A DNA stretch of 64,000 nucleotides from Gulosibacter macacae (GTDB lineage Bacteria; Actinomycetota; Actinomycetes; Actinomycetales; Microbacteriaceae), in the NCBI RefSeq assembly GCF_003865375.1, contig NZ_RQVS01000001.1, positions 1 through 64,000 of the forward strand, given 5' to 3'. A program made the translations under genes and the position numbers. The notes under the pieces were generated by a model, which saw nothing but the letters and a program-made list of their open reading frames with translations, was not told where the DNA came from and did not search any database. Shown here piece after piece: positions 1-64,000 of the stretch (its first letter is position 1; every line of letters starts with the position of its first letter).

Positions 1-904
1 CGAACCGAAACCGTGTCCACGATCAAGGGTCAAGGCCCCACCACGATCATGGAAATCATGAAGCTGGAGACTCCGCAGTCGGGGAGCATCCGCATCGACG
101 GCGAAGAAGTCTCGCGACTGTCGCGTGCCGAGAAACTCGAGCTTCGTTCGCAGATGGCGATGGTCTTTCAAGACCCGATGGCTTCGCTCGACCCGCGCAT
201 GCCGATCGGCGACATTCTGCGTGAGCCGATGGAAGTGCAGGGTTACAGCGACGCCGAAATGGCGAAACGTGTCGACTGGCTCTTGCGCACGGTGGGCCTT
301 CTCCCCGAACAGTCCGACCGATACCCGCAAGTTCTCAGGTGGGCAACGGCAGCGCATCGGCATCGCCCGAGCGCTCGCTTGCGACCCGCGGCTGGTCGTG
401 CTCGATGAGCCGGTCTCGGCACTTGATGTCTCGATTCAGGCGGGGGTGATCAACCTCCTCGACGATCTCAAGAACCGCCTCGGGCTGAGCTACCTCTTCG
501 TGTCACACGATCTCTCGGTGGTCTCGCATATCGCCGATCGCGTGGCCGTGATGTATCTCGGCAAGATTATTGAAATTGGCAGTACTGACGAGATTTTCGG
601 AAGCGAACTCGCGCATCCCTATACGCGAGCGTTGCTTTCTGCCATCCCAATCCCGGACCCGACCGTGGAACGAGAGCGCGAACGGATCGTGCTCACGGGC
701 GAACTGCCGTCGCCAGCGGAGACGCCGACCGGGTGCCGCTTCGTGAGCCGTTGCTACCTCTATCAGCACGTGCTCGACGACAAACAACGTGACCGGTGCG
801 CGAGCGAAATGCCAGCGCTGGAACCGCGGGGAGATCGTGATCATTCGATTGCCTGCTTCCACGCTGAACTCACCGCCGGTTACGAACCAACCACAACTAA
901 ATAG
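1..904 (+). pseudogene. Peptide ABC importer ATPase (DppF/OppF type), frameshifted and cut at the window edge
   Basis: ATP-hydrolysing subunit of a peptide/oligopeptide importer; it would energise uptake with the binding protein encoded next (943). The second part, read in frame 2 to TAG 902-904, holds the signature [14 protein letters not shown], Walker B LVVLDEP, the H-loop VSHD and an OppF-like C-terminal tail (GCRFVSRCY). The first part, in frame 1, holds the Q-loop [13 protein letters not shown]. The frames change near 333-336: RYP is in frame 1 and KFSGGQ in frame 2. Adding two bases (CCG CAC AAG) would restore RYPHKFSGGQ, close to the family norm. The Walker A area (about 28-48) reads KGQGPTT, with Pro where the essential Lys belongs. 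Two defects close to a sequence edge could be real decay or sequencing/assembly error; I cannot tell which. Confidence 0.8.
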
Positions 905-942
905 CGCCAACAACTAGCTGAATACTCAACGAGGAAATGATC

Positions 943-2673
943 ATGAACAAACCGCTTGCGACAGGCATTGCCGTCGTCGCAGCATTCGCGCTTGCCCTAA
1001 CCGGGTGCGCACGTGCTGACGACGCGCCAACTGGCAGCGCACCTGGCGAGACTGGCGAGATCGGCCACATCGATGCCACTGCCAACATGATGAACACGGT
1101 CGACTACGACGGCGTGGGCGAAGGCGGCACACTGCGCCTCTACAACAATTCATTCCCGGCGAACTTCAATACCTCGCACTCCGATGGCAACGAGACCAAT
1201 ACGGTCGCCATCATGGAATCGGTCTACCCGACGCTCTTCGCCTACACGGCTGACGGTGAAGTGATTCCGAACGATCTCTACGCCCAGCGCATTGAGAAGA
1301 CGTCAGACGAGCCGCTCACCTTCGAAATTGAGCTCGTGCACGGGCTGGAATGGTCTGATGGCACGCCGATCGACTTCAAGTCGATCAAGAACAACTTCGA
1401 CGCCATGGTGAATGAAGAGTTCCAGGTGCCTTCACGCGAGGGCTACAACCGGGTCGAGTCGGTGGAACAGGGCGGCAATGAGTACACCGCAGTCGTCACC
1501 TTCAAGGCAGGCGAGGTGTATGCCGACTGGATCGGCCTTGCCGCCGTCATGCCCGACGCCCTCGTCGAGTCGGCAGACGCCTTCAACACGAGCTGGGTCA
1601 ACGGCCCGACCGTGACCGGTGGTCCGTTCAAGATCGGCACGATCGACGCCGCGAACAAGGTCGTCACCCTGGTGCGCGACGACAACTTTAAGGGCGAGCG
1701 CAAGGCAAAGCTTGACCAGATTTCGTGGCAGACGATCGAGGATCCTTCGGCCGCCGCGACCGCGTTCAACGACGGCCAGCTTGACGTGATTGACGCCTCC
1801 AACCAGGCGATCTACTCGGTCGTCGTCGACAAGAGCGGCGAGGGCACCGACTTCGAGCTGCGCAGCGCCGCGGGCCCGAACTGGACCCACCTCACGCTGA
1901 ACGGTAAGCCGGGCAACATCCTCGAAGACCAGAACCTCCGCCAGGCGTTCACGCTTGCCATTGACCGCAAGTCGATCTTCCAGGCACTCAACGGCACCAT
2001 GCCATACCCCACTGGCATGGCTGACGACCTACTCGGTAACCACATGCTCGTGCAGAACCAGAACGGCTACGTGAACAACGCTGGCAACTACGGCGCCAAG
2101 GATGTCGGGGCTGCCAAGGAACTCATCGAAGCATCTGGCTGGACGCTCAATGGCGAGTACTACGAGAAGGACGGCAAGACCCTCGAGATTCGGTACGTCT
2201 ACAACGCCGGTTCGACCACGAACGGCACCGTTGCGCCGATCGTGACTGAGAACCTCAAGGATGTCGGCATCAAGCTCGTGATCGAGCAGGTGCCGCCGAC
2301 CGACCTCTTCTCGAAGTACGTCATCCCCGGCGACTACGACATGACGCTGTTCGGTTGGGCGGGTAACCCGTTCGTCACCTCATCGGTGTCGATCTGGCGC
2401 ACCGAGGGTGAGCAGAACTTCTCGGGTGTCGGCACGCCCGAGGTCGACGCTCTGCTTGACGAACTGCAGTCGACGACCGATGTCGACAAGCAGACCGAAC
2501 TGCTCAACAAGATTGATGAACTGCTGTGGCCAGTGGCGGGCAATCTGCCGCTCTTCCAGGCCTATGACTTCATCGTGGCGCACAACGACCTCGCAAACTA
2601 CGGTGCTCCCGGCTTCCAATCGGTTGACTGGACGACCGTGGGCTATGTGAACGGCTCGCCGAAGCTCGGCTAG
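943..2673 (+). CDS. Peptide ABC transporter substrate-binding lipoprotein (family 5)
   Basis: Extracellular solute-binding protein that would capture peptides or similar solutes and hand them to the ABC importer whose ATPase lies just upstream. The N-terminus is a lipoprotein signal: MNKPLATG, a hydrophobic stretch, then the lipobox ALTGC near residue 20. The mature part has family-5 features: GGTLRLYNNSFPANFN, VHGLEWSDGTPIDF (the characteristic L.WSDG.P motif) and repeated DD/YN binding-lobe segments; about 576 residues is a normal length. I chose ATG 943 over ATG 937 because GAGG at 931-934 is 8 bases before 943 but only 2 before 937. The gene follows the ATPase by 38 bases, so it is probably the last gene of the operon, and it ends at a strong hairpin. 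Substrate cannot be read from sequence. Confidence 0.93.
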   Translation: MNKPLATGIAVVAAFALALTGCARADDAPTGSAPGETGEIGHIDATANMMNTVDYDGVGEGGTLRLYNNSFPANFNTSHSDGNETNTVAIMESVYPTLFAYTADGEVIPNDLYAQRIEKTSDEPLTFEIELVHGLEWSDGTPIDFKSIKNNFDAMVNEEFQVPSREGYNRVESVEQGGNEYTAVVTFKAGEVYADWIGLAAVMPDALVESADAFNTSWVNGPTVTGGPFKIGTIDAANKVVTLVRDDNFKGERKAKLDQISWQTIEDPSAAATAFNDGQLDVIDASNQAIYSVVVDKSGEGTDFELRSAAGPNWTHLTLNGKPGNILEDQNLRQAFTLAIDRKSIFQALNGTMPYPTGMADDLLGNHMLVQNQNGYVNNAGNYGAKDVGAAKELIEASGWTLNGEYYEKDGKTLEIRYVYNAGSTTNGTVAPIVTENLKDVGIKLVIEQVPPTDLFSKYVIPGDYDMTLFGWAGNPFVTSSVSIWRTEGEQNFSGVGTPEVDALLDELQSTTDVDKQTELLNKIDELLWPVAGNLPLFQAYDFIVAHNDLANYGAPGFQSVDWTTVGYVNGSPKLG

Positions 2674-2688
2674 CCAAGGATGTGGCGA

Positions 2689-2730
2689 GGGCCTCAACGA
2701 ACCACCTCGTGGTCGTTGGGGCCCTTCCGC
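2689..2730. terminator. Bidirectional hairpin terminator between convergent genes
   Basis: GGGCCTCAACG and ACCAC on the left pair with GTGGT and CGTTGGGGCCC on the right around a 3-base loop, with one bulged A. It lies 16 bases after the binding-protein stop and 17 before the stop of the minus-strand protease gene, so it probably serves both. The T-tract (TTCCGCTTT) is weak. Confidence 0.75.
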
Positions 2731-2746
2731 TTTCCAGCAGACGCGG

Positions 2747-3565
2747 TTAAAAAACGCCGGGCCAGAGTGTCACGGCAAGGGGATAGCCAAGGAACGCCAC
2801 GAGATCGAGCAAAAAGTGTGCGATGACGAGCGGCATGACTCGACGACGTGCGGGTCGTGCATCCGCACCGCCTGATCTTGGTCGTGACCACCAGACAAAA
2901 AATGCCGCGAACAGGATGCCCATGGCGACGTTGCCGAGCGCCATCGGCACGCCCTGGTAGAGGTGATACGAGCCACGCACGAGCGCCGAGGTGAGGATGA
3001 TCGGCCACCAACCCCAGCCGAGCTGGCGCAGGCGCGTGACCAGGTAGCCGACCACGATGACCTCTTCGATGAGCGCGGCGCGCAGGGCGGCGAGCACGTA
3101 GAGCATCGCCGTCCACCAGGCGAGTTCGCTGTCGGCGGTCACGACCTGAGCGGTGGCACCAGCGAGGCGCGAAACGGCGTAGAGCGCAAGGCCGGGGATG
3201 CCGATGGCTGCGGCGAGGAGGAGGCCGCGGCCGAGGTCACGGCCGGGGGAGCGCAGGTCGAAGCCGAGGCGGCGGAAGCCGGATTCGCGGTGGCTCCAGA
3301 GTAGCCAGATGACGAGCGCGACCGGCATGAGCCTCGCGACGAAAACGACCAGGCGGTTGAGCACGTCGAAGAGCGGGAACGCGCTCACCGCGGGATTGAT
3401 CGCCTGCGTCGTCTCGGCGATCGGGGTGGGGCCCGCGAGCGTTTCGAGGAGCGAGAGGAGGGCGTAGGCGGCCGAGGGGAGGAGCGAGAGGCCGAGCACG
3501 ATCCAGATTTCCCAGCGCAGACGCCGCCGCGCATCGTGGATGCGGAGCGGGCGCGGGGTGGGCAT
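2747..3565 (-). CDS. CPBP family intramembrane metalloprotease
   Basis: Predicted integral-membrane glutamic-type protease of the CAAX/Abi (CPBP) family. Several hydrophobic segments are visible (about residues 20-40, 70-90, 108-130 and the C-terminal third). The core motifs are ALIEEVIVVGYLVTRL (paired Glu, about residue 165), SALVRGSYHLYQG (His) and VIAHFLLDL (His), the expected four-helix active site. In the first motif the Glu pair is followed by VIVVGY rather than the textbook EExxxR; this variant is common in actinobacterial members as I recall. It is a single-gene unit, convergent with the binding-protein gene and divergent from typA. Substrates of this group in Actinobacteria are mostly unknown. 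Confidence 0.85.
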   Translation of the reverse strand: MPTPRPLRIHDARRRLRWEIWIVLGLSLLPSAAYALLSLLETLAGPTPIAETTQAINPAVSAFPLFDVLNRLVVFVARLMPVALVIWLLWSHRESGFRRLGFDLRSPGRDLGRGLLLAAAIGIPGLALYAVSRLAGATAQVVTADSELAWWTAMLYVLAALRAALIEEVIVVGYLVTRLRQLGWGWWPIILTSALVRGSYHLYQGVPMALGNVAMGILFAAFFVWWSRPRSGGADARPARRRVMPLVIAHFLLDLVAFLGYPLAVTLWPGVF

Positions 3566-3623
3566 GGCCGCCAGTTTACGGGGGCGGTGTGGGGGTCTCG
3601 AGACGCGCGCCCGATGCAGGCCC

Positions 3624-3629
3624 TATACT
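3624..3629 (+). promoter_or_regulatory. Likely -10 box (TATACT) of typA
   Basis: TATACT lies 40 bases upstream of the typA start in the divergent gap, which would put transcription start near 3636. I do not see a convincing -35 box at the matching distance, so this rests on the -10 element alone. Confidence 0.45.
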
Positions 3630-3668
3630 TGAACGTCCGCCAATTTCAATCGAAGGCACCCCTAACGC

Positions 3669-5582
3669 ATGACTGCTCCGCTGGCCCATCGTTCCGACAT
3701 CCGCAACGTCGCCATCGTGGCGCACGTCGACCACGGCAAGACCACCCTCGTCGACGCCATGCTCAAGCAGACCCACACCTTCGGCGAACACTCGCACTAC
3801 GAGACCGACGAGCGCGTCATGGACTCGGGTGACCTCGAGCGCGAAAAGGGCATCACGATCCTCGCGAAGAACACCGCGATCCGCTACGACGGCGAGCACG
3901 CCGATGGGCAGACGATCATCATCAACGTCGTCGACACGCCCGGCCACGCCGACTTCGGTGGCGAAGTTGAGCGAGCCCTGTCGATGGTCGACGGCGTCGT
4001 CCTCCTCGTTGACTCGGCCGAAGGCCCGATGCCGCAGACCCGCTTCGTGCTCCGCAAGGCCCTCGAAGCCAAGCTGCCGGTGATCCTCCTCGTCAACAAG
4101 ACCGACCGTCCGGATGCCCGCATCCCCGAGGTCGTCGAAGAAGCCCACGACCTGCTGCTCGGTATCGCCGGCGACCTTGCCGACGATGTGCCCGACCTTG
4201 ACGTTGACGCCCTGCTCGACCTACCCGTGCTCTACGCCTCGGGCCGCGCCGGCGTCGCCTCGACCACGCAGCCCGACAACGGCTCATTACCCGACAACGA
4301 CAACCTCGAGCCGCTCTTCGCCGCAATTCTCGAGCACATCCCGGCCCCGACCTACGACGAGACCGCGCCGCTGCAGGCCCACGTCACGAACCTCGACTCC
4401 TCACCGTTCCTCGGTCGCATGGCGCTCCTGCGCATCCACAACGGCACGCTCCGCAAGGGCGCGACCGTGGCCTGGGTGCACGATGGCGAGACGAGCAATG
4501 TGCGCATCACCGAGCTCCTCGAGACCATCGGTCTCGAGCGCGTGCCCACCGAAGAAGCCGGCCCCGGCGACATCATCGCGATTGCGGGCATCCCCGACAT
4601 CATGATCGGTGACACCATCGCCGACCCGAACGATGTGCGCCCGCTGCCCGAAATCCACGTCGACGAGCCGGCCATCTCGATGACCATCGGCACGAACACC
4701 TCGCCGCTGGTCGGCAAGGTGAAGGGCCACAAGCTCACCGCCCGCATGGTGAAGGATCGCCTCGACCGCGAACTCATCGGCAACGTGTCGCTGCGCGTCA
4801 ACGACATCGGTCGTCCCGACGCCTGGGAGGTGCAGGGTCGTGGCGAACTCGCGCTGTCGATCCTCATCGAGAACATGCGCCGCGAAGGCTTCGAGCTCAC
4901 CGCGGGCAAGCCGCAGGTGGTCACCAAGGAAATCGACGGCAAGAAGCACGAACCGTTCGAGCACACCACCATCGACGTGCCTGAGGAGTTCCTCGGCGCG
5001 ATCACGCAGCTCATGGCGGCCCGCAAGGCACGCCTTGAGGGCATGACGAACCACGGCACCGGCTGGGTGCGCATGGAGTTCACGGTGCCCTCTCGCGGCC
5101 TCATCGGCTTCCGCAGCGAGTTCATGACGCTCACCCGCGGTACCGGTATCGCCAACTCGATCTCGGCCGGCTACGAGCCGTGGGTTGGCCTCATCCAGAC
5201 CCGCGTCAATGGCTCGATCGTTGCCGACCGTGCCGGTGTCTCGACCCCGTTCGCGATGATCGGCCTGCAGGAGCGCATGAGCTTCTTCATCGAACCGACC
5301 GACGAGGTCTATGAGGGCATGGTCATCGGCGAGAACACCCGCGCCGACGACATGGATGTGAACATCACGAAGGAAAAGAAGCTCACGAACATGCGTGCCG
5401 CGAGCTCCGATGAATTCGAGAAGCTCACCCCTCCGCGTAAGCTCACGCTGGAAGAGTCGCTCGAATTTGCTCGCGAAGACGAGTGCGTTGAGGTGACGCC
5501 CGAGAAGATTCGCATCCGCAAGGTCGAACTCGACGCCACCACCCGCGCCCGCGCAACCTCGCGAGCCAAGAAGGGCAATTAG
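3669..5582 (+). CDS. typA: Translational GTPase TypA/BipA
   Basis: Ribosome-associated GTPase of the EF-G/LepA superfamily, involved in ribosome assembly and stress or cold adaptation. All G motifs are present: AHVDHGKT (residues 18-25), EREKGITI, DTPGHADF and NKTDRPDAR. They are followed by the beta-barrel domain and the EF-G-like C-terminal half with the TypA-specific region RGLIGFRSEFMTLTRGTGI. The length of 637 residues matches the family. The ATG start follows a modest leader (TATACT box upstream). The next gene starts 4 bases after its stop, suggesting co-transcription with the small membrane protein and perhaps fdxA and dapC. Confidence 0.97.
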   Translation: MTAPLAHRSDIRNVAIVAHVDHGKTTLVDAMLKQTHTFGEHSHYETDERVMDSGDLEREKGITILAKNTAIRYDGEHADGQTIIINVVDTPGHADFGGEVERALSMVDGVVLLVDSAEGPMPQTRFVLRKALEAKLPVILLVNKTDRPDARIPEVVEEAHDLLLGIAGDLADDVPDLDVDALLDLPVLYASGRAGVASTTQPDNGSLPDNDNLEPLFAAILEHIPAPTYDETAPLQAHVTNLDSSPFLGRMALLRIHNGTLRKGATVAWVHDGETSNVRITELLETIGLERVPTEEAGPGDIIAIAGIPDIMIGDTIADPNDVRPLPEIHVDEPAISMTIGTNTSPLVGKVKGHKLTARMVKDRLDRELIGNVSLRVNDIGRPDAWEVQGRGELALSILIENMRREGFELTAGKPQVVTKEIDGKKHEPFEHTTIDVPEEFLGAITQLMAARKARLEGMTNHGTGWVRMEFTVPSRGLIGFRSEFMTLTRGTGIANSISAGYEPWVGLIQTRVNGSIVADRAGVSTPFAMIGLQERMSFFIEPTDEVYEGMVIGENTRADDMDVNITKEKKLTNMRAASSDEFEKLTPPRKLTLEESLEFAREDECVEVTPEKIRIRKVELDATTRARATSRAKKGN

Positions 5583-5586
5583 CCGG

Positions 5587-5991
5587 ATGCGCTCGGGTCG
5601 CGTCGTCGAACAACTCGTCACCTTCGGGTCGTTTGCCCTGTTCGGGGTGATTGCCGGAGTGATCACGACGTTCGCGCACCGAGTGCGATTCCAGCTCGGC
5701 GAGGTGATGATCTGGCACGGCATCGTGATCGCGCTCCTTGCCGTGTTGCTCATCACCATTGGCCTGCGCGTCTACCTCACCGAGAAGCTGCCCGCGATTG
5801 CCTTCGCGGTCGGTGTGGTTGGCGCTGTGTTTGCCCTGTCGACGTCGGGGATGGGGCACTCAGTCGTCATCCCGGGCGGCGGCCTCGGCGCCGTCGGGCT
5901 CATCTGGGTCTACGGCTCGGCGATCGCCGTCGCCCTGCCCGCAATCTGGCCGAGCGTGCCGCAACGCCGACCGGCCACACCCTCGGAGTAG
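5587..5991 (+). CDS. Small four-helix membrane protein (possibly DUF6113 family)
   Basis: A 134-residue protein of unknown function with about four hydrophobic segments (residues about 8-28, 40-60, 68-86 and 100-122), short loops and a polar tail ending QRRPATPSE. It starts 4 bases after typA and precedes the ferredoxin gene by 39 bases, so it is probably in the same transcription unit. Small membrane proteins occupy this position in related Microbacteriaceae; I think they are annotated DUF6113, but that is memory, not a search result. No catalytic motif is visible. Confidence 0.75.
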   Translation: MRSGRVVEQLVTFGSFALFGVIAGVITTFAHRVRFQLGEVMIWHGIVIALLAVLLITIGLRVYLTEKLPAIAFAVGVVGAVFALSTSGMGHSVVIPGGGLGAVGLIWVYGSAIAVALPAIWPSVPQRRPATPSE

Positions 5992-6030
5992 GGTAGAAGC
6001 TCCCATCCCGCTCAAGAAGGAGACTCGGTC

Positions 6031-6354
6031 GTGACCTACGTTATTGCCCTGCCCTGTGTCGACGTGAAGGATCGCGCTTGCGTTGACGAGTGCCCCGTCG
6101 ACTGCATCTACGAGGGCGAGCGGATGCTCTACATCCACCCCGACGAATGCGTCGACTGCGGTGCGTGCGAGCCGGTCTGCCCGGTTGAAGCGATCTACTA
6201 CGAAGACGACGTGCCCGAGGAATGGGCCGACTACTACCGCGCAAACGTTGACTTCTTTGAAGAGATCGGTTCGCCCGGCGGCGCCGCAAAGGTCGGCGTC
6301 TACGACTTCGACCACCCACTCGTCGCCGCGCTCGCGCCCAACCAGAACCAGTAG
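6031..6354 (+). CDS. fdxA: Ferredoxin, 7Fe-8S type
   Basis: Small electron carrier with two iron-sulfur sites. The sequence shows the paired cysteine clusters expected of the bacterial 7Fe ferredoxin: C9, C17, C21 and C25 in the first block ([10 protein letters not shown]) and C40, C43, C46 and C50 in the second ([12 protein letters not shown]). An acidic C-terminal tail follows, also typical. The start is GTG 6031, preceded by AGAAGGAGA (6015-6023). dapC begins 6 bases after the stop; I recall the same ferredoxin-dapC order from Mycobacterium (fdxC-Rv1178). Length 107 residues is normal. Confidence 0.95.
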
Positions 6355-6360
6355 CTCCGC

Positions 6361-7476
6361 ATGGCGCTCGGCCCACTGCCCGACTATCCGTGGGACCTCC
6401 TGAAACCGATCCGTGCGGCGGCTGGCGAGCATCCCGATGGCGCCATCGATCTCACGATCGGCTCGCCCGTCGACCCGACGCCGGAGGTGATCCGCGCGGC
6501 GCTCGCCGAGGCGACCGATGCGCACAGTTATCCGACCACCCTCGGCTCGAACGAGGCGCGGCAAGCGATTGTCGATTGGTTTGCGCGGCGCCGCGGAGTT
6601 CCCGGGCTCACGCTTGACGAGACGATGGTGACCATCGGCTCGAAGGAATTCGTCGCGAACACCGCGCACTTTCTTGGCCTTGGCGAGGGCGATGTCGTCG
6701 TGCATCCCTCGGTGGCCTACCCGACCTACGACATGGGTGCCGTGTTCGCTGGCGCGAAGGCCATCGCCGAAGATGACCCGGCGAAATGGCCGGATGCGAC
6801 CAAACTCGTCTGGCTGAACTCACCCGGCAACCCCGATGGCCGCGTGCTCGATGTGGCGGCATTGCGGGATGCGGTCGCCCGCGCCCGCGAACTCGGTGCG
6901 GTGATCATCAATGACGAGTGTTACGCCGAACTTGGCTGGGATGACTGGGCTGACCGCCGCATCCCGTCGATTCTTGACCCCGAAGTCGTCGGTGACTCGC
7001 GCGCCGGCGTGCTCGCCTCATCCTCGCTCTCGAAGCGGTCGAACCTGGCCGGCTATCGCGCGGCGTATGTAGCCGGCGACCGCGAGGTGCTCGCGCGCCT
7101 ACTTGTTGCCCGCAAGCACGCGGGACTGATGATGCCGGCGCCGGTGCAACACGCGCTCGCGGTGGCGCTGGGGGCGGATGCGGCAGCTGACGAGCAGCGG
7201 GACCGGTACCGCCGCCGTCGCGAGCGGCTCAAGCCTGCGCTTGAAGCCTGGGGCCTGCGCATCGAGCACTCCGAGGCTGGCCTGTACCTCTGGGGTACGA
7301 CCGGCGCGGACTGCTGGCCGACGCTCTCGTCGCTGGCCAGCATCGGCATCATTGCTGGGCCTGGGCAGTTCTACGGCTCGGCGGGGCAGCAGTACATTCG
7401 CGTGTCACTCACGGCGAGCGACGTCGATATTGACCGCGCCGCTGAACGGCTCGAAGCGGCCGTGCCTGGTGACTAA
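6361..7476 (+). CDS. dapC: Succinyldiaminopimelate transaminase
   Basis: PLP-dependent class I/II aminotransferase that makes N-succinyl-LL-2,6-diaminopimelate from N-succinyl-2-amino-6-ketopimelate in the succinylase branch of lysine and meso-diaminopimelate synthesis. Visible features: substrate/PLP region LTIGSPVDPTPEVI near the N-terminus, WLNSPGNPDGRVL (residues about 150-163), DECYAELGW, and the Schiff-base Lys in SSSLSKRSNLAGYR. The length (371) fits actinobacterial DapC. It follows fdxA by 6 bases and lies on the same strand and close to dapD and dapE, which supports the specific assignment over a generic aminotransferase. Confidence 0.93.
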   Translation: MALGPLPDYPWDLLKPIRAAAGEHPDGAIDLTIGSPVDPTPEVIRAALAEATDAHSYPTTLGSNEARQAIVDWFARRRGVPGLTLDETMVTIGSKEFVANTAHFLGLGEGDVVVHPSVAYPTYDMGAVFAGAKAIAEDDPAKWPDATKLVWLNSPGNPDGRVLDVAALRDAVARARELGAVIINDECYAELGWDDWADRRIPSILDPEVVGDSRAGVLASSSLSKRSNLAGYRAAYVAGDREVLARLLVARKHAGLMMPAPVQHALAVALGADAAADEQRDRYRRRRERLKPALEAWGLRIEHSEAGLYLWGTTGADCWPTLSSLASIGIIAGPGQFYGSAGQQYIRVSLTASDVDIDRAAERLEAAVPGD

Positions 7477-7514
7477 AGCTTTGTAGTGAACGGCAATCAC
7501 TTCGCCGCGGTCGT

Positions 7515-7531
7515 TGTTCACTCCGTGAACA
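7515..7531. promoter_or_regulatory. Inverted repeat in the gltA leader (possible operator)
   Basis: TGTTCAC and GTGAACA form a perfect 7-base inverted repeat separated by TCC, about 90 bases upstream of the gltA start in a 146-base gap. The size suits a dimeric transcription factor. The binding protein is unknown and no terminator-like T-tract follows. Confidence 0.4.
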
Positions 7532-7622
7532 CAGCCTGCCGACCAGTAGGCTAGTGCGAGGGCTTCGGCGCGTCACGAGCGGGTCGGCCTTCCCGCATCC
7601 CGTCACGTCCACAGGAGGTTCC

Positions 7623-8948
<1,326 letters not shown>

Positions 8949-8956
8949 GTAGCGCC

Positions 8957-8992
8957 AAAAGGGCCGACCTGAGGAATCGGGTCGGCCCTTTT
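8957..8992. terminator. Rho-independent terminator after gltA
   Basis: AAAAGGGCCGACC pairs with GGTCGGCCCTTTT across a short loop, 9 bases after the gltA stop. The A-run on one side and T-run on the other make it usable in both directions, also for the convergent dapD. Confidence 0.9.
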
Positions 8993-9046
8993 GCGTTGGT
9001 GTTGCGGAGCGCGTCGGGGGATCGCGGGACGCGATCCGACGGCTAG

Positions 9047-10012
9047 CTAGTGAAGCATCGAGTTGAGCTCGATCCCTCGGCCCTCACGCGAAATCGCCTC
9101 GACCGCACCGCTCAGCGAGTTACGGCGGAACAGCAAGCTCGGCACATCAGCAAGCTCTGCGGCCTTGACCGTGCGCGCATTACCGTCGGCATCGGGATGC
9201 TGGGGGAGGAGCACCTTGGTTCCCGCCGTCACATAGAGTCCCGCCTCCACAACGCAATCGTCACCAAGCGAGATGCCGAGACCCGAGTTCGCGCCGAGGA
9301 GCGAGCGCTCACCCACGCGCACGCGCTGCGTGCCACCGCCCGAGAGCGTGCCCATGATTGAGGCGCCGCCACCAATGTCGGAGCCCTCACCAACGACGAC
9401 ACCCTGCGAAATGCGTCCCTCAACCATCGAGGTGCCGAGCGTGCCCGCGTTGAAATTCACGAAGCCCTCGTGCATCACGACAGTGCCGGGCGCGAGGTGC
9501 GCGCCGAGGCGCACGCGGCCACCGTCGGCGATGCGCACCCCCACGGGCACGACGTAGTCGAGCAGGCGCGGAAACTTGTCGATGGCGTACACCTGGATGC
9601 CCGCCCGACGCAGTTGCGGCAGCCGTGCGCGCACATCATCGGCCGGCATCGGACCGAGGTCGGTCCACGCGTTCGTCGGCAGGTGCCCGAAGATGCCGTC
9701 GAGGTTGATCGTGTTCGGCACCACGAGCAGGTGCGAGAGCAGGTGCAGGCGCAGATACGCATCGCCAACCGAACTCACCGGTGTATCCAGATTGCTCTCG
9801 ACGAGCACCGGCCGCAGACGAACGCCGCGGCGCGCATCCTCGTGCGCACCATCGGCAAGTTCGGCCGGAGCGAGCGAGCGGTCGCGGCCCGCGGGCACCT
9901 CGCCGAGGCGGGGGTCGGGGAACCAGCAGTCGAGCATGGCGCCACTGTGGTCGTAGGTGGCGAGCCCGTCGGCCCAGGCGGAACGCGTCGTTGCGGTGGC
10001 AGGCGAAGTCAT
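9047..10012 (-). CDS. dapD: Tetrahydrodipicolinate N-succinyltransferase
   Basis: Transfers succinyl from succinyl-CoA to tetrahydrodipicolinate, the step before DapC. The C-terminal half is a left-handed beta-helix of hexapeptide repeats ([44 protein letters not shown]) typical of the trimeric enzyme; the N-terminal region has the actinobacterial form ([27 protein letters not shown]). I chose the ATG at 10010-10012 ([13 protein letters not shown], 321 residues). A longer open frame runs into the tandem repeats at 10055-10100 and is unlikely to be coding. It is divergent from dapE, with the repeats between them. Confidence 0.95.
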
Positions 10013-10054
10013 GGTTCCAGCGTAGTGGGGCTGGGGTGGTGCGCGTGGGCGGTG

Positions 10055-10100
10055 CTTCGAGGGCCTCAGCACGCGCACTTCGAGGGCCTCAGCACGCGCA
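10055..10100. repeat. Tandem 23-base repeat, two copies (repeat family A)
   Basis: Two perfect head-to-tail copies (10055-10077 and 10078-10100) of a unit beginning CTTCGAGGGCCTCAGCACGC, in the dapD-dapE divergent gap. The core GCTTCGAG..CCTCAGC recurs at 37319-37364, 42171-42236, 49551-49629 and 55009-55025, always between genes. Confidence 0.85.
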
Positions 10101-10114
10101 ACTAGACTTGCCGC

Positions 10115-11263
10115 ATGTCTGTCGCCACGCCGATCGTTCCGCTCGACCTCACGGCCAGCTCCGTCGAACTCACTCGGATGCTCTGCGACATTCCCTCAGA
10201 ATCGGGCGACGAAGCGCGAATCGCGGATGCGGTCGAAGCCGCCCTCGCGCACTACCCGCATCTGCAGGTGCTGCGATTTGGCAACACCATTGCCGCCCGC
10301 ACCACACTTGGGCGGGCACGCCGCGTCGCCATCGCTGGGCACCTCGATACGGTGCCGATCAACGGTAATGTGCCCACTCGATTTGAAACGCTCTCGCCCG
10401 AAGATGCCGCCGCCGATGTCGCCGGCACGATCCCCGGCGAGTACCTCTGGGGCCGCGGCACGGTCGACATGAAAGCCGGCGTCGCGGTGCAGCTCAAGCT
10501 CGCCGCAGAACTCGTCAACCCCGTCGTCGACCTCACCTGGCTTTGGTACGAGAACGAGGAAACGAGCGCCGAGCTCAACGGACTCGGTTTGCTCGCGGCA
10601 GCGCATCCCGAACTCTTCGAAGCGGACTTCGCCATTCTTGGTGAGCCGACGATGGCGCAGGTCGAGGGTGGATGCAATGGGTCGATTCGCGCTGAGATTT
10701 ACACCCACGGACGCCGCGCGCACTCAGCCCGAGCCTGGGCCGGGGTCAACGCGATTCACGCCGCAGCGCCGATTCTCGCCAGACTTGCGGCCCACGAGCC
10801 GGCCACGGTCTCGGTCGAGGGACTCGACTACCGCGAGGGGCTCAACGCCGTCGGGATCCGCGGAGGTGTGGCTGGCAATGTCATTCCCGATGAATGCGCT
10901 GTGCACGTGAACTACCGCTTCGCCCCCGATAAGCCGCTCGAAGAGGCTGAGGCGCAATTGCGAGCGTGGTTCGATGGCTTCGAGATCGACATCCTCGACC
11001 GCTCGGGCGCCGCCCGCCCCGGCCTTGACGCGCCGCTCGCACAGGAGTTTCTGCGGGCAGTGGGCGGTGTCGCGAAACCCAAGTACGGATGGACCGATGT
11101 GGCCAGGTTCTCGGCCCTCGGCATCCCCGCTGTGAATTACGGCCCCGGCGACCCGCAGAAAGCGCACGCCGATGATGAGCGCGTGCGACTCGACGAGATC
11201 ACTGCCGTTGAGCGGGGGCTGCGCGACTGGCTCACCGGCGAGGATGCGGGAGCCACCGCTTGA
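10115..11263 (+). CDS. dapE: Succinyl-diaminopimelate desuccinylase
   Basis: Zinc metallohydrolase (M20 family) that removes succinate from N-succinyl-LL-diaminopimelate. Metal and catalytic motifs are in place: GHLDTVP (His and Asp), [11 protein letters not shown] (bridging Asp), YENEETSA (catalytic and metal Glu) and the dimerisation-domain segment [13 protein letters not shown]. The length (382) fits the actinobacterial DapE. With dapC and dapD nearby this completes the succinylase branch. The next gene overlaps its stop by 4 bases (TTGA), suggesting translational coupling. Confidence 0.95.
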
Positions 11264-12540
11264 GCGTGCGCGCGACCATCCCGGTGTTGCCGGCGCGTCA
11301 CGTCGATGCGGCGATTCGGCGCGAGGATGCACCGCTCGCGAGTACCGCACATCCGTTCGTACTGCGCCTGCTCGCCATCCCGACGGTGTGGCAGCTCATC
11401 GCGATCTACTTCGCGACGCGAGTTGTCACCACCACGATCATGCTCGTGTTCGCGGCGAATCAGCCGGAGACCTGGCAGACGCCCGCCCAGCCCGATTACT
11501 TCACGTTCGCGAATATTTGGGATGCGGTTTGGTACCGGAGGATCGGCGAGGGCGGCTATCCGCGGGAGCTTCCCATCGGTGACCACGGTCGGGTTACCGA
11601 GAATGCCTGGGCGTTCATGCCGGTGTTCCCAGCGATCGTGCGGGTCATCTCGCTCATCACCACGTTGCCATTCCCGGTCGTGGCGGTGCTCGTGTCGGTG
11701 GCCGCGGGGCTTGCGACCGTGTTCGCGTTTCACCGGCTGCTGCGCCGCTTTGTCGGCGAGCGCACGGCGCTGTTCGCAGTGCTCTTGCTCTGTCTTGGCC
11801 CAGTGTCGCCGATGTTTCAGGTCGGCTATGCCGAGGCGCTGCACTTTTGGCTCCTGTGCGAGCTGCTTATCTTGCTCGTTGATCGGCGCTGGCTCGAGAT
11901 GTTGCCGATCGTGCTTCTCGCGTCGCTCACCCGGCCCACGGGGCTCGCCTGGGCATTCACGCTGCTACTTGTGATTTTGCACCGGTATTGGCAGGCGCGC
12001 GTGGCGCGACTCGAGCGGTTTGACGCGCGCGAGCAGCGGCAGGCCTGGATCGCCGCGTTCTTCTCGGGGTTCGCCGGACTCGCCTGGCTGGCGATTGCCG
12101 GATTCGTCACCGGCCGACCGTTCGGCTACCTCGAGACCGAGATGGCGTGGCGCAATCACTACACCTCGGGCGCCGAAACGCTGCCGTTCACGGCGTGGTT
12201 CTGGGCAGGTGACTTCTGGTTTGGTCAACCGCTCGGCACGATTCTCGTGGTCGCTGTGGTGATCGGGGTGATCGCCTGGTTCTCGGCGCCATTTATGCGT
12301 CGCTTCGGCATCGAGATCAGGATGTGGGGCATCGCCTACTTCTCATATCTGTTCGCGGTGTTCTACCCGCAATCATCGATCTTCCGTCTCTGCTTCCCGC
12401 TGTTCCCGGCGCTCGCGCCGGTGGCGTTGCCGCAATCGCCGGTGTATCGCGTGGTGGTGTCGTTGCTTGCGGTGGCGGCGCAGGTGGCATGGCTCACCTG
12501 GATGTGGTTTGTCATCGGGCACGACTGGACGCCACCGTAA
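11260..12540 (+). CDS. Polytopic membrane protein, GT-C/PIG-V-like mannosyltransferase candidate
   Basis: Integral membrane protein of about 426 residues with roughly 9-11 hydrophobic helices. After the first helix it has a large outside loop with the acidic/aromatic text NIWDAVWYRRIGEGGYP, the W-D-x-x-W/Y-x-x-I-A-x-x-G-Y pattern seen in PIG-V-type and other GT-C glycosyltransferases that use lipid-linked sugars. MPVFPAIVR and GYAEALHFWLL also fit. It would act at the cell surface, for example in glycolipid or protein mannosylation; donor and acceptor cannot be inferred. Start is TTG 11260 or GTG 11266, overlapping or just after the dapE stop. Confidence 0.72.
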   Translation: MSVRATIPVLPARHVDAAIRREDAPLASTAHPFVLRLLAIPTVWQLIAIYFATRVVTTTIMLVFAANQPETWQTPAQPDYFTFANIWDAVWYRRIGEGGYPRELPIGDHGRVTENAWAFMPVFPAIVRVISLITTLPFPVVAVLVSVAAGLATVFAFHRLLRRFVGERTALFAVLLLCLGPVSPMFQVGYAEALHFWLLCELLILLVDRRWLEMLPIVLLASLTRPTGLAWAFTLLLVILHRYWQARVARLERFDAREQRQAWIAAFFSGFAGLAWLAIAGFVTGRPFGYLETEMAWRNHYTSGAETLPFTAWFWAGDFWFGQPLGTILVVAVVIGVIAWFSAPFMRRFGIEIRMWGIAYFSYLFAVFYPQSSIFRLCFPLFPALAPVALPQSPVYRVVVSLLAVAAQVAWLTWMWFVIGHDWTPP

Positions 12541-12559
12541 GCAGGGACTACCTCACTTT

Positions 12560-12595
12560 GGTTGGTCGAGTAGCGCGAAGCGCGGATCGAGACCC
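12560..12595. repeat. Intergenic repeat family B, single arm
   Basis: GGTTGGTCGAGTAGCGCGAA followed by GCGCGGATCGAGACCC. The same text occurs as one arm of the larger inverted repeats at 25676-25754 and 56825-56953. Here only one arm is present, between the membrane protein and the acyl-CoA synthetase. Confidence 0.85.
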
Positions 12596-12613
12596 GAGCC
12601 GTAGGATCGAGAG

Positions 12614-14407
12614 ATGCACACCCGAGACGCTGCCGTCCCCGCATCCGATGCCGAAATCTTCCGCGCCGCGCGCGACGGATTGCTCGCACTCCACGGCCGA
12701 AGTGACCGCGCCCGCAGCGAGTTCGTCTGGCCCGAGGTGAGCGACAACTTCAACTGGGCCACCGACTGGTTCGACGCGATCGCCGAGAACAACGACGACA
12801 TTGCCCTCTGGATCGTCGAAGACGACGAGACTGAAGCTAAGTACCGCTTCGATGACCTGCGCCGCCGCTCGAACCGCGTCGCAAACTGGCTCGTTGACCT
12901 CGGTGTGCAGCCGGGCGACTCGGTCATGCTCATGCTCGCGAACCGCGTCGAACTCTGGGATGCGATGCTCGCCGTCCTCAAGATCGGTGCGGTCGTGGTG
13001 CCCACCGCCATCGTGCTCGGCTCGGCCGAACTCGAAGATCGCATCGAGCGCGCGCAGATTCGTTGGGTCATCACCGACGAGGCCGATGCCGAGAAGTTCG
13101 ACTGGTTCCAGGGTGACTTCCAGGTCATCGCCGTAGGCGGTGCCAGGGGCGCGGAACGCGTCGCCATCGGCATCCGCAATGAATTCGACCTCAACCGTCC
13201 GCGCATCCCATTCGCCGACGCCGAAAGCTTTCCCGACACGGCGGTCGCGCGCGGCGCCGGTGGAGACGAGCCAGCGATCATCTACTTCACTTCGGGTACG
13301 ACCTCGAAGCCGAAGATCGTGGTGCACTCACACCGCTCGTATCCGGTCGGACACCTCTCGACGATGTACTGGATCGGCATGCGGCCGGGCGATGTGCACA
13401 TGGTGATTTCGTCGCCAGGATGGGGCAAGCACGCCTGGAGCTCGTTCTTCTCGCCCTGGCATGCCGAGGCGACGATCTATGTCGACAACTACGCGCGCTT
13501 TGATCCCGACAAGTTGCTCGCGCACCTTGACCGTGCCGGGGTAACCACGTTCTGCGCCCCACCGACGGTGTGGCGCATGCTCATCAAGCACGGCCGCACC
13601 GAGAAGCCTCGCGCTTTACGCGAGCTGCTTTCGGCGGGCGAGCCGCTCAACCCCGAGGTGATCGCGCGCATCCGCGAATGGTGGGGGCTGGAAATTCGCG
13701 ATGGTTACGGCCAGACCGAAACGACGGCAATCCTCGGCAATGCGCCCGGGGATGCGGTGTTGCCCGGGTCGATGGGGAAGCCGCTTCCGGGTGTCGAGAT
13801 CGTGCTCGTTGATCAGCATAGTGATGAGCGCATCCCGGCCGATCGTGCGCGCGCCGAGGGCGAGGTCTGTGTGGAACTCGCCAATGGCACTCCGCTCAAC
13901 ATCATGCTCGGTTACCTCGGTAATGATGAGGCAACTGCCGAGCGGCGTCGCGGTGAGCTCTTTCACACTGGTGATGTGGCGCAGCGCGACCCCGAAGGGC
14001 GCTACACCTTCGTTGGTCGCGTCGACGACATCTTCAAGTCGAGCGACTACAAAGTGTCGCCGTTCGAGGTGGAATCGGCGCTGATTGAGCATCCTGCGGT
14101 CGCTGAGGCTGCTGTGGTCGGCGCGCCCGACGACACTCGCCTCAACATCACCAAGGCCTACATTCAGCTTGCAGCTGGGTATGAGCCCGATGAGGCGACG
14201 GCGTTTGAGGTGTTGCAACACGCCCGCCAGGCCCTGCCGCCATATATGCGCGTGCGCCGCATTGAGTTTTATGAGTTGCCGAAGACGGTGTCGGGCAAGA
14301 TTCGCCGCGTCGATCTGCGTGACCGCGAACAGCAATTCGCCCGCCGCGGCGAACGCCTCCCCAACGAGTGGCGTGAGGATGACTTCCCGGCGCTGAAGCG
14401 GCGTTAG
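12614..14407 (+). CDS. AMP-forming acyl-CoA synthetase
   Basis: Activates a carboxylic acid to the acyl-adenylate and then to the CoA thioester. The adenylation core is clear: P-loop-like motif IIYFTSGTTSKPKIVVHSH (about residues 223-241), the aromatic DGYGQTETT motif, GELFHTGDVAQRDPEGRYTFVGRVDDIFKSSDYKVSP, and the C-terminal catalytic Lys in LPKTVSGKIRR. Overall it resembles the acetyl-CoA synthetase/medium-chain acyl-CoA synthetase branch (597 residues), but chain length is not readable. It stands alone between a family B repeat and a strong terminator. The gene end is partly duplicated just downstream (14439-14463). Confidence 0.92.
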   Translation: MHTRDAAVPASDAEIFRAARDGLLALHGRSDRARSEFVWPEVSDNFNWATDWFDAIAENNDDIALWIVEDDETEAKYRFDDLRRRSNRVANWLVDLGVQPGDSVMLMLANRVELWDAMLAVLKIGAVVVPTAIVLGSAELEDRIERAQIRWVITDEADAEKFDWFQGDFQVIAVGGARGAERVAIGIRNEFDLNRPRIPFADAESFPDTAVARGAGGDEPAIIYFTSGTTSKPKIVVHSHRSYPVGHLSTMYWIGMRPGDVHMVISSPGWGKHAWSSFFSPWHAEATIYVDNYARFDPDKLLAHLDRAGVTTFCAPPTVWRMLIKHGRTEKPRALRELLSAGEPLNPEVIARIREWWGLEIRDGYGQTETTAILGNAPGDAVLPGSMGKPLPGVEIVLVDQHSDERIPADRARAEGEVCVELANGTPLNIMLGYLGNDEATAERRRGELFHTGDVAQRDPEGRYTFVGRVDDIFKSSDYKVSPFEVESALIEHPAVAEAAVVGAPDDTRLNITKAYIQLAAGYEPDEATAFEVLQHARQALPPYMRVRRIEFYELPKTVSGKIRRVDLRDREQQFARRGERLPNEWREDDFPALKRR

Positions 14408-14463
14408 CCGCGATGCGTCGGGAACAAAAGGGCGCCGTCCGGCGCTGAAGCGGCGTTAGCCGC
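14387..14463 (+). repeat. 25-base direct repeat duplicating the acyl-CoA synthetase gene end
   Basis: The 25 bases at 14387-14411, which encode the last residues (LKRR) and the stop, recur exactly at 14439-14463. The second copy starts 52 bases after the first and is noncoding. This looks like a small tandem duplication that has since diverged between the copies. Confidence 0.85.
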
Positions 14464-14472
14464 TCGCGCAAT

Positions 14473-14509
14473 GAAATGGTCGACCCGAGCATCTCGGGTC
14501 GACCATTTC
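14473..14509. terminator. Perfect 17-bp hairpin terminator between convergent genes
   Basis: GAAATGGTCGACCCGAG (14473-14489), loop CAT, then the exact complement (14493-14509). It lies between the acyl-CoA synthetase and the sodA stop, so it likely ends transcripts from both sides. Confidence 0.9.
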
Positions 14510-14524
14510 GTAACTGCGCCTGGA

Positions 14525-15118
14525 TTACTTCGCGGCGTCGAGACGCTCGGCGACGTTCTTCCAGTTGACGATGTTCCAGAACGCCGTGACGTAGTCAGCC
14601 TTGACGTTGAGGTAGTCGAGGTAGAAGGCGTGCTCCCACATGTCGAGCATGAGAACCGGGGTGATGCCGAACGGCACGTTGCCCTGCTGGTCGAACAGCT
14701 GGAAGGTGGTGGCGTTGCCGGTGCCCTGGTCGACACCGAGCACGGCCCAGCCCGAGCCCTGGATGCCCATGGCAACCGCGGTGAACTGCTTCTTGAAGTT
14801 CTCGAGGCCACCGAACGACTCGTCGAGGAGGGTGGCAGCCGAACCGGCCGGCTCCTCGTAGTCGGGGGTGAGGTTGGTCCAGAAGATCGAGTGGTTGTTC
14901 GCGCCACCAACGTTGAAGGCGAGGTCCTTCTCGAGCTTGTTGATGTTGGCGAAGTCGCCCTTGTCGCGGGCTTCAGCGAGCTGCTCGAGGGCGGTGTTTG
15001 CGCCCTTCACGTAGGTCGCGTGGTGCTTGTCGTGGTGGAGCTCCATGATCTTCGCCGAGATGTGGGGCTCAAGCGCCGCGTAGTCGTACGGAAGGTCGGG
15101 AAGTGTGAACTCAGCCAT
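14525..15118 (-). CDS. sodA: Superoxide dismutase, Mn/Fe family
   Basis: Converts superoxide to oxygen and hydrogen peroxide. The four metal ligands are visible: H28 in ELHHDKHH, His in NNHSIFW (about residue 77), and Asp and His in LMLDMWEHAFYLDY. GSGWAVLGVDQ and the C-terminal NVKADYVTAFWNIVNW are typical of Mn-type enzymes, although metal use (Mn, Fe or cambialistic) cannot be settled by eye. Length 197 is slightly short but within family range. There is no signal peptide, so it is cytoplasmic. AAAGGATC precedes the ATG. It is monocistronic and convergent with the acyl-CoA synthetase. Confidence 0.96.
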   Translation of the reverse strand: MAEFTLPDLPYDYAALEPHISAKIMELHHDKHHATYVKGANTALEQLAEARDKGDFANINKLEKDLAFNVGGANNHSIFWTNLTPDYEEPAGSAATLLDESFGGLENFKKQFTAVAMGIQGSGWAVLGVDQGTGNATTFQLFDQQGNVPFGITPVLMLDMWEHAFYLDYLNVKADYVTAFWNIVNWKNVAERLDAAK

Positions 15119-15373
15119 GGGGCAGATCCTTTCGACAGAGAGTCAGTTACGGGCGGCGCCGACAGGGTTCCGCGGCGCTACGTCCGGGTGCGACCTTACC
15201 GGCCGCCACAGAAGATAACCCGCGAACCTCCGGTGCATTCCCTAACTGCATCCTTTTGCATATTTATGACGTTCTCTTACGCGCTCGGGCGACCGCACGC
15301 GGGGTGCGAATTAGAAACCACCTGCGAGGGGATGAGATACTAGCTAGGTCAGACAAGCACAGGAGGCAGAGTT

Positions 15374-15544
15374 ATGGCTGCAATGAAGCCGCGTACCGGC
15401 GACGGACCGATGGAGGCCGTTCGCGAAGGTCGACTCATCATCGTTCGCGTTCCGCTTGAAGGTGGCGGGCGACTCGTCGTCTCAGTGAACGATGACGAGG
15501 CGAAAGAGTTGGCTGCGGCCTTGACCTCGGCGGTCGAGAGCTAG
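15374..15544 (+). CDS. DUF3117 small protein
   Basis: A 56-residue protein, MAAMKPRTGDGPMEAV..., ending AAALTSAVES, which matches the highly conserved actinobacterial DUF3117 family (I recall Rv1211 as the M. tuberculosis member). AGGAGG (15361-15366) lies 7 bases before the ATG. The fold suggested by GRLIIVRVPLEGGGRLVVSV is a small beta-sheet with a C-terminal helix. Function is unknown. It stands alone, with its own terminator and a long 255-base upstream gap shared with sodA; a possible -10 is near GATACT (15336-15341). Related genomes place it in the same dap-to-tatB neighbourhood. Confidence 0.93.
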   Translation: MAAMKPRTGDGPMEAVREGRLIIVRVPLEGGGRLVVSVNDDEAKELAAALTSAVES

Positions 15545-15557
15545 CGCACTAGCGCTG

Positions 15558-15586
15558 AAGGGGTGTCGGGTAACCGGCGCCCCTTT
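15558..15586. terminator. Hairpin terminator after the DUF3117 gene
   Basis: AAGGGGTGTCGG pairs with CCGGCGCCCCTTT around GTAA, ending in TTTCGTC. It lies 14 bases after the stop and before the convergent methyltransferase gene. Confidence 0.8.
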
Positions 15587-15619
15587 CGTCATTTCCGTTA
15601 CCCGCTAGTGGGCTATCGG

Positions 15620-16252
15620 CTAGTGGGCGACCGCGGTGATTTGCAATAGGCCACCGTCAATCGGGAGCACCGAAGCGACGAGATCGGGCTGACGCTGGAA
15701 CTCACGCACGAGCGCGCGCAACGAGGCCGTCACCGGGTCGCGGCGAGCGGGGTCGGCGACGCGGCCGCCATTGAGCGCGTTGAGGGCGACGATGCTGCCG
15801 CCAGCGCGGACAATGCGCAGCGCGTGGGTGAGGTGCGCGGCCGCGTGCGCGAGGTCGGCGGCGACAAGCACGAGGTCGTAGGAGTTTTCGCTCATGCGGG
15901 GAAGCACCGCGAGCGGGTCGCCGGTGATGCAACGGATGCGGGCCGGCGCGTGACCTGCGGCAATCAATGCTTGGCGAGTGTCGGCGAGATATTCCGATTC
16001 GGCGTCGATGCAGGTGATCGTGGCGGTCGGGGCGCCGCGTTGCAACCAGGTTGTGGTGAGTCCGCCGGTCGAACCGATCTCGATGATGCGCTCGGCGCCG
16101 CTCGCCGCCGCCACAAAGGCGAGGTGCGCCCCGAGGGTGGGCGAGATGGTCGGCAGGCCTGATTCGAGCGCGAAACGGCGCGCGATGAGTTGCTCGGCGG
16201 TCTCGACAACCTGCTCGTCAACGAATCGGCGGCTCTTCTCGAGTTCGGACAT
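15620..16252 (-). CDS. SAM-dependent O-methyltransferase, family 3 type
   Basis: Class I methyltransferase of the catechol/caffeoyl-CoA O-methyltransferase-like group. Visible: the SAM glycine motif RIIEIGSTGGLTTTWL (about residues 56-71), the acidic residue that holds the ribose in TITCIDAESEY, and LVLVAADLAHAAAHL at the metal/substrate site. The usual DADK metal ligands are not exact here (AADL), so metal dependence is uncertain. The 210-residue length fits. I recall Rv1220c in the same position, divergent from the sigE-tatB region. It is divergent from tatB, only 36 bases apart. Substrate unknown. Confidence 0.85.
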   Translation of the reverse strand: MSELEKSRRFVDEQVVETAEQLIARRFALESGLPTISPTLGAHLAFVAAASGAERIIEIGSTGGLTTTWLQRGAPTATITCIDAESEYLADTRQALIAAGHAPARIRCITGDPLAVLPRMSENSYDLVLVAADLAHAAAHLTHALRIVRAGGSIVALNALNGGRVADPARRDPVTASLRALVREFQRQPDLVASVLPIDGGLLQITAVAH

Positions 16253-16288
16253 TTCACCAGGCTACCGCGCGCCGACTACGCTGAGAGG

Positions 16289-16711
16289 ATGGGCGCTCTG
16301 ACGATCGACAAGCTGCTGATTATCGGCATCATCGCCATGCTCATTTTCGGGCCGGAGCGGTTGCCGATGATGGCTGAGCAGCTAGCCCGATTGATTAAGC
16401 GGGCGAAGGCCTGGACGACCGATGCGAAGGCGCGCGTGTCGGACGAGCTCGGTGAGGATTTCACCGATGAGGATTGGCGGAAGCTCGATCCGCGCCAGTA
16501 CGACCCGCGTCGCATCATTCGGGATGCCTGGAATGAGATGGACGCACCGGCGCGTCCCTCATCGGCCGGGATGGCATCGGCATCAACCGGGGCTGCCGTG
16601 GCGGCGGCGATGAGCGGGATCGGTGCATCGTCGCGACCGGCATGGGCTGCGGCCGAGGCGGCGACGCCGCTCGTGCCGGGTGAAGCGCCGTTTGACAGTG
16701 AGGCGACGTAG
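16289..16711 (+). CDS. tatB: Sec-independent protein translocase TatB-like
   Basis: Membrane component of the twin-arginine translocase, which exports folded proteins. The N-terminal helix LLIIGIIAMLIFGPERLPMM carries the family GPERLP motif, followed by an amphipathic helix (AEQLARLIKRAKAWTTDAK) and a long acidic/Ala-rich tail. The stretch LDPRQYDPRRIIRDAW is typical of actinobacterial TatB. I chose ATG 16289 (140 residues) since the hydrophobic helix starts there; the open frame extends upstream without a sensible start. It sits between the methyltransferase and mrp, as in mycobacteria. Confidence 0.9.
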   Translation: MGALTIDKLLIIGIIAMLIFGPERLPMMAEQLARLIKRAKAWTTDAKARVSDELGEDFTDEDWRKLDPRQYDPRRIIRDAWNEMDAPARPSSAGMASASTGAAVAAAMSGIGASSRPAWAAAEAATPLVPGEAPFDSEAT

Positions 16712-16722
16712 GGGGCGTTCGA

Positions 16723-17826
16723 CTAGACGGGGGAGACTCCGAGCGAGCGACCCGCGAGACCGCGCGGGCGATGCGCAAGGGCGCGCGCCGCATCCCGCAG
16801 CGCAACGGCAGCCGGATCATCCGGATGCGAGAGCACGAGCGGCACTCCTGCATCCCCGGCCTCTCGAAGTGACGGCGAGATTGGCACCTGCGCGAGCAGG
16901 GGCACATCCAGCCGCCGCGCAACGGCAACCCCGCCACCCTCGCCGAAGAGCGCAAACGACGAACCGTCGGACGCAAGCGAGGGCGAGAGCGTCTCAATGA
17001 CGCCAACAACCTGCTGGCCGGTCTTCCGCGCCACGGCGCCCGAACGCCACGCCACCTCAGCGGCGGCAGGCTGCGGGGTGGTCACGACGATTGCCTCACT
17101 GCCAGGCAGGAGCTGACCCAGCGAAATCGCCACGTCGCCCGTGCCTGGCGGCAGGTCGAGCAACAGCACATCGAGGTCACCGAAATGCACATCGGTGAGG
17201 AACTGCTCGAGTGTGCGATGCAGCATTGGGCCACGCCAGGCGACGATCTCATCGGGCGATTGCAAGAACATGCCGATCGAGATCGCCGAGACCCCGTGGG
17301 CCACCGGCGGCAGCATGAGCTCACCCACCTGTGTCGGCTGCGTGCCCGCGGGCATCCCGAGCAGGCCCGGTACCGAGAATCCGTGCACATCCGCATCCAC
17401 AATGCCGACCGCGAGCCCCTCGGCAGCCATCGCGGCGGCAAGGTTTACGGTGACCGTCGACTTACCGACGCCACCCTTGCCGCTCGTCACCGCGATCACG
17501 CGCGTCAGCGAGTCGCGGCCAAACGGTGTTGTCTTCGGGCGCGAGCCGCGCACTTTGGCGACGAGTGCATCCCGTTGCTCGCGGTTCATGACGCCGACCG
17601 TGAGGTCGTAGCTCTCGTCACCAATCGCCCGCTCGATTGCCGCGCGGGTATCGGCCTCGATGCGCGTGGCAGCAGGGCATCCGGTGATCGTGAGCAACAG
17701 TGACACCCGCACCGGGTCGGTTTCGATCGAATCGATCATGCCGAGGTCGGTGAGCGGGCGGCGAAGCTCCGGGTCTTCGACGCGGGCGAGTTCGGCGTGG
17801 ATGCGATCGGCGAGCGAGTCGCTCAT
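16723..17826 (-). CDS. mrp: Mrp/NBP35-type P-loop ATPase (iron-sulfur carrier)
   Basis: Member of the Mrp/ApbC family, which binds and transfers Fe-S clusters to apo-proteins. The N-terminal DUF59/MIP18 domain (to about residue 90) includes DPELRRPLTDLGMID. The MinD-like ATPase has the deviant Walker A SGKGGVGKST (about 113-122), DVHGFSVPGLLG, and the switch DLPPGTGD. The CxxC motif expected near the C-terminus of many members is not obvious here. The start overlaps the upstream DUF1003 gene by 4 bases, and the operon order MgtE-like, DUF1003, mrp is kept in related actinobacteria. Confidence 0.93.
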   Translation of the reverse strand: MSDSLADRIHAELARVEDPELRRPLTDLGMIDSIETDPVRVSLLLTITGCPAATRIEADTRAAIERAIGDESYDLTVGVMNREQRDALVAKVRGSRPKTTPFGRDSLTRVIAVTSGKGGVGKSTVTVNLAAAMAAEGLAVGIVDADVHGFSVPGLLGMPAGTQPTQVGELMLPPVAHGVSAISIGMFLQSPDEIVAWRGPMLHRTLEQFLTDVHFGDLDVLLLDLPPGTGDVAISLGQLLPGSEAIVVTTPQPAAAEVAWRSGAVARKTGQQVVGVIETLSPSLASDGSSFALFGEGGGVAVARRLDVPLLAQVPISPSLREAGDAGVPLVLSHPDDPAAVALRDAARALAHRPRGLAGRSLGVSPV

Positions 17827-18428
17827 CGATCGCCCTCGGGGTTGCGGCGAATTGGCCGCGGCGGTGTGCGCGTGGGTTCGGGATCGCTTGCCGGGTCTTC
17901 GTCGAGCTCTTCAATGTCTTCGAGCAGCGACCGCAATTCAGCGCGAATGAAGTCTTTCGACGCGACGTCCTTCATCGCCATCCGCAGGGCCACAATCTCG
18001 CGCATGAGGTACTCGAGGTCGGCCGTATTGCGCTCGGCACGCTGGCGGTCCTGTTCGATCTGCACGCGGTCACGGTCATCCTGGCGGTTCTGCGCGAGGA
18101 GGATCATCGGCGCAGCATACGAGGCCTGCAGGGAGAGCGCGAGGGTGAGCACGGTGAAGCCGAGGTCGGAGGAGTCGAATCGCAGCTCGGTCGGTGCGGT
18201 CGTGTTCCAGGTGAGCCAGATCGCCACGAAGACGGTGAGGCCAAGGAGGAAGCCGGGGGTGCCGGATGCGCGCGCGACACCCTCCATGAAGCGGCCGAGC
18301 AGGTCACGGCTCTGCCGCGGCTGGTCACGCTTGTCGGACTGCTTCGCGGATTGCTTCTGCTTGGCCTTGCGCTGCCGGTCGGTGGCCTTGGGGCGCGCGA
18401 GCAGTTCGCTGTCGTCGACGTCGGTCAT
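17823..18428 (-). CDS. DUF1003 membrane protein
   Basis: A 201-residue protein with a basic Lys/Gln-rich N-terminus (about residues 14-40), two hydrophobic helices with the DUF1003 signature (SGTPGFLLGLTVFVAIWLTWN and FTVLTLALSLQASYAAPMILL), then a charged helix rich in Arg/Glu (QNRQDDRDRVQIEQDRQRAE) that probably forms a coiled coil, and an acidic/Pro tail. The biochemical role is unknown. It overlaps the MgtE-like gene before it and mrp after it by 4 bases each, so the three proteins are translationally coupled and may act together at the membrane. Confidence 0.9.
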   Translation of the reverse strand: MTDVDDSELLARPKATDRQRKAKQKQSAKQSDKRDQPRQSRDLLGRFMEGVARASGTPGFLLGLTVFVAIWLTWNTTAPTELRFDSSDLGFTVLTLALSLQASYAAPMILLAQNRQDDRDRVQIEQDRQRAERNTADLEYLMREIVALRMAMKDVASKDFIRAELRSLLEDIEELDEDPASDPEPTRTPPRPIRRNPEGDR

Positions 18429-19744
18429 CGCCGCCTCCGTTCCTGCACCGCAATGGTCGTGGTGTCGGGGAGCATGATCGCGCCGGTCTCGAGCGACTCT
18501 TCGGCCGAGACGGTGCGCCAGTCATCCGGCAGGATGTGGTCGAGCACATCGTCAACGGTGATCACGCCGACGAGTCGGTCTTCGTCGTCAACGACCGGGA
18601 GCGCGACGAGGTCATAGCGGGCGAGCGAGCGCACCACCTCAACGTCGGTGGTGTCGGTGTGTACGGGCTCGGTGCGCTTGTCGAGAATGGCCCCGACGCG
18701 CTCGTGCGGCGGGTAGCGCAACAGGCGTTGGAAGTGCACGAGGCCCAGGTAACGGCCGGTCGGGCACTCATAGGGGGATGCGGTGACAAACACCGCGGTC
18801 GCCAGCGCCGCTGAGATTTCCTGTCGGCGGATGAGCACGAGGGCTTCGGCCACCGTTGCATCGGCCGAAACGATGATCGGGTCGGTCGTCATGAGACCAC
18901 CGGCGGTATTCGGCTCGAATTCGAGCAGCATGCGCACGTCTTCGGCCTCTTCGGGCTCCATGAGCCCGAGCAGCGATTCCGACTTCTCGTCATCTAGGCG
19001 CGCGACGAGGTCAGCCGCGTCATCGGGCTGCATCCGGTCGAGCACATCGGCTGCGCGCTCTTCATCGAGGTGCTCGATGATGACGACCTGGTCGTCTTCG
19101 TACATTTCCTCGAGCACGTCGGCGAGCCGCTCATCCGGCATCTCTTCGACGACTTCGAGCATGCGCTCTTCGGGGAGCTCGAGGAGCGCATCGGCGAGGT
19201 CGCTCGGTTCCATCTCGGAGTGGGCCGTGAGGAATTGCGTTGCCGGGGTATCACCTTCGGGGTCGAGGTCGAGTTCAACCTCAGCCCAGGTCATATAGGC
19301 GCTCGGGGGCTTCCCGAAGAAGGTTTTTGTGGTGCGGGGGAGTCGCAGGTAGAGCTGGCCGATTGACCACTCGCCAGCATCGTCCTCTTCGATCGAGACG
19401 TCTTCAATGACGCCGCGCACGCCGGTCGAGCGCACCGTGACCGAGCGGTCGAGGAGGTCAGCGAGTACGCGTACCTCTTCACCGCGCTGTTCGAAGGGAT
19501 GAAGTTCAGATTCATCCCACTCGACAATGAGCTGCGCCGAACCGATCGACGACACGCTCTCCATCGACACGAACACGCTTCGGCGAGTCGCACCGGTGAG
19601 TTCGACGAGGATGCCGTTGACATGCGGAGAGTGTTCAGAGCGGTAGTTGACGATGACATCGCGACAGCGGCCGACGCGATCGCCGTCCGGGTCAAACACC
19701 GGCGTGTTCGCGAGCCTGGCAACGAAGACCTTCGAGACACTCAC
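18425..19744 (-). CDS. MgtE N-domain plus CBS protein without transporter domain
   Basis: Soluble 439-residue protein. The N-terminal part (about 1-75) looks like a PRC-barrel (VFDPDGDRVGRCRDVIVN), and a second related beta-rich part follows. The middle (about 190-290) is the acidic helical repeat of the MgtE N-domain (LADALLELPEERMLEVVEEM, ADVLEEMYEDDQVVIIEHL, ADVLDRMQPDDAADLVARL), and the C-terminal part is a CBS pair. In true MgtE this cytosolic module senses Mg2+ and gates a five-helix pore; no pore follows here, so it may act as a sensor for a partner, perhaps the coupled DUF1003 membrane protein (inference). I recall Rv1232c as a counterpart. Confidence 0.88.
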   Translation of the reverse strand: MSVSKVFVARLANTPVFDPDGDRVGRCRDVIVNYRSEHSPHVNGILVELTGATRRSVFVSMESVSSIGSAQLIVEWDESELHPFEQRGEEVRVLADLLDRSVTVRSTGVRGVIEDVSIEEDDAGEWSIGQLYLRLPRTTKTFFGKPPSAYMTWAEVELDLDPEGDTPATQFLTAHSEMEPSDLADALLELPEERMLEVVEEMPDERLADVLEEMYEDDQVVIIEHLDEERAADVLDRMQPDDAADLVARLDDEKSESLLGLMEPEEAEDVRMLLEFEPNTAGGLMTTDPIIVSADATVAEALVLIRRQEISAALATAVFVTASPYECPTGRYLGLVHFQRLLRYPPHERVGAILDKRTEPVHTDTTDVEVVRSLARYDLVALPVVDDEDRLVGVITVDDVLDHILPDDWRTVSAEESLETGAIMLPDTTTIAVQERRRR

Positions 19745-19790
19745 CCGGCCATCGTAGTGCCGTCACACAGCGAGTTCCCTGCGCCACTCG

Positions 19791-20495
19791 GTGACAATCG
19801 ACAACGTGACCCAGCCGACCAGTTCCCGCATCCGTAGCCGTTTTCCCCAGATCCCGACGGGAGACACGGTGGCTTCGTATTCGTCATATGAGGATGCGAT
19901 GACCGCGATCGACCAGCTCGCCCGAAATGAGGGCTTCTCGATCGAGGCGATTTCGATTGTGGGCAGCGACCTAAAGTCGGTCGAACGCGTGACTGGACGC
20001 ATGAGTTCGTGGCGAGCGGCGCTCGGTGGAGCGATGAGCGGCATCATGATGGGTCTCTTTTTCGGGGCCGTGATGATGCTGCTTGACCCGACGTCAAACA
20101 TCGCGGTACTCGCAGGCATTGTGTTGCTCGCGACCGTATTCGGTGGCGTGTGGGGGCTCATCAGCTATGCGGTGTCGCCGCAGAAGCGCGAGTTCACCTC
20201 GGCCATGCAGGTGACCGCGAGCCGCTTTGATGTCATCGTGCCGCGCGAACTGGGGGCCCAAGCGCGGCAGATTCTTGGGGGAGCGGGTGGTGCGCATCTC
20301 GCACCAGCTACACCCGTCGTGCCCGCACCGCAGGTACCGGCGCCCGATGCATCCGCGCCAGTGGCGCCGCCTAGCGGGTCGGCTGAAGTGCCGGCTGACG
20401 CGCTCGCCGAGCCTGCGCCGCCAGCGACGCCGCCGCGCACCTATGGCGAGATGCAGGATGAGTTGCGTCGCCGTGAGCGCGAGGGTGGCAGCTAG
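19791..20495 (+). CDS. General stress protein 17M-like membrane protein
   Basis: A 234-residue protein. The N-terminal domain (TVASYSSYEDAMTAIDQLARNEGFSIEAISIVGSDLKSVERVTG) matches the small alpha/beta module of the Bacillus GSP17M/YflT-like general stress family. It is followed by two membrane helices (ALGGAMSGIMMGLFFGAVMMLL and IAVLAGIVLLATVFGGVWGLI) and a Pro/Ala-rich tail ending RREREGGS. Function unknown. The start is uncertain: GTG 19791 or GTG 19806, with no strong ribosome binding site for either. It is divergent from the MgtE-like operon and ends at a strong terminator. Confidence 0.82.
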   Translation: MTIDNVTQPTSSRIRSRFPQIPTGDTVASYSSYEDAMTAIDQLARNEGFSIEAISIVGSDLKSVERVTGRMSSWRAALGGAMSGIMMGLFFGAVMMLLDPTSNIAVLAGIVLLATVFGGVWGLISYAVSPQKREFTSAMQVTASRFDVIVPRELGAQARQILGGAGGAHLAPATPVVPAPQVPAPDASAPVAPPSGSAEVPADALAEPAPPATPPRTYGEMQDELRRREREGGS

Positions 20496-20527
20496 CGCAC
20501 TGCAACTGCGAGCGCGTCATAACTGTG

Positions 20528-20578
20528 AGCGAAAACTGCAAGTGGGAGCCCCGAGGGGCTCCCACTTCGCGTTTTCGC
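20528..20578. terminator. Long hairpin terminator
   Basis: AGCGAAAAC pairs with GTTTTCGCT at the base, and AAGTGGGAGCCC pairs with GGGCTCCCACTT at the tip. This is a 51-base hairpin 32 bases after the stress-protein gene. Confidence 0.88.
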
Positions 20579-20623
20579 TCGTAGATGCGGGCGTGCCACG
20601 AGGCTCGTGGCGATTACTTCATC

Positions 20624-20676
20624 ACATCTACTTGATCAGATGTACTGCATCAGATAACGTAGTTACTGCATCAGAT
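20624..20676 (+). promoter_or_regulatory. PadR operator array upstream of padR
   Basis: ACATCT at 20624-20629 and AGATGT at 20638-20643 form an inverted repeat with an 8-base spacer, the ATGT-N8-ACAT type of layout known for PadR-family repressors. Overlapping it are three direct copies of TACTGCATCAGAT: a two-mismatch copy at 20629-20641 and exact copies at 20643-20655 and 20664-20676. Starts of the exact copies are 21 bases apart, two helical turns. The last copy runs up to the ribosome binding site, so bound protein would block transcription. Autoregulation is inferred. Confidence 0.7.
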
Positions 20677-20689
20677 GAAGGAGTTGCAC

Positions 20690-21025
20690 ATGATCGGTGG
20701 CGATGTCATCCGCGGGTACGTCGACCTGCTGGTGCTTGATTCACTCCTCGACGAACCCTCGTACGGCTACGCCGTCTCAAAGCGCATCGAGCAGCGCACC
20801 GACGGCCACTTTGAACTCAAAGAAACGACGCTCTATGCGGCCATGCGCCGCCTTGAACAAACCGGCGCCCTCGAATCGTTCAAGGGCGATGAAACCCAGG
20901 GTCGCCAGCGCACCTACTACCGAGTGACCGAGGCGGGCCTGCGCCTCTACGAAGACAAATGCGAAGAATGGCATGCCACTGTGAAAGTGGTCAGTCGCTT
21001 CGTGCGAAAGGACGGATCGAAATGA
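20690..21025 (+). CDS. PadR family transcriptional regulator
   Basis: Winged-helix repressor of 111 residues. The PadR N-terminal signature is clear: GYVDLLVLDSLLDEPSYGYAV, then LKETTLYAAMRRLEQTGALES (recognition region) and RTYYRVTEAGLRLY (wing), with a short C-terminal helix for dimerisation. I chose ATG 20690 because AAGGAG (20678-20683) is 6 bases before it; an earlier ATG at 20675 overlaps that site. The stop overlaps the start of the following membrane-protein gene (ATGA), a standard PadR-plus-membrane-target arrangement in actinobacteria. The effector is unknown. Likely binds the operator array directly upstream. Confidence 0.95.
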   Translation: MIGGDVIRGYVDLLVLDSLLDEPSYGYAVSKRIEQRTDGHFELKETTLYAAMRRLEQTGALESFKGDETQGRQRTYYRVTEAGLRLYEDKCEEWHATVKVVSRFVRKDGSK

Positions 21026-22020
21026 ACGCCATCACGACCTATATCGACCACATGTTCCGCGCTCTGCCGAACACCGCCGAAGTGCGCCGAGCCCGCACCG
21101 AGCTGCAACAGATGAGCGAGGACCGCTTTCAGGAACTCCTCGCCGAAGGCGTGAGCGAGCACGAAGCAGTGGGACGGGTGATCACTCAATTCGGCAACCT
21201 CGATGAAATCGCCGACGACCTCGGTATTCGCGGTGAAGTCGATGGCACGATCGACCAGGGCGATGCCCCGCTCGAGGTCTCGACTGAAGAGGCCGAGCGC
21301 TTCCTGCAGGTGAATCGCCGTGGCTCCTGGCTGATCGGTGGCGGTGTCTTCGTGATCCTCGCGGGACTGACCGGACTCGTACTCGTGCAGGGCGGCGGTG
21401 TGCAGCTGTTCACCGAGGGAAGCCTCTTGCGCCTGAACGGCGAACCGATTGGGATGGCTATCTTGTTCACCGCAATTGCGATCGCGGTCGCGATGTTTAT
21501 CATCGCGGGCATGTCAATGAGCCGCTACGAGCAATTCGAGGGCCGGCAATTGCGACTGGAACCGGGAACACTCGCGCACTATCAAGAGCGCCGCGAGGCT
21601 GAACGTGGCCGATTCACCGCATCGATCGTCAGCGGGGTCATGCTCATCATTCTCTCGGTCGCAGCCACCGCGATTGCCGGCTCGCTGGCGAATAGCGAGA
21701 GTGGCGCGTCAGGGAGCTCTGCGCTCTTGTTCATCGGTGTTGGTGTTGCGGTCGCTATTCTCGTGATCGGTTCCATGCGTCGTGGTGCGCTTGACCGCCT
21801 CACCGCGAAAGGTGACTACACCCCGGAAAAGCAGGAGGCCGCCACTCTTGTCGAGCGAGTTGCTGGTCCGTACTGGGTTCTTGCGCTCCTCGTGTTCCTC
21901 GCCTGGGGATTCATTGGCAATGCGTGGGATCGCAGCTGGATTGTCTGGCCGATCGCGGGTGTGCTCTTCGGGCTGGTGGCGGTGACCATGGAAGCGATCA
22001 AGCCGGGCAAGCGCGGCTAG
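21022..22020 (+). CDS. Permease-prefix-domain membrane protein, PadR partner
   Basis: A 332-residue protein. The N-terminal part (about residues 1-75: MNAITTYIDHMFRALPNTAEV, then RARTELQQMSEDRFQELLAEG) is the soluble permease prefix/HAAS-like domain often found in PadR-regulated membrane proteins. About six hydrophobic segments follow (for example GSWLIGGGVFVILAGLTGLVL and MAILFTAIAIAVAMFIIAGM). It is translationally coupled to the PadR gene by a 4-base overlap. No transport motif is visible; the domain pairing suggests an envelope-stress or lipid/antibiotic response role, but that is inference. Confidence 0.85.
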   Translation: MNAITTYIDHMFRALPNTAEVRRARTELQQMSEDRFQELLAEGVSEHEAVGRVITQFGNLDEIADDLGIRGEVDGTIDQGDAPLEVSTEEAERFLQVNRRGSWLIGGGVFVILAGLTGLVLVQGGGVQLFTEGSLLRLNGEPIGMAILFTAIAIAVAMFIIAGMSMSRYEQFEGRQLRLEPGTLAHYQERREAERGRFTASIVSGVMLIILSVAATAIAGSLANSESGASGSSALLFIGVGVAVAILVIGSMRRGALDRLTAKGDYTPEKQEAATLVERVAGPYWVLALLVFLAWGFIGNAWDRSWIVWPIAGVLFGLVAVTMEAIKPGKRG

Positions 22021-22036
22021 CGACCTCCTGGAACGC

Positions 22037-22087
22037 ACAAGCCCGAGCGATGCGGCCATACCTGGGCCGCGAATCGCTCGGGTTTGT
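22037..22087. terminator. Hairpin terminator between convergent genes
   Basis: ACAAGCCCGAGCGAT pairs with ATCGCTCGGGTTTGT, with an inner CGGCC/GGCCG pairing. It lies 16 bases after the PadR-partner gene and before the stop of the convergent aminopeptidase gene. Confidence 0.85.
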
Positions 22088-22110
22088 CGTTAAGGGTCAG
22101 GTTCGTGCGG

Positions 22111-23541
22111 TTACTCGCCGCGAACCTCGCGCATCCAAGCTTCGACGTCGTCGGCCGTGCGTGGAATATCGATCGAGAGATTCTCGGCCCCATCAGCGGT
22201 GACCAGAATGTCGTCTTCAATGCGCACACCAATGCCGCGATACTCCTCGGGCACCGTGAGGTCATCGGGCTGGAAGTAGAGACCGGGCTCGATGGTGAAC
22301 ACCATGCCAGCCTCGACGGTGCCGTCAAGGTACATTTCCCGACGCGCCTGAGCGCAGTCGTGCACATCGAGGCCGAGGTGGTGGCTCGTGCCGTGCACCA
22401 TATAGCGGCGGTGCGGTTGCTTGGCCGGGTCGAGCGCTTCGGCAAGCGGCATCGGCAACAGCCCCCATGCATCCAGGCTCGTCGCAATCGAACGCAACGC
22501 GGTGTTGTGCACATCGCGGAACGTGATGCCGGGGCGCACGATCGCGAACGCCTCGTCGGCAGCCAGGCGCACAGCCTCGTAGATCTTGCGCTGGATCGGG
22601 GTGAACTCACCATCGACCGGCAGCGTGCGGGTGATGTCGGCGGTGTAGTAGGAGTCGTTTTCGACACCAGCATCGACGAGCACGAGATCGCCCGGGTTCA
22701 CGGCACCGTCGTTGTCAGTCCAGTGCAGGATGCAAGCGTGCGGCCCCGAGGCAGCAATCGTGCCGTACCCGACATCATTGCCCTCAAGGCGCGCGCGAGC
22801 AGTGAAGACACCCTCGACGATGCGCTCACCGCGGGGATGCTGGGCAGCGTCATCGAGTGCCCGAATGATGTCGTCGAAGCCGCGGCCAGTGGCGGCCACG
22901 GCGGCGCGCAGCTCGGCGATTTCGTAGTCGTCCTTGACGAGGCGCAGCTCGCTGAGGTCTTGCAAAAGTTGCGGGGTTGCGAGTTCAAGATCGCCGCGAC
23001 GGGCCTCGAATTCGGTGAGTGAGCGGGTGGCGATGCCGAGATCGGCCGCGACCTGCTTGAGCGAGGGACGACGGCCGGTCCAAAACTCGCCAATGGCGGG
23101 GTTCACATAGAACTCGTCGGTGTCGCGGCCCGCGCCCTCGCGGAAGTAGAGCGTGACCTCGTGGCCCTCGGTTGCCTCGCCAGCGGGGATCGGCTCAAAC
23201 ACGAGCATGGCTCCCGGCACGGTGTCGGAGCCCCAACCGGTCAGCCAGGTGAACGCGGTGTGCGCGCGATAGGGATAGTCGGTGTCATTCGAGCGCTGCT
23301 TCGGGTCGCCAGCGGCGATCACGAGGCGCTCACCCGGATGCATTGCCGAGAGCTTCGCTCGACGTGCCGCCGTGTATGGGGCGGCGGCACGAGGCTCGGG
23401 GAGCGACTCCTCCTGGGGAGCCCAGCCGCTCGAGATGAACTCACGGAACTCATCAGTCTGCGGTGTCGTCGAGCGGTTCGAGTTGAGGGCGACCGCGTCC
23501 TGCGACTCAGCGGTTTCGGTAGTAGCGGTGTTCTCAGTCAT
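22111..23541 (-). CDS. pepP: Xaa-Pro aminopeptidase (M24B)
   Basis: Dinuclear-metal exopeptidase that releases N-terminal residues preceding proline. The N-terminal AMP_N domain (GERLVIAAGDPKQRSNDTDYPYRAHTAFTWLTGW) is followed by the pita-bread fold with all five metal ligands: Asp in VLVDAGVEND and in YTADITRTLP, His in MVHGTSHHLGLDVHD, Glu in FTIEPGLYF and Glu in GVRIEDDILVT. I chose the ATG at 23539-23541 (MTENTATTET, 476 residues) as the family N-terminus begins soon after; an upstream extension is possible but has no support. Cytoplasmic; single-gene unit, convergent with the PadR operon. Confidence 0.93.
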   Translation of the reverse strand: MTENTATTETAESQDAVALNSNRSTTPQTDEFREFISSGWAPQEESLPEPRAAAPYTAARRAKLSAMHPGERLVIAAGDPKQRSNDTDYPYRAHTAFTWLTGWGSDTVPGAMLVFEPIPAGEATEGHEVTLYFREGAGRDTDEFYVNPAIGEFWTGRRPSLKQVAADLGIATRSLTEFEARRGDLELATPQLLQDLSELRLVKDDYEIAELRAAVAATGRGFDDIIRALDDAAQHPRGERIVEGVFTARARLEGNDVGYGTIAASGPHACILHWTDNDGAVNPGDLVLVDAGVENDSYYTADITRTLPVDGEFTPIQRKIYEAVRLAADEAFAIVRPGITFRDVHNTALRSIATSLDAWGLLPMPLAEALDPAKQPHRRYMVHGTSHHLGLDVHDCAQARREMYLDGTVEAGMVFTIEPGLYFQPDDLTVPEEYRGIGVRIEDDILVTADGAENLSIDIPRTADDVEAWMREVRGE

Positions 23542-23638
23542 CCGGCCATTGTCTCGCACCGAGCTGGGCATGCTCGATAGATGCGACAGGAACACGTCCG
23601 GCCGCATCCCGCTCGCATTTGGTCAGATAGACCGCAAC

Positions 23639-24688
23639 CTAGGCGCGCGTGAGTTCAGCAAATACGGGCCGATGATCAGAACCCGACCGATCCTCGCGAG
23701 TGATCACCTCGAAGCCCGTCACCTTCCACGTTGGCGTGTACATCACGTGGTCAATTGCTGGCACGAGCGCCGGCGGACGACCACTCGTCCAGGTACCGAG
23801 TGCCGCAGAGCCAGCATCGAGCGCCGCATCCCGGCAGCCGCCGAGCACCGCGCCCGAAACTGAGCTGTCTTCGAGACCAACGAGGTGGTCGAGGGTGGCG
23901 TTGAAATCACCCGCGACGATGGCATCGCCGGTGCACACCGTGCTCAACCACGTGAGGTCATCGCGCCAATGCGACATCTGCTCGGGCACTGGGGCGACCG
24001 GATGCGCGGCAACGAGGGTCGGACCCTCGCCGTTTTTGGGGACGGCGACGACGGTCGCGAGCACCGAGGTGTCGCCGAGTGCTTCGGTGACCTCATACTC
24101 GCCGAGTTCGGCCGAGACAAGGAGGGTCGTCTCTGCCGCCCGATAGCCGGGCGCGCCGCTGTGTGAGAGCACCCACATGGGTTTTCCGGCCTCACGCAGG
24201 AGGCCCGCGATCTCCATCCCCATGTCTTCGGTGGTCTCGGGCAACATGAGCACATCCACGTCGTAGTCGATGGCCAATTGCGCGATCGTGGGTGAGCCCG
24301 GCTCGTTGCCGAGCGTGTTCCAGGTGAGCACGCGCACCGCATCCGCGGCGCCGGTCGGCGGCACCGAGGCGTTGTAGCCGCGACTGAGCAGTAGCCCGCC
24401 GAGACTCAGCGCGGTGACGAGCAACACGACTGTCATGCCACCAAAGAGCGCACGGGTCTGTCGTGATACGAGTATGAGCGCCAACCCCGCGATGAGCGCC
24501 ACCCCGACACCAATGAGCATCACGAGCCGGAACGAGATGATCTGAGTGAACGGCAGCTCGCGCTGCCAGCCAAGCAATTGTGGCCACACGAGCAGGATGG
24601 CGGCGGCCGCGGTGATCATCGCGATCAGGAAGCCGGCGACGTACCATCCGGCCGAGATGCGCTTGCGAGGTGACTTAGGTGAGGTCAT
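23639..24688 (-). CDS. Membrane-anchored endonuclease/exonuclease/phosphatase family protein
   Basis: A 349-residue protein with three N-terminal hydrophobic helices (GWYVAGFLIAMITAAAAILLV, SFRLVMLIGVGVALIAGLALI and MTVVLLVTALSLGGLLLS), which place the C-terminal enzyme domain outside the cell. The EEP/DNase I-like core shows VLTWNTLGN (Asn), LMLPET (metal Glu), VVAGDFNATLDHL (Asp/Asn pair) and the final SDHRPVFAEL (catalytic His). Family members cleave phosphodiesters or phosphomonoesters; the substrate is unknown. I chose the ATG at 24686-24688. It is divergent from the PHP gene at 24781. Confidence 0.87.
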   Translation of the reverse strand: MTSPKSPRKRISAGWYVAGFLIAMITAAAAILLVWPQLLGWQRELPFTQIISFRLVMLIGVGVALIAGLALILVSRQTRALFGGMTVVLLVTALSLGGLLLSRGYNASVPPTGAADAVRVLTWNTLGNEPGSPTIAQLAIDYDVDVLMLPETTEDMGMEIAGLLREAGKPMWVLSHSGAPGYRAAETTLLVSAELGEYEVTEALGDTSVLATVVAVPKNGEGPTLVAAHPVAPVPEQMSHWRDDLTWLSTVCTGDAIVAGDFNATLDHLVGLEDSSVSGAVLGGCRDAALDAGSAALGTWTSGRPPALVPAIDHVMYTPTWKVTGFEVITREDRSGSDHRPVFAELTRA

Positions 24689-24780
24689 GGCGTCGCTCAG
24701 AGTAGCCGCCGCGTCCTGAAGAACCGGGGGAGTACGCGCCGAATTCCAAGGGTTGCGCGGGCAACGCATAGGATCAGCCC

Positions 24781-25650
24781 ATGAGCGCATCGGTATTCGA
24801 CGTGTGGCGGCCGATCGACCTGCACGCCCACTCCAACGTCTCGGACGGCACAGAACCTCCCGCGGAAGTGATGCGCCAGGCGGCACTCGCGGGACTCGGC
24901 ACCATCGCGCTCACCGATCACGACTCGCTCGACGGCTGGGATGAAGCCGGTCGCGCCGCCCGCGAAGAGGGTTTGACGCTCATCCCCGGAGTCGAGTTCT
25001 CGACCCAGATCGGTGCCGGGTCGGTACACATGCTCGGCTATCTCGTCGACCCGAACTACGAGCCCCTCGTTGACACCATGAACGCAGTGCGGGTGAGCCG
25101 ACTCACGCGGGCCGAACGCATGGTGGAGCGCATTGCCCGCGATTACCCGCTGCAATGGCACGATGTGCTCGCGGTGACCGAAGAGGGCGCGACGGTTGGT
25201 CGGCCGCATATTGCCGATGCGCTCGCGCTCAAGGGGATCGTTGCCGATCGCAATGAGGCGTTCGCGACGATCCTGCACTGGCAGGGTGGTTACTACCAGC
25301 CACACGAAGCACCGCATCCGACCGATGCCATCGCGCTCATTCGGGCGGCGGGCGGCGTCGCGGTGCTCGCGCATCCAGGTTCACGAGGACGCCGCGCGAT
25401 GACCGATGGCAACTTGGAATTGCTTGTAGATGCGGGGCTACAGGGTCTCGAGGTTGGGCACCGTGAAAACGATGAGCTCAATCGCTCGCTCCTGCGCGGG
25501 TATGCGCGGAAGTGGAACCTATTGATGACGGGGTCGAGCGACTATCACGGTGCGGGGAAGCCGAACCGGCTCGGGGAGAACACCACCGAGCCGGAACAGC
25601 TGCAACGCATCATCGATCTCGCGACAGGGTCGGAGCCGGTGACGCCGTAG
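24781..25650 (+). CDS. PHP-domain phosphoesterase (RNase AM/TrpH-like)
   Basis: Metal-dependent phosphoesterase of the polymerase and histidinol phosphatase (PHP) group, 289 residues. The metal-binding set is complete: DLHAHSNVSDGT (two His), LTDHDSLDG (Asp/His), PGVEFST (Glu), VLAHPGSRG (His) and the C-terminal GSSDYHG (Asp/His). The architecture matches the YciV/Rnm-type 5'-nucleotidase/exoribonuclease that also hydrolyses 3',5'-bisphosphates; substrate choice is inferred from the family. It ends at a family B inverted repeat that separates it from the convergent DEAD-box helicase. Confidence 0.9.
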   Translation: MSASVFDVWRPIDLHAHSNVSDGTEPPAEVMRQAALAGLGTIALTDHDSLDGWDEAGRAAREEGLTLIPGVEFSTQIGAGSVHMLGYLVDPNYEPLVDTMNAVRVSRLTRAERMVERIARDYPLQWHDVLAVTEEGATVGRPHIADALALKGIVADRNEAFATILHWQGGYYQPHEAPHPTDAIALIRAAGGVAVLAHPGSRGRRAMTDGNLELLVDAGLQGLEVGHRENDELNRSLLRGYARKWNLLMTGSSDYHGAGKPNRLGENTTEPEQLQRIIDLATGSEPVTP

Positions 25651-25675
25651 GACCAAGCTGCGGGAGCGGGCTCGT

Positions 25676-25754
25676 GGTCTCGATTCGTCGCTACGCTCCT
25701 ACTCGACCACCCAAATGTGGTTGGTCGAGTAGCGCGAAGCGCGAATCGAGACCC
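25676..25754. repeat. Family B inverted repeat between convergent genes
   Basis: The left arm starts GGTCTCGATTCGTCGCTACG and the right arm ends GCGAAGCGCGAATCGAGACC; the centre is AAATG between ACTCGACCACCC and GGTTGGTCGAGT. As RNA this folds into a hairpin of about 79 bases. It lies between the PHP and helicase stops and may serve as a bidirectional terminator. Related copies are at 12560 and 56825. Confidence 0.9.
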
Positions 25755-25759
25755 CCGCG

Positions 25760-27184
25760 CTACTCCTGCGTCTCCGCCGAAGCGGCCGAATCCGCACCAG
25801 CACCCGGTCCGCGGCGGCGACGGCGGCGACGACGCTTCGGCGCCTCGCCACCCTCCGCAGCGGCGCCCTCGGCTGGTGCGTTTGACGGTGCATCCGAGTT
25901 CGTTGCCGGGGCGCTCGAACCTGAGCGCGAGCGTGAACGCGACCGGCTACGCGAGCTCGAGGCACCCTGCTTCTGCGCCGGTTCGCGACCACGCGAGGTC
26001 GCGCCCGAGAGGCGACCCTTCGTGCCCTCCGGGATGCGCAGATCCGCGAACAGGTGCGGCGACGACGAATAGGTCTCAGTCGGCTCTTCCACGCCGAGTT
26101 CGAGCGCCTTCGAAATGAGCGCCCAGCGGTGCAAATCGTCCCAATCGACGAAGGTGACCGCGACACCGGTCTTACCGGCGCGACCGGTGCGGCCAACACG
26201 GTGGAGGTAGGCCTCTTCGTTCTCGGGAATCGTGTGGTTGATCACGTGCGTGACGTCGTCAACGTCGATACCGCGCGCGGCCACATCGGTCGCGATCAAC
26301 ACATCCGCCTTGTCGGCACGGAACTGCGCCATTGAACGCTCGCGCTGTTCCTGATTCATGTCACCGTGCACGGCAGCAGCGCTGAACCCGCGGTCGCGCA
26401 GCTCTTCTACGAGCTTCGCGGCGGCGCGCTTTGTGCGCATGAAAATCACGGTCTTGCCGCGGCCCTCGGCCTGCAAGATGCGCGCGATCATTTCATCCTT
26501 GTCGAGCGGATGCGTGCGGTAGACGATGTGCTCGATGTTCTTCTGTAGCACGCCCTCGTCGGGGTCGGTGACGCGAATGTGCACCGGCGACGACATGAAG
26601 CGGCGCGCGAGGGTGAGGATGGGGCCGGGCATCGTGGCCGAGAAGAGCATGGTGTGGCGCACCGCCGGCACCTTCGCGAAGATCTTCTCGATATCAGGCA
26701 GGAAGCCGAGGTCGAGCATCTTGTCGGCCTCGTCAAGCACGATCTCCTTGACGCCCGAGAGCGAGAGCATGCGCTGGTTCATCAGGTCGATGAGACGGCC
26801 CGGCGTCGCAACGATCACCTGGGCGCCGTCTTTGATCTGCTCGATCTGGCCCTCGTAGGCCTTGCCGCCGTAAATCGGCACGACCATGGTGCTGCGCTCG
26901 GAGGCGGCGAGGTCGAGGTCTTCAAACACCTGCATTGCGAGCTCGCGCGTCGGGGTGATGACGAGTGCCTTCACGCCCGGCTCGGGGTTTGCGCCAATGC
27001 GCTGGAGGAGCGGCAAGCCGAAACCGAAGGTCTTGCCGGTACCGGTTTTGGCCTGGCCAATAATGTCTTGGCCCTTGAGCGCGAGCGGAATGGTTTCTTC
27101 CTGGATGGGGAAGGCTTCAGTGATGCCGTTGGCGGCGAGCACCGAGACCATGTCGTCGTCGATGCCGAGTTCAGAAAAGTTCAA
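25760..27184 (-). CDS. DEAD-box RNA helicase with RS- and Arg-rich tail
   Basis: ATP-dependent RNA helicase (RhlE/DeaD group) for RNA unwinding in ribosome assembly or RNA decay. All core motifs are visible: Q motif FSELGIDDDM, AKTGTGKT (motif I), PTRELA, TPGR, LDEADKMLDLGF (motif II), FSATM (III), ATDVAARGIDV and HRVGRTGRAGKTG (VI). After about residue 400 comes a low-complexity tail: repeated Arg-Ser dipeptides (SRSRSRSRSRSRSGSS), a Pro/Ala/Glu stretch, and a run of basic residues (KRRRRRRRRGPG), probably RNA-binding. I recall rhlE (Rv3211) near the DUF3107 gene in M. tuberculosis, as here. Confidence 0.94.
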   Translation of the reverse strand: MNFSELGIDDDMVSVLAANGITEAFPIQEETIPLALKGQDIIGQAKTGTGKTFGFGLPLLQRIGANPEPGVKALVITPTRELAMQVFEDLDLAASERSTMVVPIYGGKAYEGQIEQIKDGAQVIVATPGRLIDLMNQRMLSLSGVKEIVLDEADKMLDLGFLPDIEKIFAKVPAVRHTMLFSATMPGPILTLARRFMSSPVHIRVTDPDEGVLQKNIEHIVYRTHPLDKDEMIARILQAEGRGKTVIFMRTKRAAAKLVEELRDRGFSAAAVHGDMNQEQRERSMAQFRADKADVLIATDVAARGIDVDDVTHVINHTIPENEEAYLHRVGRTGRAGKTGVAVTFVDWDDLHRWALISKALELGVEEPTETYSSSPHLFADLRIPEGTKGRLSGATSRGREPAQKQGASSSRSRSRSRSRSGSSAPATNSDAPSNAPAEGAAAEGGEAPKRRRRRRRRGPGAGADSAASAETQE

Positions 27185-27334
27185 GAAAGTACGCCCTTAC
27201 GCGTCGAGTGCTTCGTGGCGCCCGGGATGCGAAGGGCGCGGGTGCCGTCTGCGGCACGAGGAATAGCCTACCGTGCGCCCGATTTGCCACCGTTCGCGGC
27301 GCTCGCGGAGCGTGCTGGCGGCTAGTCTGAACGG

Positions 27335-27997
27335 GTGACTAGTGAATCCGTAATCTCCGCGCTTGTCCTGTCGCCCGATCGACTCCACGCACTGCTCGCG
27401 CAGCTGCTGTCGTCGTTTGAAGCCGATCTCGCGGCGCTCGTCGGAGAGTTCGATGGGGCATCCTTCGCTGCCGAACTCGTCGTTGCGCGCGACAGCATCG
27501 CCGGATTCGCTGCCGCCGCCCGCGCGGAGGCGCCGGCGGACAATCCCGAGGCAGTTGTCGCCCTCGTCGACGGACTGCGCGTCCCCACCCGTGGCCGCGA
27601 CCGTTTCGAGCGCTTGCTCACGACGCACTCGAACCTCGGCTTCGCTGAAGACGGTGTGCGTCAGCAACTTGAGTGGCTGATAGAACTCGGCCGCGTTGAC
27701 GAAACCTGGCAGCAGAAGTTCGAAGCATTGCTCGGATGGGATGACGCCCAGACTGCGCTCGTTGCGGCGCTGAAGCAGGCGTTTGAAGAAGACACCACGG
27801 TAGATGACCGCCTCGCGATGTGGGGTCGCCGCAATGCCGGCGATGCCGCAGTGTGGGGACGGCAGCTTTGCGGCATCGAGCCCGGCACCCGCGCTGATGA
27901 CGTCATCGAGGGTGCCGAAGAAGTCACCGTGGCTTTCCTCGCGAAGTTCTTGGCCCAGCATTCGCGACGCATGAACGCGCTCGCGCTCGCCGCCTAG
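27335..27997 (+). CDS. Diverged ferritin-like-fold protein (MiaE-like family)
   Basis: A 220-residue, almost all-helical protein starting at GTG 27335. The C-terminal pattern RLAMWGRRNAGDAAVWGRQL, with FLAQHSRRMNALALAA at the end, resembles the ferritin-like-fold proteins that sit beside the DEAD-box helicase in other actinobacteria. The Glu/His metal ligands of the family are not evident: the middle helices read FAAELVVARDSIAGFAAAAR with no His pair. It may therefore be a metal-free relative. It is divergent from the helicase, and its stop touches that of the HerA-like gene (4-base overlap of convergent ends). The assignment is from remembered family patterns. Confidence 0.6.
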   Translation: MTSESVISALVLSPDRLHALLAQLLSSFEADLAALVGEFDGASFAAELVVARDSIAGFAAAARAEAPADNPEAVVALVDGLRVPTRGRDRFERLLTTHSNLGFAEDGVRQQLEWLIELGRVDETWQQKFEALLGWDDAQTALVAALKQAFEEDTTVDDRLAMWGRRNAGDAAVWGRQLCGIEPGTRADDVIEGAEEVTVAFLAKFLAQHSRRMNALALAA

Positions 27998-29814
27998 CGG
28001 CGCTTGAAGAGCGAGCCGAACACACCACGCACGACCTCGCGCACGATGGTCTGACCCGTGCGTGAGCCGAGCACTTCGTCAACGATCGACTTGTCCTGAC
28101 GCGACTTCGTGCGTGAGCGAGTGGCGGCGCGTTCGGCCTTGGCGGCCTCAGCTTCGCGCTGCTTATCGAGGCGTGCCTGCTCCTTCTCGGCCGCGAGCCG
28201 TTCCTTCTCGGCGGCGGCAGCTTCTTCCTCGCGCTGGGCCGCCTCAGCGGCGGCGTTCATCTTTGCGGTGAGAATCTCGTGCGCCGACTCGGGGTCGACC
28301 GGGGTGCCGTACTTCGGCAGGAGCGGAGAAGCCTTGACGCTCGCGTCGATTTGCGCATCCGGGGTCGGGTCCATCGAGCCCTGTGGGGCACGCATCCGAG
28401 TCCACGCGACTGGAGAAGGTGCGCCCTTCTCGTTCATCACGGTGACGATTGCTTCACCGGTGGCAAGCCCCGTGAGCACCTGCTCGAGGTCGTAGCCGCT
28501 ATTCGGATAAGTACGCACCGTGGCGCGCAGCGCCGTCGCGTCGTCGGGCGTGTGCGCGCGAAGCTGGTGTTGCACCCGCGAGCCGAGCTGGGCGAGCACA
28601 TCGTTCGGCACATCCTTCGGTGTCTGGGTGACGAAGAAAATACCGACACCCTTCGAACGGATCAGCCGCACGGTTTGCACGATCTGGCCGATGAACTCCT
28701 TGGATGCGCCGTTGAAGAGCAAGTGTGCTTCGTCGAAGAAGAACACGAGCTTCGGCTTGTCGATGTCACCGACCTCGGGGAGCGAATTGAAGAGCTCAGC
28801 GAGGAGCCACATGAGGAAGGTTGAGAACACCTCCGGTTGCGAGGCAACTTCAGGCACCTCAAGCAGCGATACGATGCCGCGCCCATCGGGAGCGAGGCGA
28901 AGGAACTCGTGCACATCGATTTCTGGTTCGCCGAAGAACACATCCGCACCCGCCGACGCGAAGTTCGTGAGTTCGCGCAGGATCACCCCGGCGGTCTGCC
29001 TCGAGACACCACCGATGTTTGCAAGCTCGGCCTTGCCGAGATCCGAGGTGAGGTAGAGGAGGACTGAGCGCAGGTCATCCAGGTTGACGAGCGGGAGTCC
29101 ATTGCTGTCGGCGAAGTGGAACACGAGCCCGAGGCTCGACTCTTGGGTGGCGTTGAGCCCGAGCACCTTCGACATCATGAGCGGGCCGAAGCTCGAGACG
29201 GTCGCGCGAATCGGCACGCCGTGACCTCGACCGCCGAGTGAGAAGTACTCGACCGGAGCCGCCTGTGGGGTCCAGCCCTGACCAATGCCCTGCGTGCGCG
29301 CGAGGAGCTTTTCGCTACCGACGCCTGGCGACGCGACGCCCGAGAGGTCGCCCTTGATATCGGCGGCGAAGACCGGCACACCATTGGCCGAGAGCTGCTC
29401 GAGGAGCACCTGCAGGGTCTTCGTTTTACCGGTGCCAGTGGCGCCGGCGACGAGACCGTGACGGTTCGTCTTCGAAATCGGGATGCGAATGGGCACGTCA
29501 GGGCGTGCATCCGTGTTCACGAGCGCGCCCATCTCGAGTGCCGGTTCGTCAAAGGCGTAGCCCGCGCGAATGGTCTCGACCTGCGCTTCGGTGAGCGGGC
29601 CGGTGGGAGCGGCGGCTTCGGGTGCGGGTTCAGCTGCCGGTGCGGCTTCGGCTACTTCGGCGGATGCATCGGCAGCAGTGTTAGCTGTCGGTGTTGCGGC
29701 TGCAGCCTCAGCCGCAGCCTGAGCTTCTGCTTCGGCGGCTGCGAGTGCGGCCTGAGCTTCTTCGAGGGCCTTGCGGGCGGCTTCAACAGGGTCAACGGCG
29801 GGCTCGTTCGACAT
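27994..29814 (-). CDS. HerA-like ATPase (DUF853)
   Basis: A 606-residue P-loop ATPase of the HerA/FtsK-related DUF853 family. After an Ala/Glu-rich N-terminal segment (about residues 1-70, probably coiled or disordered) come VAGATGTGKTKTLQVLLEQL (Walker A, about residue 130), the acidic strand VFAADIKGDLSG, and LVFFFDEAHLLFNGA (Walker B). The C-terminal part has a charged coiled coil (AAEAAQREEEAAAAEKERLA) and a basic end. Family members are putative hexameric DNA translocases; the physiological role in actinobacteria is unknown. A perfect terminator hairpin lies upstream and insulates it from the next gene. Confidence 0.88.
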   Translation of the reverse strand: MSNEPAVDPVEAARKALEEAQAALAAAEAEAQAAAEAAAATPTANTAADASAEVAEAAPAAEPAPEAAAPTGPLTEAQVETIRAGYAFDEPALEMGALVNTDARPDVPIRIPISKTNRHGLVAGATGTGKTKTLQVLLEQLSANGVPVFAADIKGDLSGVASPGVGSEKLLARTQGIGQGWTPQAAPVEYFSLGGRGHGVPIRATVSSFGPLMMSKVLGLNATQESSLGLVFHFADSNGLPLVNLDDLRSVLLYLTSDLGKAELANIGGVSRQTAGVILRELTNFASAGADVFFGEPEIDVHEFLRLAPDGRGIVSLLEVPEVASQPEVFSTFLMWLLAELFNSLPEVGDIDKPKLVFFFDEAHLLFNGASKEFIGQIVQTVRLIRSKGVGIFFVTQTPKDVPNDVLAQLGSRVQHQLRAHTPDDATALRATVRTYPNSGYDLEQVLTGLATGEAIVTVMNEKGAPSPVAWTRMRAPQGSMDPTPDAQIDASVKASPLLPKYGTPVDPESAHEILTAKMNAAAEAAQREEEAAAAEKERLAAEKEQARLDKQREAEAAKAERAATRSRTKSRQDKSIVDEVLGSRTGQTIVREVVRGVFGSLFKRR

Positions 29815-29868
29815 GCCGACAGCGTACTGCGCGAAAGCAGAACAAGAACTGCTGGGCGACGAGAAAAG

Positions 29869-29911
29869 CAGTGGTCCGGCCGGTTGTGGGAAACAACCGG
29901 CCGGACCACTG
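29869..29911. terminator. Perfect 19-bp hairpin terminator
   Basis: CAGTGGTCCGGCCGGTTGT (29869-29887), loop GGGAA, and its exact complement (29893-29911). On the minus strand it is followed by CTTTTCTCG, so it likely ends the transcript of the small membrane-protein gene before the HerA-like gene begins. Confidence 0.92.
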
Positions 29912-29921
29912 TGTGCCGTGC

Positions 29922-30248
29922 CTAGACTTCGGCGCGACCGACGTGGCTGAGTCGGTCGAGTAGGTCTTGGTCATCGACCGCGCGGCGCGCGGGCAGGATT
30001 CGTGCCACGAGAATGCAGGTGATTGCCACGATCGCGACGAGCAACACCCAGATCCAGGTGGCGTCATAGGCGAGCCACGAGAAACCGGAAAGCTGGGTGA
30101 GCCAGGTGGCTACGGCCCAATAGCCAAGCGCGACGGCGCCGCCAATTGCCGGCAGGAGGAGGTTGCCGATCTTGCCGGTGGGGCGTGCCAGCGGAATGGT
30201 TGCGGCGCCAATGAGCAGACCAAACAGGCCCGCGAAGAACATCTCCAT
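29922..30248 (-). CDS. Small membrane protein
   Basis: A 108-residue protein with three predicted helices (MFFAGLFGLLIGAATIPLA, LLLPAIGGAVALGYWAVATWL and WIWVLLVAIVAITCILVARIL) and a charged C-terminal tail ending LLDRLSHVGRAEV. I do not recognise a family. It starts 11 bases after the stop of the DUF3107 gene on the same strand, so the two are probably co-transcribed and end at the terminator 29869-29911. Confidence 0.75.
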   Translation of the reverse strand: MEMFFAGLFGLLIGAATIPLARPTGKIGNLLLPAIGGAVALGYWAVATWLTQLSGFSWLAYDATWIWVLLVAIVAITCILVARILPARRAVDDQDLLDRLSHVGRAEV

Positions 30249-30259
30249 GACCGAAGTGC

Positions 30260-30487
30260 CTAGGCGACGAAGCCGACGCGGCGCTGGCTCTCTTCGCCGA
30301 TCTCGACGTAGGCGAGGTGCTGGCGGTTGACGAGGATGACGCGGTCGCGCTCATCGGTGAAGCGGATCACCGGTGCGACGTCAGCTGAACCGCCGGCAGC
30401 GACGAGCTGTTCGATTTCGGCTGCGGTCGAGTTCGTCTCGAATACGAGCTCGCGAGCGGTGTGCAGGATGCCGATGCGGAGTTCCAC
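30260..30487 (-). CDS. DUF3107 small protein (TB9.4-like)
   Basis: A 75-residue protein that starts VELRIGILHTARELVF and contains RFTDERDRVILVNRQHLAYVEIG, ending RRVGFVA. This matches DUF3107, which I recall as TB9.4 (Rv3208A) in M. tuberculosis (KIGITDSPRELVF..., YVEIG..., RRVGFG). The start is GTG 30487 with AAAGG about 7 bases before it. The protein has a beta-strand/helix pattern, no signal peptide and no catalytic motif; function is unknown. It is divergent from adnA (90 bases apart), the same neighbourhood as in mycobacteria, where a role linked to AdnAB has not been shown to my knowledge. Confidence 0.88.
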   Translation of the reverse strand: MELRIGILHTARELVFETNSTAAEIEQLVAAGGSADVAPVIRFTDERDRVILVNRQHLAYVEIGEESQRRVGFVA

Positions 30488-30576
30488 GGGTCGCCTTTCG
30501 GTGGGAAACAAGTCGAAACCAGCGTAGACCGACCGAAGTCGGAGGAAGTGTCGGAGGGTGCCGATAGCTTGGTGCC

Positions 30577-33500
30577 ATGAGCGAACAGCATGCGTTTTCC
30601 GAGCCCGTCGTGCGCCTTGATGCGGCGCAACAGGCGGTCGTTGAGCGTGCCCATGCCGCGAAGCGCGACTCCTTCGCCGTGATCGGGGCACCGGGGAGCG
30701 GCAAGTCGACGGCACTGGTTGAGTTCATTGCTGCGCGCGTTGATGCTGGGGCTGCGCCCGAGTCCATCCTGGCGATTGCGGCAAATCGACAGCTTGCCGC
30801 GTCGCTGCGTAACCGCCTCGCCGGTCGACTGCGGGTGGCGATGCGCGGCTCAACGCTGGGACGCACTGCACCATCGGTCGCGTTGGAAATCGTCGCCGAT
30901 GAGCGTGCACGGAACGGCGAAAGCGCCCCGAAGCTCCTCACCGGCTCGCAACAGGATGCGATTCTCGCCGATTTGCTCGAGGGATCGATTGACCCAGCTG
31001 GTTCGATTGCGAATCGACGCGCCAGCGCCGAGTGGCCTGATTGGCTAGACCCCGAAACGCTCCGGCTGCGCGGCTTCCGTGATGAACTTCGGGCGCTGCT
31101 TGCGGCGATGGCTGAACTTGAGGTGTCGCCGGAACAATTGCGTGATCTCGCGGTGCCCGCTGGCACTGAGGCGCCAGCGGGCGAGCGGCACCGAGCGCTC
31201 TGGGCTGGAGCCGCGGTGGTGGCCGCCGACTACGAAGACGTGCTTGACGCGGCCTATGACGGTGTGTTCGATACGCCGACCGTGCTCGCGCTCGCGGCGA
31301 GGATGCTCGGGGCTCGCGACGGACTGTCGCGTCGAGCGCTCGACGAGGTCGAACTCATCGTCGTCGACGATGCACAAGAACTCACCGAGCCGGCGAGGCG
31401 CTTGATTCGGGCCTTTGAGCGTCGAGGCGTTCAAGTCGTGACCTTCGGTGACCCCGATCTTGCGACTGGTGCTTTTCACGGCGGTCGAGCTGAGTTCGCC
31501 ACGAATTGGCGGGATGCGGGGGAGACGGAACCCGAGCGCGTCATGCTTGGCCAGGTGCACCGTCACGGGCCAGAGATTCGCACAGCTGTGGCTGAGGCCT
31601 CGGCACGCATTGGTGTGCGGGGAGAGGGGCGGCAGCGGGCAGCGCAAGCTACCGCTGACACTTCATCGGCGTCCGAACTTCCCGCAGCAGCAATGCGCGT
31701 GTGTGGCTCCGTGACCGATGAAACTGAACTGGCGATTGGCTACTTGCGGCGGCTGCACCTCACCGAACAGGTGCCCTGGCGAGAGATGGCGGTGATTGCG
31801 CGTACGGGTTCGCGCCTTCCCGAACTCGCTCGAGCATTCGACCGTGCCACCGTGCCGACTTCATCGTCGACGCCGCTCGCCGCGGCTGATGATGCAACGG
31901 TGCGCGCGATTCTCGAACTTGGCGATCTTGCCGCGGCGACCGTGCTCGACGCTCACTCGGTCGATGCTGCGGCACTGCAGCGCATCCTCGCAGCACCACT
32001 GTTTGGCGTCGACCCACTTGAATTCCGCCGACTACGTCGCGGCGCGTTCCTTGCCGAAGCCCAGCTTGCCGAAGCCCAAGTTGCTCAGGGGCGCCCGCGT
32101 GATGACGACAAGCCGCATGCGCGCGCGGGAGTACGCATCCTCGTCGACACGCTCGTGGCGGAAGTCGAAGGGCATCGCGACCCGGTCGGTAGCGATGTGG
32201 TCGACAAACTAGGTGCATCGGCACGCCCGCACGCCGCACGGGCATTTCGAGCACTTGTCGACACCTTGCGTCGCATGCGTGCGCGTCTTGCCGTGGCCGA
32301 TCCAATCGACACCGCGCTCTACGAAGCTTGGCGCGACCAGCGTCGGGCCGATGAATGGCAACGTATTGCGTTGGCGGGCGGCCCCGGGGCTGCCGAGATG
32401 AATCGGCGACTTGACGCGCTCGTGGTGTTGTTTGACCGGGCGAAGCGGTTCGTCGAGCGTGAGCCTCGTGGCTCGCTCGCATCGTTTCTCGAAGAGTGGC
32501 GTCGCGACTCGGTCGTTGACGACTCGCTCGGTGCCCGGGCTGCCGCCGATGCGGTGACACTCACGACTCCGGCCGGAGCCGTCGGTGGCGAGTGGCGGGT
32601 GGTCGTGCTCGTCGGCGTCAATGAGGGTGCTTGGCCAAATCTGCGCGTGCGCGACACCTTGCTCGGAGCCGGACGCCTCGACGAAGCGCTCCGAAATGAG
32701 ACGCCCAGATCGATTATTAATCGGCGCCAAGAAGTGCTCGATGACGAATCGAGGATGCTGGTGGCATCGCTTTCGCGAGCCAGTCGCCGCCTGCTGGTCA
32801 CCGCGGTGGCCGACGACACCACCCAGCCCTCGCCCTACCTGCGCTGGCTCGGGCTACCCGAGCTAGCGAAACACTTCGCCGTCGGTGATGCTGATGCCCT
32901 CGGGTACGGTCAGGTGACACTGCCCGGGCTCGCTGCTGAGTTGCGGCGAACGATCACTGCTCGGGATGCATCCGACGATGAGGAGGTCGTTGCTGCGTTA
33001 GCGCGCCTTGCGCGCAGCGGCGTCGTGGGAGCTTCGCCCGGGCACTGGTTTGGCATTCGCGGACCATCAACGGTCGCACCGCTCGTCACGCCGGAGCAGG
33101 GCGCACTCAAACTCAGCCTGGCACCTTCAGGCATCAAGTACTTCGTCGAATGCGAACTCAACTGGTTTATCGAGTCATACGCAGGTGGCGTCGCATCCGA
33201 GGCACAGGCGTTCGGCACGCTACTTCACTCGGTGGCGGAACACGGGCCCGGCTTCGATTCATTGGATGCGATGCTCGCCTTTGCGGACGCCGAATTTGCC
33301 CAATTGCAATTCGATGCCCCATGGATCCAAGACGTTCAGCGTCGTCGCATCCAAGTAGCGACCCGATCGCTCTGGGAATACTTGCACGGTTCCGGAGCTG
33401 AAGGCGTCGCAAATGAGGCGAAGATCGCGTTTTCCTTTGACGAGCCCATTCGCGAATTGGGTGCAGATGACGAAACTATCGAAGCGGATTCTGATGGTGT

Positions 33501-33978
33501 TGTTGATGTGACGGTTGAAGTGCGAGGACGCATCGACCGCATTGAACGCGTTGAGGGTGGCCTGCGCATTATCGATTTCAAGTCAGGTGAATCGACTCCA
33601 AGCGCGAAGGAAGTTGTCGATCACGGGCAGCTCACTGCATATCAATTGGCCTACCAAGCAGGTGCGTTTGAGCCGATCGGTATTGACACGAGTGTTGAGC
33701 AACTCGAAGGTGCGGCACTTGTGTATCCCGAGAAACCTTCCGGACGGGGTGCCGCGAAGAAACCCTATCGAGTCGTCTTGCAACCCGTACATGACGATAT
33801 TGAGTTGGCCAATCAACGGCGTGCCTTCGCACTCATCGCGCTCGGCCAAGCCGGTGTTCCAGTGGCCGGTGACGAAGTCGAGTTCTCGGCGCCGCCGAGC
33901 TATTCGGCGAGTATCGACACGCATTGTGACCACAAGAAGGCTTGCTACATCCACACCATTTCCGAGGTGACCGAATGA
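30577..33978 (+). CDS. adnA: AdnA-like helicase-nuclease subunit
   Basis: Subunit of the heterodimeric AdnAB complex that resects double-strand breaks in place of RecBCD/AddAB. The 1,133-residue protein has an N-terminal UvrD-type motor, with Walker A IGAPGSGKST (about 37-45) and a variant Walker B VVDDAQEL (about 260), then a C-terminal RecB-type nuclease: GRIDRIERV (about 984), IIDFKSGE (about 998) and QLTAYQLAY. In mycobacteria AdnB is the main motor, and AdnA carries a second ATPase and nuclease. Cysteines that could hold a cluster are sparse: C in FVECELNW (about 857) and two in CDHKKAC (about 1116 and 1122). It overlaps adnB by 4 bases. No gene product name is proven here; assignment is by architecture and pairing. 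Confidence 0.9.
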   Translation: MSEQHAFSEPVVRLDAAQQAVVERAHAAKRDSFAVIGAPGSGKSTALVEFIAARVDAGAAPESILAIAANRQLAASLRNRLAGRLRVAMRGSTLGRTAPSVALEIVADERARNGESAPKLLTGSQQDAILADLLEGSIDPAGSIANRRASAEWPDWLDPETLRLRGFRDELRALLAAMAELEVSPEQLRDLAVPAGTEAPAGERHRALWAGAAVVAADYEDVLDAAYDGVFDTPTVLALAARMLGARDGLSRRALDEVELIVVDDAQELTEPARRLIRAFERRGVQVVTFGDPDLATGAFHGGRAEFATNWRDAGETEPERVMLGQVHRHGPEIRTAVAEASARIGVRGEGRQRAAQATADTSSASELPAAAMRVCGSVTDETELAIGYLRRLHLTEQVPWREMAVIARTGSRLPELARAFDRATVPTSSSTPLAAADDATVRAILELGDLAAATVLDAHSVDAAALQRILAAPLFGVDPLEFRRLRRGAFLAEAQLAEAQVAQGRPRDDDKPHARAGVRILVDTLVAEVEGHRDPVGSDVVDKLGASARPHAARAFRALVDTLRRMRARLAVADPIDTALYEAWRDQRRADEWQRIALAGGPGAAEMNRRLDALVVLFDRAKRFVEREPRGSLASFLEEWRRDSVVDDSLGARAAADAVTLTTPAGAVGGEWRVVVLVGVNEGAWPNLRVRDTLLGAGRLDEALRNETPRSIINRRQEVLDDESRMLVASLSRASRRLLVTAVADDTTQPSPYLRWLGLPELAKHFAVGDADALGYGQVTLPGLAAELRRTITARDASDDEEVVAALARLARSGVVGASPGHWFGIRGPSTVAPLVTPEQGALKLSLAPSGIKYFVECELNWFIESYAGGVASEAQAFGTLLHSVAEHGPGFDSLDAMLAFADAEFAQLQFDAPWIQDVQRRRIQVATRSLWEYLHGSGAEGVANEAKIAFSFDEPIRELGADDETIEADSDGVVDVTVEVRGRIDRIERVEGGLRIIDFKSGESTPSAKEVVDHGQLTAYQLAYQAGAFEPIGIDTSVEQLEGAALVYPEKPSGRGAAKKPYRVVLQPVHDDIELANQRRAFALIALGQAGVPVAGDEVEFSAPPSYSASIDTHCDHKKACYIHTISEVTE

Positions 33979-36900
33979 CTCGAGTAACGCACGAAGACAT
34001 TGCCCGGGCGATTGCCAAGCCCGACAAAGAAATCCAATTGCCGACCGAGGAACAGCGGCGCATCATCGAGTCGCCACTTGAGCCGGCTCTCGTGGTTGCG
34101 GGTGCTGGAAGCGGTAAGACGCAGACGATGATGGTGCGCATTCTCTGGCTCATCGCGAATGGTCTTGCCAAGCCCCACGAGATCTTGGGGCTGACCTTTA
34201 CTCGCAAGGCTGCTGGTGAACTCCGCGAGCGAATTGAACTCGGCATTGGTCAACTTCGGGCGGCGGGACTCGTACAACTCGACGAATTCGATATGCCCGA
34301 AGTCTCGACCTATAACTCCTTCGCAAACGCCATCTACTCGCAATATGCCTTGCTCGTGGGTCGAGAGCCAGATGCCACCCTGCTCGACGATCCGGGTGCA
34401 CACGGCCTCATGCGCACTGTCGTGCTTGAAAGCGACGACGAAGGGCTCCGGGATGGAACCAGCACGAGCGTTGGTTCCGTAGCGAAATCAGCGCTCTCCT
34501 TTGCCCACGCAATGCGCGAAAACGGTCTCGTCGGGCGAGACATCGTCGACTTCATTGCTGAGTTCGACAGCCACATCGACTCATTGGGGGGAACCACGAC
34601 CCAGGAGCTGCAGAAACTCATAGACACGGTTCGACGGACGCGCACCTATGCGAACCTTGCCGATGAATTCCAACGACGCAAGCGTGAGCGAGGGTTTGTT
34701 GAATTCAGTGACCAGGTTGCCACCGCGGCCGAGATTGTCGAACAAGATCCAGCCGTCATCGCGGAGATTCGAGCGCGTGCACGCGTCGTCATTCTCGATG
34801 AGTACCAGGACACCTCGGTCGCTCAAACGGCGCTCTTGGCTGCCCTGTTTCGGCGGACTGCGGTCATGGCTGTCGGTGATCCGAAACAGTCGATCTATGG
34901 ATGGCGCGGGGCAAGCGCGGCAAATATGTCGAGGTTTGCGCGCGACTTTGGCGCGCAAGGCGCACCGTACGAACTCTCGGTGTCCTGGCGAAACGACATT
35001 GACATACTCGCGGCGGCGAATCGGGTGGCCGCCGAACTCCCCGAGTCGCGGGGCGCAACCGCCTTGCGCGCGCGACCGGGGGCAGGCAGGGGAGAAGTAG
35101 CATCCGGGTTCTATCTCAGTGATGAAGACGAAGCCACCGCCATTGCCGAGTGGCTTCATGAGCGGTTCGTTGCTGCTGGCGACGGTGCTGAGCAAACAGG
35201 TGCCGTGCTCGTGCGCAATCGGAGTCACATGGCGAAGATTGCCGAAGCCTTGCGCGAGCGCGAGGTGCCGCATCGAGTGCTCGGGCTCGGTGGGCTGCTG
35301 TCGACGCCGGAAATTGCCGATCTCAACGCGGTGCTCCGGGCGGCAGCTGACGAACATGCGGGGAGCGAAATCATCCGGCTCCTTGCCGGTGCGCACTATG
35401 AAGTCGGTGTTGCCGACATCGTTGGGTTGCACGGGCTCGCACGATGGCTCGGCCAGCGCGATGCCGAGCTCGGGCCAATGAGCCCCGAACTGCAGCGCTC
35501 GATTCGGAATCAGCCACAGGGGAGCGACGAAATCCAGTCGCTCGCAGAAGCGCTCGAATACATCCGCACGAGCGACGCCGACCGTCTCGAGAGAACGCAG
35601 ATCAGCGGCGAAGGCTTGGCTCGCATGGCCGACCTCGCTGCAACGCTGCATGATTTGCGTGCTCGGCTCTCGTTGCCGCTCGTCGACCTCGCAGAAGCTG
35701 CAATTCGACGCACTCGGCTCGATCTCGAAACCGTAGCGAATCCGCGTAACCCAGTTCGTCGGTCGAACCTGGATGCGTACCTTGACGCGATTCGGGGCTA
35801 CGTCACCTCGAATCCTGGTGCCGACCTCAATGAGTTTCTCGAGTGGCTTGACCTCGCTGAAACCGACGACAAACTCGAACAAGTCGATGAGGTCACCGCA
35901 ACGCAAGGCGTCGTGCAACTCACCACCATGCACTCGTCCAAGGGCCTGGAATGGGACTACGTCGTGGTCCCGCTCCTCAACACCGACGTCATGCCGAACG
36001 TGCGAACGAGCAAGGGGTGGTTTGCGAGCGCAACACTTCCGTATGAATTGCGGCGTGACGCCGCCGATTTGCCGCAACTCGACTGGCGATCAATCACGAC
36101 GACCAAGGAACTCGTCTCGGAACTGATCAAACCCTCGAAACCACCGAAGGAAGACGAAGCGACCGAGTCGAAGTTTTACGAGCGCGAGCACCTGCGACTC
36201 GTGCAAGAGACGCGTCGACTCGCCTACGTGGCGGTGACCCGTGCCAAACGCGGCGTCATGCTCACGTCGAGTCGTTGGCATCGGCAACTCACCAAGCCGC
36301 GCTGGCCCTCCGAGTTCCACCGAGACATGGTGGGAGAACTCACGATCGAGGTGCCACCGGGTTGCGAACCGTACACACACTTTGATGACGAACCGATCAA
36401 CTCAAACAAGTTTGATGACGAAGGTCTCCGTAAGGAAATCGATGGCGCACTCAACGTGAATCCGAATGATCGAAATCTGCGCATGAGTTGGCCCCGGCCC
36501 ACCATGAGCAAGTCGGCACTCAGCCGCAACCTTGAAATTGCCGATCAAGTCACGTCATTGGTAGACGAAAGCGAGGAGCCGAACCAGACTCGTTTTGACG
36601 CGCTCATTGATCTGCTCATCGCTGAGCGCGCGGCACAGCGAGAATCGCGTGTGCTCGCTGTTCCCGAGCGATTCGGTGCGTCGTACTTCCACGACCTGCT
36701 CGATGACCCGGTGAAGATTGCGCGCAACGCCGCCCGGCCGATGCCGCAAGAGCCCTTTGCGGCGACGCTCATCGGCAACCTGTTTCACAATTGGGTTGAG
36801 TCGCTGTTTACCGATCTCAGTGCGGGCGCCGCCTATCTTGACGGGCTCGAACTCGAAGACGCCGATCTCGTCGATCAGGGACTCGCTCGGGCAACGGCCG

Positions 36901-37313
36901 ACGACCGCGCTCACCTCGACACGCTTAAGGCGACCTTCTTGAAATCGCGATTCGCGCCCGAGAAGAAAACGCCAATCGCGGTCGAACTGCCGATCGACGT
37001 TCCCCTCGGCGACGCCACAGTCGTTGGCAAGCTCGACGCGGTCTACCGCGACAACGACACCGACGAAGTTGAGATCGTTGACTGGAAGACCGGAAAACCA
37101 CCCCGCACACAGGAAGCGCGTGCCGGACGCGAACTCCAGCTCATGCTCTACGCCCACGCGTACGCCGAGAGCTACCAGGTGCCACTCGACCGCATCCGGG
37201 CCACGCTCTACTACGTCGGTGCCGACGAGGAAATCTCGATCACCGAGATCACGCCGAAGCAAGAACTCCTGGCATTGCTCGACGCCGCCAGGGAAACGGC
37301 GCGGCGAGCGTGA
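33975..37313 (+). CDS. adnB: AdnB-like helicase-nuclease subunit
   Basis: The lead motor and second nuclease of the AdnAB pair. The UvrD-like motor shows Walker A AGAGSGKT (42-49), LTFTRKAAGELRERI (Ia), LDEYQDTS (II, about 273), GDPKQSIYGWRGA (III), TTMHSSKGLEWDYVVVP (V) and RRLAYVAVTRAKRGVML (VI). The C-terminal RecB-type nuclease has VGKLDAVYRDND (about 1015), EIVDWKTGKP (about 1035) and QLMLYAHAY. I chose ATG 33975, which overlaps the adnA stop (ATGA); an upstream in-frame start would lie inside adnA. 1,112 residues. The intact motifs II and III contrast with the variant ones of AdnA. A family A inverted repeat follows. Confidence 0.92.
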   Translation: MTRVTHEDIARAIAKPDKEIQLPTEEQRRIIESPLEPALVVAGAGSGKTQTMMVRILWLIANGLAKPHEILGLTFTRKAAGELRERIELGIGQLRAAGLVQLDEFDMPEVSTYNSFANAIYSQYALLVGREPDATLLDDPGAHGLMRTVVLESDDEGLRDGTSTSVGSVAKSALSFAHAMRENGLVGRDIVDFIAEFDSHIDSLGGTTTQELQKLIDTVRRTRTYANLADEFQRRKRERGFVEFSDQVATAAEIVEQDPAVIAEIRARARVVILDEYQDTSVAQTALLAALFRRTAVMAVGDPKQSIYGWRGASAANMSRFARDFGAQGAPYELSVSWRNDIDILAAANRVAAELPESRGATALRARPGAGRGEVASGFYLSDEDEATAIAEWLHERFVAAGDGAEQTGAVLVRNRSHMAKIAEALREREVPHRVLGLGGLLSTPEIADLNAVLRAAADEHAGSEIIRLLAGAHYEVGVADIVGLHGLARWLGQRDAELGPMSPELQRSIRNQPQGSDEIQSLAEALEYIRTSDADRLERTQISGEGLARMADLAATLHDLRARLSLPLVDLAEAAIRRTRLDLETVANPRNPVRRSNLDAYLDAIRGYVTSNPGADLNEFLEWLDLAETDDKLEQVDEVTATQGVVQLTTMHSSKGLEWDYVVVPLLNTDVMPNVRTSKGWFASATLPYELRRDAADLPQLDWRSITTTKELVSELIKPSKPPKEDEATESKFYEREHLRLVQETRRLAYVAVTRAKRGVMLTSSRWHRQLTKPRWPSEFHRDMVGELTIEVPPGCEPYTHFDDEPINSNKFDDEGLRKEIDGALNVNPNDRNLRMSWPRPTMSKSALSRNLEIADQVTSLVDESEEPNQTRFDALIDLLIAERAAQRESRVLAVPERFGASYFHDLLDDPVKIARNAARPMPQEPFAATLIGNLFHNWVESLFTDLSAGAAYLDGLELEDADLVDQGLARATADDRAHLDTLKATFLKSRFAPEKKTPIAVELPIDVPLGDATVVGKLDAVYRDNDTDEVEIVDWKTGKPPRTQEARAGRELQLMLYAHAYAESYQVPLDRIRATLYYVGADEEISITEITPKQELLALLDAARETARRA

Positions 37314-37316
37314 GGG

Positions 37317-37369
37317 TGCTGAGGCTCGCGAAGCGGTGAAGGTGCACGCTTCGAGAGCCTCAGCGAGCG
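37317..37369. repeat. Family A inverted repeat (probable terminator)
   Basis: GCTGAGGCTCGCGAAGC (37319-37335) and GCTTCGAGAGCCTCAGC (37348-37364) are complementary except one mismatch and would fold into a hairpin, just after the adnB stop and before the stop of the convergent phosphotransferase-like gene. There is no T-tract. Confidence 0.8.
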
Positions 37370-37396
37370 GTGGTGCAGGGCGCAGCGAGGCGCGGA

Positions 37397-38488
37397 TTAG
37401 CGCTGCGGCTCGTCGTTGTCGTCGAGTTCGAGGTCGATCGCCCCGGTCTCACCAGGCGTGCCGCGCCGCGGCAACGTTGACTGGTGGTGCATTGCCTTCG
37501 TGCTCGCCTCGGCAAGCAATTCCTGCACCTCGATCACATCAAGCACCGGCAGCGTCTCGTGACGCAACTCCGATTGACCGAGGCCACGCAGACGCGTGAC
37601 GAGCCCATCGAGCAGCTGCTCAGCATCCGCAATGATCGTCTCGTCACCAGTCTCGACGCCGTGCAACAACCAGCGCGCCACCTCAAGCTCGGCATAGAGC
37701 GTCGCGCGCTGACGCAACTGCCGGTCAACCGACGCACCACGTGCATCCGTGTACTCATCAAGAATCGCGCGCATGACCGCCGCATCCAGCGTCTGCACCC
37801 AACGCATATCCTGCGCCGGATCACCAATGCGCAGATCGCTCCAACCGAGCACACCAACGACACCCGCACCGTTCGTCACGAACGAGCGACGCTCAAGCGA
37901 CCCGTGAATCACCGAAGGGGAGAACTCCCAAAGCGAATCATCAACAATCGCCGCTTCCCAACGCTCGGCAAGTGGCGCGGGGAGACGGCCAGTGGCGATC
38001 GCGCGATCAATGAGCTTCTCGGTCGCCGCACGAGACTCCTCGGCCTCGATAACCGGAAGCCCAGCATCCGCCACCACACTCTTCGGCAGCGCGTGAATTG
38101 CCCCAATCGCACGACCAATCTCGGCAACGAGCAGCGAATCATGCTCGAGCTCCACGGCCTCGCACGTGCGCCCAGGGATGAACGCAAACACCGCCAATTG
38201 CGTGTCGCGGCCCGTGTACTGGCCGAGCAGCGAAGGGATCGCAAACGGCAAACGCGAACGAACACCCGCAGTCATCGCCTCAAGCGCAGCCGCCTGGGCG
38301 CGCTGCTCACCGGCGGCAGCCTCAGAACGTGGGCGACGGGCAATCATCGTCACACCATCACCAGTGCGCAGCAGCGCCGCGTCGTAGTCGCCGGTGGCAC
38401 CCGTCGTCCAGCCAGTGCCCCCAACCACATTGAGATCAGGCACGGCGACGGTCGCGACACTCGCTAGCTCAAGGAACTGCACACCCAT
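37397..38488 (-). CDS. Phosphotransferase-fold protein with degenerate active site
   Basis: Looks like the aminoglycoside/choline/macrolide phosphotransferase fold, 363 residues. The C-lobe has LVAEIGRAIGAIHALPKS and then IHGSLERRSFVTNGAGVVGVLGWSDLRIGDPAQDM. Functional kinases have HGDxxxxN and (I/V)DW in these places; here the catalytic Asp is Ser (HGS), the Asn is Ser, and the metal-binding Asp is Gly (LGW). This predicts a pseudokinase or an unusual mechanism. Family members next to nudC and the UvrD-type helicases are common in actinobacteria, and as I recall they share the loss. I chose the ATG at 38486-38488 (MGVQFLEL). It is divergent from nudC and convergent with adnB. Confidence 0.8.
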   Translation of the reverse strand: MGVQFLELASVATVAVPDLNVVGGTGWTTGATGDYDAALLRTGDGVTMIARRPRSEAAAGEQRAQAAALEAMTAGVRSRLPFAIPSLLGQYTGRDTQLAVFAFIPGRTCEAVELEHDSLLVAEIGRAIGAIHALPKSVVADAGLPVIEAEESRAATEKLIDRAIATGRLPAPLAERWEAAIVDDSLWEFSPSVIHGSLERRSFVTNGAGVVGVLGWSDLRIGDPAQDMRWVQTLDAAVMRAILDEYTDARGASVDRQLRQRATLYAELEVARWLLHGVETGDETIIADAEQLLDGLVTRLRGLGQSELRHETLPVLDVIEVQELLAEASTKAMHHQSTLPRRGTPGETGAIDLELDDNDEPQR

Positions 38489-38606
38489 GTCGGCCAGACT
38501 ACGAGCACAGTCGCCGACCGCGCGGCTGCCGCGCCGCCCGGCGCGACTCGACCATGCAGGATGCGCCCGGTTGCGCACCGAGACCGCAACACGGAGGCCT
38601 CCTAGG

Positions 38607-39587
38607 ATGGATTTCGCTATGCATGATCACGACCGCGCCCCGCTCACCGATCGTCTGCCGCTCGCCCGCACGCGGGTCGACCGAGACGACGCTCGGCGCC
38701 GCGACGAAGGACTGCTCGAATCACTCCTCGATTACGAGGGCACGCGCGTGCTTCTGCAACACCGAGATAATGCACTGCTCGGCCCGGCGAACGATCGGGG
38801 CGAACGCATCCTCGATCTGCGCACACCGGCGCACCTGCCGGCGCATAGCGAGCCGCTCTACCTCGGCCGCACGCTGGATGAGCGACGCAACCCCGGCGGG
38901 CGTATCGATCCGGTGGGAACTCCGGTTGTCGCCGTGCAACTCGACGACTTCGAAGCGAACGAACTCGAGCCCGACCAGACCCGCTGGGCACAGCTCACCG
39001 AAGTCGCGCTCAGCCTCGATGCGCTCGACGCGGGGCTCTTCACCGAAGCGCTCGCCCTGCGCAATTTCCACCGCGCGCATCGCTACTCACCGCTCACCGG
39101 CGAACCGCTCGAATCTGCCGAAGGCGGTTGGGTGTTGCGCGGCCGGGAATCAGGGAAGCCCGTGTTTCCACGCACCGACACCGCGGTCATCGTCGCGGTC
39201 ATCGACGGGAATGACCGCATCCTCCTCGGGGCCAATGTGAACTGGCGGCCGCGACGCTTTTCACTGCTCGCCGGCTTCGTCGAGCCCGGTGAATCATTCG
39301 AGCAGGCCGCTGCCCGCGAAGTGTTCGAAGAAGGCGGCGCCCGCATTGTCGAGCCGCGCTACCTCGCCTCACAGCCGTGGCCGTTTCCCGCGAGCCTCAT
39401 GGTGGGCATGACCGCGCGTCTGGCACCCGAGCAAGACCCCGACAGTGTTGTGCCCGACGGCGAAGAAATCGCCGAGGTGCGCTGGTTTACCCGCGAAGAA
39501 ATCGCGGCATCACCCGAACTCCTGCCGGGACCGACCTCAATCGCCCGCGTCATCATTGAGGATTGGTATGGCGGACCGATCGGCTGA
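38607..39587 (+). CDS. nudC: NADH/NAD+ pyrophosphatase, zinc-less type
   Basis: Nudix hydrolase that splits NADH/NAD+ to NMN(H) and AMP and may remove NAD caps from RNA. The Nudix box GFVEPGESFEQAAAREVFEE fits GX5EX7REUXEEXGU, and SQPWPFPASLM is the SQPWPFPxS motif that marks NADH pyrophosphatases. The usual four zinc cysteines between the N-domain and the Nudix domain are missing (NFHRAHRYSPLTG..., GWVLRGRESGKPVFPRTD), a variant I recall from mycobacterial NudC. Start: ATG 38607 with GGAGG 9 bases upstream; ATG 38619 is possible. It overlaps the next gene by 20 bases. Confidence 0.92.
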   Translation: MDFAMHDHDRAPLTDRLPLARTRVDRDDARRRDEGLLESLLDYEGTRVLLQHRDNALLGPANDRGERILDLRTPAHLPAHSEPLYLGRTLDERRNPGGRIDPVGTPVVAVQLDDFEANELEPDQTRWAQLTEVALSLDALDAGLFTEALALRNFHRAHRYSPLTGEPLESAEGGWVLRGRESGKPVFPRTDTAVIVAVIDGNDRILLGANVNWRPRRFSLLAGFVEPGESFEQAAAREVFEEGGARIVEPRYLASQPWPFPASLMVGMTARLAPEQDPDSVVPDGEEIAEVRWFTREEIAASPELLPGPTSIARVIIEDWYGGPIG

Positions 39588-41355
39588 GCCCGACGCCGAT
39601 TCCGCCTCGCGACTTATTGCCGACCTCAACCCGAGTCAGCGCGAAGCGGCACTCGCGCTCGTTGGCCCGGTGCGCATTCTCGCGGGCCCTGGCACCGGCA
39701 AGACCCGCACGATCACACACCGCATTGCGTACGGGGTGCGGTCGGGTGTGTACGATCCTGATCGCGTGCTCGCCCTCACCTTCACCAACCGGGCCGCTGG
39801 CGAATTGCGTGGCCGCTTGGCGGCGCTCAAGGTGCCGACGGTGCAGGCGCGCACGTTTCACGCCGCAGCGCTGCGCCAGCTCACCTATTTCTGGCCGCAC
39901 GTCGTTGGCGGCGAGCCGCCGCGGGTAGTGGCCTCGAAGTCACGCTTCGTTGCCGAGGCAGCCGAGCGCGTTGGCACCCGGCTCGACCCGGTGGGCGTAC
40001 GCGCAGTTGCTGAAACCATCGAATGGCGGAAGACCGCCGAGCTGCGGCTCGACGACTACGCTGCGAGGCTCGAGCGCGGCGAAATGCAGCCGCCGGCGCG
40101 CCTGAGCGCGAACCAGGCCATCGATCTGCACGATGCCTATGAGGTCATCAAAGACGAGCGCCGCATCATCGACTTCGAAGACGTGCTGCTGGCCACTGCG
40201 GGCATGCTCGAAACCGAAACCTGGATCACGCAACAGGTGCGCGAGCAATACCGCTTCCTCGTTGTTGACGAATACCAGGACGTCTCGCCGCTGCAGCACA
40301 AGCTCTTGCGCCTCTGGCTCGGTAATCGCCGCGAACTCTGTGTGGTCGGCGACCCGGCGCAGACGATTTTCTCGTTCACGGGCGCCTCGAGTAGCTTCCT
40401 CATCGACTTCGATCGCGAATACCCGGATGCACGCACCGTCCGTCTCGACGAAAACTACCGCTCGAGCGTGCCGATTCTGGGCGTCGCGAACGCACTTGCC
40501 GCACGCATCCAGGGCGCGATTTCGCTCGTCGCCGCTGAGACCGCGAGCGAGGATGCGCCCGCGCGGCGCCCGGCGGTGCCTGACTTGGATGAGTTCGCCG
40601 ACGAGATGGTGGAAGCCCGCGCGATTGCCCGGCGTGCGGCTCAAGCGGTCGCGGCGGGGGAGTCGGCCGCCGAGATCGCCGTGCTCGTGCGCACGAACGC
40701 GCAGACTGCCGCAATTGAACGCGCGCTGCAGGATGCTGGGGTGCCCTATCGCATCGCCGGCGGCAGGCCCTTCTTTCAGCGACCGGAAGTGCGGGCAGCG
40801 GTGGCCGGATGCAATGCTGCGGTCATCGCGGGGCACGGCGACCGGCCGCTATTCCAAGCGGTCTCCGATGTGCTGCGCGATCGCGGCTACTCGGTTGAAC
40901 CACCTGCCGAACCCGGGGAATTGCTCGATGCCTGGCGCTCGCTCGACGCGATCATGCGCCTTGCCGAAGCGACGCCTCCCGGCACCTCGCTGGCAGAGTT
41001 CTCCGCCGAACTCACCCTGCGCGCAAAGCTACAACACGAGCCGGCACTCGACGCCGTCACCGTTGCGACCATGCACTCGGCGAAGGGTCTCGAATGGGAT
41101 CGGGTGTTCGTGGCGGGGCTGAGTGAGGGACGAGTCCCCATCGTGCAGGCGGTTTCGGAACCGCAACTCGACGAAGAACGCCGCCTCCTCTACGTGGCCA
41201 TTACCCGAGCGCGGCGAGAGCTGCATCTGTCGTGGTCGCGGGCTGGCTGGCGTGACTCCGCTGAGGCAGCACCGTCACGCTTCCTGGCAGAGCTTGGCAA
41301 CCGCATCCGGCGTGGTATTCACACGGCACCTGCTGCAGCTCGCCAGAATCCCTGA
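39568..41355 (+). CDS. uvrD2: UvrD2-like SF1A DNA helicase, short form
   Basis: 3'-5' DNA helicase of the UvrD/PcrA family, 595 residues. Motifs: ILAGPGTGKTRTI (I, about 35-47), LTFTNRAAGELRGRL (Ia), VVDEYQDVSPLQ (II, about 230), GDPAQTIFSFTGA (III), LDENYRSS (IV), VATMHSAKGLEWDRVF (V) and LLYVAITRARRELHLSWS (VI). Mycobacterial UvrD2 carries a further HRDC domain and zinc motif after motif VI; here the protein stops about 45 residues later. Start ATG 39568 lies within the nudC end, with GAGGA just before it. The last 155 bases overlap the convergent gene at 41201-42109. Name assigned from position after nudC. Confidence 0.88.
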   Translation: MADRSAEPDADSASRLIADLNPSQREAALALVGPVRILAGPGTGKTRTITHRIAYGVRSGVYDPDRVLALTFTNRAAGELRGRLAALKVPTVQARTFHAAALRQLTYFWPHVVGGEPPRVVASKSRFVAEAAERVGTRLDPVGVRAVAETIEWRKTAELRLDDYAARLERGEMQPPARLSANQAIDLHDAYEVIKDERRIIDFEDVLLATAGMLETETWITQQVREQYRFLVVDEYQDVSPLQHKLLRLWLGNRRELCVVGDPAQTIFSFTGASSSFLIDFDREYPDARTVRLDENYRSSVPILGVANALAARIQGAISLVAAETASEDAPARRPAVPDLDEFADEMVEARAIARRAAQAVAAGESAAEIAVLVRTNAQTAAIERALQDAGVPYRIAGGRPFFQRPEVRAAVAGCNAAVIAGHGDRPLFQAVSDVLRDRGYSVEPPAEPGELLDAWRSLDAIMRLAEATPPGTSLAEFSAELTLRAKLQHEPALDAVTVATMHSAKGLEWDRVFVAGLSEGRVPIVQAVSEPQLDEERRLLYVAITRARRELHLSWSRAGWRDSAEAAPSRFLAELGNRIRRGIHTAPAAARQNP

Positions 41356-42109
41356 GCACCCACGCCCAGCCCGCGAGCGGATGCTGCAGTGCGGCGGAGG
41401 CATCTGCGCTGGATTCGAGGAACCTTGATGCGAGCATCCCGACGTGGAGTGCCGAGCACCATGCCAAGTTGGCGTCGTGCGCTGGCGGTGGGGCTGAAGC
41501 GAGCTGGACCGCGACGGCAAGCCAAGCGGAGTCGGCCTCTTGTCGGGCGAGGTCGTCGCACCTCAGGCATGGTGTCGAACCGCTCACGACGAGTGGGCCG
41601 ATGCGGTGCGCGCCCGCTTCGCGGACGATCGCGAGGTGCGGAAGCTCGGCCGAGACGAGCGGGAGGTAGCGCGCTGCGGTGAGGACGTGATCGGCGACGT
41701 CAATCACGAAGTTGATACCGGATGCGTCAGTGACCGTTGCCGTCGCCGGCGCGAGTGCCGCACTGTGGCCGCGGCGGGCGAGCTCGCGGGCGACGAGTTC
41801 TGCGTAGTTTCGGGATGCAGTGGTGGCGCGCACGAGTACCGAGCGGCGTGGTGCGGCGCGGTCAGGGATGGGTTCGCAGGCGGCCAAGAGTGCATCGATG
41901 AGGGCGTCGCGCTCGCCGGTGGAGACGCTGCGATAGACGCGCGCGAGCCGGTTGAGTTCGGCTCGGTCAGTGCCGAGCTTGGCCGAGGCGATGAACATTT
42001 CGACGAGGGGAGTGTCGGGCAGGGTTGCGAGGGCGCGAAGCCCGCCCAAGCGGAGTTCTTGCGGCGAGCGTGAGGTGATCGGGAGGTCGGGACGGAGTCG
42101 ATAGCGCAC
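41201..42109 (-). CDS. ThiF/TOMM cyclodehydratase-like zinc protein, function unknown
   Basis: A 302-residue protein starting at GTG 42109. The visible landmarks are a Cys pair in GSTPCLRCDDLARQEADSAW (about residue 190), a CEYHAGCGC cluster near the C-terminus (about 263-271), and GPLVVSG just before the first pair. E1-like (ThiF/MoeB) and TOMM cyclodehydratase-related proteins have such a CxxC...CxC zinc tetrad and the CLRC.DL text. I see no clear nucleotide-binding GxGxxG, so it is probably a non-catalytic relative. Size and position fit the hypothetical gene next to uvrD2 in mycobacteria (I recall Rv3196). Its last 155 bases overlap uvrD2 on the other strand, including the C-terminal Cys cluster. 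Confidence 0.72.
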   Translation of the reverse strand: MRYRLRPDLPITSRSPQELRLGGLRALATLPDTPLVEMFIASAKLGTDRAELNRLARVYRSVSTGERDALIDALLAACEPIPDRAAPRRSVLVRATTASRNYAELVARELARRGHSAALAPATATVTDASGINFVIDVADHVLTAARYLPLVSAELPHLAIVREAGAHRIGPLVVSGSTPCLRCDDLARQEADSAWLAVAVQLASAPPPAHDANLAWCSALHVGMLASRFLESSADASAALQHPLAGWAWVLRDSGELQQVPCEYHAGCGCQALPGSVTVLPQRSHASQPATTTDAALAALG

Positions 42110-42170
42110 GAGGGCATCGTGCCTGGGAATGCGGTTGGTTCGCTGGCGCTATCCACAGGTGGGCTGCGCG

Positions 42171-42236
42171 CTTCGAGAACCTCAGCGCGCGGGTGAAGGC
42201 CCCAGCGCGGATGCGCGTGCTGAGGCCCTCGAAGCA
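42171..42236. repeat. Family A inverted repeat
   Basis: GCTTCGAGAACCTCAGC (42171-42187) and GCTGAGGCCCTCGAAGC (42220-42236) form an inverted repeat with a 32-base loop, just past the stop of the DUF2342 gene (minus strand, ending 42241) and upstream of the ThiF-like gene. It may end transcription of the former. Confidence 0.8.
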
Positions 42237-42240
42237 CCAC

Positions 42241-43602
42241 CTACGGCTTCAGCTCCCCGCCCTCGGGCGCATTGCCGAACGACGACGGGTCATCGAGCAG
42301 ACGCTGCAGATCGCTGTCGATTTCGTCAAGCATCCGCTCATCAGCCGATCCCGCGAGGCGATCAACGAGTGCCTGCGGCGAATCGATGTCTTCCGAACTG
42401 GGCACAGCATCGCGGTGATCCCACAGCGAGTCACGCGCATCCGCGCCGAGCTTGTCGGTGACCAGGCGCCACATCGCCGCAGCATCCCGCAGTCGGCGCG
42501 GTCGCAATTCGAGTCCGACGAGCGCCCCAAACGCGCGCTCGGCCGGCGAACCGGTGGCACGACGTCGACGCACCATCTCGGCAATGGCGTTCGCGTGCGG
42601 CAGGCGAGCCGTCGCATCCGTTGTTACGACATCGACCCAACCCTCGATGAGCGCGATCATCGTCTCGAGGCGCTCGAGCGCAAGTTGCTGCTCGGGGGTG
42701 CGCGGCGGGATGAGCTGGCCAGAGGCGAGCACCGCACGCAGCTCATCCGGGTTCGCGATATCGAGATCGCGCACTGTCTCTTCAATGCGTTCGGCGTCGA
42801 TGGTAATTCCGCTCGCGAACTCAGCGATGGAATTCTCGAGGTGCAGGCGCAGCCACTTCGCGTGCTGGAAGAGCCGCGCATGCGCGACCTCGCGCACCGC
42901 GAACCAGAGCACCACTTCGCCGAAGTCGAGTTCAAGCCCTTCCGCGAAGGTCTCGACATTCTGCGGCAGCAGCGCCGCGCGTCCGGTCGGGAGTACGGGC
43001 ATCCCAATATCGCCGCCGGCGAGCACCTCGTTCGCGAGCTGGCCAATCGTTTGGCCCACCTGCATCGCAAACATGGTCTGACCCATCGACTTCACCATCG
43101 GCATCGACTGGCTCACGACATCTTGCAGTTCACTCGGCGCCTGCTCGCTGAGCATCTGCACGAGCGCGCCAGAGATGCTCGTCGCAACCGGGGTGCACAT
43201 TTCAGTCCACACTGGCAGCGTCTGCGCGATCCACTCGTGGCGGGTGAGCGTGCGGCCAGCTTCGGTGAGGTCGCCGACGGTCGTAGCCTCGCTGAGCCAG
43301 AGGGCTGCCACATTGAATGCCTGCGCGAATTGCTGCGCCTCGACCTCGGTGACCTCGCGGTTGGCGGCGGAGGCCTGGCGCGCGGCGTCGCGGGCGAGAT
43401 CCCAATTGACGCCTTCGGTTGGCGAGCTCATTGCCTGTTGCATCTGCATCATCAGGCGTTGCAGTGCTGCCGGGTCGCTCGGAAGTCCCGCGACACCCGC
43501 GAGTTGGTTCGGGTCGATCATGCCGCCGCCGAGCAATTGCTCGAGGATGCGACGAAGCTCGTCTTCGGGAAGACCGTCTTCGGGGCCGTTGTGCTCGCTC
43601 AT
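42241..43602 (-). CDS. DUF2342 protein (zinc-dependent metalloprotease-like)
   Basis: A 453-residue protein of the family usually annotated as zinc-dependent metalloprotease or coenzyme F420 biosynthesis-associated. The N-terminus is a Leu/Gln-rich helical region. The diagnostic part is GLELDFGEVVLWFAVREVAHARLFQHAKWLRLHL (about residues 222-255), then ALIEGWVDVV. The family lacks HExxH; a Glu-x-x-His (REVAH) plus a downstream Glu (IEGW) are the only candidate metal ligands I see, so protease activity is unproven. As I recall its mycobacterial counterpart (Rv3195) also lies next to the Lon-like PDZ protease and UPF0182 genes. It is divergent from the YlbL-like gene. Confidence 0.88.
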   Translation of the reverse strand: MSEHNGPEDGLPEDELRRILEQLLGGGMIDPNQLAGVAGLPSDPAALQRLMMQMQQAMSSPTEGVNWDLARDAARQASAANREVTEVEAQQFAQAFNVAALWLSEATTVGDLTEAGRTLTRHEWIAQTLPVWTEMCTPVATSISGALVQMLSEQAPSELQDVVSQSMPMVKSMGQTMFAMQVGQTIGQLANEVLAGGDIGMPVLPTGRAALLPQNVETFAEGLELDFGEVVLWFAVREVAHARLFQHAKWLRLHLENSIAEFASGITIDAERIEETVRDLDIANPDELRAVLASGQLIPPRTPEQQLALERLETMIALIEGWVDVVTTDATARLPHANAIAEMVRRRRATGSPAERAFGALVGLELRPRRLRDAAAMWRLVTDKLGADARDSLWDHRDAVPSSEDIDSPQALVDRLAGSADERMLDEIDSDLQRLLDDPSSFGNAPEGGELKP

Positions 43603-43738
43603 TCGAGTCGCTCCTGTTCTCAGCGCGTCGTTCTACAGTAGCCAGGGCGCTCCGTGCATCTGCCGCAAGTTTCGACTCGTTCACTCACAGCGGATGCGGG
43701 AAATCTCTCGCCCACCCGTACGACCCGAAAGCCACGAC

Positions 43739-44953
43739 GTGACCCTCTTCTCGACGCCCGATTCCGACGACGCCGAGTGGGTTCGCACCACCTCAGAACG
43801 CCTCGCGGCCGCACGCGCCGACGAAGATTCGCGCCGCGCTGATCCCGTGCGCCGACGCGCGCGAATTGGCACGGGCATCCTTGTCGCAGGTCTTGCGGTA
43901 CTGCTGGTGCTCGCCTTTACCCCGGCGCCCTATGTGATTCGACAGCCGGGCCCGGCGTTCGATGCGCTGCACACGACTACCGTGCGCGATGACGAGGGCA
44001 ATGAAGAAGAGGTGCCCGTCATCGATATCGACGGGGCGACGAGCTACGACGTCACCTCGGGTGAACTCACCGTAATGACCGTCAACATCGCCGGCACCCC
44101 GCAGTATCAGCCGAGCTGGATGGAACTCGCGATCGCCTGGCTCAGCCCGTCAAAAGACGTGCTGCCGATCGAGGCGTATTACCCCGATGGCGTCACCAAA
44201 GAAGACCGAGATGCGCAGACCGCGCAACTCATGCAGGACTCGCAAGCCACCGCCATCGCTGCGGCCCTCGGCTACCTCGATTACGAGGTCGGCACTGAGA
44301 TGGTTGTTGGCAGCGTCGCTTCCGAAGGCGCCTCCGCAGGCCTCTTGCAAGTCGGCGATGTCTTGCTCAAATACGGTGAGGCGCCGGTGTCGACGCGCGC
44401 CGATATTCAAGCAATCACGCTACCGACCGAACCCGTCGACATCACCATTCGCCGCGATGGTACTGAACAGGTCGTCTCGATCACCCCGAAACTCACAGCG
44501 ACCGATGAGGGCGAGCGACCGCTCCTTGGCGTGTCGGTGCAGGAGCAGTTCGCCTTCCCGATCGATGTCGACATTCAGCTCGGTGATGTGGGCGGACCGA
44601 GTGCCGGTCTCGTGTTCGCGCTCGCGACCATCGACAAGCTCGAACCGGGTGACCTCGGCGGGGGAGATGTCGTGGCCGGCTCCGGCACAATGTCGGCTGA
44701 CGGCAAGGTCGGGCCAATCGGCGGCATCCGCCAGAAGCTCTATGCTGCGAACGAAATCGGCGCCGACTATTTCATCGCCTCGGAAGCCAATTGCCGAGAG
44801 GCGCTCGACGGCGGGGTACCCGGTGACCTCACTGTCTATGCCGTCGCTGATCTTGCCGAAGCGGTCAACGTCATGAAGACGAACGCGAGCGAGGATGCAC
44901 CGAATCTGCGCACCTGCGCGGATGCGCTGGCGGCGAACGTGCCCCAGGCCTAG
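43739..44953 (+). CDS. Lon-like PDZ-domain S16 protease, YlbL type
   Basis: Membrane-anchored serine protease of about 404 residues. After a short charged N-terminus comes one helix (TGILVAGLAVLLVLAFTP), then an extracytoplasmic region with a PDZ domain (TEMVVGSVASEGASAGLLQVGDVLLKYGEAPVSTRADIQAITL) and a C-terminal Lon-type S16 domain. The catalytic Ser is in GGPSAGLVFAL and the Lys in GGIRQKLYAANEIGA. The start is GTG 43739 or ATG 43694; I prefer the GTG because the preceding bases carry a GAAAG-like site and the frame upstream is Arg/Pro-rich. Neighbours DUF2342 and UPF0182 are the same as around Rv3194c, as I recall. Protease targets are unknown. Confidence 0.92.
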   Translation: MTLFSTPDSDDAEWVRTTSERLAAARADEDSRRADPVRRRARIGTGILVAGLAVLLVLAFTPAPYVIRQPGPAFDALHTTTVRDDEGNEEEVPVIDIDGATSYDVTSGELTVMTVNIAGTPQYQPSWMELAIAWLSPSKDVLPIEAYYPDGVTKEDRDAQTAQLMQDSQATAIAAALGYLDYEVGTEMVVGSVASEGASAGLLQVGDVLLKYGEAPVSTRADIQAITLPTEPVDITIRRDGTEQVVSITPKLTATDEGERPLLGVSVQEQFAFPIDVDIQLGDVGGPSAGLVFALATIDKLEPGDLGGGDVVAGSGTMSADGKVGPIGGIRQKLYAANEIGADYFIASEANCREALDGGVPGDLTVYAVADLAEAVNVMKTNASEDAPNLRTCADALAANVPQA

Positions 44954-45025
44954 CCTTCGCACCCCTGGCGTCCCCGGTAGACTCGATCGACCGGAACCGA
45001 TGATGACTCTGACGACAGGAACGCA

Positions 45026-48000
45026 GTGAGCGCAGCAGCACCGAATCCGTCCGCACCACCTCCCGGAACGGCGACGCCGCGGAGATTCGGCCCACTGATC
45101 GTGACGCTCGCGATCGTCGTGGCTCTCGTGGTGATCTTCTTTGCCTTCACCGGGTTCTACGCCGATGTGCTCTGGTACGACCAGCTCGGGTTCCTCAGCG
45201 TGCTCGCCACCCAGTGGATCTCGACCGCCGTGATGTTCCTCGTCGGCTTCCTCGGGATGGCGATTCCGATCTTCGTCGTGCTGCAGATCGCCTACCGCAC
45301 ACGCCCCGTCTACGCGAAGCTCTCGCAGCAGCTCGGGGAGTATCAGAAGCTGCTCGAGCCCGTGCGTCGCGTGGTGTTCATCCTCGTGCCGCTGCTACCG
45401 GCCCTGCTCGCGGGTGTGGCGACGTCGAATAGCTGGACGACCGTGCTCCAGTTCTTCAACGCAACGCCGTTCGGTCAGGCCGACCCGGTGTTCGGCATGG
45501 ACATCGGCTTCTATGTCTTCCAGCTGCCGTTCTGGCGGGGCCTACTCGCCTTCGTCGGCGCCGTGCTCATCGTCGCCCTCATCGTCGCGGCCGCAACGGC
45601 CTACCTCTACGGTGGCATCCGCGTGACCGGTCGCGAAGTCGTCATTTCGAAGTCATCGCGCATCATGGTTGCCGTGCTCGCGGGCCTGTTCGTCATCGTG
45701 CAGGGTGTGAACTTCTGGTTCGACCGCTACGCGACGCTGACTCAGACGAACGGCCGCTGGGCCGGTGCGCTCTACACCGACACTCACGCCACGATCCCGG
45801 GCCTCGCGATTCTCGCCGGCGCCGCAATGATCGTCGCGCTCCTCTTCTTCTTTGCCGCAGTCGCCGGACGCTGGACTCTCCCGCTCATCGGTGTCGCCGG
45901 CCTCGTCGTCGTCGGCCTCGTTGTCGGCACCGCCTACCCCTGGGGTGTGCAGACCTTCCAGGTCGGGCCGAACGAGCAGACGCTCGAGACCGAATACATC
46001 CAGCACAACATCGATGCCACCCGCACGGCCTACGACATCGCCGATGTCGAGGTGAAGCCCTATCAGGGTGTCACCACCGCCGAACCTGGCCAGCTGCGCA
46101 ACGACGCTGACACGACCGCGTCGATCCGCATCCTCGACCCCGCGCTCGTCTCGCCGACTTTCGCGCAGTTCGAGCAGGAGAAGGCGTACTACACCTTCCC
46201 GTCCGAGCTCGACGTCGACCGCTACACCATCGACGGTCAGACTCAGGATGCAGTGCTCGCCGTTCGCGACATCCGCATCGCTGGTCTCGGCGCCGATGCC
46301 CAATCGTGGGTCAACCAGGTGACCGTCTACACCCACGGTTACGGCATGGTTGCCGCCTACGGCAACCAGCGTGGACCCGACGGCCAGCCGCTCTTCTTCG
46401 CATCCGGTATGCCGCAGCAGGGCACGATCGAGATCGAAGAGCCGCGCGTCTACTTCGGTGAGAACTCGCCGCCGTACTCGATTGTCGGTGGCCCCGAAGA
46501 CCGCACGCACGTTGAGTTTGACCACGTGTCAGGTGTCGATGGTGCCTCGCAGACCTACACCACCTTCAACGGCAATGGTGGTCCCTCGGTCGGCAACCTC
46601 TTCAACCGCCTCGTCTACGCGATCAAGTTCCAGTCTGAGCAGATTCTGCTGTCTGACACGGTCAACGAGCACTCGCAGATTCTCTACGACCGCCACCCGG
46701 TGCAGCGCGTTGCCGCAGCGGCCCCGTACCTCACCATCGACTCCGATCCGTACCCGTCGGTCGTTGACGGCCGCATCGTGTGGATCATTGATGGCTACAC
46801 GACGACCGATAAGTACCCGTACTCAACGCAGACCTCGATTGCGCAGGCCGCGGCCGACTCGAACACCCCGGCTCCGACGATTCCGACCGCGGGTGTGAAC
46901 TACATCCGTAACTCGGTGAAGGCCACGGTCGACGCCTACGACGGATCGGTCACGCTTTACGCCTGGGACACCGAAGACCCGATGCTGCAGACCTGGCAGA
47001 AGATCTTCCCGAGCACGCTCAAGCCGGTCTCGGAGATGTCGGGTGACCTCCTCTCGCACGTGCGCTACCCGGAAGACCTCTTCAAGGTGCAGCGCCAGGT
47101 GCTCTCGACCTACCACGTCACAAGCGCCGCGGAGTACTACAACCAGACGAACGCCTGGCAGCTGCCTTCCGACCCGACCTCGTCGGCTGCGGATGGCTCG
47201 GCTGCACTGCAGCCACCGTACTACCTGACGATGCAGATGCCCGACCAGGAGCCGGCGTTCTCGCTCTACTCGACCTACATCCCGTATGTGCGGGCGGGGG
47301 AGCAGTCTCGTAACGTGCTCACCGGCTATCTCTCGGCAAATGCGAATGCCGGAAGTGTTGCGGGTGAGGTCGCCGAGGACTACGGCACACTGACGCTGCT
47401 GCAAATTCAGAACGACTCGGTGAATGGTCCGGGTCAGGTGCAGAACATCTTCAACTCGAACGCTGAGGTCGCAAACCAGCTCAACTTGCTCGAGCAGGGT
47501 GGCCGCACGCAGGTACTGCGAGGCAACTTGCTGACGCTGCCGGTGGGCGAGGGCTTCCTCTATGTGCAGCCGGTCTACGTGCAGTCGACCGGTGAGACGA
47601 GCTACCCGTTGCTGCGCCGCGTGCTCGTTGCGTTTGGTGACAAGATCGCGTTCGAAGAGACGCTGGATGCGGCGCTCGACAAGCTCTTTGGTGGCGATTC
47701 GGGTTCTGAGGCTGGCGACTCGAATGTGGATGCGCCGCCGACCGACCCGAACGTCGAGGTGCCGGATGCGACCGACCCGGCTGAGTCGCCGGCGCCGACC
47801 GAGCCGCCGGCCGCGACCGAGACCCCCGCGCCGACCACGCAGCCCGCACCGCCCGCGGCGAGCGGGGATGCGCGTGCCGACCTCGAGAAGGCGCTCTCGG
47901 ATGCATCCGCCGCGCTCGTCGACCGCACGAACGCGTATGCCCGGAACGACCTCGTTGCTGCGGCTGAGGCCGACCAGCGCTTGGTCGAGGCGCTCGCGCG

Positions 48001-48031
48001 TGCTGAAGAAGCGGAGAAGCGCCTGCCGTAA
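45026..48031 (+). CDS. UPF0182 large membrane protein
   Basis: A 1,001-residue protein of the actinobacterial UPF0182 (COG1615) family. About seven helices occupy the first 300 residues (for example LIVTLAIVVALVVIFFAFTG, FLVGFLGMAIPIFVVLQIAY and LLAFVGAVLIVALIVAAATA), with the family text GFYADVLWYDQLGFLSVLAT. A very large extracytoplasmic domain follows (IQHNIDATRTAYDI, NPT-like repeats), then a Pro/Thr/Ala-rich linker (about 900-950) and a short C-terminal helix. Function is unknown. The start is GTG 45026 with GACAGGA before it. It follows the PDZ protease by 72 bases and ends at a strong hairpin. Confidence 0.93.
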   Translation: MSAAAPNPSAPPPGTATPRRFGPLIVTLAIVVALVVIFFAFTGFYADVLWYDQLGFLSVLATQWISTAVMFLVGFLGMAIPIFVVLQIAYRTRPVYAKLSQQLGEYQKLLEPVRRVVFILVPLLPALLAGVATSNSWTTVLQFFNATPFGQADPVFGMDIGFYVFQLPFWRGLLAFVGAVLIVALIVAAATAYLYGGIRVTGREVVISKSSRIMVAVLAGLFVIVQGVNFWFDRYATLTQTNGRWAGALYTDTHATIPGLAILAGAAMIVALLFFFAAVAGRWTLPLIGVAGLVVVGLVVGTAYPWGVQTFQVGPNEQTLETEYIQHNIDATRTAYDIADVEVKPYQGVTTAEPGQLRNDADTTASIRILDPALVSPTFAQFEQEKAYYTFPSELDVDRYTIDGQTQDAVLAVRDIRIAGLGADAQSWVNQVTVYTHGYGMVAAYGNQRGPDGQPLFFASGMPQQGTIEIEEPRVYFGENSPPYSIVGGPEDRTHVEFDHVSGVDGASQTYTTFNGNGGPSVGNLFNRLVYAIKFQSEQILLSDTVNEHSQILYDRHPVQRVAAAAPYLTIDSDPYPSVVDGRIVWIIDGYTTTDKYPYSTQTSIAQAAADSNTPAPTIPTAGVNYIRNSVKATVDAYDGSVTLYAWDTEDPMLQTWQKIFPSTLKPVSEMSGDLLSHVRYPEDLFKVQRQVLSTYHVTSAAEYYNQTNAWQLPSDPTSSAADGSAALQPPYYLTMQMPDQEPAFSLYSTYIPYVRAGEQSRNVLTGYLSANANAGSVAGEVAEDYGTLTLLQIQNDSVNGPGQVQNIFNSNAEVANQLNLLEQGGRTQVLRGNLLTLPVGEGFLYVQPVYVQSTGETSYPLLRRVLVAFGDKIAFEETLDAALDKLFGGDSGSEAGDSNVDAPPTDPNVEVPDATDPAESPAPTEPPAATETPAPTTQPAPPAASGDARADLEKALSDASAALVDRTNAYARNDLVAAAEADQRLVEALARAEEAEKRLP

Positions 48032-48052
48032 CCGGCTGCGCTGGTAGTTTCG

Positions 48053-48090
48053 AGCGGCGGGTCAGCATTTTCGGATGCTGGCCCGCCGCT
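48053..48090. terminator. Hairpin terminator after UPF0182
   Basis: AGCGGCGGGTCAGCAT pairs with ATGCTGGCCCGCCGCT around TTTCGG, 21 bases after the stop, followed by TGTTTG. Confidence 0.88.
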
Positions 48091-48136
48091 TGTTTGTGGG
48101 GAAAATACCTGGTCAGTGTGGGGCAGGTGTGCGGAG

Positions 48137-48166
48137 TTGGACTTTCGCGTGAACGTCAGGTAATGT
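48137..48166 (+). promoter_or_regulatory. Promoter of the initiator tRNA gene
   Basis: TTGGAC (-35, 48137-48142) and TAATGT (-10, 48161-48166) are separated by 18 bases, placing the transcription start close to 48173, a few bases before the tRNA. Confidence 0.7.
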
Positions 48167-48178
48167 TGTCTCTTGTGC

Positions 48179-48252
48179 CGCGGGGTGGAGCAGTTCGGTA
48201 GCTCGCCGGGCTCATAACCCGGAGGTCGTAGGTTCAAATCCTGCCCCCGCAA
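48179..48252 (+). tRNA. Initiator tRNA-fMet (anticodon CAT)
   Basis: The 74-base sequence folds into a full cloverleaf: acceptor stem GCGGGG/CCCCGC, D-arm, anticodon stem CCGGG/CCCGG with CAT in the loop CTCATAA, and T-arm GTAGG TTCAAAT CCTGC. Two initiator hallmarks are present: the first base C faces A72, so the top of the acceptor stem is unpaired, and three G-C pairs stack next to the anticodon loop. The terminal CCA is not encoded. A consensus promoter precedes it and a strong terminator follows 4 bases later, so it is transcribed alone. Confidence 0.96.
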
Positions 48253-48256
48253 CTAG

Positions 48257-48290
48257 AAACTGGCCCAGATCTTAGGATCTGGGCCAGTTT
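48257..48290 (+). terminator. Perfect 15-bp terminator after the tRNA
   Basis: AAACTGGCCCAGATC (48257-48271), loop TTAG, and its exact complement ending GTTT (48276-48290), 4 bases past the tRNA end. Confidence 0.93.
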
Positions 48291-48354
48291 GCTTTCCGCA
48301 ATTGGCCTCGTCGCGTGCGGCTGAGCTTCTTGGGTGTGCGGCGCTCGCCAGCTT

Positions 48355-48429
48355 GTACGAATCTGTGCCTCACAGGCGACCATCTCCTCGCTGAGCGGAG
48401 ATGGGTTTGTGTGAGGCACAGATTCGTAC
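48355..48429. repeat. Long two-tier inverted repeat upstream of the lipoprotein gene
   Basis: A perfect 20-base outer arm, GTACGAATCTGTGCCTCACA (48355-48374), and its complement (48410-48429) enclose an inner stem CCATCTCC/GGAGATGG around a 9-base loop. As RNA this is a 75-base rod. It lies between the tRNA terminator and the lipoprotein gene. A second, similarly built hairpin at 49429-49506 carries the same 12-mer TGTGCCTCACAG in its 5' arm. Confidence 0.9.
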
Positions 48430-48508
48430 ATCGGCTACGACGCGCAGACCAGAGTCCACTCAGATACGCGCGACAGACTTTGCCGACCGAGAAGGAAGGA
48501 AAGTACTG

Positions 48509-49096
48509 ATGACTGACCAACTCGAGACTGCTTTCGGCGGCCGCCGCAAGGCGAGGAACGCAGCTGCGGTTGTCGCCCCGGTTGCACTCACCGCCGCGCT
48601 CAGCGCCTGCGCAAGCGAGACGCCAGCGGGCGATGATGCTGCGACGACGCCGTTGCCCGATGTCAGCGAGAGTGCTGCGGCAACTTCAACGCCGAGCGAC
48701 ACGGGGTCCGCCGCTCCCGACGCATCCGCTTCGCCTGGCGCGACCGCGTTCGTAGTCAACCCGGTCACGGTGGAAGGCGTCACCGCCTTGCTCGAGTCGC
48801 AAGATGACGGTGTCGATCGTGAAAGCGTGACTATCACGGCCAAGCTCATTACCGGCCCCGGCGGCTGCCTCGCATTCGCCAACGAAGGTGAGGGTGCGCC
48901 GCGCTTGGTGATCTTCGATGACGACACCGAGGTGCTCAGTGGCAAGCCCGGCGTGAAACTCGACGACAACCGCACCGTGCACGTCGGTGACAGTGTCGAG
49001 TGGGAGGTCGACGAGGTGCCGCTCGACTCGCTGCAGGGTGTGCCGGAGCAATGCCTGCAAGGTGCCGATGCCGTGGCCTACGAGATAGACGGCTGA
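48509..49096 (+). CDS. Putative small lipoprotein, function unknown
   Basis: A 195-residue secreted protein I do not recognise. The N-terminus has two Arg-Lys residues (GGRRKAR), a hydrophobic stretch (AAAVVAPVALTAA) and a lipobox LSAC near residue 34. A Ser/Thr/Ala/Pro-rich linker (about 38-85) follows, then a beta-rich domain of about 100 residues with two cysteines (GGCLAFA and EQCLQGA) that may form a disulfide. AAGGAAGGAAAG lies in front of the ATG. It sits between the 48355 hairpin and csbD, in what looks like an accessory module behind the tRNA. Confidence 0.75.
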   Translation: MTDQLETAFGGRRKARNAAAVVAPVALTAALSACASETPAGDDAATTPLPDVSESAAATSTPSDTGSAAPDASASPGATAFVVNPVTVEGVTALLESQDDGVDRESVTITAKLITGPGGCLAFANEGEGAPRLVIFDDDTEVLSGKPGVKLDDNRTVHVGDSVEWEVDEVPLDSLQGVPEQCLQGADAVAYEIDG

Positions 49097-49213
49097 GGCA
49101 CGTAAATACCACGACCATCGCGGGTGGCTCAGCGGAAACGTGGATGCCCTGACCAGGGACTACCCAGGACGGTTCGGCAAGGTAGTGCGCAACTCAACCG
49201 AAGGAGCTGCATC

Positions 49214-49408
49214 ATGACTGATCAAGCACGACACAAGGGTGAAGACCTCGTAGGCCGCGCCAAGGAGGCTGCGGGAGCGGTCACCGACAACGACAAGCTC
49301 CGCAATGAGGGCAAGGCCGACCAGGCGGCTGCGGGCATCAAGGAGAAGATCGACGACGTGCGTGACGGCCTCACGGATGCCGTCGACAAGATGCGCGGCA
49401 AGGACTAA
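49214..49408 (+). CDS. CsbD family stress protein
   Basis: A 64-residue hydrophilic protein: MTDQARHKGEDLVGRAKEAA, then GAVTDNDKLRNEGKADQAAA and an amphipathic helix ending DKMRGKD. The G.AKEA.G..T.....EGK.DQ..G pattern is the CsbD family, small general-stress proteins (sigma-B dependent in Bacillus) with unknown mechanism. AAGGAG precedes the ATG by 8 bases. It follows the lipoprotein by 117 bases and ends just before the 49429 hairpin. Confidence 0.93.
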   Translation: MTDQARHKGEDLVGRAKEAAGAVTDNDKLRNEGKADQAAAGIKEKIDDVRDGLTDAVDKMRGKD

Positions 49409-49428
49409 CCAAGCCGCATCGACTTTCG

Positions 49429-49506
49429 CCGCCCGCGTTGTGCCTCACAGCGGGTCATATTGCTCCCAGGAGCAATATGACCTCGCCACAGGCAAGACGC
49501 GGGCGG
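49429..49506. repeat. Long three-part hairpin after csbD
   Basis: Three nested stems: outer CCGCCCGCGT/ACGCGGGCGG (49429-49438 with 49497-49506), middle TGCCT/AGGCA, and inner GGTCATATTGCTCC/GGAGCAATATGACC (49453-49466 with 49469-49482). It starts 21 bases after csbD and could end transcription. The 5' arm contains TGTGCCTCACAG, as does the 48355 element. Confidence 0.88.
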
Positions 49507-49550
49507 TGTTCGGTTGGGGTGGAGTCCTGATACACCGCCTTCGGCGGCAC

Positions 49551-49629
49551 GCTTCGAGAACCTCAGTGCACCGCTCGACGACCCCAGGGTTGGGTTGCGC
49601 TACCCTTCGAGAGCTTCAGGGCACCGCTT
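49551..49629. repeat. Family A repeat, two diverged direct copies
   Basis: GCTTCGAGAACCTCAGTGCA (from 49551) and CCCTTCGAGAGCTTCAGGGC (from 49603) are direct copies of the family A core with CACCGCT following each, in the gap before the GNAT gene. Confidence 0.7.
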
Positions 49630-49669
49630 GACCAGTCAATGTTGGGTGTTCGAGTGCCACAGCTGACTG

Positions 49670-50161
49670 CTATCGCAACGGCTTTGTGAAGTGGACTAGG
49701 GAGTAGGTGCCCACCGGCGTGCGCTCGGTTTCGTTGTAGCCGACGCGCTCGTAGAGGCGGATGTTGGCAAGGCTGTGCTCGCCGGTAAACAGGCGCATCT
49801 CCCTTGCCTCGAGGAAGGCGCGCTCCGCCTCCGCAAGCAGAAACGTACCGATGCCCTGCCCCTGACGGTCAGGCGCAACTGTGAGTCGTCCGAGCTCGAC
49901 CGCAGTACCGACGCGCCGCAGGCGCACCGCACCGACTAGGCGCGTGTCATCCCGCATGCCGAGCGCAATCACGTCATCGCTCCCGAGTTCATCCACGAGT
50001 TCGCTCAGTGTTTGCGTGAGTGGCGGCAGGTCAAAGTCGTTGTGCGCAGCCGCCTCGGTGAGGTAGGCGGCACGCTGCAGGGTCAAGATTTCGCCGGCAT
50101 GCGAGGCCGTGAGTTGTTCGGCCGCGTAGGCGTGACGAGCGGAAACTTCAGCGGTAGCCAT
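49670..50161 (-). CDS. GNAT family N-acetyltransferase
   Basis: A 163-residue acetyltransferase. The acetyl-CoA pyrophosphate loop is VAPDRQGQGIGTFLLAEAER (about residues 98-117), preceded by VGAVRLRRVGTAVELGRL and followed by LYERVGYNETERTPVG, a standard GNAT order. I chose the ATG at 50159-50161 (MATAEVSARHAYAAEQ); a longer frame is open upstream but starts within the divergent gap. The acceptor molecule cannot be told. It is divergent from the sulfur amino-acid operon, sharing a 201-base intergenic region with its leader. Confidence 0.85.
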   Translation of the reverse strand: MATAEVSARHAYAAEQLTASHAGEILTLQRAAYLTEAAAHNDFDLPPLTQTLSELVDELGSDDVIALGMRDDTRLVGAVRLRRVGTAVELGRLTVAPDRQGQGIGTFLLAEAERAFLEAREMRLFTGEHSLANIRLYERVGYNETERTPVGTYSLVHFTKPLR

Positions 50162-50220
50162 GTCGCTAGTCAAGCACCGCAGGGTGAATCGGCAGCTCAT
50201 CACCTTGCGTCACATTGGGT

Positions 50221-50362
50221 AATAGTTGCGTGCGCAATATTTTGTCGGTCTAACCTGGACGGCAAGACTTCGCTGTGTTGTTGTTGCTCCTAGCTGGGAT
50301 GCGCGTTTTGCGCGCCCGCAAACCGAGCTTCAGTTCACGACACCGCAGCTAAGGAACTATTC
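50221..50362 (+). promoter_or_regulatory. Leader of the sulfur amino-acid operon with a run of Cys codons
   Basis: In one frame this leader reads ...VACAIFCRSNLDG then KTSLCCCCS and a TAG stop (Cys codons TGT TGT TGT TGC at 50276-50287, stop 50291-50293), 70 bases before the cbs start. A GC-rich hairpin (GGGATGCGCG/CGCGCCC, about 50296-50317) follows at once. Poly-Cys upstream frames act as cysteine-responsive attenuators before cysteine genes in mycobacteria. Caveat: this frame has no ATG, GTG or TTG nearby, and GTG 50275 opens a different, Leu-rich frame. A possible promoter is TTGCGT (50226) with TAACCT (50251). Confidence 0.5.
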
Positions 50363-51352
50363 GTGCGCATCGCCGCCAGTATCACCGAACTCATCGGCAA
50401 CACGCCACTCGTCGAGCTCCACTCCCTTCCACGCGAAGGCGGCGCTCGAGTCGTCGCGAAGGTCGAGTACCTCAACCCCGGCGGCTCGGTGAAAGACCGA
50501 ATCGCCGAACGCATCCTCGACGCCGCAGAAGCCGCTGGGCAACTGCATCCCGGCGGCACGATCGTCGAACCCACCTCGGGCAATACCGGCGTCGGCCTCG
50601 CGCTCGCGGCCCAGCACCGCGGTTACCGGTGCATCTTTGTTGTTCCCGACAAGGTCGGCGACGAGAAGATTCGCGTGCTTCGGGCCTACGGCGCCGAAGT
50701 CGTCATTAATCCGGCTGCCGTCGCCACCGACGACCCGCGCTCGTACAACTCGGTCGCGGCCCGGCTTGTAGCCGAAACCCCCGGCGCCTTCATGCCGAAC
50801 CAATTCGACAATGCCAATGGACCGGCCGCCCATTACGACACCACGGGTCCCGAAATCTGGCGCGACACCGAAGGCACCGTCACCCACGTCGTTATCGGTG
50901 TTGGCACTGGCGGCACTGTCACCGGCACCGGCCGCTACCTTCACGACGTCTCGAACGGCGCGGTCGAGGTCGTCGGCGTCGAGCCGGTCGGCTCAATCTA
51001 CGGCGGGGGAGAGGCGCATCCCTATCTCGTCGAGGGCGTTGGCGAAGACTTCTTCCCACCCACTTATGATTCGCAGGTGCCCGACCGCATCGTCAAGGTC
51101 ACCGACGCCGACGCCTTCGCAACCACCCGATGCCTCGCCGCTGAAGAGGGACTCCTCGTCGGCGGATCTTCGGGCATGGCCGCGGCCGCAGCCCTCGAAC
51201 TCGCCGCCACGCTCAGTCCCGACGACCTTGTCGTCGTCATCCTTCCCGATGGTGGCCGTGGCTATCTCAACAAGATTTTTGATGACAACTGGATGCACGC
51301 ATCCGGTTTCGATACCACTCACGACACTGCGACGAACACAGACAGGGCCTGA
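50363..51352 (+). CDS. Cystathionine beta-synthase/cysteine synthase family enzyme
   Basis: PLP enzyme of the beta-replacement family, 329 residues. The Schiff-base Lys is in YLNPGGSVKDRIA (about residue 45), the substrate loop is PTSGNTGVGLAL, and the phosphate-binding turn is GVGTGGTVTGTGRYL. The absence of the cysteine-synthase MEP text and the presence of GIG-like VGVEP...YGGGEAHPYLVEGVGEDF point to cystathionine beta-synthase (serine plus homocysteine), without C-terminal CBS domains. The start is GTG 50363 with AAGGAA before it. metB follows after 4 bases, so together they would interconvert homocysteine and cysteine by transsulfuration. O-acetylserine sulfhydrylase activity cannot be excluded. 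Confidence 0.88.
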   Translation: MRIAASITELIGNTPLVELHSLPREGGARVVAKVEYLNPGGSVKDRIAERILDAAEAAGQLHPGGTIVEPTSGNTGVGLALAAQHRGYRCIFVVPDKVGDEKIRVLRAYGAEVVINPAAVATDDPRSYNSVAARLVAETPGAFMPNQFDNANGPAAHYDTTGPEIWRDTEGTVTHVVIGVGTGGTVTGTGRYLHDVSNGAVEVVGVEPVGSIYGGGEAHPYLVEGVGEDFFPPTYDSQVPDRIVKVTDADAFATTRCLAAEEGLLVGGSSGMAAAAALELAATLSPDDLVVVILPDGGRGYLNKIFDDNWMHASGFDTTHDTATNTDRA

Positions 51353-51356
51353 CCAT

Positions 51357-52508
51357 ATGACCGAGTTCAACACCCGCGCGATTCACGACGGCCAGACCCC
51401 TGACCCGACAACCGGCGCGGTGATCCCGCCGCTCTACCTCACTTCGACGTTCAAGCAAGACGGCATCGGCGGGCTGCGCGAGGGCTACGAGTATTCGCGC
51501 AGTGGCAACCCGACGCGCACGGCGCTCCAAGACACGCTCGCCTCACTCGAGGGCGGCACCCACGCCTTCGCGTTCGCAAGCGGGCTCGCGGCCGAAGACA
51601 CGCTGCTGCGCGCCACACTCGTGCCCGGAGAGAAGATTCTCGTCGGCAACGACGCCTACGGCGGCACCTACCGTCTGATCAACCGCGTGCACGGCGAGTG
51701 GGGCATCACGAATCTCACCGTCGACTTCACCGACTTGGATGCGGTGCGCGCCGCCGTTGCTACCCACGCGCCGCGCGTGCTCTGGGTCGAGACGCCCTCG
51801 AACCCGCTGCTGCGCATCGTCGATATCGCCGCCGTTGCCGAGATCGCCCAGGCCTCGGGGGCGTTCCTCGTAGTCGACAACACCTTTGCAACCCCCTCGC
51901 TGCAGCAGCCGCTTACGCTCGGTGCCGATGTGGTCGTGCACTCGCTCACGAAGTATCTCGGCGGACACTCTGACGTCGTTGGTGGCGCGGTGATCGTCAG
52001 GGATGCGAACCTCGCGGAGCACATCGGCTTCCTCCAGAACGCGGTCGGCGCGGTCGCGGCCCCCTTCGACTCATGGCTCGTGAGCCGCGGGCTCAAGACC
52101 CTCGGCGTGCGCATCGACCGCCACAGCGACAATGCCGAGGCGATCGTCGCGGCGATTGAGCAGCATCCTGCCGTTGAAGCGGTGCTCTACCCGGGCCTGC
52201 CCTCGCACCCCGGCCACGAGATTGCGGCGCGGCAAATGCGCCGGTTCGGCGGCATGGTGTCGGTGCTCTTGCGCGGCGGCGAAGCGGCTGCCCGTCAGCT
52301 CGTCGAGACGACGACGCTCTTCACGCTCGCCGAGTCGCTCGGCGGCGTGGAATCGCTCATTGAGTACCCCGCAGCGATGACCCACGCCTCGGTTGCGGGC
52401 ACGGCGCTCGAAGTGCCGGCAAACCTCGTGCGCATCAGCGTCGGTATTGAGGATGCACGCGACCTCGTCGCTGACCTCACCGTTGCCCTCGACGCGCTGC
52501 CGGCGTAG
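51357..52508 (+). CDS. metB: Cystathionine gamma-synthase/lyase family enzyme
   Basis: PLP-dependent Cys/Met metabolism enzyme, 383 residues. Motifs: FNTRAIHDGQTPDPTTGAVIPPLYLTSTF, YSRSGNPTR (substrate Arg/Asn), FASGLAAEDTLLR, VVDNTFATPSLQQPL (Asp), and the Schiff-base Lys in VVHSLTKYLGGHSDVVGG. Both cystathionine gamma-synthase (forward, O-acyl-homoserine plus cysteine) and gamma-lyase share these; with the adjacent beta-synthase, either direction of transsulfuration is possible. It follows the beta-synthase gene by 4 bases and the ATP-grasp gene comes 58 bases later on the same strand. Confidence 0.88.
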   Translation: MTEFNTRAIHDGQTPDPTTGAVIPPLYLTSTFKQDGIGGLREGYEYSRSGNPTRTALQDTLASLEGGTHAFAFASGLAAEDTLLRATLVPGEKILVGNDAYGGTYRLINRVHGEWGITNLTVDFTDLDAVRAAVATHAPRVLWVETPSNPLLRIVDIAAVAEIAQASGAFLVVDNTFATPSLQQPLTLGADVVVHSLTKYLGGHSDVVGGAVIVRDANLAEHIGFLQNAVGAVAAPFDSWLVSRGLKTLGVRIDRHSDNAEAIVAAIEQHPAVEAVLYPGLPSHPGHEIAARQMRRFGGMVSVLLRGGEAAARQLVETTTLFTLAESLGGVESLIEYPAAMTHASVAGTALEVPANLVRISVGIEDARDLVADLTVALDALPA

Positions 52509-52566
52509 CCCTCCCGGCTCGCTCGGTTACGCGAGATGACACCGAACCACCGAAAGAACTGAAGCG

Positions 52567-53673
52567 ATGCCTACGCTGACGAACATGCCTGAGAACTCGA
52601 ACCTGTCTGCCACCGAGCACGACGCGCCTGCCGTGTATGTCCTCCACGAGAACCCCGAGTGGCTGCCGCCGCTGCTTGCCGGATTCGAGGCGGAGGGTGT
52701 GCCGGTGCGCGAACTCTCGCTCACCGAGGGCTCGTTCGACATCGCCGCCGAGCCGCCGAAGGGCGTGTTCTGGTCGCGCCTCAGCGCCTCCTCGCACACG
52801 CGTGACAACGCGCACGCGAAGGACTTCGCCCGGGCAATCCTGCGCTGGCTTGAGGCGCATGGCCGTCGCGTTGTGAACGGCTCGCAGGTGCTTGAGCTCG
52901 AGGTGTCGAAGGTGGCGCAGTACGCGGCACTTCGCGCGTCCGGTATCGACACGCCCCGCACGATCGCGGTGCTTGGCACTGACGACCTCGCCGCCCGAGC
53001 GCGCGAGCTGCCCGTGCCTTTCATCACGAAGCACAACCAGGGCGGCAAGGGCCTCGGCGTGCGCCGCTTCGACGACTACGCGGCATTCGACGAGTACATC
53101 GCTTCGGCCGAATTCGAGCAGCCCGTCGACGGCATCACCCTGCTGCAGGAATACGTCGTCACCGCCGAGCCGTTTATCACTCGTGCCGAGTTCGTCGATG
53201 GCGAGTTTCTCTACGCGGTGCGCGTCGACACCTCGGCGGGCAGCTTCGAACTCTGCCCGGCCGAGGCTTGCGTCGTCGACCTCACCGACGACGGTGCAGA
53301 TGCAACACTCACCTCGCTGCCAAACGGCCTGCTGGCTGCGGGGAACCTCGATCTCAACTTCGCCCCGAGTGACTTTGTGGTCGCCGGCGCGGCCTGCGAG
53401 GCACCCGCGGATAGCGGACTGTTTGTCGTGCGTCCCGAGATCACCGAAAACGATCCACTCATCCGCGCCCTGCGCGACTTCCTCGCCGAGCACCGCATCG
53501 AGGTCGCCGGTATTGAGTTCTTTGAGACCGCCGACGGCCGCCGCATCGTCTACGACATCAACACGAACACGAACTACAACCCCGATGTCGAGGCACGCGC
53601 CGAACTGCCCGGCGCCCGTGCCGTGGCCCGCGCGCTTGGTCGCGAACTCGCGGCGATCGGCCAACCGGCGTGA
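52567..53673 (+). CDS. ATP-grasp ligase of unknown substrate (RimK-like)
   Basis: A 368-residue ATP-grasp protein. The N-lobe reads VYVLHENPEWLPPLLAGFEA. The ATP-binding Gly-rich loop is ITKHNQGGKGLGVRRFDDY (about residues 156-174), LLQEYVVTAEPFITRAEF covers the adenine and substrate side, and the Mg2+-binding end is IEFFETADGRRIVYDINTNTNYN. ATP-grasp enzymes activate a carboxylate as acyl-phosphate and join it to an amine or thiol. The gene lies between metB and a MetY-like gene that it overlaps by 4 bases (GTGA), so the two products are probably made together and work on a related sulfur compound or amino acid. The substrate is not known. RimK-like relation is by pattern, moderate confidence. 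Confidence 0.78.
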   Translation: MPTLTNMPENSNLSATEHDAPAVYVLHENPEWLPPLLAGFEAEGVPVRELSLTEGSFDIAAEPPKGVFWSRLSASSHTRDNAHAKDFARAILRWLEAHGRRVVNGSQVLELEVSKVAQYAALRASGIDTPRTIAVLGTDDLAARARELPVPFITKHNQGGKGLGVRRFDDYAAFDEYIASAEFEQPVDGITLLQEYVVTAEPFITRAEFVDGEFLYAVRVDTSAGSFELCPAEACVVDLTDDGADATLTSLPNGLLAAGNLDLNFAPSDFVVAGAACEAPADSGLFVVRPEITENDPLIRALRDFLAEHRIEVAGIEFFETADGRRIVYDINTNTNYNPDVEARAELPGARAVARALGRELAAIGQPA

Positions 53674-55001
53674 CAGAGCACGAGGTCGTCGACCCTAACT
53701 ACGACTGGGACGGGTTCGGCTTCGACACCCGCCAAGTGCACGCGGGGGAGCGTCCCTACGGTGCCGATGGCGACCGAGTCGTGCCGATTCATATGTCGAA
53801 CGCCTTCCGCTTCGACTCGTTCCAGCACACCTGGGATCGCTTTTCGGGTGAAGATGACGGCCAGCTTTACTCCCGTCACCGCAACCCCACAAGTGAGGTT
53901 GCTGAGGCGCGCGTCGCCTCGCTCGAGGGCGGCACCGGCGCGGTCGCCGTCGCCTCGGGTAGCGCGGCCATCGCCTCGACGATGTTGAGCCTGCTCGAAG
54001 CGGGCGACCACTTCATCTCGACCGCGAGCATCTACAGCGGCACACAGCTCATGTTCAACCGCTCGCTGCGCCGCCTCGGTATTGAAGTCGACTATGTGTG
54101 GGACTGGCGCAGCCGCGACGAGTGGGAAGCGCTGATCCGCCCCAACACCAAGGCGATCTTCACCGAGTCGATTCCGAACCCGAAGAACGACATCGTCGAC
54201 ATCGCATTTGTCGCTGAGATCGCACACGCCCACGGCATCCCGCTCATCGTCGACAACACGATCGCCTCGCCCTACCTCATCCGGCCCATCGAGCATGGAG
54301 CCGATATCGTCGTGCACTCCTCAACGAAGTTCCTTGGCGGGCACGGGGCAGGGCTCTCGGGAGTGATCGTTGACGGTGGCCGGTTTGACTGGGCCGCGAC
54401 TGAGGGGCGCTATCCGCTCCTCACCGAGCGCCAGCATCCTGGCAAACCCTCGTTCGTCGAGGCGGCAGGCGACCGCGCCTTTGAACAGTACGTTCGCCTC
54501 ACCTCCGTGTATGACTATGGCCCGGCGATCTCGCCGTTCAACGCGTTCTTGCTGCAGCAGGGCATGGAGACTCTGTCACTGCGGATGCAACGCCACGTTG
54601 ACAGCGCCCGTGCAATTGCGGAGTGGCTCGTGGGACAGTCCGGGGTGGTCTCGGTTGACTACGCGGGCCTACCCGGCGGTCGCGACTCGGAGCTTGCGCA
54701 GCGACTCTATGGCGGCCGCAGCGGTTCGGTATTCGCGCTCACCGTCATCGGCGGACTCGAGGGTGCGCGAACCTTCATCGACCACCTGCGGGTGTTCTCG
54801 CGGATGACGAATATCGGTGATGTGCGCTCGCTCGCGATTCATCCGGGCACCACCACACACCTCTTATTCAGCGAGGAGTACCGCCTGCGACTCGGTATTG
54901 AACCGGGGCTCGTGCGCCTGTCGATTGGTCTGGAAACGGTCGACGACCTCATCGCTGATCTCGAGGATGCGTTGGCCGCCGTCGTGCGCGTGCACGGCTA
55001 G
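53670..55001 (+). CDS. MetY-like PLP enzyme (O-acetylhomoserine sulfhydrylase family)
   Basis: A 443-residue transsulfuration-family enzyme with the longer MetY type of layout. It starts GFGFDTRQVHAGERPYG and has YSRHRNPTSEVAEARVASLEGG, a SGSAAIASTMLSLL helix, VDNTIASPYLIRPIEHGADIVVHSSTKFLGGHG (Schiff-base Lys), and RTFIDHLRVFSRMTNIGDVRSLAIHPGTTTH, the usual MetY end (NIGD..SL..HP..TTH). Expected chemistry: O-acetylhomoserine plus sulfide or another sulfur donor. The GTG start overlaps the ATP-grasp stop. Differences from standard MetY (for example MSNAFRFDSFQHTWDRF in place of the common QTTSY) suggest another substrate. This is an inference. Confidence 0.82.
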   Translation: MTEHEVVDPNYDWDGFGFDTRQVHAGERPYGADGDRVVPIHMSNAFRFDSFQHTWDRFSGEDDGQLYSRHRNPTSEVAEARVASLEGGTGAVAVASGSAAIASTMLSLLEAGDHFISTASIYSGTQLMFNRSLRRLGIEVDYVWDWRSRDEWEALIRPNTKAIFTESIPNPKNDIVDIAFVAEIAHAHGIPLIVDNTIASPYLIRPIEHGADIVVHSSTKFLGGHGAGLSGVIVDGGRFDWAATEGRYPLLTERQHPGKPSFVEAAGDRAFEQYVRLTSVYDYGPAISPFNAFLLQQGMETLSLRMQRHVDSARAIAEWLVGQSGVVSVDYAGLPGGRDSELAQRLYGGRSGSVFALTVIGGLEGARTFIDHLRVFSRMTNIGDVRSLAIHPGTTTHLLFSEEYRLRLGIEPGLVRLSIGLETVDDLIADLEDALAAVVRVHG

Positions 55002-55008
55002 CCCGTGC

Positions 55009-55025
55009 GCTGAGGCTCTCGAAGC
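55009..55025. repeat. Family A repeat, single copy
   Basis: GCTGAGGCTCTCGAAGC between the MetY-like gene and the mycothiol dehydrogenase gene; exact complement of the 37348 arm core. Confidence 0.85.
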
Positions 55026-55101
55026 GTCCTGCTCAGTGGTCGTTCGGACGCGCGTGAGAGCATCCTCATCTAGCTGACTTCACCACGAGCGAGGAGCAAC
55101 A

Positions 55102-56199
55102 ATGCAGCAAGTCCAAGGCGTGATCGTGCGCGCGAAGAACGAGCCGGTCGAGCTCGTGACCGTGAATGTTCCAGACGCCGGCCCCGGCGAGGCGGTCGTC
55201 CGCATCCAGGCCTGCGGCGTTTGCCACACTGACCTCCACTACGTGCAGGGCGGTATTGGCGACGACTACCCCTACCTCCTTGGCCATGAAGCAGCCGGCA
55301 TCGTCGAGCAGATCGGCCCCGATGTGACGGGCCTGGAAGTTGGCGACTTTGTCGTGCTCAACTGGCGTGCCGTGTGTGGCGAGTGCCGCGCCTGTAAGCG
55401 CGGTGAGCCCTGGTACTGCTTCGCGACGCACAATGCGACGCAGAAGATGACCCTTGAAGACGGCACTGAGCTCTCGCCGGCCCTCGGCATCGGTGCGTTC
55501 ATCGAGAAGACGCTCGTGGCTGCGGGTCAGTGCACCAAGGTTGATCCGACCGCTGACCCGGCCGCAGTGGGCCTCCTTGGCTGCGGAATCATGGCGGGCG
55601 CAGGCGCGGCCATCAACACCGCGGCAGTGCGCCGCGGCGAATCGGTCGCCGTCATCGGCTGCGGTGGCGTCGGCACCGCCGCGATCGCGGGTGCGAAGCT
55701 CGCCGGTGCGACGAAGATCATCGCCGTCGACATCGATGACCGCAAGCTCGAACAGGCACGCCAATTCGGTGCCACCGACACCGTCAACTCGAACAACGAG
55801 GATGCAGTCGAGCGAGTTCGCGAACTCACCGATGGCAACGGCGCCGATGTCGTCATCGACGCGGTCGGCCGCCCCGAAACCTTCGAGCAGGCCTTCTACG
55901 CCCGTGATCTCGCGGGCCGTGTCGTACTCGTCGGGGTGCCGACGCCGGACATGCAGCTCACGCTGCCGCTACTCGAAATCTTCGGCCGTGGTGGCTCGCT
56001 GAAGTCGAGCTGGTATGGCGACTGCCTGCCCGAGCGCGACTTTCCGCTCCTCACCGATCTCTTCTTGCAGGGACGCTTCCCGCTTGGCGACTTCGTGAGT
56101 GAGCGCATTGCCATTGATGGCATCAACGAGGCGTTCGAGAAGATGCACCGTGGCGATGTGCTTCGCTCGGTTGTCGTGCTGGAAGGAGCCGCCGAATGA
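55102..56199 (+). CDS. mscR: S-(hydroxymethyl)mycothiol dehydrogenase
   Basis: Zinc- and NAD-dependent medium-chain dehydrogenase that oxidises the formaldehyde-mycothiol adduct (and can reduce S-nitrosomycothiol), 365 residues. Catalytic zinc ligands: [10 protein letters not shown] (Cys), GHEAAGIVE (His/Glu); structural zinc: [15 protein letters not shown]. The Rossmann motif is [16 protein letters not shown], with [18 protein letters not shown] for NAD preference. The family text [16 protein letters not shown] and [17 protein letters not shown] identifies the mycothiol type rather than a generic alcohol dehydrogenase. It overlaps the following MBL gene by 4 bases, a known pairing. Confidence 0.94.
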
Positions 56200-56810
56200 C
56201 CGCGCGCATTGACCACACTGTAACCGCTGGCACGTTCTCGCTCGACGGCGAAACGTTCGACGTTGACAACAACGTCTGGGTCGTCGGCGACGACAACGAG
56301 TGCATCATTATCGACGCGCCGCACGACGTGGATGCCATTGTTGAGCTCGTGGGCGGACGCACTGTGAAGGCGATCGTCTGCACGCACGCGCACGATGACC
56401 ACATCCGATTTGCGCCTGAACTTGCCGAGCGCGTTGGTGCGCCAATTCTGCTCAACCCGGATGACGCCGTGCTGTGGGAGCTCACGCACCCTGACCGCGC
56501 ACCCGATGGGGAGTTGCACGATGGCGATGTCGTTGAGATTGCTGGCACCCGGCTCGAGGTGCTCGCGACTCCGGGGCACGCTCCCGGCGCGGTGTGCCTG
56601 TGGGCGCCGGAGCTTGGGGTGGTGTTCACCGGTGACACGCTCTTCAACGGTGGGCCGGGCGCGACGGGGCGCAGCTACAGCGATCGTTCGACGCTCGAGT
56701 TCTCGATTCGCACGAAGCTCTTCCCGCTCGGCGATGAGGTCGTCGTGAAGACCGGACACGGCGACGACACCACGATCGGTGCCGAGAAGCAGGGCGACTG
56801 GGTCGACTAG
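56196..56810 (+). CDS. MBL-fold hydrolase, mycothiol detoxification partner
   Basis: Metallo-beta-lactamase-fold hydrolase of 204 residues. The dinuclear site shows [11 protein letters not shown] (HxHxDH), the bridging Asp in [12 protein letters not shown], and His in [10 protein letters not shown] and [11 protein letters not shown]. In genomes with mycothiol it usually follows mscR and is thought to hydrolyse the S-formyl thioester made there, like glyoxalase II or formylglutathione hydrolase. The start overlaps the mscR stop (ATGA). The inverted repeat at 56825 follows and separates it from the convergent TelA gene. Confidence 0.92.
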
Positions 56811-56824
56811 GGGTTTGGCTGGGG

Positions 56825-56953
56825 GGTCTCGATACGTCGCTTCGCTCCTACTCGACCAGCCAAACGGGTGCTGCTCGACCAGCCAGGTGGGTGCTATTCG
56901 ACCAGCCAAATTTATTGGTTGGTCGAGTAGCGCGAAGCGCGTATCGAGACCCC
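56825..56953. repeat. Large family B inverted repeat with an inner tandem repeat
   Basis: Arms GGTCTCGATACGTCGCTTCG (left) and GCGAAGCGCGTATCGAGACC (right) enclose about 80 bases. Inside, a 23-base unit is repeated in tandem: 56848-56870, 56871-56893, and a partial third copy to about 56912, each with CTCGACCAGCCA and mostly GGGTG. It lies between the convergent MBL and TelA genes. It is the longest of three family B copies (others at 12560 and 25676). Confidence 0.9.
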
Positions 56954-56963
56954 CGCACCCCGC

Positions 56964-58199
56964 CTAGAGCGTGAGCTCAGGCGGCAACTGCCCAACGCCG
57001 AGCTGGCTATTCGGCTGACGCGTGAGCTCATTCTCGCGCGAACGCTCGAGGTAGGGCGTTGCCCGCTCGAGCTGGTGCGAGAGATTCGCGATGGTGGCCG
57101 CAAAGTTCTGATTCGCCGTCGCGCGGAATTGCTCCACCTGGTCGATCGTCGCGAACACATTGTCGTAGGCCCGCTGCAACGTCTCAAGCGAGACGCCGGA
57201 AGACACGGCTTGCTGCTGGATGCGCGCCGTATTGTCACGGAGCATCGCCGAGGTCTTCTCGATCATTGCGTTCGTGGTCGAGTTCACCGCATCAATCTGG
57301 TCGAGCACAATGCGCTGGTTCTCAAGCGCCTGTGCGACGACGACGGCCGTGCGCAATGCCGTCATCGTGGTCGTCTTTGCTCGCTCAACACCGTCAATGA
57401 GCTTGAGGTTGTTGTCCTGGATGAGATCCATCGACAGGTACGACTGCACGCTCACGGCAAGCTGCGTCTGCACATCAACGTGGCGCTGGCGCACCGCAAA
57501 GAGCACATCCTGTTCCATCGCTGAGGCGGCCTGCACATCTCCGGCACCCGCGAGATCTTCGATCTTGCGCACGACCGCCGCATCCAGTTCATCGAGCAAG
57601 CCCGAAAGCTGCTTGAGCTGCACCATCGAATCCCACAGCGCCTTGCGTTCAATGCCGAGTGCGGCGTTGTCCTTGCGCAGCACATCCTGGCCGCGGTCAA
57701 GCGAGAGCAGAATCGTGTTGAGCTGCTCCTGGTTCGTCTCGTACTGCTTGAAGTAGCGCTGCAGTTGCTTGCCGCCCGGCAACGCGCTCGCCAGCCGACC
57801 TAGGAACGACTTCTCACCGGGCGCGAGCTCTTCGACCTTGTTGCGCAGATCCACGAGCGAACGCGACACCTCGGCGGCATTGCCATCGCCACCGGCGGCC
57901 TTTGCCTGCGCAAGGCTCTTGTCGAGAAAGCGACTCGAGGCGGTCGATGACGACTGAATCTCGGTGCGCGCAACCTGCTGAATCGCCCGCACCTGCTCGG
58001 TGTACTCGGGTGTCTTCGGCCGCATCGTCGAGAGGTGGTCCACCCAGGTGTCGGCGCGACGGCGCAGATCGAGCGCGGTTGCCGGATCGATGTCGGGCAA
58101 CATGTCGGGAGCCTTCTCGGGCTCGACGGCCTCAACCGGCGGCGTGGCCGGAATCGGCTCGAGTTCTGCGGCGCTCGGCGGTTGCAGCTTGTCGTTCAT
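56964..58199 (-). CDS. TelA-like toxic anion resistance family protein
   Basis: A 411-residue, mostly helical cytoplasmic protein of the TelA/KlaA/YceH family. Typical text: DIDPATALDLRRRADTWVDHL, SLVDLRNKVEELAP, LPGGKQLQRYFKQYETNQEQLNTILLSLDRGQDVLRKDN, MEQDVLFAVRQRHVDVQTQLAVSVQSYLSMDLIQDNN and a C-terminal helix block. The family is named for tellurite resistance, but its mechanism is unclear. Here it is the last gene of a four-gene minus-strand operon and overlaps the XpaC-like gene by 4 bases. In Bacillus subtilis a TelA-like gene (yaaN) also neighbours xpaC. Confidence 0.92.
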   Translation of the reverse strand: MNDKLQPPSAAELEPIPATPPVEAVEPEKAPDMLPDIDPATALDLRRRADTWVDHLSTMRPKTPEYTEQVRAIQQVARTEIQSSSTASSRFLDKSLAQAKAAGGDGNAAEVSRSLVDLRNKVEELAPGEKSFLGRLASALPGGKQLQRYFKQYETNQEQLNTILLSLDRGQDVLRKDNAALGIERKALWDSMVQLKQLSGLLDELDAAVVRKIEDLAGAGDVQAASAMEQDVLFAVRQRHVDVQTQLAVSVQSYLSMDLIQDNNLKLIDGVERAKTTTMTALRTAVVVAQALENQRIVLDQIDAVNSTTNAMIEKTSAMLRDNTARIQQQAVSSGVSLETLQRAYDNVFATIDQVEQFRATANQNFAATIANLSHQLERATPYLERSRENELTRQPNSQLGVGQLPPELTL

Positions 58200-59008
58200 G
58201 CAAGGCTCCTCGGATCGGTGTTCGGGTTGAGGTCGGGTGCGTCGCCAGGGTTCGGGGTGCCAGGGTTCGGGACGCCAGGCAGGCTCGCCGGTCCGGCGTC
58301 ATACTGCGGCGAGTCACGAAGCGGCTGGTCGAGGTCAAGCACCGACGCGGTACTCGCCTGCTCAAAGCGCAGCTGCAAAAAGGCGGCGTGCTCATAGACG
58401 CTCTGGGTCGTCCCGCGCACCACATCGGTTTCGATGCGGTCAAGTGCTTCGCCGAGGATGCCCGCCTGCTCTTCCAGCGCCACCACATTCTTTTCGACCT
58501 GGGCACGCGAGGCGCGGCCCGAAAAGGAGGTGTGCATCCGGTCGTTTTCAATGGCGAGATTCACGATCGTTGGCAGGTAGTCGGTCGCAAGCACGTGGAG
58601 CATGTGCACATCGCCGTCGAGCTGGGTGCGCTGTTGCAGCGCCGGGGTGATCGCGAGGGTGCGCACACCCCGGATGAGGTCGCCCAGTTTCTCGTCAAGG
58701 TGCGTGCCCGACCACAGCGGCCGGCTCTCAAGACGGCGCAGCGTGTTTTCCATGGCGTTTGCGCTCGTGAGCACGGCCTGCAGGGTCTCGGGCACCGTCG
58801 TTGGCGCGACGCTGGTGCTGCCGATTTCAAGCATCCGCGGCGCCATTGGCGTGAAGAGCATGCCGGCGCCCGCGCCGAGCGCGGCACCGAGCGCGATGCC
58901 AACGGGAGGTGCGAAGCCGAGCAACAACACTGTGGCGGCCGCTGTGCCGACGCCGACGAGCGCGCCGGTGACGGTAGGTGCCAGCCACTTTCGCGGGGAT
59001 GAACTCAT
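58196..59008 (-). CDS. XpaC-like membrane protein
   Basis: A 270-residue protein, a candidate for the 5-bromo-4-chloroindolyl phosphate hydrolysis (XpaC) family. The N-terminus carries two hydrophobic segments (WLAPTVTGALVGVGTAAATVLLL and GIALGAALGAGAGMLF), then helices (LQAVLTSANAMENTLRRLES, THLDEKLGDLIRGVRTLA, VEKNVVALEEQAGILGEAL) and a Pro/Asp-rich tail. No catalytic motif is visible; XpaC itself is of uncertain function. The pairing with TelA is the main support. Overlaps of 4 bases with TelA (downstream) and the VWA gene (upstream) suggest strict co-expression. Confidence 0.75.
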   Translation of the reverse strand: MSSSPRKWLAPTVTGALVGVGTAAATVLLLGFAPPVGIALGAALGAGAGMLFTPMAPRMLEIGSTSVAPTTVPETLQAVLTSANAMENTLRRLESRPLWSGTHLDEKLGDLIRGVRTLAITPALQQRTQLDGDVHMLHVLATDYLPTIVNLAIENDRMHTSFSGRASRAQVEKNVVALEEQAGILGEALDRIETDVVRGTTQSVYEHAAFLQLRFEQASTASVLDLDQPLRDSPQYDAGPASLPGVPNPGTPNPGDAPDLNPNTDPRSLA

Positions 59009-60618
59009 AGGTATCCCCGGATCTCACGGAACGCCGCCGCGAGCGACTCGGATTTCGCGTCGAAGCTGCGACCACCGGTGAGTTCGGCGAGGCGCTCGAG
59101 TTCGTCGGCGTTTGAATCGCCGAACTTCACGGTAAACACGGGAATCTCGCGCGCCTCGGGATGCTGCGCGACGAAGTCCTCGTACCAGCGCTCGAAATCG
59201 CGAGCCGACATACCTTCGTTGCTCTCACCATCGGTGAACAGCACGATTGACGAAATCGTGTCACCGCTCGCGTTCGCCAGCGCATCCTCGTAGGCGGTGG
59301 CAACGGTGGTGTAGACCGAGGTGCCGCCGTAGGGGCTGTAGCTACTCACATGCGAGTTGATTTCGCGCAGGGCAGCGTCGTAGCCGGCAGTGTCGGCGGG
59401 AATCTCGACGGTGAACTCTGACTTCACCGAGCTGGAGAATTCGAGATAGGTGATGCGTTCACGCGGCTGCAGTCGCAGCAGCGCGCTCGAGGTGCCATCG
59501 CCGTGGCTACCCGAGAGCACATCGAGGGCCGCGCGCAGGTCGTCCATGCGGCTGCCGTCACCCATCGACCCCGAAGTGTCGATGGCGAAGACCATGTTCG
59601 AGGGCTTCTTCACCTGGCTGAGCCAGGTCTCGAGCAGCGTCTGCACCGTCTCGAGCTGGTTCGGGAACGGCAGTTCGAACACCGAAGCGTCCATGCTCGG
59701 GGGAGTGGCGGTGGTGCGGCGGTGCGTGTCGTCGGCAATGCGCTGTTGCACGTCATCGCGCAGCAGGTAGTCGACAACCTTCTGGTAGTTCGCGGCGGTC
59801 TCTTCGTCGGCGCCCTTGAGGAGGGTGAGCGGGTAATCGCTTGTGACGACGCCGTCGGAAGGAATCACGATGCTAAGGGGCTGACCGTTCACCTGCACGG
59901 TCTCGAGTACCGATTCGTAGTTGAAGATGCCATCGACCGCGTCGGGCTGCTGCGCGAACTTGTCGACGAGCCAGCCCGAAGAACCGGAGGCAAGCTGCTG
60001 GCCACTCGCGAACTGCTGGAGTTGCGGGGTCGTTGCGGCGATGTCACCGGTCGCGAGCACGGTGCCGGTACCCGAGAGCGCCGTGGTCATCTGCACGAGC
60101 GTCGTGAATCCCGAGTTTGATGAGATCGGGCTGGTCATGCCGTAGGTGAGTTGCCCCTGGCTGATCGCATCGACCACTTCTTGCCAGGTGGGCTGGTTGT
60201 CGGCCGTCCAGCCGAGTCGCTGCGCCACCTCAGACTTCAGGCCGAGCACGACCGGCGAGCGCATGATCGATTCGCTCTTGTCGACGAGGTTCAGGCCCTC
60301 GGGAAAGAGCGTGAGGTAGCGGTTCGAGGGGAACCACGTTGCCTGCCAGGGCTTGTCTCCCGATGAGAGCAGCGCCTCGGTGCCGTCGAGTGTGCCGATG
60401 TATTCGAACTCGAGTGTGACCCCGGTCTCGCGGGTCATATCAGCAAGGATCGGCTCGAGGTCTTTCACCTCGCTCCCGGCGAGCACTTTGATGGTCGGGC
60501 CGCCGCCGAGCAGCCCGGCACAACCGGTGAGAAGCGCCGGCACGGCGATGACGACGGCAAGCAGACCCGCGAGGCGTGCGCTCGCCTTCGTGACGAACTT
60601 GCGAAGCTTGGCGGTCAC
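59005..60618 (-). CDS. Binding-protein/VWA fusion lipoprotein
   Basis: A 537-residue surface protein. N-terminal lipoprotein signal: LLAVVIAVPALLTGC (Cys about residue 33). Residues about 40-320 look like a type-2 periplasmic binding domain (IKVLAGSEVKDLEPILADMTRET, FPSNRYLTLFPE). From about residue 335 a von Willebrand A domain with an intact metal site follows: MVFAIDTSGSMGDG (DxSxS), YGGTSVYTTV (Thr) and VLFTDGESNEG (Asp). This fusion is known as substrate-binding and VWA domain-containing protein; ligands are not known. It is cotranslated with the XpaC-like gene and the binding-protein-like gene, overlapping both by 4 bases. Confidence 0.9.
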   Translation of the reverse strand: MTAKLRKFVTKASARLAGLLAVVIAVPALLTGCAGLLGGGPTIKVLAGSEVKDLEPILADMTRETGVTLEFEYIGTLDGTEALLSSGDKPWQATWFPSNRYLTLFPEGLNLVDKSESIMRSPVVLGLKSEVAQRLGWTADNQPTWQEVVDAISQGQLTYGMTSPISSNSGFTTLVQMTTALSGTGTVLATGDIAATTPQLQQFASGQQLASGSSGWLVDKFAQQPDAVDGIFNYESVLETVQVNGQPLSIVIPSDGVVTSDYPLTLLKGADEETAANYQKVVDYLLRDDVQQRIADDTHRRTTATPPSMDASVFELPFPNQLETVQTLLETWLSQVKKPSNMVFAIDTSGSMGDGSRMDDLRAALDVLSGSHGDGTSSALLRLQPRERITYLEFSSSVKSEFTVEIPADTAGYDAALREINSHVSSYSPYGGTSVYTTVATAYEDALANASGDTISSIVLFTDGESNEGMSARDFERWYEDFVAQHPEAREIPVFTVKFGDSNADELERLAELTGGRSFDAKSESLAAAFREIRGYL

Positions 60619-61832
60619 GGGGTGGCTCCTTGATCGTCAGGTTGGTCGTCGGTCGGCGGCGAGATGGTGGTCGGTTCGACCGTGGCCGGGGGCGCGCCCG
60701 AGACCGAATAGGCCTCGCCAATGCGGCCGAGCAGGTAGTCGAGCATCTCGTAGCTCGGTTCCTGCGCGAGATTCACGAACGTGGATGCGCTCGGGTACGC
60801 ATCCTGCAATTGCTCGCGCTCGAGGAAAGCATCGAAGGCGGCAGCGTTTTGGCCCTGCGGGCGGAAGCCGTGTTCGGCGAGGAGATCGGCGAGCTTCGCA
60901 TCGGTTTCGAGGAGCTGCATCACCGCTTGGCCCTGCTCTGAAAACGTGACGCCGGTGTGCACCGAGAAGATCGTCGGTGAGGGGTAGGCGAGCACCATGC
61001 CGGGGCGAATGCGAGTGTTTTCCTTGAGCTGTTCTTCGAGGAACTGGCCCTCGTAGACCATCACCATCGGCACCGCGCCCATACCTTGTGAGAGGTAGTC
61101 ATCGAATGGCGCGGTCGACGACGCTCCGGCGTAGCCCTGGGCGACGAAGAGCTTCGTGAGTAGCGGCAGGTTCGCGTCGGCCTCAGCCTGTGAGGTGACG
61201 ACGTTGTTGCCGTTGAGCACGTACGACGAAAGCGCGACGTACATACCGGCCGAGTTCGAGGAGCGAATGTCGGTCGAGGTGATGAGCACGCTGCGCGGCG
61301 ACTCGTAGACGCCTGCGGCGCCCGGCAGCTTGTTCCAGCGGGCATCCTGCGAAACAAGGTCGAGATAGGCGGCCATATCGATCTGCCAGCGACCGGATGC
61401 ATCCTGGCTCGCGACGTTCGATTGCGCGAGCACCTGCATGATCGGTTCGAAGGTCGCGATCGCGAGCGGTGAGAAGAAGGGCTTGTGGGTTGAGACCACC
61501 TCGCCACTGTGGTTCGTCGCAATATTCTGGGCGGCGATCTCGGATGCAGGGAAGGCGAAGGCTTGCTCGGTGAGGCCCTCGAGCGAGGCCATACGCCACG
61601 AGCCCGATTTTGAGACCTGCACGTCGTAGCCGTGTTCGGCGAAGACTTCTTTCACCGCTGGGTCGTTGAAGAAGGCTTCCTTTTCGGAGCCGACGACGCC
61701 CTTGACCACGGTGAGTCCACCGAGTCCACCCGGACCCTGGCGACCGAGGCCGGTGAGCTGCACGATGAGCACGGCCACGATGCCGAGCACGATAAGTGCG
61801 ATGCCGATGTAGTGCGGCGCACGGAGTTTCAC
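60615..61832 (-). CDS. Membrane-anchored binding-protein-like protein
   Basis: A 405-residue protein, first gene of the TelA operon. One N-terminal helix (HYIGIALIVLGIVAVLIVQLTGLG) anchors an extracytoplasmic domain whose strand/helix pattern (LTVVKGVVGSEKEAFFNDPAVKEV, VPMVMVYEGQFLEEQLKE, LAYPSPTIFSVHTGVTFSEQGQ) resembles a type-2 solute-binding fold, with a Pro/Thr/Asp tail. I recognise no named family. GAGGAAGC lies in front of the ATG. The four genes 61832 to 56964 each overlap by 4 bases. A perfect 24-base palindrome lies 74 bases upstream. Confidence 0.75.
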   Translation of the reverse strand: MKLRAPHYIGIALIVLGIVAVLIVQLTGLGRQGPGGLGGLTVVKGVVGSEKEAFFNDPAVKEVFAEHGYDVQVSKSGSWRMASLEGLTEQAFAFPASEIAAQNIATNHSGEVVSTHKPFFSPLAIATFEPIMQVLAQSNVASQDASGRWQIDMAAYLDLVSQDARWNKLPGAAGVYESPRSVLITSTDIRSSNSAGMYVALSSYVLNGNNVVTSQAEADANLPLLTKLFVAQGYAGASSTAPFDDYLSQGMGAVPMVMVYEGQFLEEQLKENTRIRPGMVLAYPSPTIFSVHTGVTFSEQGQAVMQLLETDAKLADLLAEHGFRPQGQNAAAFDAFLEREQLQDAYPSASTFVNLAQEPSYEMLDYLLGRIGEAYSVSGAPPATVEPTTISPPTDDQPDDQGATP

Positions 61833-61905
61833 GTTGCTTCCTCCTGCTGTTTTGGGAATCCCAACACAGCTAGGTGAACGTCAATCTCCGCGCGCCGCAC
61901 GATTT

Positions 61906-61929
61906 CATGACGCGCTATAGCGCGTCATG
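61906..61929. promoter_or_regulatory. Perfect 24-base palindrome (possible operator)
   Basis: CATGACGCGCTA followed by its exact complement, with no spacer, directly after the stop of the ThDP enzyme (61933) and 74 bases before the start of the TelA operon, both on the minus strand. With no loop and no T-tract it is a weak terminator candidate and fits a dimeric repressor site for the operon better. The factor is unknown. Confidence 0.6.
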
Positions 61930-61932
61930 CGG

Positions 61933-63648
61933 TTAGAACGCCTTTTGGCGCTGGTCGGTGATGAGGTGCAGCAGCGCGAACTGCTTGCCTTCCTTGACCA
62001 CCTCGACAGCGCGACGCACTGCATCCGGCACCTCGGCGTCGGTCTCGACGCGAATGCCGACGCCGCCGAATGCTTCGGCGAGCTTCGCGAAATCGGGGTT
62101 TTGCAGCTGCGTACCCGAGACGCGACCCGGGTAGTCGCGTTCCTGGTGGGTACGAATCGTGCCGTACTCCTGGTTGTCCGAAACGATCACGAGCGGCGTC
62201 GCGCCGTACTGCGTCGCGGTCGCCAGCTCCTGACCGTTCATGAGGAACTCGCCGTCACCGGCGATGGTCACCACGAAACGCTCCGGGTACTGCAGTGCCG
62301 CGGCGACGGCCGAGGGCACCGAGTAACCCATCGAACCGTTGCGCGCCGAGATCATCGAGGCGTAGCCGCGAGTGGGGAAGTAGCGGTGCGCCCAATTCGT
62401 GTGCTCGCCGGCACCGAAGGTGACCATTGCATCCTGAGGAAGGAGGGGCACGAGGTTTGCCATGAGCGTGTCCATCGACGCCTTGCCCTCGCCGGGAGTT
62501 GCCGACGGCAAGGCCGAGAACTCTTCCTGCTGACCGCGCAGCTCCTGCGTCCACTCACGCCACGAGTCCTTGACCGGCAGGTCCATGCGCACGAGGTCGC
62601 GGATGAACACATCCGGCTTCGAGACGATCTGGTGTGAGAGCGGGCCCGAGCGGCCGCGCAGGTCGGGGTCGATGGTGACGATGAAGTTGCGCTGATCCCA
62701 GTTCTGGCGGCCGGTGAAGCCCGAGGTGATCACGTCGCCGGGAACGGTGCCGACGAACACGATGAGGTCGGTCTCTTCAAGCAGCTTGTTCGAGAATGCC
62801 GGGCGGCCGTAGCCGAGCGGGCCGACATATGACGGTGAGTCAAACGGCACCGTGCCCTCGCAGCGCCATTCGGCGGCCGCGGGCAGTGAGTGGTCTTCGA
62901 GCCACTTGGTGAACTGTTCGGCACCGGCGTGGGTCCAGTCGTTACCGCCGAACACGAACAGGGGCTTCTCTGATTCGAGCAGCGATTGACGCAGCGACTT
63001 CCAGTCTTCAACGGTCATACCGCCTGATGCGACGGGAATGTACGGGTGAATCGCGCCGTCGACCTCCATCTTGATGATGTCTTCGGGGAGGCCCACGACG
63101 ACCGGGCCGGGGCGACCGGCCGAGGCTGCGAACATGGCTTCGGCGACGACTTCGCTCGCGCGGGCCGGGTGGTCGAGCACCATGACGCGCTTCGCTCCCG
63201 AGCCGAACCACTGCTTCGGGTCGAACTCCTGGAACGCTTCTTTCTCACGGTGTTCGAACGGGATGAGGCCGACGAAGAGCACGAGCGCGGTCGAGTCCTG
63301 CCAAGCGGTGTGGAGGCCCACGTGGGCGTTCGCGGCACCGGGGCCGCGGGTGACCATCGCGACGCCAGGAATGGGGAGAAGCTTGCCGTCGGCTTCGGCC
63401 ATGTAGGTGGCGCCACCCTCGTGGCGGCAGATGACGGTCTCGATCGATGACTCGTGAAGGCCGTCGAGCACGTCGAGGAAGCTCTCGCCCGGCACGATGT
63501 GCACGCGCTCAACGCCGTGTGCTTCAAGCGATTCCACAATCACGTGGCCGGCTGACTTGCGCTGCGTCGTCTGGTGCTTGGCTGCCGTCACCGCCTCGAT
63601 GGTGGGGATGGCTCCGGTCATCGGCGCGCTCGAATCAAACTTCCTCAT
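61933..63648 (-). CDS. ThDP-dependent enzyme, acetolactate synthase-like
   Basis: A 571-residue thiamine diphosphate enzyme. The N-domain begins GHVIVESLEAHGVERVHIVPGESFLDVLDG and has RHEGGATYMAEADGKL with the conserved Glu pair region (catalytic Glu expected in the GES part), the middle domain covers VEDWKSLRQSLLESEKPLFVFGG, and the C-domain has the ThDP-Mg motif GDGEFLMNGQELATATQYGATPLVIVSDNQ (GDG...N). It belongs to the acetolactate synthase/oxalyl-CoA decarboxylase-like superfamily; it lacks a paired small subunit here, so biosynthetic AHAS is unlikely, and the true substrate is unknown. GAGGA precedes the ATG. It is divergent from the Cys-rich gene. Confidence 0.87.
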   Translation of the reverse strand: MRKFDSSAPMTGAIPTIEAVTAAKHQTTQRKSAGHVIVESLEAHGVERVHIVPGESFLDVLDGLHESSIETVICRHEGGATYMAEADGKLLPIPGVAMVTRGPGAANAHVGLHTAWQDSTALVLFVGLIPFEHREKEAFQEFDPKQWFGSGAKRVMVLDHPARASEVVAEAMFAASAGRPGPVVVGLPEDIIKMEVDGAIHPYIPVASGGMTVEDWKSLRQSLLESEKPLFVFGGNDWTHAGAEQFTKWLEDHSLPAAAEWRCEGTVPFDSPSYVGPLGYGRPAFSNKLLEETDLIVFVGTVPGDVITSGFTGRQNWDQRNFIVTIDPDLRGRSGPLSHQIVSKPDVFIRDLVRMDLPVKDSWREWTQELRGQQEEFSALPSATPGEGKASMDTLMANLVPLLPQDAMVTFGAGEHTNWAHRYFPTRGYASMISARNGSMGYSVPSAVAAALQYPERFVVTIAGDGEFLMNGQELATATQYGATPLVIVSDNQEYGTIRTHQERDYPGRVSGTQLQNPDFAKLAEAFGGVGIRVETDAEVPDAVRRAVEVVKEGKQFALLHLITDQRQKAF

Positions 63649-63770
63649 GGTCGGTCCTCGCTGTACTTCGTTGTCTCCAGGGCTGAATTTCTCATTCTGT
63701 CACTGGATGAGTGGTCAGGTATTTGAACGGCATTCACCAGGAGAGAGATTGCGCAAAATGACGAGTTTCG

Positions 63771-63786
63771 ATACCCTAGGGGGTAT
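63771..63786. promoter_or_regulatory. CsoR/CstR-like operator
   Basis: ATACCC and GGGTAT form a perfect inverted repeat with the 4-base centre TAGG, the TACCC-N-GGGTA pattern bound by CsoR-family repressors (copper or sulfur-stress sensors). It lies in the spacer just before the likely -10 TATAAA (63784-63789), 28 bases upstream of the Cys-rich gene, with a possible -35 TGACGA at 63759. A regulator gene is not in the window. Confidence 0.65.
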
Positions 63787-63814
63787 AAAAATTACCAATC
63801 AATGGGAGTTTCTG

Positions 63815-64000
63815 ATGTGTCGACCGATCAATTGCAAGGTGTGCAATAAGACGACCTGGGCGGGCTGTGGCCAGCACGTTGCTGCGGTCAAGGCGAGCGT
63901 GCCCGCCGGGCAATGGTGCAATGGCAAGCACACGGATGCCGAAATTGCCGCGAGCTCGAACAGTGAAGGTGGCTTCTTTAGTCGCCTGTTCGGTCGATAG
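63815..64000 (+). CDS. Cys-rich mini-protein
   Basis: A 61-residue protein: MCRPINCKVCNKTTWAGCGQ, then HVAAVKASVPAGQWCNGKHTDA, a Ser/Ala/Gly tail and SRLFGR. Five cysteines, with CxxxxCxxC near the start, GCGQH and WCNG, suggest a metal-binding or thiol protein; the CK.C...TWAGCG.H pattern occurs in a small conserved family of unknown function. ATG 63815 is chosen since GGGAG (63804-63808) is 6 bases before it; an upstream ATG at 63758 would lie over the operator and promoter. The TAG stop is the last base of the window. Control by a CsoR-like regulator is likely from the upstream site. Confidence 0.8.
   Translation: MCRPINCKVCNKTTWAGCGQHVAAVKASVPAGQWCNGKHTDAEIAASSNSEGGFFSRLFGR

Follow-up and report, generated by a model that had tools for sequence, protein, structure and literature searches.

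What do two solute-binding-like surface proteins, one of them carrying a VWA domain, do in a single operon with an XpaC-like protein and TelA? This combination lies near the end of the window analyzed here, a 64,000-nucleotide stretch of the Gulosibacter macacae genome (contig NZ_RQVS01000001.1, positions 1 to 64,000). The first-pass annotation had described a four-gene operon on the minus strand at 56964-61832; its coordinates proved exact, with the genes joined by three overlaps of 4 bp each that read GTGA, ATGA, and ATGA. A consensus scan for promoters and terminators gave nothing clearly above shuffles. The features of the operon are as follows.

56964..58199, minus strand: TelA (PF05816), 411 aa, without a hydrophobic segment
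58196..59008, minus strand: XpaC-like protein, 270 aa, with an N-terminal hydrophobic region followed by a domain with a DYLPT motif
59005..60618, minus strand: SBPVWA, 537 aa, a lipoprotein (Cys33) with an SBP domain and a VWA domain
59044..59598, minus strand: VWA domain of SBPVWA, residues 341-525, with MIDAS-type residues D347, S349, S351, T433, and D463
59614..60492, minus strand: SBP part of SBPVWA (SBP_bac_11/8-like), residues ~43-335, boundaries approximate
60615..61832, minus strand: SBP1, 405 aa, a membrane-anchored solute-binding-like protein with a hydrophobic segment at residues 9-27 and no lipobox
61873..61879, minus strand: GTTCACC half-site upstream of SBP1, a single unit of a PHO-box-like repeat

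Solute-binding-like proteins and the VWA metal site

Neither SBPVWA nor SBP1 of the window reaches the Pfam cut-off of a type II solute-binding protein family: the former has sub-threshold SBP_bac_8/6 matches (SBP_bac_8 at 19.9 bits against a cut-off of 27), and the latter retrieves no Pfam family at E<=1. Among the 44 aligned SBPVWA members (the window protein and 43 of the 80 loci described below), 30 match SBP_bac_11 (PF13531), a family that includes molybdate and sulfate binders, at E<=0.01 (best, 1.7e-18), and 6 of 45 SBP1 members match it at E<=1 (best, 2.4e-5). Profile-profile comparison of SBP1 with SBPVWA (hhalign 89%, E 2.4e-6), in which the SE, SNS, and YE motifs are aligned, indicates that SBP1 and the SBP part of SBPVWA are homologous, in keeping with their initial reading as two surface binding proteins. 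The lipobox Cys33 is kept in 43 of the 44 aligned SBPVWA members. SBP1 has no relatives of note among solved structures and no detectable profile similarity to the XpaC-like protein. A PstS-like identity was dropped for both SBPs, neither of which resembled any of five PstS sequences in what is a low-power test.

The VWA domain exceeds its Pfam cut-off (PF00092, 49.3 bits against 23.8). Its D347, S349, S351, T433, and D463, which correspond to the MIDAS motif (DxSxS...T...D), are invariant at all five positions in 44 of 44 aligned members, so that the metal site recognized at first sight is indeed intact. Its conservation would also suit a role in the maturation of exported proteins, with the VWA domain and TelA loading divalent metal onto secreted proteins, and TerC-family proteins, of which the B. 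subtilis yce operon encodes one, assist in the metalation of exoenzymes. The TerC of this host, however, lies on another contig, and none of the 25 largest clusters of neighboring genes is a recurrent exoenzyme family; we give this explanation a slim chance.

The XpaC-like protein and TelA

The product of the last gene of the operon is readily assigned to TelA (237.2 bits against a Pfam cut-off of 30). TelA proteins are found in bacteria and archaea, and we know of no established mechanism for them. The label of its partner fared less simply. On direct Pfam comparison the name XpaC-like failed: the protein matches no family at E<=1, the XpaC model PF10112 included, and none of the 148 genomes of the class has a PF10112 match over the cut-off. 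It is also missing from the 25 families listed out of the 40 matched by 42 aligned XpaC-like members, so that at most 1 of the 42 could match it weakly. The name is nevertheless supported by profile-profile comparison with PF10112 (hhalign 78.9%, E 1.6e-5, over 83 columns, against 0.4% and 1.2% for two controls) and by the genes that occupy the equivalent slot elsewhere: PF10112 genes directly follow SBPVWA in three genomes, over the cut-off in two (G275 and G393) and below it, at 22.3 bits, in the third (G295). The proposed pairing of an XpaC-like protein with TelA, inside the cell or at the membrane, is supported. Matches of both proteins to solved structures are weak and mostly to coiled-coil or designed-helix proteins. 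In two genomes a PspA gene lies ~5 kb from the XpaC-TelA pair; it is identified by Pfam in G459 and, in G195, through a protein start of identical sequence.

The first-pass annotation also mentioned ter-type systems as combining TelA and VWA proteins. A system of this type is not supported for this host: no TerD was found in its genome, and a classical ter system was rejected on that ground.

Conservation, predicted phosphate control, and neighboring transporters

One collection contains 559 relatives of SBPVWA. Rare adjacency of the four genes in relatives had been named beforehand as speaking against a unit; among the best 80 of the 559, all four are together in 63 loci, in two gene orders, and a third order is seen elsewhere. 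SBP1 is present in 6 of 10 other genomes of the genus, five of which have the four genes together (with the SBPVWA frame broken in one, L012); in the sixth (L014) three genes are visible and the contig stops short of TelA. Two betaproteobacterial plasmids also carry the full set of four. Within the class, TelA occurs in 16 of 17 genomes with a full-length SBPVWA versus 11 of 131 others; in 6 of the TelA-positive SBPVWA genomes it is not beside SBPVWA. Some genomes (Nocardiopsis) have SBP1 and SBPVWA with neither TelA nor XpaC within ~6 kb. These counts confirm co-conservation of the four-gene unit beyond chance, and the module is widespread, its genes being kept together across distant bacteria. 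We found no description in the literature of TelA/XpaC combined with SBP and VWA, an earlier mention being possible in the 2012 Ter/TelA comparative-genomics paper, the PhoP target paper, or Collins 2010.

A mobile copy raises the question of antiphage defense: a Variovorax plasmid carries the module next to Wadjet-annotated genes, and a link between ter/TelA systems and resistance to phages has been described. Against this, none of the four proteins matches a PADLOC family at E 0.1 (the two weak matches, at E 0.11 and 0.3, are both to the XpaC-like protein), SBPVWA has no match in 50,697 phage records, and the chromosomal neighbors of the module are common to genomes of the genus. A known defense system was dropped on the PADLOC and phage-record results, and we regard a defense role in general as highly improbable.

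Upstream of SBP1, 22 of 76 loci drawn from the best 80 of the 559 relatives have a PHO-box-like repeat of two GTTCACC units with an 11-nt period. The same count at six other periods (8-10 and 12-14) gives 0-3 of 76 loci, and the background rate is 1.5% of 1520 windows. In eight genomes, exact repeats of this kind are also found ahead of pstS, phoU, and a phosphate-transporter (PHO4) gene. On this basis, PhoP probably switches on the operon of several actinobacterial families when phosphate is scarce; the presence of such an element ahead of the module is a new observation. The window operon has the half-site only, with no recognizable second unit at the 11-nt period, and one of the seven copies in the genus (L014) has the repeat. 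The host pstS is preceded by a one-mismatch box, and none of the seven such boxes in the host genome is at the operon. The repeat is absent from all 16 Atopobiaceae/Gordonibacter loci, and none of the 27 TelA genes detected in genomes of the class is preceded by a PHO box scoring at least 12; in 9 of these genomes TelA lies inside the module.

Control of this type suggests nutrient scavenging, and with the SBP-superfamily likeness of both surface proteins it would fit a different interpretation, in which they are orphan importer parts serving a permease whose gene lies at another site. Their cargo would be phosphate, an oxyanion, a thiamine precursor, or some other compound, and TelA and XpaC would assist that transporter. 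Of the 16 Atopobiaceae/Gordonibacter loci, 14 have a same-strand ABC ATPase gene at a distance of 0.14-0.62 kb upstream of the module, and genes for a permease, an NMT1-like SBP, and thiamine-binding-family proteins adjoin it in 12-13, an arrangement that suits an importer and argues against a receptor; on Vibrio plasmids, too, TelA is accompanied by vWA and SBP-annotated genes as well as by those for a permease and an ABC ATPase. However, the operon itself contains no permease or ATPase gene. Outside Atopobiaceae, 15 of 64 loci are flanked by ABC-ATPase-cluster genes, which come no closer to the module than 1.1 kb and vary in side and strand, and the recurrent permease family near the module is restricted to Atopobiaceae. 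The failure to find PstS similarity and the SBP-VWA fusion, for which we know of no importer precedent, also count against import, which we consider unlikely.

Alternatively, the module might protect against toxic oxyanions (tellurite, arsenate, and others), most needed once phosphate transporters are induced, with the SBPs binding the anion outside and TelA acting inside. The name of the TelA family, the SBP_bac_11-type SBP, and the PHO-box-like control are compatible with this, as is the phenotype of a Listeria lmo1967 disruption, which, in the passage of PMC12791056 citing Collins 2010, raised susceptibility to tellurite 2-fold. The same passage gives a larger, 4-fold effect for nisin, and the operon encodes no reductase, efflux, or methylation protein in a host that lacks TerD; this role appears decidedly unlikely.

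A candidate surface receptor and its known counterparts

The reading that we tentatively prefer, with somewhat less than even confidence and from sequence comparisons, is a transporter-less surface receptor made of two SBPs and a VWA domain, coupled through XpaC to TelA in envelope or phosphate stress. The four products would form one envelope-spanning assembly. Outside, SBP1, held by its N-terminal helix, and SBPVWA, held by its lipid anchor, would capture a small ligand, which is probably either an anion or a compound that is phosphorylated or bound to metal. Through its divalent-cation site the VWA domain may dock onto a partner, for which SBP1 in its ligand-bound state is the likeliest candidate, and would thereby report ligand binding; the membrane segment(s) of the XpaC-like protein could relay the signal to cytosolic TelA, which would protect or remodel the membrane or cell envelope. 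Complex formation, the ligand, the direction of the signal, and the action of TelA are what we infer here, and the lack of a permease or ATPase in the operon is what points to a receptor or protector rather than an importer. The bare half-site at the window operon, the loci without the repeat, the missing PstS similarity, and the genomes that keep both SBPs apart from TelA and XpaC weigh against this reading.

A bolder claim, which we regard as doubtful in its full form, is that the module represents an undescribed class of transporter-less, metal-dependent surface receptors, in which two homologous SBPs with a VWA domain signal via XpaC to TelA and which the phosphate-starvation regulator deploys in several actinobacterial families. 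If true, TelA would gain a defined input, and the known solute-binding proteins would be joined by a kind that needs no transporter. With the module, TelA acquires possible partners outside the cell and, in phosphate limitation, a possible inducing condition, which make TelA function testable by simple experiments.

Several known systems share parts of this organization. One is the SBP_bac_11 type of extracellular solute-binding proteins (PF13531), which most SBPVWA members match and from which the present proteins differ in the VWA fusion, the helix anchor of SBP1, and the transporter-less operon. The best solved-structure sequence matches of the VWA domain include CLCA, inter-alpha-trypsin inhibitor heavy chains, and alpha-2/delta, VWA proteins with a complete metal site that have only this domain in common with SBPVWA. 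A TelA operon on Vibrio plasmids (L233 and L235) also combines TelA with vWA and solute-binding-annotated proteins, but its VWA is separate, it has its own OmpA domain, ABC ATPase, and permease, and its SBP parts are not detected by the module profiles. Ter-type systems (TerD, TerC, and TelA), such as that of a Curtobacterium plasmid (L230), have TelA and a short XpaC-like match (33 bits) too, whereas the VWA domain of the module belongs to a fusion with an SBP that bears a lipoprotein signal. As described in the cited passages, B. subtilis xpaC-yaaN, which belongs to the core sigma-W regulon (PMC3498285), and Listeria lmo1966-lmo1967 are pairs without an SBP or VWA gene, and the XpaC-like protein of the window falls below the Pfam XpaC model; what these pairs share with the module is an XpaC-like protein together with TelA and a link to envelope stress.

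Architecture of the four-gene operon

The first-pass annotation had described four genes in this region as each overlapping the next by 4 bases, and both their positions, all on the minus strand, and the overlaps (stop/next-start sequences GTGA, ATGA, and ATGA) are borne out:

60615-61832, minus strand, SBP1, solute-binding-like protein
59005-60618, minus strand, SBPVWA, lipoprotein with an SBP domain and a VWA domain
58196-59008, minus strand, XpaC-like protein
56964-58199, minus strand, TelA (PF05816)

A Shine-Dalgarno-like stretch, as judged by eye, is plausible before every start except that at 59008, where it is weak. Pfam identifies the last product as TelA (237.2 bits; cut-off, 30) and a VWA domain in SBPVWA (49.3 bits; cut-off, 23.8), which also matches SBP families below cut-off; SBP1 and the XpaC-like protein match no Pfam family at an E value of ≤1, and none of the four exceeds the NCBIfam cut-offs. 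The module could alternatively act in phage defense; the four proteins gave only two matches in PADLOC, with E values of 0.11 and 0.3. Between the operon and the upstream gene for a TPP enzyme (61933-63648) lies a perfect 20-bp palindrome, TGACGCGCTATAGCGCGTCA (61908-61927), a candidate terminator or operator.

A scan of genome contigs with an SBPVWA alignment yielded 581 stretches, of which 559 were confirmed, and the best 80 of these 559 supplied the alignments and the locus counts. Together with the window protein, the alignments comprised 44 of 76 loci for SBP1 (45 rows), 43 of 80 for SBPVWA (44 rows), 41 of 70 for the XpaC-like protein (42 rows), and 35 of 64 for TelA (36 rows); hydrophobic segments were called by Kyte-Doolittle alone. 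SBP1 has an N-terminal hydrophobic segment, which falls within residues 1 to 60 in 43 of 45 rows, and a regular expression found a lipobox in none of the 45. The SBPVWA cysteine is kept in 43 of 44 rows, the remaining one being trimmed or gapped there, and all five metal-site residues of the VWA domain are invariant (44/44); metalation of exoproteins by the module is a further alternative reading. For the XpaC-like protein, 40 of 42 rows show a hydrophobic segment within residues 1 to 60 and 24 show two segments, the window protein having one, and TelA lacks such a segment in 33 of 36.

By profile-profile comparison (89%, E value of 2.4e-6, with SE, SNS, and YE motifs aligned), SBP1 is homologous to the SBP part of SBPVWA. 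SBP_bac_11 matches 30 of 44 SBPVWA relatives (E values up to 0.01; best, 1.7e-18) and 6 of 45 SBP1 relatives (E values up to 1; best, 2.4e-5). The operon thus has genes for two binding proteins that are related to each other.

The Pfam XpaC model (PF10112) misses the 58196 product and is not among the Pfam families listed for the 42 aligned XpaC-like members. We liken this protein to XpaC because its profile aligns with six XpaC-type proteins from other actinobacterial genomes (hhalign 78.9%, E value of 1.6e-5; controls, 0.4% and 1.2%), because PF10112 genes occupy the same slot directly after SBPVWA in the compared genomes G275 and G393 (39.7 and 39.8 bits; cut-off, 29.8), and because a YLP motif is common to both sets. 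The gene in that slot in a third genome, G295, scores 22.3 bits, below the same cut-off. We term the protein XpaC-like and do not count it as a member of the XpaC family.

Distribution and neighborhoods of the module

SBP1 was found in 6 of 10 other genomes of the genus, and a single-sequence search gave no match in the 29 genomes sampled alongside from other genera. All four genes lie together at five of the six loci, and in the sixth (L014) the contig ends before TelA. A TPP-enzyme gene flanks one side in four of the six (one partial), and a beta-lactamase-fold gene flanks the opposite side in four. In one of these same-genus copies (L012:7040-8623, minus strand), the SBPVWA frame is broken and spread over three reading frames, through either decay or sequencing error.

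Of the best 80 of 559 loci, 76 have SBP1, 64 have TelA, and 70, after profile iteration, have the XpaC-like gene, whose matches sit at or just beyond the 3' end of SBPVWA. The full set occurs in 63, ordered SBP1-SBPVWA-XpaC-TelA in 23 and SBP1-TelA-SBPVWA-XpaC in 40, where order means that inside about 6 kb and not strict adjacency; in L164, SBP1 stands about 1.8 kb from the rest. In 31 of 41 cases, the TelA and SBPVWA frames allow an overlap of 4 bp. The 17 incomplete loci comprise SBP1-SBPVWA alone in 7 (Nocardiopsis, Actinorugispora, and one contig end), SBP1-SBPVWA-XpaC in 6 (including two from Microbacterium and one contig end), SBPVWA alone in 3 (two from Actinocorallia and one contig end), and 1 without SBP1 (a Caldilineaceae MAG, at a contig end). 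Two genomes from another group of the phylum, G275 and G295, have a third order, SBPVWA-XpaC-SBP1-TelA. Outside Actinomycetota, the full set is found on plasmids of Sphaerotilus and Variovorax, and a stretch of a Deinococcus taeanensis plasmid has SBP1, SBPVWA, and the XpaC-like gene but no TelA within it. On the Variovorax plasmid (L234, 2325-16972), the module has a flotillin/OB-fold gene pair on one side and genes annotated as Wadjet on the other. In a thinner draw of the phylum, SBPVWA exceeds 200 bits in 3 of 119 genomes, the host among them, and the module is therefore patchy.

In a class sample of 148 genomes, our own included, 17 have SBPVWA above 300 bits. SBP1 occurs in all 17 and in 2 more, a few kilobases or less from SBPVWA at 20 of 20 places. 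TelA exceeds its cut-off in 16 of the 17 versus 11 of 131 others (Fisher P = 1.9e-13, uncorrected for kinship), lying in the same cluster in 10 and elsewhere in 6 and being absent from 1 (G074). Two genomes with an SBP1 homologue, G068 and G144, have no SBPVWA match at an E value of ≤1e-5; the G068 homologue (L113:5480-7036) lies on a long ORF.

The binding proteins could instead serve an orphan importer, for which the best evidence is the ABC genes adjoining SBP1 in Atopobiaceae and Gordonibacter:

about 1200-4500 in, e.g., L131 and L140 (Atopobiaceae), genes for an ABC ATPase, a permease, an NMT1/THI5-like SBP, and a thiamine-binding-family protein

In 14 of the 16 Atopobiaceae/Gordonibacter loci among the best 80 of 559, the ATPase gene shares the strand of SBP1 and ends 0.14 to 0.62 kb upstream of it, and the other three genes precede the ATPase gene in 12 to 13. 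Genes of this ATPase cluster are in the flanks of 15 of the 64 other loci, all at least 1.1 kb off and on mixed sides.

A PHO-box-like repeat upstream of SBP1

A GTTCACC-like heptamer recurs 5' of SBP1 within the genus. With both strands scored, a double repeat of 11-nt period (at least 12/14) lies upstream of SBP1 in 22 of 76 loci from the best 80 of 559, a partly circular count, as the motif was first noticed in these loci, guarded by other periods (0, 2, 3, 3, 2, and 2 loci at 8, 9, 10, 12, 13, and 14) and by a background of 1.5% in 1,520 random windows from the same loci. By groups set from record titles, Pseudonocardiaceae have it in 13 of 15, Atopobiaceae/Gordonibacter in 0 of 16, and others in 9 of 45 (binomial 2e-8, kinship ignored); the last are weakened because the repeat and the gene are on different strands in seven of the nine. 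Boxes of this kind in Streptomyces are described as a pair of direct repeats with units of 11 nt (PMC7866108) and as repeats of GTTCACCC (PMC7244524).

The exact pattern has 20 sites versus 0 for its reverse in eight genomes, seven of them picked because the heptamer had already been seen there. These sites precede the module (4), pstS (L259, by Pfam, and L266, L267, L268, and L274, at 57 to 62% identity to the L259 gene), phoU (L260, by Pfam, and L269, by the same opening sequence), and, in opposite orientation, a PHO4 transporter gene (L258); 8 have no phosphate assignment. One-mismatch boxes in 11 genomes of the genus number 67 versus 10 for the reversed pattern, and one of the host's 7 precedes its pstS, the other six having no assignment. 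The window keeps only a half-site upstream of SBP1 (61873-61879), none of the host's boxes is at the operon, SBP1 is preceded by a one-mismatch box in just one of seven genus copies (L014, from G002), and no box lies upstream of any of 27 TelA genes from the class scan, all of which argues against a PHO link.

Proposed role and comparison with known systems

Disruption of Listeria lmo1967 raised susceptibility to nisin 4-fold and to tellurite 2-fold, according to PMC12791056, which reports Collins 2010, and in B. subtilis xpaC-yaaN belongs to the core regulon of sigma-W (PMC3498285); on these grounds, TelA and XpaC are tied to the envelope. At a distance of about 5 kb, a Pfam-positive pair of XpaC and TelA genes has a PspA gene as neighbor in L252 (G459), by Pfam, and in L253 (G195), by the same opening sequence. 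Combining these ties and neighbors with the protein anatomy, we propose that the two SBPs and the metal-dependent VWA domain would form a surface receptor coupled to TelA via the XpaC-like protein and used in envelope stress and, in some families, phosphate stress; its ligand, the contacts between its parts, and the direction of signaling are as we infer them. Protection against toxic anions is another reading of the module.

A literature search for the combination found no study, though a 2012 paper, reportedly on the comparative genomics of Ter/TelA systems, lay outside its reach. Two pieces of the module already have names in NCBI annotation, "toxic anion resistance protein" and "substrate-binding and VWA domain-containing protein." TelA/XpaC stress modules are a known kind, to which this module adds an extracellular half on which the search found no study. 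On a Curtobacterium plasmid (L230, 4199-9942), TelA belongs to a ter cluster that also has TerD and DUF475 genes and gives a short XpaC-like match. Two Vibrio plasmids (L233 and L235, about 1465-11590) carry a different TelA operon, encoding an ABC ATPase, SBP- and OmpA-annotated proteins, vWA, TelA, an NMT1-like SBP, and an ABC permease, which may be a Gram-negative counterpart of the module.
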